Source: Pseudomonadota bacterium (GTDB taxonomy: Bacteria; Pseudomonadota; Alphaproteobacteria; Sphingomonadales; Sphingomonadaceae). Taken from it: DNA of 38,520 nt. This document shows positions 1 through 38,520 of this stretch, one piece after another. The number at the start of each line of letters is the position of its first letter. The first letter of the stretch is position 1. A program made the position numbers and the translations under genes. The stretch covers positions 1 to 38,520 of the forward strand of contig JAFEEY010000015.1 of NCBI GenBank assembly GCA_018240865.1, given 5' to 3'. The notes beneath the pieces are model-generated. The model made no database searches and was not told where the DNA came from. It saw only the letters and a program-made list of their open reading frames with translations.

Positions 1-77
1 TGGTCGGGGAGAGAGGATTCGAACCTCCGGCCCCTGCCTCCCGAAGACAGTGCTCTACCAGGCTGAGCTACTCCCCG
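1..77 (-). tRNA. tRNA-Pro (anticodon CGG)
   Basis: The minus strand folds into a complete 77-nt cloverleaf. The acceptor stem CGGGGAG pairs with CTCCCCG, followed by discriminator A and an encoded CCA at positions 3-1. The D arm is GCTC/GAGC, the anticodon stem CTGTC/GGCAG, and the T loop TTCGAAT. The anticodon loop is TTCGGGA, so the anticodon is CGG (plus-strand 41-43), which reads the proline codon CCG. The CGGGG start with an A discriminator fits bacterial tRNA-Pro. Confidence 0.96.
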
Positions 78-120
78 ACCGGGAGGGCGCTGGAAGGCGC
101 CCGCGGAGGCAAGACGTGCG

Positions 121-149
121 CCCATAGCGGGGGGCGGGGCGGCTTTCAA
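121..149 (-). promoter_or_regulatory. Predicted sigma-70-type promoter of tRNA-Pro
   Basis: Read on the minus strand there is a -35 element TTGAAA (149-144), a 17-bp spacer, and a -10-like element TATGGG (126-121). Transcription would start near 114, about 37 nt before the tRNA 5' end. The spacing is ideal and the -10 is fair, so this is a prediction from sequence only. Confidence 0.5.
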
Positions 150-173
150 GCGCGGTGTTGCCGCTGCCTTCGC

Positions 174-1475
174 TTAATCGTGCGCGGCGGCGATCATTTC
201 GTCGATCGAGACGAATTTTTCCCGCGGCGCGCCGGTGCGGGCGCGTGCCGCTTCGGCCGCCTCGATCTTCTGCCAGTCGCTGAAGCTGACGACATCGGCG
301 CCGCGCGCGGCCAGTAGGGCATCGAGCCCGGCCGGCCCTGCTTTTCCGCTGCCGTCGCCAGTGTCCGCAGCGACCAGATCGACCACCGCATAGCCGTCCG
401 GCCGGTTGGTGCCGATGGTTCCGGTCGGTCCGCGCCGCGCCCAGCCGACGCAATAGAGGCCGGGCAGGATGCGCCCGTCGCTGTTGGCGAAGCGGCCCCT
501 GCCATGCTCATAGGGCACGCCTTCGATCGGCGGCGTCTGATAGCCGATGCAGCTGATCACCAGGCCGGCGGGCACGACATAGGTTTCGCCCGTCGGCACC
601 GAGCGGAGATCGGCATCGAGCGCGGTGCGTTCCACGATGACCCGCTCCGCTTTCCCGTCTCCCTCGATCGCGACCGGCATCGCGAAGAAATCGAACTCGA
701 TCGTGACCGGCTTGCCCGACAGCGGCGTGGCGGCGAACTCGCGCAGATGGCTGACCGATTTGCGCATGCCCGGCTCTAAGAGCGAATCGGCGCCGGCATC
801 GGGAAGGTCGGCCGGATCGACATGCGGCTGCGCACGCTCAAGATGACCGAGTTCGCCAAGCTCTTTCGGCGTCATCGCGATCTGGTGCGGCCCGCGCCGG
901 CCGAGCAAGGTCACCCGCACGATCTGCGACTGGACCAGCGTCTCCAGCGCATGGCCGGCAATGTCGGAGCCGGCGAATTCCTCGCGCGTCTTGGAGAGGA
1001 TGCGGGCGACGTCCAGCGCGACATTGCCGTTGCCGATTACCACCGCCCCAGGGCCGCCGAGCGGCGGCGCGAGGCCTGAGAAGTCGGGATGGCCATTATA
1101 CCAGCCGACGAACGCTGCCGACCCGATCACGCCGGGCAGATCGGAGCCGGGGATATCGAGCGGCCGGTCGTGCGGCGCGCCGGTCGCCAGCACCACCGCG
1201 TCGTAAAGCGATTGCAGTTCGGGGATCGAAACGTCCTGCCCGACCACGACATTGCCGACAAAGCGGACATTGGGCGACAGCGCCACTTTCTCGTAGCGCC
1301 CCGACACCGCCTTGATGGATTGATGATCGGGCGCGACGCCGAAGCGGATCAGGCCGTAAGGCACCGGCAGCCGGTCGATCAGGTCGACGCGCACGCCGTC
1401 GCCAAAGGCTTTCAGCGCCGCCTCGGCCGTGTAGAAGCCCGCCGGTCCGGACCCGATCACCGCGACGTGCCGCAT
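174..1475 (-). CDS. FprA-type ferredoxin--NADP+ reductase (adrenodoxin reductase-like FAD enzyme)
   Basis: This 433-residue flavoprotein should pass electrons between NADPH and ferredoxin in the cytoplasm. The N-terminus has the FAD-binding fold with the dinucleotide motif VIGSGPAGFY (about residues 6-15). A second Rossmann motif, VVIGNGNVALDVAR, marks the NADPH domain, followed by LLGRRGP. The C-terminal GTIGTNRPDG segment is characteristic of the adrenodoxin reductase/FprA group, as is the overall length. The ATG at 1475 has a good ribosome site (GGGAGA). It lies divergent from pnuC and upstream of tRNA-Pro on the same strand. The family call is firm; the physiological partner ferredoxin is unknown, and no ferredoxin gene is next to it. 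Confidence 0.9.
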   Translation of the reverse strand: MRHVAVIGSGPAGFYTAEAALKAFGDGVRVDLIDRLPVPYGLIRFGVAPDHQSIKAVSGRYEKVALSPNVRFVGNVVVGQDVSIPELQSLYDAVVLATGAPHDRPLDIPGSDLPGVIGSAAFVGWYNGHPDFSGLAPPLGGPGAVVIGNGNVALDVARILSKTREEFAGSDIAGHALETLVQSQIVRVTLLGRRGPHQIAMTPKELGELGHLERAQPHVDPADLPDAGADSLLEPGMRKSVSHLREFAATPLSGKPVTIEFDFFAMPVAIEGDGKAERVIVERTALDADLRSVPTGETYVVPAGLVISCIGYQTPPIEGVPYEHGRGRFANSDGRILPGLYCVGWARRGPTGTIGTNRPDGYAVVDLVAADTGDGSGKAGPAGLDALLAARGADVVSFSDWQKIEAAEAARARTGAPREKFVSIDEMIAAAHD

Positions 1476-1607
1476 CCCGCTCTCCCGCTTTTGGCCGCGA
1501 TGCTAGCGGGATAGGGGGCAAGCGCAAGAGCTTCTCCGTCGTCCCGATTGCGCCCTTCGTCGCGCCGCTACTGGACAGGCGGCGCGCTGCTGCTAGGCCT
1601 TGAGCCG

Positions 1608-2237
1608 GTGAACCCTTTGGACGCGCTGGCCGCCTATTCCGGCCTCACCATTCCTGATGCGATGGAACGGCTGGCCGTGGCGCTCGGGCTGATCAATATC
1701 GTTCTGATCGTCCGGCGGAGCGTGTGGAACTATCCGTTCGGCCTTGCGATGGTCGCCATCTATGCCTGGCTGTTCGTGCAGCCGGACGTTCGGCTGTACA
1801 GCGATGCCGGGCTGCAGATTTTTTTCTTCATGGTCCAGCTTTACGGCTGGTGGAATTGGGCCAGATCGGAAATCGCCAGTGGCGAAGTCGCGGTGGAGTT
1901 GATGTCGCCGCGGGGCCGTGTCGCCTCGATTGCGGCGATTGCGGTAGCGACGCTTGCCTGGGGCGCGCTAATGCACCGTTTTACAAGCGCGGCGCTGCCC
2001 TGGTGGGATGCGTTCATCGCGATGACGAGCGTTGCGGCCCAGATATTGATGGCGCGGCGCTTTGTGGAGAATTGGGTTTTGTGGATTGCTGTGGATGTGG
2101 TCGCGATCGGCGTTTACGCGACCAAGGGTTTGGTGTTCACGTCGTGGCTTTATGTTGCGTTCCTGGCGCTCTCGGCCGTCGGGCTGATGAGCTGGCGGAC
2201 CGCCTCGGTGCGCAGGCCTGAGGCGCTTCCGGCATGA
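1608..2237 (+). CDS. pnuC: PnuC-family nicotinamide riboside transporter
   Basis: This is a small polytopic membrane protein of about 209 residues, the usual PnuC size, with roughly seven hydrophobic segments. PnuC carriers let nicotinamide riboside enter by facilitated diffusion, with phosphorylation inside the cell trapping it. The conserved PnuC core is seen: WNYPFGL near the start of a helix, then the aromatic stretch FFFMVQLYGWWNW. The reading frame is open upstream to a TTG at 1548, but the GTG at 1608 gives a more typical N-terminus, so the start is uncertain. The stop overlaps the start of the next gene by 4 nt (ATGA), and that gene encodes a ribosylnicotinamide kinase-like protein, which strongly supports the function. 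Confidence 0.85.
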   Translation: MNPLDALAAYSGLTIPDAMERLAVALGLINIVLIVRRSVWNYPFGLAMVAIYAWLFVQPDVRLYSDAGLQIFFFMVQLYGWWNWARSEIASGEVAVELMSPRGRVASIAAIAVATLAWGALMHRFTSAALPWWDAFIAMTSVAAQILMARRFVENWVLWIAVDVVAIGVYATKGLVFTSWLYVAFLALSAVGLMSWRTASVRRPEALPA

Positions 2238-2773
2238 CCCGCACCATCTGTTTGCACGGCCCCGAAAGCACCGGAAAATCGACGCTGGGCCCACGTATCG
2301 CCGAGGCGTTGGGCGGCCTCTACGTGCCGGAGTTTGGCCGCACCTGGTCGGAGGCCAAGGGGCTGGGCTTCACGATGACCGATCTGATCGCGATCGCCAA
2401 AGGCCATATGGCCGATACCCGCGCCGCGCTGAACAAGCGGCCGCCCTGGGTGATCCTCGACACGGATCCGCTGATGACGGCGGTGTGGGCGGATATGTTG
2501 TTCGGAGAACGTGATCCCTGGTTCGATCGCTTCAACGACACCGCCGATTTCTATCTGATGTTCGATGTCGATCTGCCCTGGGTGCCGGACGGCACGCGCA
2601 TGTTCGGCAGGGAAGATTTGCGCGAGCGCTTTTTCGAGCTGTCGCGCGCGGAGCTTGAGCGTCGCAACGTCCCCTGGGCGCTGGTCGGCGGGCGGGGCGA
2701 GGATCGCTTCGAGAATTCGATGAAAGCGATCAGGGAAGCAGCCGATCAGGGCTGCTTCCCCGAAACCGTTTAG
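2234..2773 (+). CDS. NadR-like ribosylnicotinamide kinase (AAA/P-loop)
   Basis: A 179-residue P-loop protein with the Walker A motif GPESTGKST at residues 9-17 and a FGRTW segment shortly after. It matches the C-terminal kinase domain of NadR without the adenylyltransferase and DNA-binding domains. The likely reaction is ATP-dependent phosphorylation of nicotinamide riboside to NMN in the cytoplasm. It overlaps pnuC by 4 nt, so import and phosphorylation are translationally coupled. At the 3' end its TAG overlaps the TAA of the convergent CsgG-family gene by 4 nt. Substrate assignment rests on the family and the pnuC neighbour. Confidence 0.85.
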   Translation: MTRTICLHGPESTGKSTLGPRIAEALGGLYVPEFGRTWSEAKGLGFTMTDLIAIAKGHMADTRAALNKRPPWVILDTDPLMTAVWADMLFGERDPWFDRFNDTADFYLMFDVDLPWVPDGTRMFGREDLRERFFELSRAELERRNVPWALVGGRGEDRFENSMKAIREAADQGCFPETV

Positions 2774-3579
2774 CGCGCCTGCGGAGCGGCAGCCGCGGCG
2801 TTGGCCGGGAGGCCGCCCAGCTGCGTCACCAGCTTGGTATAGGCGTCCAGATAAGCGAGCACGATGACCTGGCCGATCGCGGTGTCCTGATAGCCGCCGC
2901 CACCGGCCGCCGCGAAACCGCCCCACCAGCCGGCCCCGCCGCCCGCGCCGAAGCTCAGGTCCGACTTGCGGGCATAGCCCTGGGTCAGCGCCTCTTCCTC
3001 GGTCGTGCGCGCGTTGACGATCGACAGCGTCACGTTCGCTTCGCTCTTCTTGACCGAGATGCCGCCCAGGAGCGCGCCGAATGTACGGCCGCCCAGGAAG
3101 CCGCCCAGCGCCCCGCCCAGGGCGTTGCCGCCCGAATTCTTGTTCGAGCTGACGATATCGGGCTGCAGATAATAGTCCGCCGTCTTCACCTGGCCGCGGC
3201 CGAGGTTGGAGCCGGCCTGCAGCTCGCCCGAATCGGCCATCGCGCGCTCAAGATTGCGGCTGGCCATGGCCCGTCCGCGATTGACGATGGTGAAGCAGCC
3301 CGATTGCTGTACGAACACCTTCAGGATCGCCTCCGGGCTGCCCAGGTTCAGTTCGCGCCACCATTGATTGTCGGGCTCGACGATCGCGACGGTGCCGAGC
3401 TTGCGGGTGCAGACCGGGATCTGGCGCTCGCCTTTCTCCTGGTCACGGCGGCCGGATGATGCCCCCTTGGTGGTGCCGTCCTTATAGGTCTTGCCCGAAG
3501 ACGACGTCGCCGTCTGCGCATAAGCCGGCGTGGCGGCCAGAACCGCCGCGGCGGCGAAGATCGAAACGAGATTGCGCAC
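2770..3579 (-). CDS. CsgG/HfaB-family secreted protein
   Basis: This 269-residue exported protein resembles the CsgG/HfaB family of curli or holdfast secretion factors. The chosen GTG start at 3579 sits behind a GGGAGG ribosome site. It gives a clean signal peptide ending AATPAYAQ; longer ATG readings would lack one. The mature part has the family-like segment around CFTIVNRGRAMAS and a Gly-rich patch GGALGGFLGGRTFGALLGG that could form a Gly-zipper. Unlike E. coli CsgG there is no lipobox cysteine at the cleavage site, and no curli subunit or other csg gene is nearby. Its role is therefore open; it may be a periplasmic or outer-membrane protein rather than a curlin pore. Confidence 0.75.
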   Translation of the reverse strand: MRNLVSIFAAAAVLAATPAYAQTATSSSGKTYKDGTTKGASSGRRDQEKGERQIPVCTRKLGTVAIVEPDNQWWRELNLGSPEAILKVFVQQSGCFTIVNRGRAMASRNLERAMADSGELQAGSNLGRGQVKTADYYLQPDIVSSNKNSGGNALGGALGGFLGGRTFGALLGGISVKKSEANVTLSIVNARTTEEEALTQGYARKSDLSFGAGGGAGWWGGFAAAGGGGYQDTAIGQVIVLAYLDAYTKLVTQLGGLPANAAAAAPQAR

Positions 3580-3653
3580 TTTAATTGCCTCCCTAAACCC
3601 AGGCGCGAAAAACTTGGTTCGGCAGCGCCTTAGTGCTGCCCAAGTCAATTTTG

Positions 3654-3669
3654 TGTGACTTCAGTCACA
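3654..3669. promoter_or_regulatory. CRP/FNR-type palindrome TGTGACTTCAGTCACA
   Basis: A perfect 16-bp palindrome with the form TGTGA-N6-TCACA, identical to the CRP half-site consensus of enterobacteria. It lies in the 190-bp gap between the divergent CsgG-family gene (start 3579) and lepA (start 3770), 75 and 100 bp from their start codons. The match is seen in the sequence; binding by a CRP-family protein of this organism is an inference. Confidence 0.55.
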
Positions 3670-3769
3670 TCTTTGCGATGTGCGACCCCGTTTGGTCGAC
3701 AATAATGCAGACGCGCGCGGATTGCGACGGTTTTTGGCATGGCGCAAAGACCCTGCTAGGGGCCGCGCG

Positions 3770-5578
3770 ATGACTCCGCTCGACAAGATCCGTAACTTTT
3801 CCATCATTGCCCATATCGACCATGGCAAGTCGACGCTGGCCGACCGGCTGATCCAGCGGACAGGGGGCCTGACCGACCGCGAAATGTCCAGCCAAGTCCT
3901 TGATAATATGGACATTGAGAAGGAACGCGGGATCACGATCAAGGCGCAGACCGTGCGCCTGGACTGGCAGGGCTACACGCTCAACCTGATGGACACGCCG
4001 GGCCATGTCGACTTCGCCTATGAAGTCTCCCGCTCCCTCGCCGCGTGCGAAGGCGCGCTGCTGGTGGTGGACGCGGCGCAGGGCGTCGAGGCGCAGACGC
4101 TCGCCAACGTCTATCAGTCGATCGAGCATGATCATGAGATCGTGCCCGTCATCAACAAGATCGACCTGCCCGCGGCCGAGCCCGAAAAGGTCCGTGCCGA
4201 GATCGAGGAAGTGATCGGCCTCGACGCTTCCGAAGCGGTGCTGGCCAGCGCCAAGTCCGGCATCGGCATCGACGAAGTGCTTGACGCGATCGTGAAGAAG
4301 ATCCCGCCCCCCAAGGGCGACCCCGCCGCGCCCTTAAAGGCGATGCTCGTCGACAGCTGGTACGACCCCTATCTGGGCGTCGTCATTCTTGTCCGCGTCA
4401 TCGACGGCGTGCTGAAAAAGGGCCAGCAGATCAAGTTCATGCAGGCCGGCACCACGCACCTGATCGACCGCGTCGGCGTGTTCCGTCCCAAGATCGAGAA
4501 CCTGCCCGAGCTCGGCCCCGGCGAAGTCGGCTTCATCACCGCGCAGATCAAGGACGTGGCCCAGGCGCGGGTCGGCGACACGCTGACCGACGCCAAGCGC
4601 CCCGCCGCGGAAGCGCTGCCCGGCTTCAAGGAAGTGCAGCCGGTCGTGTTCTGCGGCCTCTTCCCGACCGACGCCAATGATTTCGAGAAGCTCCGCGAAT
4701 CGATCTCCAAGCTGCGCCTGAACGACGCCTCGTTCAGCTTCGAGATGGAGACCAGCGCCGCCCTGGGCTTCGGCTTCCGCTGCGGGTTCCTGGGCCTCCT
4801 CCACCTGGAGATCATCCAGGAGCGGCTGACCCGCGAATACGATCTCGACCTGATCACGACCGCCCCGAGCGTCGTCTATCGCCTCCTGCTCAGCCGCTCG
4901 GCCGGCGAGGCGGAAGCGCGCACGACCGAACTCCACAACCCCGCCGACATGCCGGACCCGAACAAGATCGACCAGATCGAGGAGCCGTGGATCGAAGCGA
5001 CCATCTATGTGCCCGACGAATATCTGGGCGCGATCCTGAAGCTCTGTCAGGACCGGCGCGGCATCCAGAAGAACCTCACCTATGTCGGCGGCCGCGCCCA
5101 GCTGACCTATGAGCTGCCCCTGAACGAAGTCGTGTTCGACTTTTACGACCGGCTGAAGAGCATCAGCCGCGGCTATGCGAGCTTCGACTATCACCAGATC
5201 GGCTATCGCGAAGGCGATCTCGTCAAGATGAGCATCCTGGTGAACAACGAGCCGGTCGATGCGCTCTCGATGATCGTCCACCGCTCAACGGCGGAAACGC
5301 GCGGCCGCGGCATGTGCGAACGGCTGAAGGATCTGATCCCCCGTCACCTGTTCAAAATCCCGATCCAGGCCGCGATCGGCGGCAAGGTGATCGCCCGCGA
5401 AACCATCGCCGCGCTCAGGAAGGACGTGACCGCCAAATGCTATGGCGGCGACATCAGCCGTAAGAGGAAGCTGCTGGACAAGCAGAAAGAGGGCAAGAAG
5501 CGGATGCGGGAATATGGATCGGTGCAGATCCCGCAGGAAGCGTTCATCGCGGCGCTGCGGATGGGGGATGAAGGCTGA
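3770..5578 (+). CDS. lepA: Elongation factor 4 (LepA), ribosome-associated GTPase
   Basis: A 602-residue translational GTPase of normal LepA length that acts on the ribosome, where it promotes back-translocation and affects initiation under stress. All G motifs are present: AHIDHGKST (G1), RGITI (G2), DTPGHVDF (G3), NKID (G4) and SAKSG (G5). The LepA-specific C-terminal domain ends with the conserved [20 protein letters not shown] block. The ATG at 3770 has AGGGG about 10 nt upstream; the frame is open further upstream, but [19 protein letters not shown] is the standard LepA N-terminus. It is not followed by lepB (signal peptidase), unlike in E. coli. Confidence 0.98.
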
Positions 5579-5622
5579 GGGCCGGTTCCGACGACTGCGC
5601 TCCGAACGCCAAGGTCAGGCCC

Positions 5623-5847
5623 TTACGGCGCGACGCGATCCGCCGATAGCGGGGTTCGCCGCCGCTGCAAATATGGCGATGCGAACAGGTACAGCCCGCT
5701 TGCCAGCAGCAGGATGAGCGGCACCAGCGCCAGCAGGCCGACCCAGGCCGGCGGCTGGCCCTGGGTCATCGCCAGGCTGTAAATGATCACGCCCGCTGTG
5801 AAGGCCATGGAGAGCCAGCGATGGCTCTGCCGAATCCATTTGCTCAT
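5623..5847 (-). CDS. Small two-helix membrane protein of unknown function
   Basis: A 74-residue protein with two hydrophobic segments, about residues 13-27 and 34-55, flanked by basic ends (MSKWIRQSHRW and QRRR). The ATG at 5847 has a strong GAGGAGG ribosome site, which selects it over longer readings. It follows the SRPBCC gene by 16 nt on the same strand and is probably the last gene of the arsR-SRPBCC operon. I recognise no family; the function is unknown. Confidence 0.65.
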   Translation of the reverse strand: MSKWIRQSHRWLSMAFTAGVIIYSLAMTQGQPPAWVGLLALVPLILLLASGLYLFASPYLQRRRTPLSADRVAP

Positions 5848-5863
5848 CGAACCCCTCCTCAAA

Positions 5864-6271
5864 TCAGTCGATCCGCGCCAGCAGCGCGTCGAGATTGCCG
5901 AAGAATTTCGCCCAGCCAAATTTGGCGCCCTGGAAGGCCTGTTCCTGATCCGGACGGAAGCCGGCCTGGTCCATCCTGAGGCGCGTGCCGCCGGCGATCG
6001 GCGTCAGTGTCCAGGTGACGATGCTCTCCAGTCCCATTGCGTCCCAGCGGTACGACAGCGACCGTTCCGGCTCGATCGCCAGCACTTCACCGTCAACCGA
6101 GCCCCAGTCGCCGCGGAATTCGAAGCGCTGGCCGAGCTTTGCCGCAAAGTCGGTCTTCATCAGCCAAGCCTCTATGAAATGCGGCAATGTCAGCGCGCGC
6201 CACACTTTCTCCGGCGGGTGCGGCAGGTCGCGTTCGACCGAGACTGTGCGCACGGCTTCGGTTGCGATCAT
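5864..6271 (-). CDS. SRPBCC (AHSA1-like) domain protein
   Basis: A 135-residue START/Bet v 1-like protein of the AHSA1 group. Visible hallmarks are the early ERDLPHPPEKVWRALT segment, FEFRGDWGSVDGEVL, and the C-terminal TRLRMDQAGF followed by GWAKFFGNLDALL. Such proteins have a hydrophobic cavity and are often found beside ArsR regulators; the ligand is unknown. The ATG at 6271 overlaps the stop of the upstream arsR gene by 4 nt (ATGA), so the two are co-translated. Confidence 0.87.
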   Translation of the reverse strand: MIATEAVRTVSVERDLPHPPEKVWRALTLPHFIEAWLMKTDFAAKLGQRFEFRGDWGSVDGEVLAIEPERSLSYRWDAMGLESIVTWTLTPIAGGTRLRMDQAGFRPDQEQAFQGAKFGWAKFFGNLDALLARID

Positions 6272-6600
6272 TGATCCATCCTTTTCAGCAAATCCTCGAG
6301 ATCGTCGAATCTGTGTTCCCAGAAGGCGGCCATCTCCGCCGTCCAGTCCTTGAGCGGCTGCAGCGCCTTGGGCCGCGCGCTGTAGTGGGTTTGGCGGCCG
6401 TGCGGCCGGTCCTGCACCAGCCCCGCCAGCTTCAGCTGGGCCAGATGCTTGGAGACGGCCGGTTGCGACACGCCCGCCTGCGCGGTCAGCGCGGCGACGC
6501 TCTGCTCGCCATCCCGGCACAGCCGTTCGAACAAGGCGCGCCGCGTCGGGTCGGCCAAAGTTCGAAACAGGATGTCTGTCGAATACTGCATTAAACTCAT
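6268..6600 (-). CDS. ArsR-family transcriptional regulator
   Basis: A 110-residue winged helix-turn-helix repressor with the ArsR core: RTLADPTRRALFERL, then QAGVSQPAVSKHLAQL as recognition helix and the wing GRQTHYSA. There is no CxC or other obvious metal-binding cysteine cluster. It therefore belongs to the non-metal ArsR group that pairs with SRPBCC genes and probably senses something other than metal. ATG codons at 6600 and 6591 are both possible. The start lies inside an inverted-repeat operator, which suggests autorepression. Confidence 0.9.
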   Translation of the reverse strand: MSLMQYSTDILFRTLADPTRRALFERLCRDGEQSVAALTAQAGVSQPAVSKHLAQLKLAGLVQDRPHGRQTHYSARPKALQPLKDWTAEMAAFWEHRFDDLEDLLKRMDQ

Positions 6601-6650
6601 AACTCGTTGGCTATGAGTTATCCGATAACCCGTCAGTTATGAGTCGTCAA
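6595..6650 (-). promoter_or_regulatory. arsR promoter with overlapping inverted-repeat operator
   Basis: Two perfect 10-bp arms, ACTCATAACT (6595-6604) and AGTTATGAGT (6635-6644), face each other. A further GAGTTAT at 6615-6621 pairs with ATAACTC at 6599-6605. On the minus strand a promoter overlaps these arms: TTGACG (6650-6645), a 17-bp spacer and TATCGG (6627-6622). This is the layout expected for an autorepressed ArsR gene. Confidence 0.7.
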
Positions 6651-6659
6651 GCGCCCGCG

Positions 6660-7097
6660 TCAGCGGCGCTTGCGCGGCGGTGGGGGTGGCGGTGGGCGCA
6701 GGCGGCAGGCCTGCTCCATCACCGTCTCGCCGGAGGTGCCGGGGGTCGGCGATCCCATGCGCTGGAAAGCGAGATCCTCGCCGTCGCGCTGATCGTTGAT
6801 GACCTGGCCGCCGGCGCCCAGCGACACCGTCTCGATCACCGCCGAGGTGCCGGCGCGGCAGTCGATCAACTCCAGATGCCGTTCCTCGACCGTGCCGTCG
6901 CGCTTCGGCGGATTGTAGCCGATCCGCCACCAGGCGCGCTGCACCGGCCGCCAGGTGAGCGAGGCGCGGTTGATCTCGATCATGCCGCCGCCGGCGCCCG
7001 TGCCGACAGCTGTCCAACGCGGCGCGGGCGTCGAGGGCGCTGCGGACCAGGCGGGGGCGCACGCCAGCGCCGCACCGAGGATCAGGATTTTCTTCAC
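6660..7097 (-). CDS. Secreted protein resembling the surface-adhesin E-like family
   Basis: A 145-residue exported protein with signal peptide MKKILILGAALACAPAWSAA. The GTG start at 7097 follows a strong AGGGAGG site. The mature part has a pattern (W..VG....., EINRASL, RAWWRIGYNPP, ELIDCRAGTSAV) like small secreted proteins annotated as surface-adhesin protein E-like. Two cysteines could form a disulfide. It ends in a proline run and the basic tail RKRR. Function is not known; the family call is tentative. Confidence 0.6.
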   Translation of the reverse strand: MKKILILGAALACAPAWSAAPSTPAPRWTAVGTGAGGGMIEINRASLTWRPVQRAWWRIGYNPPKRDGTVEERHLELIDCRAGTSAVIETVSLGAGGQVINDQRDGEDLAFQRMGSPTPGTSGETVMEQACRLRPPPPPPPRKRR

Positions 7098-7241
7098 GGC
7101 CTACCTCCCTGTTCTGCCGGCACCCTAGGCGCCGCGATCATGCGTCGAAGTGCCTTTCGTCACAATCCTCCCCCGCTATGTCGGCTGCCTGACGGACGCC
7201 CGCGGCGCACGGTGCTAAATAAGCGCGTGCTGGGGGCTCGC

Positions 7242-7421
7242 TTGTCCGAATATAAACTTTACTGCCTGGACCGGAACGGCCGCATCATGCGCCGTCTCGA
7301 CCTCGAAGCGGGCGACGACGATCGCGCGCTGGCGGCCGCCCGCGATCTCAGCCCCGAGGTCGATCGCGAGCTCTGGTGCGGCACGCGCAAGATCGCGCTT
7401 CTGTCCGCCGCGCGGGTCTAG
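7242..7421 (+). CDS. Small conserved-looking hypothetical protein
   Basis: A 59-residue acidic protein beginning SEYKLYCLDRNGRIMRRLDL. It looks like the short sphingomonad proteins with a YxLYxLDxxGRI start and a later ELW.G element (here ELWCGTRK). The TTG at 7242 follows GGGGG by 7 nt; in-frame GTGs at 7212 and 7227 are alternatives. Its TAG overlaps the TAG of the convergent dehydrogenase by 4 nt. Function unknown. Confidence 0.6.
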   Translation: MSEYKLYCLDRNGRIMRRLDLEAGDDDRALAAARDLSPEVDRELWCGTRKIALLSAARV

Positions 7422-8263
7422 GGGCCGAGGAACTGCTTGACGGTCGCCGGTTCCGGGCGCCCGCCTTTTGCGCGTTCCGCGGCCAGCCGGGCGCCTTCCT
7501 TCGCCAACATGTCGAACAATTGCTCGGGTGCGGTGAAGCGCATCCCTGCGACCAGCGCCTCGCCGCCGTCCGCGACGATGATCTCGCGCTGTCCCCCGGC
7601 GATCCCGGCGAGGATGCGCCGCGCGCATTCGGCCGGCTCCATGCCGGCGTCGATATTGGGGTCCGATTCGCCGCGGGCAGCGCCGTCCGCCAGCAGCGCG
7701 TTCGCCGCGACCTGCGTGCGGACCGATCCCGGCAGCACGGTCGTCACGCGGATGCCGTAAGCGTCCTCGACCTCGGCGCGGAGCGCGTCGAGATAGCCGA
7801 TCAGCCCGTGCTTCGCCGCGCTGTAGCCCGTGCGCAGCACCGCGCCGATCCGTCCGGCGACCGAGCTGATGCCGATGATATGCCCGGACCTGCGCGCGAC
7901 CATGGCCGGCAGCACCAGCTGGGTCAGCCAGATCGGCGCCAGCAGATCGGTCTCGATCAGCTTCGTATAGACGTCCGGCCGGGTATCGACGGCGAGGCTG
8001 CGCTGGCTGATGCCGGCATTGTTGACCAGCACGTCGACCGGCCCCGCGTCCGCGGCGACGCGGGGAAGCGCCGCCCAGTCGGTCGCCTCGAAGGGCAGGA
8101 GATGCGCGGTCGGCTGCACGCGCGCCGCGACCTCTGCCAGCGCCTCGCGGTTGCGGCCGGACAGGATCAGCCGCCCGCCCTCGCGCGCAAAAGCCTCGGC
8201 CAGCCCCGCGCCGATCCCGGACGACGCGCCCGTGATCCAGATCGTCTTGCCCTGAAAACTCAC
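7418..8263 (-). CDS. Short-chain dehydrogenase/reductase (SDR) family oxidoreductase
   Basis: A 281-residue classical SDR. It has the cofactor motif TGASSGIG near the N-terminus, NNAG in the middle, and the active-site YSAAKHG preceded by the SSVAGR serine. These define an NAD(P)-dependent alcohol/ketone oxidoreductase in the cytoplasm; the substrate is not evident. The GTG at 8263 has GGAGG 6 nt upstream and overlaps the stop of the upstream gene by 4 nt (GTGA), which favours it over the TTG at 8275. Confidence 0.9.
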   Translation of the reverse strand: MSFQGKTIWITGASSGIGAGLAEAFAREGGRLILSGRNREALAEVAARVQPTAHLLPFEATDWAALPRVAADAGPVDVLVNNAGISQRSLAVDTRPDVYTKLIETDLLAPIWLTQLVLPAMVARRSGHIIGISSVAGRIGAVLRTGYSAAKHGLIGYLDALRAEVEDAYGIRVTTVLPGSVRTQVAANALLADGAARGESDPNIDAGMEPAECARRILAGIAGGQREIIVADGGEALVAGMRFTAPEQLFDMLAKEGARLAAERAKGGRPEPATVKQFLGP

Positions 8264-8604
8264 CGGTCCCTCCAATAATCGAACGCTTCGCCCTGCAGTT
8301 CGCGCACCAATGCCCGTGCCTCAGGCCCCGTCCAGTCGCCTTCGTGCCCGAGCGCGTCGGCGCGCGCCACCCACCAGCCCTGGCCGGGCAGCCCGTCCGA
8401 TTCGCGGACGACCAGCACGGCGAGCTCGGGCTCGCCGTCAACCGCGCCGGCTTCGTCGATCTTGCCCAGCACCGCGCACAGCGCGCGCATCTTGGGTCGC
8501 GTGAAGCGATAGCCGAGCTGCGCCAGCATTTCGGAATAGGAGGCCGCCCGTCCCTCGCGCGCCGCCTCGACCAGCAGTTCTCTCACGCGGCGGATATCGA
8601 ACAT
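8260..8604 (-). CDS. Hypothetical protein, possible winged-helix-like fold
   Basis: A 114-residue protein without signal peptide or membrane segment. It starts MFDIRRVRELLVEAAREGR and continues with YSEMLAQLGYRFTRPKMRAL, which resembles a small helical DNA-binding or nuclease-associated module. A GWWVARADALG strand region follows. The ATG at 8604 is preceded by AAGGGA. It is translationally coupled to the downstream SDR gene by a 4-nt overlap. I do not recognise the family with confidence. Confidence 0.65.
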   Translation of the reverse strand: MFDIRRVRELLVEAAREGRAASYSEMLAQLGYRFTRPKMRALCAVLGKIDEAGAVDGEPELAVLVVRESDGLPGQGWWVARADALGHEGDWTGPEARALVRELQGEAFDYWRDR

Positions 8605-8730
8605 GGATACGTGTCCCTTTCCGGTACGGTCCCTGATTGACACAGCGTTAACCAGACCCTCCGCTCGCCTGGCTGCGGTTCCCCTGCAACATAGCCGATG
8701 TCAGTTGCTTACCAGGGGAGTCCATCTATC

Positions 8731-9441
8731 ATGAAGCTCAAGCTTGCGCTCGCCGCCGCCGTCGCGGCGCTGTCGGTTCCGTCCACCGCGGAAGCCGCCT
8801 ACACCATCACCGGCTATTCGTTCGCGCCGGCCGCCGCGATCACCGGCAACATCCAGTACACGCCGACCAATCTCAGCCTCAATGTCGGCATCGGCCGGCT
8901 GAACCTGACCGGCAAGGACCAGAACAATGCCGCCGCGAGCTTCCTGACCTTCTGCGTGGATATCTTCCACACGCTCACGGTTCCGGCCCAGTTCGATTTC
9001 GCGCCCGTGTCGACACTGATCCCGGATGCGACCAAGCAGACCCGCCTGCTGACCCTGGTCGGCATGTCGAACCTGTTGATCAACAACGCCGCCAACCCGA
9101 CCGCGAAGGCGACCACTTCCGCGGCGCTGCAGCTCGCGGCCTGGGAAATCGTCAACGAGAACACGAACAGCTACGGCTTCAACACCGGCACGTTCCGCTC
9201 CTCGGGCGGCAACTCGGACGCAGCACGCACGCTCGCCATGACCTATCTGAACAATATCACGTCGGGCAGCTGGCAGGCGCCGACGGGCCAGCTGAAGCTG
9301 TTCTATTCGGCCCACAGCCAGAGCCAGGTGCTGAGCGCGGTGCCGGAACCGGCCACCTGGGCGATGATGATCGGCGGCTTCGGCGTCGTCGGCGCCAGCA
9401 TGCGCCGCAAGCGCGCGGCGGGCACCGTCGTCACGGCGTAA
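8731..9441 (+). CDS. PEPxxWA-CTERM sorting domain protein
   Basis: A 236-residue secreted protein. It has a signal peptide (MKLKLALAAAVAALSVPSTAEA) and a single CVDIFHT region in the middle. At the C-terminus is the sorting signal VPEPATWAMMIGG, a hydrophobic helix, and a basic MRRKR cluster. PEPxxWA-CTERM signals are typical of sphingomonads and are processed by an exosortase, which is not in this window. The body resembles small exported proteins of unknown function found with such signals. It stands alone, has GGGGAG upstream of the ATG, and is followed by a strong terminator. Confidence 0.88.
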   Translation: MKLKLALAAAVAALSVPSTAEAAYTITGYSFAPAAAITGNIQYTPTNLSLNVGIGRLNLTGKDQNNAAASFLTFCVDIFHTLTVPAQFDFAPVSTLIPDATKQTRLLTLVGMSNLLINNAANPTAKATTSAALQLAAWEIVNENTNSYGFNTGTFRSSGGNSDAARTLAMTYLNNITSGSWQAPTGQLKLFYSAHSQSQVLSAVPEPATWAMMIGGFGVVGASMRRKRAAGTVVTA

Positions 9442-9461
9442 TTCGCCGGCGGGGGTGGCGG

Positions 9462-9497
9462 AACGGCGCGGAAGCCACGGCTTTCCGCGCCGTTTTT
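9462..9497 (+). terminator. Rho-independent terminator after the PEP-CTERM gene
   Basis: A perfect 12-bp stem, AACGGCGCGGAA (9462-9473) with TTCCGCGCCGTT (9483-9494), encloses a 9-nt loop and runs into TTTTT. It begins 20 nt after the stop codon. Confidence 0.9.
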
Positions 9498-9568
9498 CTG
9501 CCTTCCACCGGCGGCGTTAGTCGTGCGCGTTCAGCCGCGATGGGATCGCCCGCCGGGGAGGCCGCGCC

Positions 9569-9982
9569 TCAGAAGCGGTAGCGTTCGTTGCCGACAAAGC
9601 CGAGGCGCGTGATGCCGGCCCGCTTCACCGCCGCCAGCACTTCATCGAACCGTTCATAACGGGCGTCGGCGGCGGCTTCGAGCTGCAGCGCCCCTTCCGG
9701 ATTGGCGGCGAGGGCATCCAGGCGCCCGCGCAGCGCGGCGTCGCCGATCGGCGCGCCGTCCCAGTTCAGCCTGCCGTCCGCAGCGATCGCGAGGCGATGG
9801 GTTTCGGGCCGCGCATGCGGTACCGGGCCGCTTTGCGGCAGATCGAGGCCGACCTTGTGGCTCTGCGCAGGTATGGTCAGGATGAACATGATCAGGAGCA
9901 CCAGCAGCACGTCGATCAGCGGCGTGGTGTTCATCTGCGAAAAGGGCTGCATCTCGGGCGAAGTGACGGTCGAACGGCGCAT
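9569..9982 (-). CDS. ExbD/TolR-family biopolymer transport protein (orphan)
   Basis: A 137-residue single-pass inner-membrane protein. Its short cytoplasmic N-terminus is followed by the family signature MNTTPLIDVLLVLLIMFIL, in which the aspartate of LIDVLL is the proton-pathway residue. The periplasmic domain follows. ExbD works with ExbB and TonB to power TonB-dependent uptake. No exbB or tonB is adjacent, so it must use partners encoded elsewhere. The ATG at 9982 has AGGGAG 7 nt upstream, and a possible promoter TTGCTG-N17-TGTTAT lies on the minus strand at about 10007-10035. Confidence 0.9.
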   Translation of the reverse strand: MRRSTVTSPEMQPFSQMNTTPLIDVLLVLLIMFILTIPAQSHKVGLDLPQSGPVPHARPETHRLAIAADGRLNWDGAPIGDAALRGRLDALAANPEGALQLEAAADARYERFDEVLAAVKRAGITRLGFVGNERYRF

Positions 9983-10095
9983 CGCAATCTCCCTTCATGG
10001 GAATGAGATAACATCACATTATTGATGAGGCAGCAAGGCCGTTTCTATGTGGGGCGGTGGCGATTTCTTAACCCTGTCAATGCTAGGCTCGAATC

Positions 10096-10272
10096 GTGAA
10101 GCAGATGACGACCTTCATGATCGCGCTGGCGCTGACCCTGGTCTGCGACCGTTCGTTCAATCATGGCGGCCTTACGCTGAAGCTGTTCGACAGTGCAGGC
10201 GGGGTCCGTGATTGGGCAGTGCGCAGCGGGGACGAAGTCGCGACGTCAGTGACCGGGTTCACTCGTTCCTGA
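10096..10272 (+). CDS. Possible small hypothetical protein
   Basis: An open frame of 58 codons begins GTG AAG CAG ATG ACG; an alternative ATG is at 10105. It starts with a hydrophobic stretch MTTFMIALALTLVCD, which could be a short signal or membrane anchor, followed by a soluble 40-residue tail. It fills most of the 430-bp gap between exbD and gyrB. The ribosome site is poor and I know no family, so it may be a chance ORF. Confidence 0.35.
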   Translation: MKQMTTFMIALALTLVCDRSFNHGGLTLKLFDSAGGVRDWAVRSGDEVATSVTGFTRS

Positions 10273-10295
10273 CGCCTTGGCTTCGGCCGCATTAA

Positions 10296-12881
<2,586 letters not shown>

Positions 12882-12896
12882 CGCAGCGCTCTTAAG

Positions 12897-12950
12897 GGAC
12901 CCAATTAGGCCTCCTTTGGCCTCAATTAGACGGTTGTTGGACTCGATTAA
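12897..12950. repeat. Three direct 12-bp repeats with exact 21-bp period
   Basis: GGACCCAATTAG (12897-12908), GGCCTCAATTAG (12918-12929) and GGACTCGATTAA (12939-12950) share the consensus GGMCYCRATTAR. They start 16 bp after the gyrB stop and are exactly two helical turns apart. An AGGCC/GGCCT inverted repeat lies between the first two. Such arrays are typical of protein-binding ends of mobile elements or of iterons, but the binding protein is unknown. Confidence 0.75.
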
Positions 12951-13028
12951 GCTGACGGGACTGTCTGCAGTCGGCGCGCAATGACCGGAATCCGCGCGTC
13001 CTGCGGGGATTCCCGGCGGGGCTCGACC

Positions 13029-13058
13029 GGCCAGCCCATTTTGGTCGACCGGCTGGCC
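13029..13058. other. Stem-loop in the gyrB-cusF gap
   Basis: GGCCAGCC (13029-13036) and GGCTGGCC (13051-13058) form a perfect 8-bp stem with a 14-nt loop. It lies about 80 bp downstream of the cusF-like stop on the minus strand. No T-run follows, so it could be a weak or Rho-dependent end of the cus transcript. No convincing gene is seen in the rest of 12951-13139. Confidence 0.35.
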
Positions 13059-13139
13059 GCCCACGGCGCGTGTAGTGACCTGCCTCGTCGGTCCGGACGA
13101 TCCGCCGACGTCGGCCACAGGTCGCCACAACCGCAACCG

Positions 13140-13487
13140 TCACCGCTTGGTGATCGATGTCAGCCTTCCGGTCTTGCCGTCCCAGTCGAAGGCGAAGTCG
13201 ACCTTGTCTCCGACCTTTAGCCCATCGAGCGATCCAGGCCTGCCCGAGAACGTCATCGTCATCGCAGGCCAACCGAGTTCGGTGACCGGTCCGTGCTGCA
13301 ACGTGACCTCGCCGGACGCTGCATCGAGCTTGGTGACGACCCCGCTGCCATGACCGGACTTGGTCTCGGCCGACATGTTCACCCCCGCCATCGACCCATT
13401 GTCGGGTCCGGTCGCCTGCGGCGCCGGCTTGCCGCATCCGGCGATCGCGAGCGGCAGGGCCGCCGCGAGCAACATCCTGTGAGTCAT
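13140..13487 (-). CDS. CusF-like copper/silver-binding lipoprotein
   Basis: A 115-residue periplasmic copper-binding protein with a lipoprotein signal (lipobox IAGC, Cys18), so it is probably membrane-anchored. The CusF fold follows: H65, W73, M76 and M78 in [18 protein letters not shown] reproduce the His-Trp-Met-Met Cu(I)/Ag(I) site of E. coli CusF. It should hand metal to the CusCBA pump. Its ATG overlaps the cusA stop by 4 nt (ATGA), and it is the last gene of the operon, whereas in E. coli cusF is second. Lipidation distinguishes it from soluble E. coli CusF. Confidence 0.9.
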
Positions 13488-16400
13488 TTGGCTTCTCCTT
13501 CGCTGGGACTGGAATGGTGGCCGGATCGCCGCCGCAGCAGCAGGTAAGCCGCGGGGATCACCAGCATCGACAGCAGAGGTGCGGTCAGCATGCCGCCGAT
13601 CATCGGCGCGGCGATGCGGCTCATAACCTCCGAGCCCGCGCCGGTGCCGAGGATGATAGGAAGCAGGCCGGCGAGGATGACCGCGACTGTCATCGCCTTC
13701 GGGCGGACGCGCAGCAGCGCGCCCTCGCGCACCGCCGCCTCGACCTCTGCCCCGTTTGGCGCCGGACCCCGTTCGGCCAGCGCGTGCTTTAGGTAGATCA
13801 GCATTACCACGCCGAACTCGGCCGATACGCCGGCGAGCGCGATGAACCCGACCCCGGTCGCGACCGACTGGTTGTAGCCGAGCAGGTAGAGGAGCCACAC
13901 GCCCCCGGTCAGCGCGAACGGCAGCGTGCCCATGACCAGCGCCGCCTCGTCGAGCCGCCGGAACGTCGCGTAGAGCAGCAGGAAGATGATCAGCAGTGTC
14001 GCCGGCACGACGATCTTCAGCCGCTCGACCGCGCGCTGGAGGAACTCGAACTGCCCGGTGTAGCTGACGCTGATCCCGGGCGGCAGCTTCACCTTGGCGC
14101 CGATGGCCTGCTGGAGGTTGCCGACGATCGTGGTCAGCGGGGCGCCACGACCATCGACGTAGATCCACGTGACGGGCCGGCCGTTCTCGGTGCGCAGCAT
14201 CGGCGGGCCGTCGCTGACCGAGATGTCCGCGACGGTGCCGAGCGTCACTTGCTGGAGCGATGGCGTCAGCACCGGCAGGTCGCGCAGGGCGTCGATGTTG
14301 TCCCGCATCTCGCGCGGATAGCGCACGCTGATCGGGTAGCGCGCCAGACCCTCGACAGTCTGGCCGACGGTCTCGCCGCCGATCGCGCTCGAGACGACCG
14401 ACTGGACGTCGGCCACGTTGAGCCCATAGCGCGCCGCCGCCGCGCGGTTGATCGTCACGTCGACGTAGCGGCCGCCGGTCAGCCGCTCGGCCAGCGCCGA
14501 ACTCACGCCGGGCACGGTCTTCGCCACCTGCTCGATCTTCCGCGCCGTAGTATCGATCTCGGCCAGGTTCGAGCCCGACACCTTGATGCCGATCGGGCTC
14601 TTGATGCCCGTCGACAGCATGTCGATGCGGTTGCGGATCGGCGAGATCCAGAAGTTGGCGAGGCCTGGAACCCTTACCGCGTGGTCCAGTTCGTCGATCA
14701 GCTTCGCCTGCGTCATGCCGGACCGCCACTGGTCCTTCGGCTTGAACCGGATCGTCGTCTCGAACATCTCGAGCGGCGCGGGATCGGTCGCGGTGTCCGC
14801 GCGCCCGGCCTTGCCGAACACGCTCTCGACCTCGGGGACCGTCTTGATCATGCGGTCGGTCAGCTGGAGCAGCTGTCCGGCCTTCGCGGTCGAGATGCCC
14901 GGCAGTGCCGACGGCATGTAGAGCAGGTCGCCCTCGTTCATCTGCGGGATGAACTCGCCGCCGAGCTGGCTGATCGGCCAGATGCTGGTGGCGAACACGA
15001 GCCCGGCGATGATCAGCGCCTGCTGCGGTCGCGCCAGCACCCAGTCGAGTGCGGGCCGGTAGACGCGGGTGAGCACGCGGTTGATCGGGTTCGCGCTTTC
15101 GGATGGAATGCGCCCCCGGATGAGGTAGCCCATCAGCACCGGGATCAGCGTGATGGACAGGATCGCCGCCCCGCCCATGGCGTAGGTCTTGGTGAACGCG
15201 AGCGGTGCGAACAGCCTCCCTTCCTGCCCCTGCAGCGAGAAGATCGGCACGAACGAGAAGGTGATGATCAGCAACGAGAGGAAAAGCGCTGGCCCGACCT
15301 CGACCGCCGCAGCCGTGATCACGCGCCATCGCTCCGGGCCTGCCAGCGTCCCGTCGGGGTGATCGCGCGTCCAATGTTCGAGGTGCTTGTGCGCGTTCTC
15401 GATCATCACCACCGCCGCGTCGACCATCGCACCGATCGCGATGGCGATGCCGCCTAGCGATAGGATGTTGGCGTTGAGGCCCTGGACGCGCATCGCGATG
15501 AACGCGGCCAGAATGCCGAGCGGCAGCGTCAGGATCGCGACTAGCGCCGAGCGCGCGTGCCAAAGGAACAGCGCACAGACCAAAGCGACGACGATGAACT
15601 CCTCGATCAGCTTGCCGGTAAGGTTGTCGACCGCGCGGTCGATCAGCCCCGAGCGGTCGTAGGTCGTCACGACCTCGACGCCCGGCGGCAGGCTCTTCTT
15701 CAACTCATCGAGCCTGGACTTGACGCCCTCGATCACCTCGCGCGCGTTCTTGCCCTGGCGCATCACGATCACGCCGCCGGCGACCTCGCCCTGGCCGTTC
15801 AGTTCGGCGACCCCTCGCCGCATGTCGGGTCCGACCTGGACCGTGGCGACGTCGCCGAGCGTCACCGGCGTGCCGCCGACGGTCTTCAGGGGGATCGCGC
15901 GGAAGTCGTCGAGCGAGGCGAGGTAGCCGGTCGAGCGGACGATGTATTCGGCCTCGGCCATTTCCAGCACCGAGCCGCCGCTCTCCTGGTTGCCGCGCTT
16001 GAGCGCGTCGATCACCGTCTCGTGGGTGATTCCGTATGAAGCGAGCTTCTGCGGATCGAGGACCACCTGATACTGTTTCACCATGCCGCCGATGTTGGCG
16101 ACCTCGGCGACGCCCGGCACCGTCTTCAGCTCGTAGCGCAGGAACCAGTCCTGGATGCTGCGCAGCTGGGCGAGATCGTGGTGGCCGGTCCTATCAACCA
16201 GCGCGTATTCGTAGATCCATCCCACCCCGGTCGCGTCGGGACCGAGTGACGCCTTCGCGCCGTCGGGCAACCGGCTCTGCACCTGGCTCAGATATTCGAG
16301 CACGCGGCTGCGTGCCCAGTAGAGATCGGTGCCCTCGTCGAACAGCACGTAGACGAAGCTGTCGCCGACGAACGAATAGCCGCGCACGACGCGGGCGCCG

Positions 16401-16630
16401 GGCACGGACAGCATCGTCGTCGCGATCGGGTAGGTGACCTGGTCCTCGACGATGCGCGGCGCCTGCCCCGGATACGTCGTGCGGATGATGACCTGCACGT
16501 CCGACAGGTCGGGTAGCGCGTCGACCGGCGTCGATCGGACGGCGCCTATGCCGATCGCGACGAGCGCGAGGGCGGCCAGCAGGACGGCGACGCGGAGCCG
16601 GACCGACGCCTCGATGATCCGCGCGATCAC
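13484..16630 (-). CDS. cusA: CusA-type heavy-metal RND efflux pump (Cu+/Ag+)
   Basis: A 1048-residue inner-membrane RND transporter, normal for the HME-RND family. The helix-4 signature [17 protein letters not shown] (residues 396-412) is the monovalent (Cu/Ag) type and clearly differs from the DFG..VDG form in the CzcA of this window. The N-terminal [15 protein letters not shown] is also typical. It should trimerise and use the proton gradient to send Cu(I)/Ag(I) through the CusC channel. The GTG start at 16630 overlaps the cusB stop by 4 nt (GTGA); longer readings run antisense-like through cusB and are rejected. Confidence 0.95.
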
Positions 16631-17841
16631 TTGGCGCCACCCGCGATCGGACGGGCCGCGATGCCGGTCAGACTGGCCTCGCTGTCGAGCAGGAACTGGC
16701 CCGAGGCGACCACCTTCTCGCCGGCGGCGAGGCCGGCGAGGATCTCGGTCTGGCCGCCTGCCTCGCGCCCGACCCGGACCTCGGCCGGCCGGAACCTGCC
16801 CTTGCCGTCGGCGAGCATCACCAGCGTGCGCCTCCCGGTCCGTATCACCGCTTCGCTCGGGACCAGCAGCGCCGACCTGGACGTATCGCCGAGATGGACC
16901 GTCGCGAACATACCGGGCCGCAGGCGCCCGTCGCGGTTGGCCAGTTCGATCCTCACCGTCAGCGTGCGGCTGTCGGCCTGCGCGGTCGGCAGCACCGCGA
17001 TGACGCGGCCGGTGAAGCGTTCGCCGGGAAACCCCGCGAGTTCCGCGGTCGCCGTCTGGCCGACCCGCACATCGGCTGCGCGCACTTCGGGCACGGCGGC
17101 GTTCAGCCAGACCGTGCCGAGCCCGTTGACCTGGGCTAGCGTCTGCCCGGCCGCGAGCGTCGCGCCGGCGCGCGCGTCGAGGGTGCCAATAACCCCGCTG
17201 ATCGGGCTGCGGATCGTGGTCATGCCGCGTCCGCTGGTCGCGCCGCCGGGTGCGCCGAGCAGCCGAAGGCGCTGCCGGGCGGCCGCGATCAACGCCGGAT
17301 CGCCGGTCTTCGCGACAGCGGCGTATTCGCCCTGCGCGCCGCCCCATTCGGGGACCAGTACGTCGGCGATCGGTGCGCCGGCGCGGATCACGTCGCCGGG
17401 CGCGCGGCCATATACGCGCTGGATGAATCCGGCAGCGCGCGCCTGGATGATGGCGACGTCGCGCTGGTTGAAGTCGATCGCGCCGGTGACATCGAGCGAA
17501 CCGGCGAGCGTGCCGTTGGTCGCCGTCGCCAGACGGATGCCGAGGCTCTGCATCGACGACGGATCGATCCTGACGCCCGGAACAGCGGACGGGCCGCCGC
17601 TGTCGTCGGCGTATTTCGGGATGGTCTTCATGCCCATCGACGACAGCGAGTCCGGGTTGTCGTAGTGCTCGGCCGGCACCATCGGATCATACCAGTAGAG
17701 CGGCTTGCGGGCGGCCGGTGCGCCTGCGACTGGCGACGAGCCCTTTGACTCCGCCAGATAATAGCCGCCCGCACCGGCCGCGAGCGCGACGGCGGCGAAG
17801 GCGGCGGCGAGCTGCGAACGCTGAAGCGGATTGAGCGTCAT
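16627..17841 (-). CDS. cusB: CusB-type periplasmic adaptor of the copper/silver efflux system
   Basis: A 404-residue membrane-fusion protein with an N-terminal membrane anchor (about residues 10-30). The CusB-specific metal-binding segment follows: [10 protein letters not shown] with M54, then M69 and M71 in SSMGM and PKYAD. This matches the three methionines of E. coli CusB that receive Cu(I) from CusF. The barrel-sandwich and hairpin regions follow ([29 protein letters not shown]). It links CusA to CusC. The ATG at 17841 overlaps the cusC stop by 4 nt. Confidence 0.93.
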
Positions 17842-19067
17842 CGGTCGGTGCTCCCGAACAGGAGGTTGAGCCGCACGCCATCGGCGGCGACGATGGCTTC
17901 CCGGTCGAGCGTGTCCAGCATCGCTTCAGCCAGCGAGGCGTGGGCGTCGACGAGGTCGACGAGGCTGGCCCGGCCGGCGGCGTAGCTCGCCACCTCCAGC
18001 GTTACCCGTTCCTGCGCGAGCGGCTGGAGCACATCGCGCGCGCGCATCCATTGGTCGTGGTGCATGACGTGGTCGGCGAGGCCGGCCTCGAGGTCGGCGG
18101 TCAGCGCGCGCAAGGCGGCGTCCGCGTCGGCGCGGGCGCTGCCGGCGTCGGCCGCGCGCGCCGCGATCAGCGGGTCCTGCCGGCGCTTCTTGAATAGCGG
18201 AAGCCCGATCGTCACGCCTGCCGACACATAGTCCCCGAAGCGCGGGTCACGTCGCTGATAGGATAGGTCGACGCCAAGGTCAGGGCGCCGGTCAGCCTGC
18301 GCGAGCCGCAGGTCGGCGTCCGCGCGGCCGGCCTGCGCCGTGAGCAGGGCGAGCGAGGGGTGCCGTTCGAGTCCCGCACGGAGCCTTACCGGATCGACGG
18401 TCAGGTCCGGAACCGCACCGGCGATCTCGGGGTCGGCCTCGCCGGTCCAGCGGGTCAGGTCCGCCCTGGCGCGCGCTACCGCCGACAGCAGCTCGTCGCG
18501 GCGGTCCTGCAGGCGGGCCAGCGCGGCGCGTCCCGCCAGCGTCTGTGCCGGACGTGCGTTGCCCGACGCCACCGCGCTGGGGGCCGTCCGGACGATGCGG
18601 CCGAGCCTGGCGAGCACGTCGTCGAGCGCGGCGAGCCGCCGCTCCGCATAGGCGAGGTTGATCCAGGCGATCGCGGTCTGCACCTCGACCGTGCGGATCT
18701 CGACGAGCGTCCCGGCGTCGGCGACCGCGATGTCGGCGTCGGCCCGCCCGCGCTGGGCGCGGCGCTTGGCGAGGTTGGGGATGTCCTGCGATATGCCGAT
18801 CTTCGCCCAGGTGAAATTATCGCGCGAGGGTTGGAACGCCAGCGGCCCCGATATCGGGAAGCTGTCGATCCCGAGCGCGAGCTTGGGATCGGGTAGCTGG
18901 CCGGCGGCGATGCGGGCCGAGCGCGTCGCGTCGGCGCTCAGCGCCTTGGCCTTCACCGAGGGAGCGCCTGCCTTCGCCTTGGCCAGCGCATCGTCGAACG
19001 TCAGCGGTCCGGCCAGCGCCGCCGATGGCAGCGCCGCACCGAGCAGCAATATGCATAGTGCCTTCAT
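17838..19067 (-). CDS. cusC: CusC-type outer-membrane efflux channel (OMF/TolC family)
   Basis: A 409-residue TolC-like protein with signal peptide ending SAALAG. It has two outer-membrane-factor repeats made of long Ala/Arg-rich helices (for example FDDALAKAKAGAPSVKAKAL near the N-terminus). The paired strands include KIGISQDIPN and VTIGLPLFKKRR. No lipobox is seen, unlike E. coli CusC. The ATG at 19067 has GGGAGA upstream. It is the first gene of the tightly overlapping cusC-B-A-F unit. Confidence 0.9.
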   Translation of the reverse strand: MKALCILLLGAALPSAALAGPLTFDDALAKAKAGAPSVKAKALSADATRSARIAAGQLPDPKLALGIDSFPISGPLAFQPSRDNFTWAKIGISQDIPNLAKRRAQRGRADADIAVADAGTLVEIRTVEVQTAIAWINLAYAERRLAALDDVLARLGRIVRTAPSAVASGNARPAQTLAGRAALARLQDRRDELLSAVARARADLTRWTGEADPEIAGAVPDLTVDPVRLRAGLERHPSLALLTAQAGRADADLRLAQADRRPDLGVDLSYQRRDPRFGDYVSAGVTIGLPLFKKRRQDPLIAARAADAGSARADADAALRALTADLEAGLADHVMHHDQWMRARDVLQPLAQERVTLEVASYAAGRASLVDLVDAHASLAEAMLDTLDREAIVAADGVRLNLLFGSTDR

Positions 19068-19165
19068 CACGGTCTCCCGGTGGATGGGAAGCGGACGCGG
19101 TCCGTTGCGCGCAGGCGTAGCCGATGGATCGACCACCGGCTGCGCGCCCCTCGTCGATGGCCCGA

Positions 19166-19456
19166 TCAGCCTCTTGGGTCGGCGCGACGCGTCGCGGACA
19201 TGCCCATGCAGGCGGACGCCTGCGCCTGGGTGCCACGCATCATCGGGCAGTCGCAGCCTGCGGCCATCGGCCGGGCGTCGCCGACCCACACGCGGACCGG
19301 CGCACGCGTCGGCGCGCGGGGACCGTAGGATGGCTGGGCTCGCCACTCGAAGTGGCCGGTCTGCGGACTGGGATTGGTGTCGGCGAAGGCCGGAATGGCC
19401 GAGGCGGACGAGGCGAGCGCGGCCGCCATCGCGGCGGCGCGGGTATGGGTGTTCAT
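19166..19456 (-). CDS. Small secreted Cys/Met-containing protein, unknown
   Basis: A 96-residue protein with signal peptide MNTHTRAAAMAAALASSASAIPAFAD and a mature part of about 70 residues. The C-terminal part carries CDCPMM and ACMGM, thiolate/thioether groups that could bind Cu(I). The start has AAGGAAA upstream. It lies 98 bp before cusC on the same strand and may be in the same transcript. No family recognised; a copper-related role is inferred from residues and position. Confidence 0.6.
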   Translation of the reverse strand: MNTHTRAAAMAAALASSASAIPAFADTNPSPQTGHFEWRAQPSYGPRAPTRAPVRVWVGDARPMAAGCDCPMMRGTQAQASACMGMSATRRADPRG

Positions 19457-19509
19457 AGTAGTTTCCTTGGTTTTGACGCGTTGGGGCGTCGGACGGACAC
19501 CCTGCGGCG

Positions 19510-19522
19510 CGTGCTGAGCACG
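19510..19522. other. Perfect short palindrome CGTGCTGAGCACG
   Basis: A 6-bp inverted repeat around one central G lies in the 98-bp gap between the Met-rich protein gene and the small Cys/Met protein gene. It could be an operator for the cus block or the base of a transcript end. Nothing more can be supported. Confidence 0.3.
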
Positions 19523-19554
19523 ACGCGGCTGGGCGCATTCCGGCGCCGTTCGGT

Positions 19555-19920
19555 TCAGCCAAGGAGTGTGGGCGGCTCGGGTTCCGGTGCGGTCGATCTG
19601 CCTCGCAGGGCCGGTATGGGCGATGGACGATCCGTGCGCTTGCTCGCGGCGGCGGGCGCGATCGCTGACATTCCGTCAGCGAGTATGAAGCTGACGCCCG
19701 AAGCCATCATCGCGATGCATCCGCCCATGCCGCACTTGCACGGCTTGTGCTCCGCATCCTTCGACATCTTGGCCATGCAGTCGGGCATCGCCGCCATGTC
19801 GGCCTGCGACATCTTCGCCATGCTCATCGCCGCCATGGGCGGTGTCGCCGCCTGCACTGGACGGCCGGCGAGGCCGACGATCACTCCCAGAAGGAGAAGC
19901 AGGGTGGCGATGCGCTTCAC
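19555..19920 (-). CDS. Met/Cys-rich secreted protein, putative copper-binding
   Basis: A 121-residue protein with signal peptide (KRIATLLLLLGVIVGLAGRPVQAA). It is followed by a Met-dense segment, MAAMSMAKMSQADMAAM, and the cysteine cluster DCMAKMS..KPCKCGMGGC. A hydrophobic stretch and a Pro-rich tail follow. The GTG at 19920 with AGGA upstream gives the clean signal peptide; the ATG at 19980 does not. Composition suggests periplasmic Cu(I)/Ag(I) sequestration, consistent with its place ahead of cusCBA. I recognise no named family. Confidence 0.65.
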   Translation of the reverse strand: MKRIATLLLLLGVIVGLAGRPVQAATPPMAAMSMAKMSQADMAAMPDCMAKMSKDAEHKPCKCGMGGCIAMMASGVSFILADGMSAIAPAAASKRTDRPSPIPALRGRSTAPEPEPPTLLG

Positions 19921-20044
19921 GTCTTCATCCTGTGGTGTTGCGGTCGGGCTGTCAATCGGACCATCCCTTGCCATTCGCACGGCGGACCCGACTGGTTACA
20001 TTCGAGATCCGCGGCAGCGGTGCTTTTCACGGGACTGATGGATC

Positions 20045-20731
20045 TTAACCCATCACCTCCTCAAGCAGCAGCAATCCCAGGAAGCCGACGAAGAACATCG
20101 CGCTGATGAGCGGGCTGTCGGGCTTGGCGTGCGCCTCTACCAGCAGTTCCTCGGTGACCAGGTAGAGTAGCGCGATCAGTCCGAAGCTGAGGAACCCGGC
20201 TATCACCGCGGGCGGGAAGCCGGCGACGGGCGTCGCCAGCAGCACGCCGACCGGCAGCAGCAGCCCGAGCCCTGCGGTGGTGGCCACGATCCTGACCTTG
20301 GACCGGACCGTGTCCCCCAGCTCCTCGGTTACGGTGACGCCGAGGAACAGCACCTCGAGCGTCAGCGCTACCGTCAGCAGGATGCCGGCCTTTGCTCCGG
20401 CGATGAACGCCAGCCCGAGCACCAGACCGTCGATCAGGATGTCGGTGCCGACCGCGCCGAGCATCCCGAGCGGGCCCTCGAAGCGGCCCTCGAGCGACTT
20501 CAGCGACAGCATCGCGACCACGCCCGCGGCACCGCCGATCAGCGTTGCGGCCGCCGACCCGCCATGGACGACTTGCGGCAGGATCTCGGCCGCCGCGGCG
20601 GCGAAGACGACGCCCGCAGCGAGATGCTGGATCGCACTGGACAGCTTCGGACCCGGCGGCCGCAGCACCGCGACGACCGCGCCCGCCAGGACGGCGAGCA
20701 GGGGGAACACCGTGTATGTCAGTGCCAGCAT
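20045..20731 (-). CDS. ZIP-family metal transporter
   Basis: A 228-residue polytopic membrane protein with about eight hydrophobic helices. ZIP-type polar residues sit in the core helices: HLAAGVVFAAAAAEILPQV early, LIDGLVLGLAFIAGAKAG in the centre, then VTEELGD and LVTEELL. ZIP proteins normally move Zn2+ or other divalent metals into the cytoplasm, which is odd next to export genes. The ATG at 20731 has GAGGGA upstream. It is separated from the CDF gene by 147 bp, so it may have its own promoter. Confidence 0.85.
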   Translation of the reverse strand: MLALTYTVFPLLAVLAGAVVAVLRPPGPKLSSAIQHLAAGVVFAAAAAEILPQVVHGGSAAATLIGGAAGVVAMLSLKSLEGRFEGPLGMLGAVGTDILIDGLVLGLAFIAGAKAGILLTVALTLEVLFLGVTVTEELGDTVRSKVRIVATTAGLGLLLPVGVLLATPVAGFPPAVIAGFLSFGLIALLYLVTEELLVEAHAKPDSPLISAMFFVGFLGLLLLEEVMG

Positions 20732-20878
20732 CGTGGATTCCCTCTTGGATCGATCGTGCGACTGCGGATGTGCGCCGGTCTTGGCCATCCGTCCACGGCG
20801 GGGCTGCCGGTTCCCGTCACGCTCCGTCCTTCCGTCCGGTCCGCTGCGATGGCGGTCCGCCCTCGCCAGCCGTTGCGA

Positions 20879-21868
20879 TCATACCACGTGGTCGGGTTCG
20901 AGCGGGCAGTCGGCGTCCGGATCGGTCTCGATCTGGATCGTCGCGTGGTCGATCTCGAACCGTTCCTTGAGCGCCGCCGCGAGCTGGGCGGTGTAGGCGT
21001 CGCCGGGATACCCTTCCGGGACCAGCAGGTGCACCGTCAGCGCGGTCTCGGTCGTGCTCAGCGGCCAGACATGAAGGTCGTGAACGCCCTTCACGCCGCG
21101 CTGCTTGCGCAGGAACGCGCCGATCCGCGCCGGATCGACGCCGGGAGGCGCCGCCTGCAGGCTCATGTTCACCGAATCCCGCAGCAGCCCCCAGGTGCCG
21201 ATCGCCACGACGGCGACGATGACGAGGCTGGTCACCGGGTCGATCCACGTCACGCCCGTCAGGACGATGACGAGGCCAGCCACCACGACGCCGGCCGACA
21301 CGCCGGCGTCCGCCGCCATGTGGAGGAACGCGCCCCGGATGTTGAGGTCGCCCTTGCGCCCGCTCATGAAAAGCAGCGCGGTGGCGCCGTTCACGACGAT
21401 GCCGATGGCGGCCACGATCATCACGGTCGTGCCGGCGACGGGGCTGGGTTCGGCGAACCGCCGGACCGCCTCGACCGCGATCACGCCGATCGCGACCAGC
21501 AGCAGCAGCGCGTTGAGCAGCGCGGCGAGGATCGACGAGCTGCGCAGGCCGTAGGTGTAGCGACCCTTCGGCGATCGCCTCGCGAGCGTCGCCGCCCCCC
21601 ATGCGATCAGCAGTCCGAGCACATCGCTTAGGTTATGGCCGGCGTCGGCGAGCAGCGCGACCGACCCGGCGATCAGCCCATACGTTGCCTCGACGACGAC
21701 GAATCCGACGTTGAGCGCCGTGCCGATCGCGAACGCCTTGCCGAAGCTCGCGGGCGCGTGGCTGTGTCCGTGCCCGCCATGGGCGTGGCCGTCGCCCCCG
21801 TGGTCGTGCCCAGCGTGGTCGTCGTGGTCGTGGTCCTGCACGCCCTTTTCCCCTTCTGCCGCGCTCAT
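20879..21868 (-). CDS. CDF-family cation efflux protein (CzcD-like)
   Basis: A 329-residue cation diffusion facilitator of typical CzcD length. A His/Asp-rich cytoplasmic N-terminus (HDHDDHAGHDHGGDGHAHGG) precedes six helices. The transport-site motifs are ADAGHNLSD (helix 2) and HMAADAG (helix 5), an HxxxD pair expected for Zn2+/Cd2+/Co2+. A C-terminal cytoplasmic domain with HDLHVWPLS is present. It should export divalent cations in exchange for protons. Its ATG overlaps the DUF190 stop by 4 nt, so the two proteins are made together. Confidence 0.93.
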   Translation of the reverse strand: MSAAEGEKGVQDHDHDDHAGHDHGGDGHAHGGHGHSHAPASFGKAFAIGTALNVGFVVVEATYGLIAGSVALLADAGHNLSDVLGLLIAWGAATLARRSPKGRYTYGLRSSSILAALLNALLLLVAIGVIAVEAVRRFAEPSPVAGTTVMIVAAIGIVVNGATALLFMSGRKGDLNIRGAFLHMAADAGVSAGVVVAGLVIVLTGVTWIDPVTSLVIVAVVAIGTWGLLRDSVNMSLQAAPPGVDPARIGAFLRKQRGVKGVHDLHVWPLSTTETALTVHLLVPEGYPGDAYTAQLAAALKERFEIDHATIQIETDPDADCPLEPDHVV

Positions 21869-22197
21869 CGTCCCGTCTCCGCCATGTTGTCGCCGCCCAG
21901 GACCTCGACCGCCTCGAGCGTGATAAGGCCGATGCCCGAGATGTCGGCCAGTCCGTCGACGAACGCGCGAAGCCGCGCATCGTCGTCGACGATCTCGATC
22001 ACGAGCGACTGGTCGTCCTCGAGCAGGTGCTTGCGGTGCTCGTGCGCCGAGTGGCCGAACCCGAACAGCGCGCGCAGCACGGTCGCGCCCGCCATCTTAG
22101 CGTCGCGGGCGCGCGCCGCGACGACCTCGAAGACCTTGCGGTCGCCATAGAAGGCGGCCTCGTCGGTGTAGATGCGCAGCAGCTTCGTCATCGTCAT
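21865..22197 (-). CDS. DUF190 (PII-like) protein coupled to a CDF exporter
   Basis: A 110-residue protein of the DUF190 family, small PII/CutA-like folds. Visible features are KLLRIYTDEAAFYGDRKV, then GATVLRALFGFG, and the acidic end of the fold LVIEIVDDDARLRAFVD. Members are thought to form oligomers that bind small ligands; none is proven here. The ATG at 22197 (or 22191, which has GGAG 6 nt upstream) fits the family N-terminus. A longer start at 22230 would overlap the upstream gene by 4 nt. The downstream ATGA overlap with the CDF gene suggests it regulates that transporter. Confidence 0.85.
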   Translation of the reverse strand: MTMTKLLRIYTDEAAFYGDRKVFEVVAARARDAKMAGATVLRALFGFGHSAHEHRKHLLEDDQSLVIEIVDDDARLRAFVDGLADISGIGLITLEAVEVLGGDNMAETGR

Positions 22198-22226
22198 CTC
22201 CGTATCCCTTCCCTTTCCCGCCGCGC

Positions 22227-22436
22227 TCATCGCGAGCCGTCCACCGCCTTGAACAATAGCCAGACGGCCACCGTCGCGATCGCGAAGACCGTCCAGGACC
22301 AGGCGACGCGGTGATCCAGCACGGTGACCTCGGTCGAGCCGAGCATCTGGGCGCCGGTCCCGCCGTCCTCGTGCACGAGGTTGGCGATCACGAGCGACGT
22401 CACAGCGCCCGCGGCGAGCGACTTGATCACCGCCAT
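22227..22436 (-). CDS. Small two-helix membrane protein between czcA and DUF190
   Basis: A 69-residue protein with helix 1 at about residues 5-20 (SLAAGAVTSLVIANLV), a short polar loop HEDGGTGAQ, and helix 2 at about residues 46-62 (WTVFAIATVAVWLLFKA). The ATG at 22436 has a strong AGAGGAGGAA site. It lies 46 nt after czcA on the same strand. Its size and place recall small proteins that bind RND pumps (AcrZ in E. coli), but there is no sequence relation I can show. Function unknown. Confidence 0.65.
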   Translation of the reverse strand: MAVIKSLAAGAVTSLVIANLVHEDGGTGAQMLGSTEVTVLDHRVAWSWTVFAIATVAVWLLFKAVDGSR

Positions 22437-22482
22437 GCCGTTCCTCCTCTTCCTGTCGTCCCGGGACGCGGATGCCGCCACG

Positions 22483-25400
22483 TCATCGTCCCTGTCCCTC
22501 GGTCACGGGCGATGCCGGCCGGCGGCGCTCGATCGCCCCGAGCACGACCTTGGAGATGGCCGGCAGCACGAGCAGCGTCAGCACCGTGGCGGCGACGAGG
22601 CCACCGATGACGACCATCGCGAGCGGCTTCTGCACCTCGGCGCCGGTGCCGTGCGCGAGCGCCATCGGCACGAACCCGATCGCCGGCACGAACCCGGTCA
22701 TGATGACCGGCCGCACGCGCTCGAACGTCCCGTCGATGATCGCGCGGCTTAGCTCGACGCCGTCCTCGAGCCGCTCCCTGATGGCGCTCATCACCACCAG
22801 CCCGTTGAGCACCGCGACGCCGGCCAGGCAGATGAACCCCACCGCCGCCGACACCGAGAAGGCGATGCCGGTCATCAGCAGCGTGAACACGCCGCCCGCT
22901 AGGCCGAGCGGCACCGCCGCGAACACCGCCAGCGCGCGCCCGAACCCGCCGAGCGCGAGGTAGAGCAGCGCGAAGATCGCCGCGAAGCAGATGGGCACGA
23001 CGATCGAGAGCCGGTCGGACGCCGCCTGCAGGTTCTGGAACTGCCCACCCCATTCGAGGTAGGAGCCGGTCGGCAGGCCGACCTTCTCGACCTTCGGCAT
23101 AGCCTCGGCGACGAACGACCCGACGTCGCGTCCGCGCACGTTCGCCTGGATGACGATGCGCCGCTTGCCGTTCTCGCGGCTGATCTGGTTGAGGCCCTCG
23201 CTGAAGCGGAACTGCGCGACCTGCCACAGCGGGACCGAGCCGCGCCGCTCGGTCTGCTCAGGCGGCAGCAGGACGGGAAGGTTCCGCAGCGCGTCCAGGT
23301 TGTCGCGCGACGCCATCGGCACGCGCACCTGGACCGCGAAGCGGCGGTCCCCCTCGAACACCAGCCCGGCCTCGCGCCCGCCCATCGCGGCGGCGACCGT
23401 GTCGGCCACCTCCTCGACCGTCAGGCCGTAGCGCGCGATCGCCGCCCGGTCGAAGCGGACGTCGAGCGTCGGCGACCCGCTGGTCTGCTCCGCCTTCACG
23501 TCCGCCGCGCCCGGTATGGCCTGGAGCGCCTTCACGATGTTCGCCGCCGACGCGCTCATCTTGTCGAGGTCGTCGCCGTATAGCTTGATGGCGACGTCGC
23601 CGCGCACCCCGGCGATGAGTTCGTTGAAGCGCAGCTGGATCGGCTGGCTGACCTCGAACGCGTTGCCGATCTGACCGCCGGTCTTCTCCTCTATCCGCTT
23701 CAGCACGTCGGCCTTGGTCTCGACCCCGGCCGGCCACTGGTCCTGGGGCTTGAGGATCACGAACCCGTCCGAGATGTTAGAGGGCATCGGGTCGGTCGCC
23801 ACCTCAGCCGTGCCGGTCTTGGAGAACATCAGCGCCACCTCGGGCAGGCTGGTGACCGCCCGCTCGACGCCGCGCTGCATCTTCAGCGACTGCTCCATCG
23901 AGACCGAGGGCACGCGGCTGGATGCGAGGGCCACGTTCTTCTCGTCGAGCTGTGGGATGAACTCCTGTCCCAGGAAGCCGAACGCCAGGACGGCCGCCGC
24001 GAAGAAGCCGAACCCGGCGGCGATGAATGGCCAGGGCCGGGCCACCGCCTGCTCGAGGATCGGCGCATACCGCTCCTTGATGCGGGCGACGATCCAAACC
24101 TCCTTTTCCGCCACCTTGCCGCGGATGAGCAGCGCCACCATCGCGGGGACGAAGGTCAGGGCGAGGATGAACGCCGCCGCCAGTGCCAGCATGATGGTGA
24201 TCGCCATCGGCGAGAAGGTCTTCCCTTCCACCCCGGTGAACATCAGCAACGGAGCGAAGGCGAGGAAGATGATCGCCTGGCCGAAGACGGTCGGCTTGAT
24301 CATCTCCTGGCTCGCGCGCATCGTCTCCTCCAGCCGCTCGCGCAGGGCGAGCAGCCGTCCCTCGCGGTGCTGCCGTTCCGCCAGCCGGCGCAGGCAGTTC
24401 TCGATGATGATGACCGCGCCGTCGACGATCAGGCCGAAGTCGAGCGCCCCGAGGCTCATCAGGTTGCCGGGCACCCCGAAGGCGTTCATCCCCATCGCCA
24501 TCATCAGGAACGAGAAGGGGATGATCAGCACGGCGATGATCGACGCGCGGACGTTGCCGAGCAGCAGGAAGAGCGCCGCGGCGACCAGGATCGCCCCTTC
24601 GGTGAGGTTCTTCTGGACGGTGCCCACGGTGGCGTTGACCAGCGCCGAGCGGTCGAGCGTGGTGGTGACCTTGATGCCGGGCGGCAGCGACTTCCGCACC
24701 TCCTCGATCTTGTCGCCGACGCTGCGGGCGACGATGCGGCTGTTGCCGCCGATGAGCATCAGCGCGGTGCCGACCACGACCTCGTGCCCGTTCATGCTGG
24801 CGGCGCCGGTTCGCAGGTCGCCGCCGATCCGCACGGTCGCGACGCTCTTGACCGCGACCGGCACGCCGCCGCGCGTCGCGATGATCGCGTCGGCGATCTC
24901 GTCGATGTCCTTGATGCGGGCGTCGCCGCGCACGAGGAACGCCTCGCCGCCGCGGTTGAAGAAGTTGGCGCCGACCGACAGGTTGGCGGCCTCGAGCGCC
25001 TTCGCCAGCTCGGAATACGAGACGCCGTAGTTGCCGAGCTTCACCGGGTCCGGCTCGACGACGTAGGTCTTCTCGTATCCGCCGATCGAGTCGATGCCGG
25101 CGACGCCTTGGACGGTGCGCAGCTGGGGACGGATGATCCAGTCCTGCACGGTGCGCAGGTAGGCGGAGCGCGACACCTCGTCGGTCAGACGGTCGCCCTC
25201 TGGGGTGAGGAAGCTGCCGTCGGATTGCCAGCCGGCTCTGCCGTCGATGACCTTGGCGCCCCTGCCACCCGGGTTGGTGAAGTCGACCGCATACATGAAG
25301 ACCTCGCCGAGGCCCGTGGTGACCGGCCCGATCTGCGGCTGGACGCCGTCCGGCAGGCTGTCGCGGGCCTGCGCGATGCGTTCGCTGACCTGCTGGCGCG

Positions 25401-25716
25401 CGAAGTAGAGGTCGGTCTTGTCGGTGAAGATGGCACTGACCTGGCTGAACCCGTTGCGCGACAGCGATCGGGTGGTCTGCAGGCCGGGGATGCCGGCCAA
25501 TGCGGTCTCTATCGGAAAGGTGACGCGCTTCTCGATCTCGATCGGCGACAGCCCACGCTCCACCGTGTTGATCTGCACCTGGTTGTTGGTGATGTCGGGG
25601 ACGGCGTCGATCGGCAGCCGGGTGAGCTGCCAGGCGCCGACGCCGGCGACGACGAGGAAGAAGGCCACGACGGCCCAGCGCGCCCGGACGGACAGCGCCA
25701 TGAGGTTGGCGATCAT
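22483..25716 (-). CDS. czcA: CzcA-type heavy-metal RND efflux pump (divalent cations)
   Basis: A 1077-residue HME-RND inner-membrane pump. The helix-4 signature DFGLIVDGAVIIIEN (residues 426-440) is the form seen in Zn/Co/Cd/Ni pumps. The N-terminus LPIDAVPDITNNQVQINT is classical CzcA. The trimer uses proton influx to expel divalent metal via CzcB and CzcC. The ATG at 25716 lies 3 nt after czcB with GAGGAGGAA upstream. Only about 40 percent similar by eye to the CusA in the same window, so the two are old paralogues, not a recent duplication. Confidence 0.95.
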   Translation of the reverse strand: MIANLMALSVRARWAVVAFFLVVAGVGAWQLTRLPIDAVPDITNNQVQINTVERGLSPIEIEKRVTFPIETALAGIPGLQTTRSLSRNGFSQVSAIFTDKTDLYFARQQVSERIAQARDSLPDGVQPQIGPVTTGLGEVFMYAVDFTNPGGRGAKVIDGRAGWQSDGSFLTPEGDRLTDEVSRSAYLRTVQDWIIRPQLRTVQGVAGIDSIGGYEKTYVVEPDPVKLGNYGVSYSELAKALEAANLSVGANFFNRGGEAFLVRGDARIKDIDEIADAIIATRGGVPVAVKSVATVRIGGDLRTGAASMNGHEVVVGTALMLIGGNSRIVARSVGDKIEEVRKSLPPGIKVTTTLDRSALVNATVGTVQKNLTEGAILVAAALFLLLGNVRASIIAVLIIPFSFLMMAMGMNAFGVPGNLMSLGALDFGLIVDGAVIIIENCLRRLAERQHREGRLLALRERLEETMRASQEMIKPTVFGQAIIFLAFAPLLMFTGVEGKTFSPMAITIMLALAAAFILALTFVPAMVALLIRGKVAEKEVWIVARIKERYAPILEQAVARPWPFIAAGFGFFAAAVLAFGFLGQEFIPQLDEKNVALASSRVPSVSMEQSLKMQRGVERAVTSLPEVALMFSKTGTAEVATDPMPSNISDGFVILKPQDQWPAGVETKADVLKRIEEKTGGQIGNAFEVSQPIQLRFNELIAGVRGDVAIKLYGDDLDKMSASAANIVKALQAIPGAADVKAEQTSGSPTLDVRFDRAAIARYGLTVEEVADTVAAAMGGREAGLVFEGDRRFAVQVRVPMASRDNLDALRNLPVLLPPEQTERRGSVPLWQVAQFRFSEGLNQISRENGKRRIVIQANVRGRDVGSFVAEAMPKVEKVGLPTGSYLEWGGQFQNLQAASDRLSIVVPICFAAIFALLYLALGGFGRALAVFAAVPLGLAGGVFTLLMTGIAFSVSAAVGFICLAGVAVLNGLVVMSAIRERLEDGVELSRAIIDGTFERVRPVIMTGFVPAIGFVPMALAHGTGAEVQKPLAMVVIGGLVAATVLTLLVLPAISKVVLGAIERRRPASPVTEGQGR

Positions 25717-25719
25717 GGC

Positions 25720-26880
25720 CTATTCCTCCTCGCCGGCGGACTTGCCGAGCTCGGCCTTGAGCAGGAAGGCGTTGGTCGTCGCGACCACCTGTCCTGGCTG
25801 CAGGCCCTTCACGATCTCGATGCGGCCGGCGCTGCGCTGACCGGTGGTGACCGGCCGGGCGCGGAACCCCTGCGGGGTGCGCACGAACACGATGTCCCGG
25901 CCGCCGAGCGACTGGACCGATTCCTCGGCGACCACGATCGCCGTCGACCCGCTCCCGCGGCTCGGCAGGAGGCGGACGCGCACGGCGAGGCCCGGCGGAA
26001 GCCCGGCGGAAGCCACGTCGATGACGGCGGTGGCGGCGCGCGTCTCGGTGTTGAGCGTCGGCGTGACCGCACGCACGCGGCCTTCGACCGTCCGGCCGTC
26101 GGGGAGCTCGATCACCGCGCGGTCGCCGGCGGCGAGGCGGCCCGCGTCGAGCGATCCGATCGCCGCCTCGATCTGCACCTCGCGCGGGTCGGCCACGCGG
26201 AACAGCTCCGTCTCGGGCTGGACGAAGGCGCCCAGCTTGGCGGTGATCGCGGTGACGCGCCCCGAGATCGGGCTGGCCACGATTACGCCGCGGCCATCGG
26301 CCATCACGTTCGCGGCGCCCGCCGTGGACCGCGCCCGCTGGGCTTCCGCCGCGGCCGTCGCGGCCTCGGCCTGCGCCTTCTCGTAATCCGCCCGCGACGA
26401 GACCTTCTGCTCGTAGAGGTAACGCTCGCGTGCCAGTGCCTTCTGCGCCAGCGTCGAGCGCGCGGCGGCGACCTTGATGTCCGACGAGAACTGCGCGGCG
26501 TCGCGGCTTTCCACGATCGCGAGCGCCTCGCCGGCCCGCACCGGATCGCCCAGGCGCTTGAGCAGCCGGACCACCGCGCCACCGGCGCGTGCCGTGACGA
26601 CGGCCTCGCCGGTCGGCGACGCCGACACGGCCGCCTGGGCGACGATCTCGGCGGACAGGCCGCCGGCGCCGACGGTCTCGGTCGCGATGCCAGCATCCTT
26701 GATCGCGGGGTTGGTCATGGTGACGGTGTCCGACGCCGCCTTCCCGGCCTCGGCAGGTGCATCCGCCGCTGGCGTGGGCGCGGCGGGTGCGGTCAGCCGG
26801 GCGGTCAGGAACCCGCCTGCGGACGCGACGAGCGCGACGGCGGCCGCGCCGCCGAGCAGGCGCTTGTTGGAATCGGTCAT
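25720..26880 (-). CDS. czcB: CzcB-type periplasmic adaptor
   Basis: A 386-residue membrane-fusion protein with an N-terminal anchor (about residues 8-28) and an Ala/Pro-rich linker. The barrel-sandwich halves include GGAVVRLLKRLGDPVRAGEAL and VIVASPISGRVTAITAKLGA; quoted parts flank a helical hairpin (KVAAARSTLAQKALARERYL). It joins CzcA to CzcC in the periplasm. The His-rich N-terminal site of Cupriavidus CzcB is absent. The ATG overlaps the czcC stop by 4 nt and follows GGAGAA. Confidence 0.9.
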   Translation of the reverse strand: MTDSNKRLLGGAAAVALVASAGGFLTARLTAPAAPTPAADAPAEAGKAASDTVTMTNPAIKDAGIATETVGAGGLSAEIVAQAAVSASPTGEAVVTARAGGAVVRLLKRLGDPVRAGEALAIVESRDAAQFSSDIKVAAARSTLAQKALARERYLYEQKVSSRADYEKAQAEAATAAAEAQRARSTAGAANVMADGRGVIVASPISGRVTAITAKLGAFVQPETELFRVADPREVQIEAAIGSLDAGRLAAGDRAVIELPDGRTVEGRVRAVTPTLNTETRAATAVIDVASAGLPPGLAVRVRLLPSRGSGSTAIVVAEESVQSLGGRDIVFVRTPQGFRARPVTTGQRSAGRIEIVKGLQPGQVVATTNAFLLKAELGKSAGEEE

Positions 26881-28148
26881 CGGTATTCTCCGGATGGGGT
26901 GGCCGACGGCGCGGCGCTCGTCAGGCGGCGCAGGCGCGCGGTGGCGGTATGGAAGGCGATGAGGGCGTCTGTCGCCGCCGCGCGGGTCTCGGACAGGGTG
27001 CGTTCGGCGTCGAGCAGCTCGATCTGGTCGAGCTTTCCCTGGCCGTAGCCGATGCGCGCGATGCGTGCCGCCTCCTGGGCGGCCGCGAGCGCCGGGCCGT
27101 TCGCCGCCCTCGCCGCGGTCGCGGCGTTGGCGACGTCCGCCATGGCGCTGGCGATCGCCCGGTCGGCATCAAGCCGGGCGAGCCTGAGCTGCGCCGCGAA
27201 CTGGTCGCGTTCGGCCGTGGCCTGGCCGATGGCCGCCCGGCCGTTGTTGAACAGCGGAATCGGGATCGACACGCCGACGACCGCGGCGGTGTCGCGCGAC
27301 GACTGCAGCCGCCGGGCACCCGCGCTGAGCGTGATGTCGGGGATGCGGTTCGCGCGGGCGAGGCGGACCTGGGCTTCGGCCGTCGCCAGATCGGCGGCAG
27401 CGACGGCGAGTGCCAGCGTGCCGTCGGAGCTCGGCGCGATCGTCGGTCCGAACCCGGCGACGCGGTCGAACCAGGCGCTGTCGAGCGGCCCCGTGACCGG
27501 CCGGCCGATGAGGCGCGACAGGTTCTCGCGCGCGACGTCCAGCGAGCGCTGGGCGCGCTCGACCGCCACGTTCGCGTTGATCGAGATGACGTCGGCGCGC
27601 TGCTCGTCGATCGGCGAGGCCGCGCCGACCATCACCCGGTCCCGCGCGACGCGCAGGCCTTCCTTGGCGATCGCCGCCTGCTGCCGCGCGACCAGCAGTC
27701 GTCGTTCGGCGCCGACCGCCTCGACATAGGTCTCGGTGACCAGCAGCTCTAGGTCGGCGAGCGCGACGACCGCGCCGAGCTTGGCGCGGCCGATGCGGGT
27801 GTCGGCGACGGCCACGCGGGCCGATCTCTTGCCGCCGGTCTCGATCGGCAGCGAGAAGCCGACGGTCGTCTCGGAGCCTGACAGGCCGCGATAGGGTCCG
27901 GTGCCCACGACATTTTCGGCCTGACCCTCGAACGACGGGTTCGGCCTGAGGCCGGCGACCGTTCGGCCGGCCGTGGACGCACGAATGCTGGCTTCCGCCG
28001 CCTCCATGCCGGGTGAGTGCGCGCGTGCCGACGCCAGCGCGTCGTCAAGCGTGAGTGGCGCCTCGGTCGATGCGACCGGGGCGGTCTGCGCCACGGCGGT
28101 GCCGGCGCAGACGGTCGCGGCGAGCAGCGCCGCGAGTGTTCGGGACAT
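26877..28148 (-). CDS. czcC: CzcC-type outer-membrane efflux channel
   Basis: A 423-residue OMF/TolC-family protein with signal peptide MSRTLAALLAATVCAGTAVAQ. Early helices follow (LTLDDALASARAHSPGMEAA), then the first strand pair around NVVGTGPYRGL and TTVGFSLPIETGGKR. The second, VVGVSIPIPLFNNGRA, is a typical OMF closing motif. It is the exit duct for the CzcA pump. The ATG at 28148 has AGGAG upstream; the gene starts 63 nt after the CzcI-like gene. Confidence 0.92.
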   Translation of the reverse strand: MSRTLAALLAATVCAGTAVAQTAPVASTEAPLTLDDALASARAHSPGMEAAEASIRASTAGRTVAGLRPNPSFEGQAENVVGTGPYRGLSGSETTVGFSLPIETGGKRSARVAVADTRIGRAKLGAVVALADLELLVTETYVEAVGAERRLLVARQQAAIAKEGLRVARDRVMVGAASPIDEQRADVISINANVAVERAQRSLDVARENLSRLIGRPVTGPLDSAWFDRVAGFGPTIAPSSDGTLALAVAAADLATAEAQVRLARANRIPDITLSAGARRLQSSRDTAAVVGVSIPIPLFNNGRAAIGQATAERDQFAAQLRLARLDADRAIASAMADVANAATAARAANGPALAAAQEAARIARIGYGQGKLDQIELLDAERTLSETRAAATDALIAFHTATARLRRLTSAAPSATPSGEYR

Positions 28149-28211
28149 GTCGGTTGGTCTCCTGACGTTCGCTTGGAACCCCGCGCCAGTTGGGCATGGG
28201 AACGGGCGACG

Positions 28212-28559
28212 TCAGGCGATCGGTGGTCTCAGGTCGCGGAACAGGTCGGCGGCGGCAGGCGGTGCGCGGACACCCTGGCCCGATGGGATCGTGACTGATT
28301 GCAGGTCTAGGGACGCGACCTCGGCAGCCGGGACGGCGAGCTCGTGGTTGTGGCCGACGCTGTGGTGGTGCGGCGTCGCCTTGTCGGAATCGCCCGGCAC
28401 CTCATCGGAATCACCCGCCGAATGACCGGGCGCGTCCGCATCGACGATCGTCGTGCTGCAACCATCGATCTCGGTCGCGTAGGCGGCCGACGACTGGAAG
28501 CCCGAGTACAGGGTCAGGACCAGCATCAGGCTTGCGATCGAGGCGAGCAGCTTGCGCAT
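28212..28559 (-). CDS. CzcI-like small His-rich periplasmic protein
   Basis: A 115-residue exported protein with signal peptide (MRKLLASIASLMLVLTLYSG...AYA). It has one mature cysteine and a histidine cluster, HHHSVGHNH, suited to Zn2+/Cd2+ binding. It sits directly upstream of czcC, the position of czcI in Cupriavidus, whose product is thought to modulate czc. Similarity to CzcI is by size, signal, His cluster and context only. ATG at 28559 chosen because the longer reading hides the signal peptide. Confidence 0.6.
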   Translation of the reverse strand: MRKLLASIASLMLVLTLYSGFQSSAAYATEIDGCSTTIVDADAPGHSAGDSDEVPGDSDKATPHHHSVGHNHELAVPAAEVASLDLQSVTIPSGQGVRAPPAAADLFRDLRPPIA

Positions 28560-28674
28560 TCCAGGCGCTCGTAGCCGAAGCGCTGCGCCGGGCCAACCGC
28601 TTCCGTGACGCGCGTCGGTCGATCGGCGTGCGGCCGGCCGCCGGGACGGCGGGGAACGACGCGGGTCGGTCACG

Positions 28675-29340
28675 TTACTCGGCGACGACGTTGCTGAGCG
28701 TGGCCGGGTCGGCCGACGCTGACTTAACCTCTTCTGAGGTAAGTTCCCGTCTCGCCTGCAGGACGATCTGCAGCCCGCCCGACAAGCCGAGCGTCGCCAT
28801 GATCGCGGCGACGGCGAGGTCGGGCCACTGCGTGCCGGTGCCCAGCACGCCGGCGGCCGCGGCGACCACCGCGAGGTTGCCGATCGCGTCGTTGCGCGAG
28901 CAGATCCAGACCGAGCGCATGTTCGCGTCGCCCGTGCGGTAGCGGAACAGCATCAGCGCGACGGCTCCGTTGGCGACGAGCGCCATGATGCCGACGACGC
29001 CCATCGTCTCGCCCTGCGGCACCCGGCTCCCGAACGCCGCGACTAGCGTCGTGACGAGCACGTAGAGACCGAACGCGAGGATCGTGCCACCCTTGAGCAG
29101 CGCCGCGCGCGACCGCCAGCGAAGGGCGAGGCCCGCGACGCCGAGGCTGATCGCGTAGTTCGCGGTGTCGCCGAGGAAGTCGAGCGCGTCCGCCTGCAGC
29201 GATCGCGATCCCGACGCGATGCCGGCGAATATCTCGCCGGCGAACATCGCCAGGTTGATCGCGAGCGCGATCCACAGCACGCGCCGCCACCGGGGATCCG
29301 GCTTGGCGGGCGCGTCGGTCTGGCAGCTGCTACAGACCAT
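28675..29340 (-). CDS. Short CDF-type cation transporter lacking the C-terminal domain
   Basis: A 221-residue membrane protein of the CDF superfamily. It begins MVCSSCQTD with a CxxC that could touch metal. The transport motifs are in helix 2 (QADALDFLGDTANY) and helix 5 (SRNDAIGN), where the usual histidine of HxxxD is replaced by Asp/Asn-type residues. The protein stops after helix 6, so the cytoplasmic metal-sensing domain is missing. This may be a natural short subtype. A MerR-type promoter lies 32-62 bp upstream, making this the first gene of the czc block. Confidence 0.82.
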   Translation of the reverse strand: MVCSSCQTDAPAKPDPRWRRVLWIALAINLAMFAGEIFAGIASGSRSLQADALDFLGDTANYAISLGVAGLALRWRSRAALLKGGTILAFGLYVLVTTLVAAFGSRVPQGETMGVVGIMALVANGAVALMLFRYRTGDANMRSVWICSRNDAIGNLAVVAAAAGVLGTGTQWPDLAVAAIMATLGLSGGLQIVLQARRELTSEEVKSASADPATLSNVVAE

Positions 29341-29371
29341 TGTCGGTGCCTCGTCGCAGGATCATTTCGCG

Positions 29372-29402
29372 GCAATGCACCCTGTAGCGGCTATAGGGTC
29401 AA
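29372..29402 (-). promoter_or_regulatory. MerR-type promoter/operator upstream of the CDF-czc block
   Basis: On the minus strand TTGACC (29402-29397) and a -10 CATTGC (29377-29372) are 19 bp apart, the long spacer diagnostic of MerR-family activation. A near-perfect dyad fills it: ACCCTATAG, CCG, CTACAGGGT (29399-29379), with one mismatch between arms. It closely resembles the operators of CadR and PbrR. Confidence 0.85.
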
Positions 29403-29432
29403 GCGCTATCTGGTCGAGCCGGGCCGGAAGTC

Positions 29433-31409
29433 TCATCGGGCCGCGGCCATGCCTCGACGGCGGTTGAGGATGAACCCCGCCGCCACCGCGACCAGCATCG
29501 CCAACTGGGCGGCGACCGACTGCCAGGTCGGGAAGATTCCGAGCATCGTGATCCGCAATCCGCCCGCGAGCGGCGCGATGTCGATGATCCCGGCCTCCTG
29601 CAGTGCGGCCACGCCCTTGCCCGCCAGCACGACCGTCAGCGCCGCCATGAGCCAGGCGCTGTATGTGAAGAACTTGGCGATCGGCAGGTCGCGGCTGTAG
29701 CGCAGCATGGCCCAGGCGATCAGGCCGAGCAGGGCGACCGCCGAGCCGGCCCCGGCGAGCAGCATGCCGCCGTTGCCCTGCGTCCACAGCGCTGCGTAGA
29801 ATAGGATCGTCTCGAACACCTCGCGGTAGACGACGACGAAGGCCAGGCCGAACAGGAACCACGAGGACTGGCGCGACAGCGCGCGCGACATCCTCTCGCG
29901 GATGTAGCGCTGCCACTGGTCGGCCTGGGCCTTGCCGTGCATCCAGATGCCGACCGACAGCAGGACGACGGCGGCGAGCAGCGATCCGAAGCCCTCGGTA
30001 AGCTCCCGGCTCGCGCCGCTGATCCCGATGGCGTAGGTCGCGACCGCCCAGGTGGCGGCGCCGGCGAGCAATGCGCCGATCCAGCCGCCGTGGACGTATG
30101 GCAATGCGTCGGTGCGATCCCCCTTGCGCAGGAACGCGATCATCGCGACGACGATCAGGAGCGCCTCGAGGCCCTCGCGCAGCAGGATCGTGAACGCGCC
30201 GAGGAATGTCGACGCGCTGCTTGCGGCGTCCGGCGACAGCGCGGCGTCGGCGTCGTCGAACAGCCCGTTCAGGACCTGCACCCGCGTTGCGAGCTCGTCG
30301 GCCGGCCGGCCCTGCTGGATCGCTGCGCGGAACTCGCCCATCGCGCCCTCGATGTGGCCCATCAGCGTGGCGTCGCGGGCGGTCAGCGCCGGCTCGACCG
30401 GCTCGAACCCGTCGAGATAGGCGGACAGGGCGAGTTCCCGAGCCGTGCGCCGGTCGCCGGCGCGGTATGCCGCCACACTCTGCGCCAGCTTCGCGCGCGC
30501 CACGGCCAGCGACCCGGGCGCAGGCTGCATCACCGCCTCGGGGTGGCGCCTGAGATAGGCGATGACGGCGTCCGCCTTGGCCTCCCCCAGCTGGCCGGCG
30601 AGCGCCTGCGGCGTCAGGCCCGCCAGCGTGGCGAGGTCGGGAATGCGCTGTCGGATCGAGGCGTCGCTCTTCCAGATCTTCTCGCCCTTGGCCGCCATCG
30701 CATCGGTGAACGCGAAGCGCCCGGCGTAGAAGGCGAGCGCCCACCGGTCGTCGGACGGCAGCGATCCGAAGCTCTGCATCGCGGTGCCGTCGATGCCCTG
30801 GAGGATCACCTGATAGAGCGCGAACGGGCTGCGCTGACGCGCCCGGCCGATGTCCGTGAAGGCGATGGGTGGCGTGGCGAGCTTCGCGGCGCCGGCACCG
30901 CGCCCGTCGCCGTTCATGCCGTGGCAGCTGGCGCAGTTCTGCGCGAACAGGGTGGCGCCGCGCGACAGGTCGGGCGCTCGCGCCGGCGCGAGCGGGATGG
31001 GATAGGCCTTGAGCAGGTCGGCCGCCAGGCCATGCGCTAGCCGGGCGACGTCCTCGGGCTGGCCCTTAGCCGCGATCAGGGACCTGAGGCGTGCCGCGCC
31101 CGCGACGAGTCCGGCCTTCGCCGGCGATGGCGGCAACGCGGTCAGCCGCTCCGAGATGGAGGCGCCGAACTCTGTCATCTCGGCGTATTCGGACGCGCTC
31201 TTCACCTTGCTGTCGGCGACGGCGCCCGCATAGTCGACCGCCACATAGTCGAGCAGGCGCCAGGCCGTCGGCACGTCGGCGCCCTGGGCGTGGGCGGCGC
31301 CGCCGCCGAGCAGGCCGACGGATAGGACCAGCATCGCGATCAGGCGGAGCGACATGCGCCAAGCGGTGGTCGGCAGGATGCGGATTCGAGGGCGGTCAGG
31401 CGATGGCAT
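29433..31409 (-). CDS. Cytochrome c/FTR1-family permease (PbrT-like)
   Basis: A 658-residue fusion. After a signal peptide (about residues 19-42) comes a periplasmic region with a c-type heme site CASCH (C159, C162, H163). The C-terminal half is an FTR1-type permease with REGLE (411-415) and REVFE (529-533), the metal-binding REXXE pairs, on about seven helices. FTR1 imports Fe3+ after oxidation; relatives in lead operons (PbrT) take up Pb2+. The attached cytochrome suggests coupled electron transfer. The ATG at 31409 lies 6 nt after the -10 of the MerR-type promoter, so translation may be leaderless; an internal ATG at 31355 is the alternative start. Confidence 0.88.
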   Translation of the reverse strand: MPSPDRPRIRILPTTAWRMSLRLIAMLVLSVGLLGGGAAHAQGADVPTAWRLLDYVAVDYAGAVADSKVKSASEYAEMTEFGASISERLTALPPSPAKAGLVAGAARLRSLIAAKGQPEDVARLAHGLAADLLKAYPIPLAPARAPDLSRGATLFAQNCASCHGMNGDGRGAGAAKLATPPIAFTDIGRARQRSPFALYQVILQGIDGTAMQSFGSLPSDDRWALAFYAGRFAFTDAMAAKGEKIWKSDASIRQRIPDLATLAGLTPQALAGQLGEAKADAVIAYLRRHPEAVMQPAPGSLAVARAKLAQSVAAYRAGDRRTARELALSAYLDGFEPVEPALTARDATLMGHIEGAMGEFRAAIQQGRPADELATRVQVLNGLFDDADAALSPDAASSASTFLGAFTILLREGLEALLIVVAMIAFLRKGDRTDALPYVHGGWIGALLAGAATWAVATYAIGISGASRELTEGFGSLLAAVVLLSVGIWMHGKAQADQWQRYIRERMSRALSRQSSWFLFGLAFVVVYREVFETILFYAALWTQGNGGMLLAGAGSAVALLGLIAWAMLRYSRDLPIAKFFTYSAWLMAALTVVLAGKGVAALQEAGIIDIAPLAGGLRITMLGIFPTWQSVAAQLAMLVAVAAGFILNRRRGMAAAR

Positions 31410-31415
31410 CCGCGC

Positions 31416-31446
31416 CTGATAGGGGTTCTAGCGGCTAGAGGGTCAA
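31416..31446 (-). promoter_or_regulatory. MerR-type promoter/operator upstream of the FTR1 permease
   Basis: TTGACC (31446-31441), exactly 19 bp, then TATCAG (31421-31416) on the minus strand. The spacer contains CTAG-CCG-CTAG, the same core as the other box, but the outer arms are less symmetric (ACCCT against AACCC). It is therefore probably a weaker site for the same regulator. Confidence 0.8.
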
Positions 31447-31497
31447 GCGGTTTTTGCAAGTTAGTTGCAATAGCGTCGGCGCCATTGGCTAGGCTTT

Positions 31498-31911
31498 CTA
31501 CAGCGTCCCCTGCGGCCCGAGCGACTCGATGATGCGGCATTCCGACACCGTCCCGTGACCACACTGCACGATCAGGCTGTCGAGCTCCGCACGCAGCATG
31601 GTGAGGTCGGCGAGCTTGCGGTCGATGTCGGCGAGATGCTCGCGCGCGATGAGGTCGACGGCGGAACACGACCTGTCCTTCTGGTCGGCGAGCCCGAGCA
31701 GCGCCTGGACCTGCTCCAGCGAGAAGCCGAGCGAGCGGGCGCGGCGGATGAAGCTGAGCCGGGCGAGATGGTCGGACGAATAGACGCGGTAGTTGGCGGC
31801 CGTGCGCCCGGGCGCGGCCAGAAGGCCGATCGACTCGTAGTAGCGGATCGTCTCGACCTTGGTTCCGGTCGCTGCGGCGAGCTTGCCGATGCTCAGTGAT
31901 GCAGAGGCCAT
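31498..31911 (-). CDS. MerR-family metal-responsive activator (ZntR/CadR/PbrR-like)
   Basis: A 137-residue regulator with the MerR helix-turn-helix (SIGKLAAATGTKVETIRYYESIGLL region, residues 7-31) and the dimer helix. It has Cys82 plus a C-terminal C-G-H...C group (C117, H119, C125). That pattern matches the Zn/Cd/Pb-sensing branch (ZntR C79, C114, H119, C124) and not CueR. It should hold and twist promoters with 19-bp spacers; two such promoters are nearby. It is transcribed in tandem with, not divergent from, the FTR1 gene. Exact metal is unresolved. Confidence 0.9.
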   Translation of the reverse strand: MASASLSIGKLAAATGTKVETIRYYESIGLLAAPGRTAANYRVYSSDHLARLSFIRRARSLGFSLEQVQALLGLADQKDRSCSAVDLIAREHLADIDRKLADLTMLRAELDSLIVQCGHGTVSECRIIESLGPQGTL

Positions 31912-31989
31912 TTCAGTCCGATCGGTTGGGGTGTCGGATCACGGGATTATTGGCGGTCGGAAGTGGCCGCGTTAGTGGCCGGGGTCCTC

Positions 31990-33333
31990 TCAATGCGCAT
32001 GACCAGCAGGTTCGGTCATCGCGAAGGGCAGTGCCTCCGCCCGCCCGCCTTCGGCCAGTTCGAGGACCGCCTGGAACTCGTGCGGCTCCTCCGGTGGCAC
32101 CGTGCTCTCGAACACGTGCTGCTGGCTGGTCCGGACAAGATGGAGCGTCTCGCATGCGCCACCGGGCCGATCGATGACGACCTCGGCGACGATTTCGCTC
32201 GGCGCCTTGCTGAATGTCGCCCGCATCCTCTCACCATCGGGTGTATCCACGATCTCCAGAACGCCCTGGGCGAAAGCTCCGCTGAACCGGAACGGGTCCG
32301 GGGCGTGGTGGTGACCCGAGCTGCCGCCCGGTTCCGACGTGGTCACGGGTAGATCCGAGGCGTCGAACGTGACGTTCGCGCTGCGCAGCGCGGGGATGTG
32401 CTCGAGCAGTTCGGCCTTGAGCCTGCGCGAGATCGCGACGCCCTCCGACATCGGCGACGCGTCGTCGATCGCGATGGCGACGTCGGCATGGAGCCGGTGG
32501 CCCATCCAGCGAGCCCTCGCGTCGAGCACCTTGACGATGCCAGGCACGTGCTCCGCCGCATGGCGGATTTCCGCGGTGATGCCCGGCTCTACGCCGTCGA
32601 GTGTCCGGGTGATGACCGCCCGTGCCGACTGCCAGACGATCCCCAGGATCGCGATGGTGATGAGCAGGCCGATGATCGGGTCGGCCAGTGGATAGCCGAA
32701 CCACACGCCGACCGCGCCGAGCACGACCGCCAGCGAGGTCAGCCCATCGGTGCGCGCGTGGTAGCCGTCTGCGATCAGCGCCGCGCTGTTCATCTGCCGG
32801 CCGACGCGGATGCGGAACACCGCGACGACCTCGTTGCCAACGAACCCGATCACGCCCGCGGCCGTCAGCCAGCCGAGATGCGTGACCGCTTGCGGATGGA
32901 TCAGGCGGCTGATCGCCTGATATCCGGCGACGACGGCGCTGATTAGGATGATCAGGACGATGAGGATGCCGGCCAGATCCTCGACCCGGCCCAACCCGTA
33001 GGTGAAGGTCGTGGACGGCTTGCGCCGGGCGAGGACGAACGCAAACCACAGCGGAATCGCCGTGGTCGCATCGCCGACGTTGTGGATCATGTCCGCCAGC
33101 AGCGCGACCGAGCCCGACAGGATGACGACGACGAGCTGCAGCGCCGCCGTGATCGCCAGGATCACGAACGACCACTTGATCGCCCAGATGCCGCGATCGG
33201 TGGTGGTGAGCGAGGGATCGATCACGCCATGCGTGTGACCGTGCCCACCGGCACCGCCATGATCATGGCCGTGCCCGGCATGGCCGAAGGCCTCCTGGCC
33301 CCCGAAGCCGAGCCATTCGCGGATGGTCGTCAT
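31990..33333 (-). CDS. DmeF-like CDF transporter with extra C-terminal domain
   Basis: A 447-residue CDF, well over the usual 300-330. A His-rich N-terminus (HAGHGHDHGGAGGHGHTHG) precedes the helices with ADMIHNVGD and DGYHARTDG metal motifs and a normal CDF cytoplasmic domain to about residue 310. After a HHH linker there is an added region of about 110 residues with alternating short strands (for example GVLEIVDTPDGERM, TLHLVRTSQQHVFES), ending GHAH. It starts 10 nt after a CsoR/RcnR-type sensor gene, as in rhizobial dmeRF for Co/Ni export. GAGGAA precedes the ATG. Confidence 0.9.
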   Translation of the reverse strand: MTTIREWLGFGGQEAFGHAGHGHDHGGAGGHGHTHGVIDPSLTTTDRGIWAIKWSFVILAITAALQLVVVILSGSVALLADMIHNVGDATTAIPLWFAFVLARRKPSTTFTYGLGRVEDLAGILIVLIILISAVVAGYQAISRLIHPQAVTHLGWLTAAGVIGFVGNEVVAVFRIRVGRQMNSAALIADGYHARTDGLTSLAVVLGAVGVWFGYPLADPIIGLLITIAILGIVWQSARAVITRTLDGVEPGITAEIRHAAEHVPGIVKVLDARARWMGHRLHADVAIAIDDASPMSEGVAISRRLKAELLEHIPALRSANVTFDASDLPVTTSEPGGSSGHHHAPDPFRFSGAFAQGVLEIVDTPDGERMRATFSKAPSEIVAEVVIDRPGGACETLHLVRTSQQHVFESTVPPEEPHEFQAVLELAEGGRAEALPFAMTEPAGHAH

Positions 33334-33343
33334 GCCTTGTTCC

Positions 33344-33610
33344 TCAAAGATACTTGGTCAGCGACTTGAACTCGCGCAGCGCCTGCTCGGAACTCATGCC
33401 GCCGTCGGCGACCGCGTCGGCGATGCAGTGCTCCATGTGGTCGTGGATGAGCGCCCGCTTGACCGTTCGGATCGTGCTCTCGACCGCCTGCAGCTGCTGG
33501 GCGAGATCGAGGCACGACCGCTGTTCGGTGAGCATCGTCAGGATGGACGCGAGGTGGCCTTGAGCCTGGGTCAGTCCGCGGCGGACTTCGGGATCGGAAG
33601 CGTGCGACAT
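33344..33610 (-). CDS. CsoR/RcnR-family metal sensor (DmeR-like)
   Basis: An 88-residue all-helical DNA-binding repressor. The metal triad Cys33, His58 and Cys62 has the spacing of CsoR (C36-H61-C65), and His3 near the N-terminus recalls RcnR/DmeR. Such proteins leave DNA when metal binds. The ATG at 33610 has GGGGG upstream and lies just behind a G-tract palindrome that should be its operator. It is the first gene of a two-gene operon with the CDF. Metal could be Co/Ni (by partner) or Cu(I) (by triad). Confidence 0.88.
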   Translation of the reverse strand: MSHASDPEVRRGLTQAQGHLASILTMLTEQRSCLDLAQQLQAVESTIRTVKRALIHDHMEHCIADAVADGGMSSEQALREFKSLTKYL

Positions 33611-33616
33611 GTGCAT

Positions 33617-33646
33617 CCCCCTACCCCCTAGGGGGGAGGGGGTCAA
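33617..33646 (-). promoter_or_regulatory. Promoter with C/G-tract palindromic operator for the CsoR/RcnR-type sensor
   Basis: CCCCCTACCCCC (33617-33628), TA, GGGGGGAGGGGG (33631-33642) is an inverted repeat with one mismatch. It is the G-tract type bound by CsoR/RcnR proteins. On the minus strand TTGACC (33646-33641), a 17-bp spacer and TAGGGG (33623-33618) form a promoter, so the operator covers it. Confidence 0.75.
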
Positions 33647-33752
33647 CGCGGCTTTCAAGATCGTGCTCGGCTGTAATATTTCCGGATTGCTACAGGCCGC
33701 GTCCACGACGCCCGTCGCCCCGGCATCGGTCCGCCGCCACGGCGTGCGAGGG

Positions 33753-34130
33753 TTATTGGGGGCGCTTACCGTGGGAACGCAGCCATGCGTTCAGCTCGCC
33801 GATCTCGCGGGTCTGCTCGGCGATCGCCTTGGTTGCCATCGCGCGGACCTTTGCATCCCGCGTGTCCTTGAGCACAATGCGCGACATCGCGATGGCGCCG
33901 CGATGGTGCTCGACCATCTTGCGGACCCATGTCTCGGTGGCGTCTGCGCCGACGGCGGACATCATCTTCTTGTGCATGTCCATCTCGGCGGGCGGATAGG
34001 GGTTGGCCGGCGTTGTCTTCATCGCCGACATGTCCATGCCGTCCATGCTCCGCATACCGGTGGACTGGGCGAGCGCGGGGGTGGCGACGAGTGCGACTGC
34101 CACGAGTGCGGCGATCTTTGACGGGTTCAC
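33753..34130 (-). CDS. Periplasmic DUF305 protein
   Basis: A 125-residue exported protein with signal peptide ending TPALAQ. A Met-rich segment (GMRSMDGMDMSAM) and the DUF305 helices follow. The conserved MVEHHRGAIAMSR motif has His75-His76 as likely metal ligands. DUF305 proteins are four-helix, ferritin-like folds common in copper clusters. The GTG at 34130 has AGGAGA upstream; the longer ATG reading lacks a proper signal. It ends the copper operon, 79 nt after the membrane DUF305 gene. Confidence 0.85.
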   Translation of the reverse strand: MNPSKIAALVAVALVATPALAQSTGMRSMDGMDMSAMKTTPANPYPPAEMDMHKKMMSAVGADATETWVRKMVEHHRGAIAMSRIVLKDTRDAKVRAMATKAIAEQTREIGELNAWLRSHGKRPQ

Positions 34131-34209
34131 GCTTGGTCTCCTGTTGCGCCCACCCATGAGAGCTACGCGGCCGATAGGGCCACCCCTCGCACTTTTTTCT
34201 ACGCTGGCG

Positions 34210-34671
34210 TCACAGGCGCTGAAGGATCGTCTTCATCTCGTCGATCTCTTCGCGCTGGGACTTGATGATCTCGCCGCACAGGCGCTTCACTTCCGGATCT
34301 TGCAGTTTCGCTTCGCGACACATCAGGATCGCGCCGGAGTGATGTGGAATCATCGAGCGCAGGAAAGCGGTGTCCCCGATCGTCGTTTGGGTGCGGATGA
34401 GGGCGAACGACCCGAAGAATGCGATCGCCGACACCGCCAGGATCACGGCGTTCGCCCGTTTGGCAGGGAACATGTCGCCCATCGCCAGGACCATGAGCAC
34501 CGTCATGGGTGCTACCATCATAAGGGTCATGTAGACCATGTTCAGGTTGTTGTAGAAGCTGCCGAGCCCGTCGATCATGACGAACATCACCAGATACATG
34601 ATCACGCCGCTGATCGCGGTCTGGACCGCAAGGCTTGCGTAGCCGTTCTTCATGCCCGTCATCTTTTCCAC
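34210..34671 (-). CDS. Membrane-anchored DUF305 protein
   Basis: A 153-residue protein with three predicted helices (about residues 13-34, 45-64 and 74-92), then a DUF305 part with SMIPHHSGAILMC (H110, H111, Cys118). The first 65 residues are very Met-rich (MVYMTLMMVAPMTVLMVLAM). The GTG start at 34671 follows AGGAG by 7 nt. It is probably a membrane form of the periplasmic neighbour and could bind or reduce copper at the membrane; activity is unknown. Confidence 0.82.
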   Translation of the reverse strand: MEKMTGMKNGYASLAVQTAISGVIMYLVMFVMIDGLGSFYNNLNMVYMTLMMVAPMTVLMVLAMGDMFPAKRANAVILAVSAIAFFGSFALIRTQTTIGDTAFLRSMIPHHSGAILMCREAKLQDPEVKRLCGEIIKSQREEIDEMKTILQRL

Positions 34672-34701
34672 ATCGTTTCTCCTGTTCGCGCCCCGCCAGA
34701 G

Positions 34702-35277
34702 TCATTTCATGCCCGGCATGTCCTTCATCATCTCGTCGTGGTCGCCGGGCGCGCTTGCCACCAGCCGCTTGTATTCCTCTGGTGTCATCCCCGGTAGCTT
34801 CCGCACGAATGCGACCATGTCCCAGATCAGCTGGTCGGGGTGCGTCTTGCCCCAGGACGGCATGGCGCTCAGCTTGACGCCGTGCTTTATCACCCAGAAC
34901 TGCTGGCCGGCGGTCAGGTCCTGCGCTTCCGCCAGGACAGGCGCTTGTGGATACAGGCCCTTGCTCAGTTCAGACGCCTCGACGCCCGGCCCCAGGTGGC
35001 ATGACGAGCACATCTCGTTGTAAAGGCCCGCGCCGGTTGCGATCCGCTGCGGTGAGCCGAGGTCGGTCGGCGGCTGTATGCCGCGCGCGTGGACGGCTAT
35101 CGAACGGTCACGCAGGCTTTCGAGCAGCGCGTAGACAGGTCGGGTGTGCGGCGCGTCGGCAGCGATATTGTAGGCACCGAAGTATAGGAACAACGCCGTC
35201 GCCGCGACCAGCATGGCTATGCTCGCGCCGAGGAAGGTCACGCTGGGAAGGTGGTGTCGCCAGTCGATGCGCTTCAT
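34702..35277 (-). CDS. Membrane-anchored mono-heme cytochrome c
   Basis: A 191-residue c-type cytochrome. An N-terminal helix (about residues 12-34) anchors it with the heme domain in the periplasm. The heme site CSSCH has C90, C93 and H94; Met139 in LSAMPSWG is the likely sixth ligand. The C-terminus, HDEMMKDMPGMK, is Met-rich, which recalls copper proteins. It lies between the SnoaL-like and DUF305 genes in the copper operon and may pass electrons to or from copper. Confidence 0.88.
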   Translation of the reverse strand: MKRIDWRHHLPSVTFLGASIAMLVAATALFLYFGAYNIAADAPHTRPVYALLESLRDRSIAVHARGIQPPTDLGSPQRIATGAGLYNEMCSSCHLGPGVEASELSKGLYPQAPVLAEAQDLTAGQQFWVIKHGVKLSAMPSWGKTHPDQLIWDMVAFVRKLPGMTPEEYKRLVASAPGDHDEMMKDMPGMK

Positions 35278-35339
35278 CCTCTTTCCTCCACGTCAGTATC
35301 CCGGATACCTGTCTTCCAACCTGCCGAGCCGTTGTCGCG

Positions 35340-35873
35340 TCAGGGCACCTTCGGCCGTCGCGCGCTGTTGTGCATCGACACGATGCGCCATGTCCCACCG
35401 GCCCTGCTGAGCACGCTCGTCGCCACGCCTAGCCGCTCGGCCGGATCGCCGCCCCTTGGCGCAATGCGGAAACGGTAGGTCTCGGTCGCGAGCGCGACGG
35501 GCCCGACGAAGCGGACATCGATGCGGTAGTCCGAGAAGGTGAACGAGCGGAATTCCGCGAGTTCCGGCGTGAGGTGGTGCGCCAGATATTCGGCGTAGGT
35601 CCCTTCCGCACTCCCCGATTCGAAGATCTGGGAGTTCGTGGCGAAGAGGCGCTCGGTCCCCCGGACGTCGAGCCGCTCGATCGCGGCCTTGTAGGTGGCC
35701 AGGACGCTCGTAACGGCGCGCAGGTCGGACGATCGGTCGGCTGGCTGCGCCAGCGACGCCGCCGACAGGGCGATGGTGCCGCCAATCGCGGTGGCTGCGA
35801 TCGTGATGCGTCGCCGCGCGGAGGGCATCGTGGTCCGCGGCATTCCGGACTGGTGGGCAGGCGTTCCGTGCAT
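35340..35873 (-). CDS. Secreted SnoaL/NTF2-like protein
   Basis: A 177-residue protein with an N-terminal Arg stretch and hydrophobic segment (RRRITIAATAIGGTIALSAASLA) that looks like a signal, possibly Tat-type. A single NTF2-like alpha+beta domain follows (VLATYKAAIERLDVRGTERLF early; GTWRIVSMHNSARR at the end). The fold has many functions, so none can be named. It starts 5 nt after copB and is surely co-transcribed. M1 at 35873 or M16 could be the start. Confidence 0.75.
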   Translation of the reverse strand: MHGTPAHQSGMPRTTMPSARRRITIAATAIGGTIALSAASLAQPADRSSDLRAVTSVLATYKAAIERLDVRGTERLFATNSQIFESGSAEGTYAEYLAHHLTPELAEFRSFTFSDYRIDVRFVGPVALATETYRFRIAPRGGDPAERLGVATSVLSRAGGTWRIVSMHNSARRPKVP

Positions 35874-35878
35874 GGCGA

Positions 35879-37075
35879 TCAGAACCCGAACCGGATGCCG
35901 GCGACCAGGCTGGTCGACCTCGGCTTCTGCCCATCGGCCCGCGCGTAGTCGGCGGTGCGGCCGGTCTTCGCCTCGTAGGAGACGCCCACATAAGGCGCGA
36001 AGCGGCGCGTGACCTCGTAGCGGAGCCGCAGACCCAGTTCCGCGTCCGTCAAGCCCGAGCCGATGCGCTGCCGCGGCATGTCCTGCGCCGAAAGGTTGAC
36101 CTCGATGCGCGGCTGCAGGATCAGCCGCTGGGTGATGCGCTGGTCGTAATAGCCTTCGAGCCGTGCAAGCACGTCACCCTGCGGCGAGATGAACGCCGCG
36201 CCCTCGACCTCGAACATGTAGGGCGCGAGGCCCTCGAATCCGATCGTCGCGTAGGTGCGCGTGGGGCTCGGCTTGAAGTCGTGCCGCACGCCGGCCTGCA
36301 GGTTGAAGTATGGGCCGACCGCGCGGCTGTAGAGCGCCTGCACCTCGGCGCCGTCGATGCCCTCGCGGATCGTGCCCTCGCCCTCGGTCTTGAGCGTGAA
36401 CCGGTTGATGTCGCCGCCGAACCAGCCCTCGCCGTCCCAGCGGTAGCCGTCGCGGCCCGAGCGGGCCTGGTATTCGGCGAGGTTGAACAGCACCGTGCCG
36501 AGCGGGCGTCCGCCCTGCTCGCGCATCATGTCGCGGCGCGAGCGGGCCATGTCGGGCGCCGGGAAGAAGCGGTCGGCGTAGTGGTCCGCCGGAGCCGGCG
36601 GCGCCGGCGCGTCGCCTGCCGGAAGGGCCGTGCCGGTCATCTCCATGCCGGCCATCGCCCCGCCAGGCATCGCCATCCCGGGCATCGCTCCCGACGCCTG
36701 CCCCTTGCCGGACATGTCCATGCCCGGCATCGCGTGCGTCGAACCCGGCTTTCCGCCGCTCATGTCCATGCCCGGCATCGCGCCCGACGTGGTGGCCCCG
36801 GGCTTTGGCGGACCCATGTCCATTCCCGGCATCGAGTCGGCGCGCGGGCTGGCTTGCCGCCGGGCCGGCTTCCTGGCCGCAACGCCCGGCTTCGCCTTGG
36901 CGACGGGCTTACCGGCCTTCGCCTTGCGCGGTGCCGACTTCCTGGCCGCGGGCTTCTTGGCCGGCATCGGCATCTTCATGCCCGGCATGCTCATGCCGCC
37001 CATATCCTGCGCGGACGCGGGCGAGGTCAGGCCGAGCGCGGTGCCGGCGGCGAGGGTCGCGAGGAGCCGGATCAT
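35879..37075 (-). CDS. copB: CopB-type outer-membrane copper resistance protein
   Basis: A 398-residue outer-membrane protein with signal peptide ending SPASAQ. Residues about 24-150 are Met-rich with repeated MPGMDM(S) units mixed with a Lys/Ala/Pro-rich stretch. From about residue 165 (ADHYADRFFPAPDMARSR) the conserved CopB beta-barrel continues to the terminal phenylalanine of GIRFGF, the normal outer-membrane end. CopB helps keep or remove copper together with CopA. The ATG at 37075 overlaps the copA stop by 4 nt. Confidence 0.93.
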   Translation of the reverse strand: MIRLLATLAAGTALGLTSPASAQDMGGMSMPGMKMPMPAKKPAARKSAPRKAKAGKPVAKAKPGVAARKPARRQASPRADSMPGMDMGPPKPGATTSGAMPGMDMSGGKPGSTHAMPGMDMSGKGQASGAMPGMAMPGGAMAGMEMTGTALPAGDAPAPPAPADHYADRFFPAPDMARSRRDMMREQGGRPLGTVLFNLAEYQARSGRDGYRWDGEGWFGGDINRFTLKTEGEGTIREGIDGAEVQALYSRAVGPYFNLQAGVRHDFKPSPTRTYATIGFEGLAPYMFEVEGAAFISPQGDVLARLEGYYDQRITQRLILQPRIEVNLSAQDMPRQRIGSGLTDAELGLRLRYEVTRRFAPYVGVSYEAKTGRTADYARADGQKPRSTSLVAGIRFGF

Positions 37076-38520
37076 GCCGCCGCTCCCTTCGGCCGCACGC
37101 TGACGGTGCGCATCATCCCGGCCATCATGTGGTAGAGCAGGTGGCAGTGGAACGCCCAGTCGCCGACCGCGTCGGCGGTGAAGTCCCACGTCACCTTCCC
37201 GCCCGGCTGGACGATCACGGTGTGCTTCCTGGGCGCGTGGTCGCCATGCCCGGTGACGAGTTCGAAGAAATGTCCGTGGATGTGTATCGGGTGCCCCATC
37301 ATCGTGTCGTTGATGAGGTTGATGCGGACCCGCTCGCCCTCGGTGAACGGGAACGGCTCCATCGTGTCGGACATCTTCACGCCGTCGAACGCCCACATGA
37401 AGCGCTCCATGTTGCCGGTCAGGTGGATGTCGAGGCTGCGCGACGGCGCGCGAACGTCGGGATTGCGCTCGAGCGCCATCAGGTCCTTGTAGACCAGCAC
37501 GCGGTGGCCGACGTCCTCGAGTCCCTGACCAGGCTCGCCCGTGCGGTCCATCGGCATCGGCGATATGGTCTGGACGCCTGGCCCCTTCTTCACCTCGGGT
37601 GCATAGGAGAAGTCGCGCATCTTCATCGCGCCCATGTCCATGCCGGCCATGTCGCCCGAGGATGCCATGCCGGGCGGCATCCGCTCGACGCCGCCGAGCG
37701 CGGCCGAGCGGTTCTGCTCGCTCGTCGGATCGACGCCGCGCGACTGCGGCATCGCCATCCCCGGCGTGGCGCCGCCGGACCCGCCGGACATGTCCATTCC
37801 GGGCATCGGCTTAGTCGCGTCCATGCCCGGCATCTTGGAATGGTCCATCCCGGCCATGCCGCCGCCTTCGCCGCCCATGCCGTCCATCGACGACATGTCC
37901 ATGCCCATGTCCCTCATCGTGGCGATCGGGCGCGGGCGCAGCGGGGGCACCGCGGCGGTCATGCCTGCGCGCGGCGCGAGCGTCGCGCGCGCCATGCCAG
38001 AGCGGTCGACCGATTCACCGACCAGCGTGAACGCCTTGTCCTCGGTCGGCGTGACGATGGCGTCGTAGGTCTCGGCGACCCCGATCTGGAACTCGTCCAC
38101 CTCGACGGGCATCACGTTCTGCCCGTCGGCCTGGACGATCGTCAGCCTGAGGCCCGGGATGCGCACGTTGAAGGTCGTCATCGCCGAGGCGTTGATGACG
38201 CGCAGCCTGACGCGCTCGCCCGGCTTGAACAGCGCCGTCCAGTTGTCGGACGGGCCATGGCCGTTGACGAGGTAGGTGTAGGCGGCGCCGGTCGCGTCCG
38301 ACACGTCGGCGGGGTCCATGCGCATGCCGCCCCACATGACGCGGTCCTTCAGCTTCTGGTCGCGACCCGAGAGCAGCCCCGCCAGCGTCTGGCGCTGATA
38401 GTTGTAGAAGCCCGGCATGGTCTTCATGTTGCGGAAGATCGCCTCGGGACTCGACTGGCTGTGGTCTGACAGCACGATCACGTGCTCGCGGTCGAACTTC
38501 ACGGGATCGGCGCCGGCCGG
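37072..38520 (-). CDS. copA: CopA-type multicopper oxidase (5' end outside window)
   Basis: The frame stays open through the window edge, so 482 codons of the C-terminal part are present and the N-terminal cupredoxin domain with its Tat signal is missing. The copper ligands of the last domain are intact: HPIHIHGHFFEL and HCHLLYHMMAGM (trinuclear and type 1 sites). Between domains 2 and 3 is a Met-rich linker with repeated PGMDMS-like units. This periplasmic enzyme oxidises Cu(I) to less toxic Cu(II). The V at 38502 is internal, not a start. Confidence 0.95.
   Translation of the reverse strand, partial: PAGADPVKFDREHVIVLSDHSQSSPEAIFRNMKTMPGFYNYQRQTLAGLLSGRDQKLKDRVMWGGMRMDPADVSDATGAAYTYLVNGHGPSDNWTALFKPGERVRLRVINASAMTTFNVRIPGLRLTIVQADGQNVMPVEVDEFQIGVAETYDAIVTPTEDKAFTLVGESVDRSGMARATLAPRAGMTAAVPPLRPRPIATMRDMGMDMSSMDGMGGEGGGMAGMDHSKMPGMDATKPMPGMDMSGGSGGATPGMAMPQSRGVDPTSEQNRSAALGGVERMPPGMASSGDMAGMDMGAMKMRDFSYAPEVKKGPGVQTISPMPMDRTGEPGQGLEDVGHRVLVYKDLMALERNPDVRAPSRSLDIHLTGNMERFMWAFDGVKMSDTMEPFPFTEGERVRINLINDTMMGHPIHIHGHFFELVTGHGDHAPRKHTVIVQPGGKVTWDFTADAVGDWAFHCHLLYHMMAGMMRTVSVRPKGAAA

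Follow-up and report, generated by a model that had tools for sequence, protein, structure and literature searches.

A PII-like DUF190 protein paired with one clade of CzcA metal efflux pumps: a candidate regulator with a histidine-bearing loop

HME-RND pumps rank with the most powerful metal-resistance machines of bacteria, and little has been described of how they are regulated once made. In Caulobacter crescentus, the czrCBA operon is induced by zinc and cadmium (PMC4176598, PMC3637150) and activated by Zur at high zinc, and the gene CC2725/CCNA_02810, situated between czrA and zntA, encodes a DUF190 protein (PMC4176598) that was listed as putatively ATP-binding and as carrying a domain of unknown function (PMC3637150). 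A PII protein of another family, PII-NG (PF00543), is found beside czcABC, for instance in Geobacter (GSU2134), and has been put forward as a possible metal/metabolite sensor (PMC7726332, citing Sant'Anna 2009). Among PII-like proteins that act on transporters, the SbtB-AMP trimer inserts its T-loops in the cytoplasmic cavity of trimeric SbtA, in a manner resembling GlnK-AmtB (PMC10117731); CusA, the model HME-RND pump, is also a trimer (PMC8092243). The listing of a DUF190 protein in the Caulobacter czrCBA operon and the occurrence of another PII-type protein beside czcABC are thus already known, and they qualify the statement of the preliminary description of the present locus that DUF190 lacks a described role; the statement itself held, since no function for DUF190 was found in the literature searched. 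Subscription literature was outside this search, so that the novelty of a DUF190 function is not certain. Most literature matches for DUF190 concerned DUF1908 or were unrelated, and a search for the metal operon IhpABC by name gave unrelated papers only.

The window, i.e. the whole stretch of 38,520 nucleotides that was analysed, carries on its minus strand a czc operon formed by czcC (26877-28148; outer-membrane factor, PF02321 OEP), czcB (25720-26880; periplasmic adaptor, HlyD_D23 and TIGR01730) and czcA (22483-25716), whose product was assigned to the CusA/CzcA HME-RND pumps by family search (TIGR00914, 1465 bits for a cut-off of 701.45). On the same strand follow a small ORF encoding 69 aa (22227-22436, ATG at 22436), the DUF190 gene (21865-22197, or 21865-22230 in a longer reading from ATG 22230) and a gene for a CDF exporter with a His-rich N-terminus (20879-21868). 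This order had been given in the preliminary description and was found at these positions, the families being confirmed for all but the small ORF. The CDF exporter matched PF01545 (Cation_efflux, 125.7 bits) and PF16916 (ZT_dimer, 51.2 bits), both over cut-offs, as well as TIGR01297 (242.5 bits); it scored 196.2 bits against the ZitB zinc CDF model NF002923, below the equivalog cut-off of 408, and its HxxxD motifs alone (HNLSD and HMAAD), typical of zinc CDFs, suggest zinc as substrate. As in Caulobacter, the DUF190 gene follows directly on an HME-RND gene and is itself followed by that of a metal exporter, which is a P-type ATPase (zntA) there and a CDF here. As with PII-NG, a PII-type protein is encoded in a CzcABC operon, but the two belong to different PII families.

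Downstream of the CDF gene lies a ZIP-like/GufA-type membrane protein gene (20045-20788, minus strand; PF02535 at E=0.015, below the curated cut-off), homologues of which recur downstream in many loci. Immediately upstream of czcC, a small hypothetical protein gene (28215-28559, minus strand) has a counterpart with 40% identity at the equivalent place on plasmid pUPO218, and, also upstream of czcC, a short CDF-like cation transporter gene (28678-29340, minus strand; PF01545, 56.2 bits) occupies an equivalent position in many loci. Further upstream on this strand are a cytochrome c/FTR1-type iron permease gene (29436-31409), found at the equivalent place on sphingomonad plasmids (L038, L039), and a MerR-family regulator gene adjoining a further CDF exporter gene (31501-33333), the MerR protein being a candidate for metal-dependent control of the island. 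Another metal RND cluster (13484-19041, minus strand), which has no DUF190 gene, encodes a CusA-type pump that shares about 35% identity with the CzcA described above, a CusB-type adaptor and a CzcC-like outer-membrane protein. Known RNA control of the czc operon (riboswitch or other) was sought in the window, and a tRNA alone was found.

The ATGA overlap previously reported between DUF190 and the CDF gene is real, the stop TGA (21867-21865) overlapping the start ATG (21868-21866). In L065, a near-identical locus of a related genome, the codon matching ATG 22230 is not Met; the DUF190 start is therefore probably ATG 22197 or 22191 (MTMTKLLRIYTDE, GGAG just upstream) rather than ATG 22230, and with this later start the small ORF and DUF190 would probably not overlap. 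A second ATGA overlap, between these two genes, was rejected on the same ground. The protein is a member of the DUF190/UPF0166 family (PF02641, 81.7 bits for a cut-off of 23.4, model positions 1-97 of 97); PF02641 was the only family matched at E values up to 0.1, without any match to the canonical PII/PII-NG family PF00543. Its solved relatives by sequence are 1o51 (TM0021, E=1.4e-24) and 2dcl (PH1503, E=7.7e-21), both DUF190 structures, 31-32% identical over the model.

A single-chain AlphaFold2 model (AF2; 26 sequences, pLDDT 79.8) has a PII-like (ferredoxin-like) core and a disordered T-loop with pLDDT below 50 (GFGHSAHEHRKHLLEDDQ, 22009-22062, minus strand), and was matched to 1o51 (Z 13.9), 2dcl (13.4), SbtB (10.4), CPII (10.0) and GlnK1 (9.4). 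The model thus assigns the protein to the PII-like fold group, in agreement with the preliminary description, and binding of adenine nucleotide would be expected from the fold of the family. With SbtB-SbtA and GlnK-AmtB the protein shares this fold (Z 9 to 10), an operon with a transporter and a flexible T-loop; those are however uptake systems, in which contact with the partner has been shown, where for DUF190 and CzcA we infer it.

The 80 closest DUF190 relatives among 84,980 genomes were encoded behind czcA, most of them directly. As this set was picked via DUF190, an independent test took CzcA as its starting point and covered 397 genomes of the order. All 24 CzcA homologues with at least 72% identity (the window's own excluded, two being partial matches) had DUF190 directly downstream, and about ten of the more distant homologues had it, the others lacking it. 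Of 38 further DUF190 sites in these genomes, at least 35 adjoined czcA and one, the remaining site among the 36 retrieved, was crcB-linked. On a CzcA tree of 81 rows, presence of DUF190 required two changes, versus 26 in shuffles; a single gain together with a single loss would agree with this, on a tree whose root is not fixed. CzcA, more than the CDF, is thus the constant genomic partner of DUF190. Alignment of DUF190-linked and unlinked CzcA gave 17 separating columns, two of which (463 and 465) are in a presumed cytoplasmic loop; this line was rejected, the columns being too few and resting on one event. Most of the residues are not clearly on the cytoplasmic face, which counts against the reading proposed below. 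In a different CzcA clade without DUF190 (L183-L187, L193, L209-L211), the slot is often occupied by a SpoIIAA-like (PF11964) gene, 23 bp behind czcA and followed by a short CDF gene, which is another possible regulator. A DUF3240 gene, of another family with PII-like fold, lies directly behind an HME-RND pump gene in L316; this was the one case in a 23-genome sample, too few to generalise.

The T-loop carries a HxHxxH cluster (codons 22042-22044, 22036-22038 and 22027-22029, minus strand) that the T-loops of TM0021 and PH1503 do not have. In a comparison of 135 distinct DUF190 sequences, the column of the last His of the cluster (His57, numbered from MTMTKLL) held His in 82/91 czcA-linked sequences and Lys in 16/16 crcB-linked ones, and at least two His of the cluster were present in 86 of 92 czcA-linked sequences versus 2 of 16. 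The crcB-linked proteins are of the same family and stand at the same place behind an exporter gene, but in a fluoride rather than a metal context, which is confirmed by fluoride riboswitches in 4 of 10 of their loci. In a DUF190 tree built without the T-loop, the czcA-linked sequences formed one clade (support 100/99) on a long branch, with the crcB-linked ones outside. The czcA-linked proteins are nested among crcB-linked ones, and a single recruitment from CrcB-linked ancestors is proposed. The His change falls at the base of one clade, and the association of His with czcA therefore counts as about one event. In the only member of the czcA clade not beside czcA, that of L284, two of the three cluster His are gone (GRRRYV), which may be read as a single supporting loss. 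This gene (4989-5297 of that locus), with its degenerate T-loop histidines, adjoins cadR, a P-type ATPase gene and a sodium:proton exchanger gene.

Our leading proposal, which we hold tentatively and at somewhat less than even odds, is that a PII-like regulator, recruited once from CrcB-linked ancestors, docks on trimeric CzcA and senses adenine nucleotide and perhaps metal. CzcA would be the most likely target because of the exclusive pairing and of the precedents of trimeric PII-like proteins acting on trimeric transporters. A cytosolic DUF190 homotrimer would bind adenine nucleotide in its inter-subunit clefts, like other PII-like proteins, and present its flexible T-loops to the cytoplasmic face of CzcA, by analogy with GlnK on AmtB and SbtB on SbtA. 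By binding Zn, Cd or Co, the histidines of the HxHxxH cluster could report cytosolic metal, upon which the pump would be released or stimulated, while the CDF or P-type ATPase produced from the same message would supply CzcA with periplasmic metal; the czcA-linked DUF190 would have been inherited with CzcA since its recruitment. The more specific version, in which the trimer acts from the cytosolic side to plug or activate CzcA and the loop histidines directly read the exported metal, is rather unlikely as it stands; such reading was not found described for PII-like transporter regulators in the literature searched. Other CzcA clades work without DUF190, which counts against the proposal, as does the largely single event behind the association of His with czcA. 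Fluc, the CrcB-type fluoride exporter, is a dimer; with a partner that is not trimeric, three-fold matching cannot be a general rule for DUF190. The idea of a ligand-sensing regulator of metal export, put forward in the preliminary description, thus remains the leading one owing to the PII-like fold and to the conservation with the pump, with the amendment that the protein has a closer link with CzcA than with the CDF. As a dedicated switch turning the CzcA pump on and off, the czcA-linked DUF190 is a good candidate; because the DUF190 loop differs by partner, having His beside CzcA and Lys beside CrcB, the idea can be tested directly, and the CzcA-linked clade offers a handle on a widespread family.

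The best surviving alternative, to which we give about one chance in five, is that DUF190 gates the adjacent exporter, which works from cytoplasm to periplasm (a CDF here, a P-type ATPase elsewhere), rather than CzcA. Two observations favour it: a CDF or P-type ATPase gene was found within 6 kb downstream of DUF190 in 41 of 45 loci of a thinned set, and the overlap of start and stop codons is kept, amounting to 4 bases in 10 of the 18 distinct loci where a CDF gene follows (1 base in 2, 14 bases in 1). Translational coupling of DUF190 and CDF is therefore common. The exporter family is however not fixed, because the gene next after DUF190 varies among the 45 loci (SRPBCC in 16, CDF in 10, ATPase in 7, others besides), with czcA constant upstream; moreover, a single loop would hardly suit exporters of two unrelated kinds, and CDF exporters are dimers.

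A cytosolic metal buffer or chaperone, i.e. a trimer whose nine loop histidines would hand Zn or Cd to the exporters with no gating, seems less probable again. The restriction of the HxHxxH cluster to czcA-linked copies and the binding of divalent copper by the PII-like homologue CutA1 (PMC7726332) speak in its favour, but a general buffer needs no strict pairing with one CzcA branch, and the remainder of the PII-like core is conserved as well. Slightly further down we place a role in signalling to transcription or metabolism in metal stress, with the operon link serving co-expression only: transcription factors and enzymes are also among the targets of PII proteins (PMC1779786), and in Caulobacter Zur governs the expression of CC2725 together with czrCBA (PMC4176598), yet co-expression alone predicts neither the exclusive pairing with a CzcA clade nor the change in the loop. 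It is improbable that DUF190 is simply carried along, as a near-neutral gene, on a mobile metal-resistance island, for although many copies are on conjugative plasmids and the islands shuffle other genes, DUF190 is kept in 24/24 relatives while its neighbours turn over, and its core and loop are strongly conserved.

The small ORF between czcA and DUF190 is coding, since its third-position GC (0.93) is like that of the neighbouring genes and a copy with 100% identity is present in the same slot of L065. Its product had no match in Pfam and NCBIfam, and is described as a putative two-helix membrane protein from its sequence and a low-confidence single-sequence model only. The preliminary description suggested a pump-binding small protein, coupled with DUF190 and the CDF as an accessory to CzcA, but conservation of the three genes together was not supported: among roughly 120 czcA-DUF190 loci examined, the protein was found in this slot in three lineages only (L065, 100% identity; L105/L244, 61%; L109, 44%), it is absent from L066/L067 despite a 94% identical CzcA, and with the small protein rare and the downstream exporter variable, CzcA alone is constant. 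In loci without it the czcA-DUF190 gap is usually below 100 bp. A profile of the three lineages retrieved weaker relatives (about 30% identical) elsewhere in sphingomonad genomes, with a common WSW..F motif and a glycine-rich middle, several of which adjoin housekeeping genes. Its rarity, and the unlinked relatives lying close to housekeeping genes, led us to reject the small protein as a conserved CzcA subunit or accessory; the best reading is an optional insertion, recruited now and then from small two-helix proteins that form a scattered sphingomonad family. Members of this uncharacterised family (L025-L037, L058-L063) are two-helix proteins of about 66 aa with a WSW(P)xF motif, several being encoded near ribosomal-protein or other housekeeping genes.
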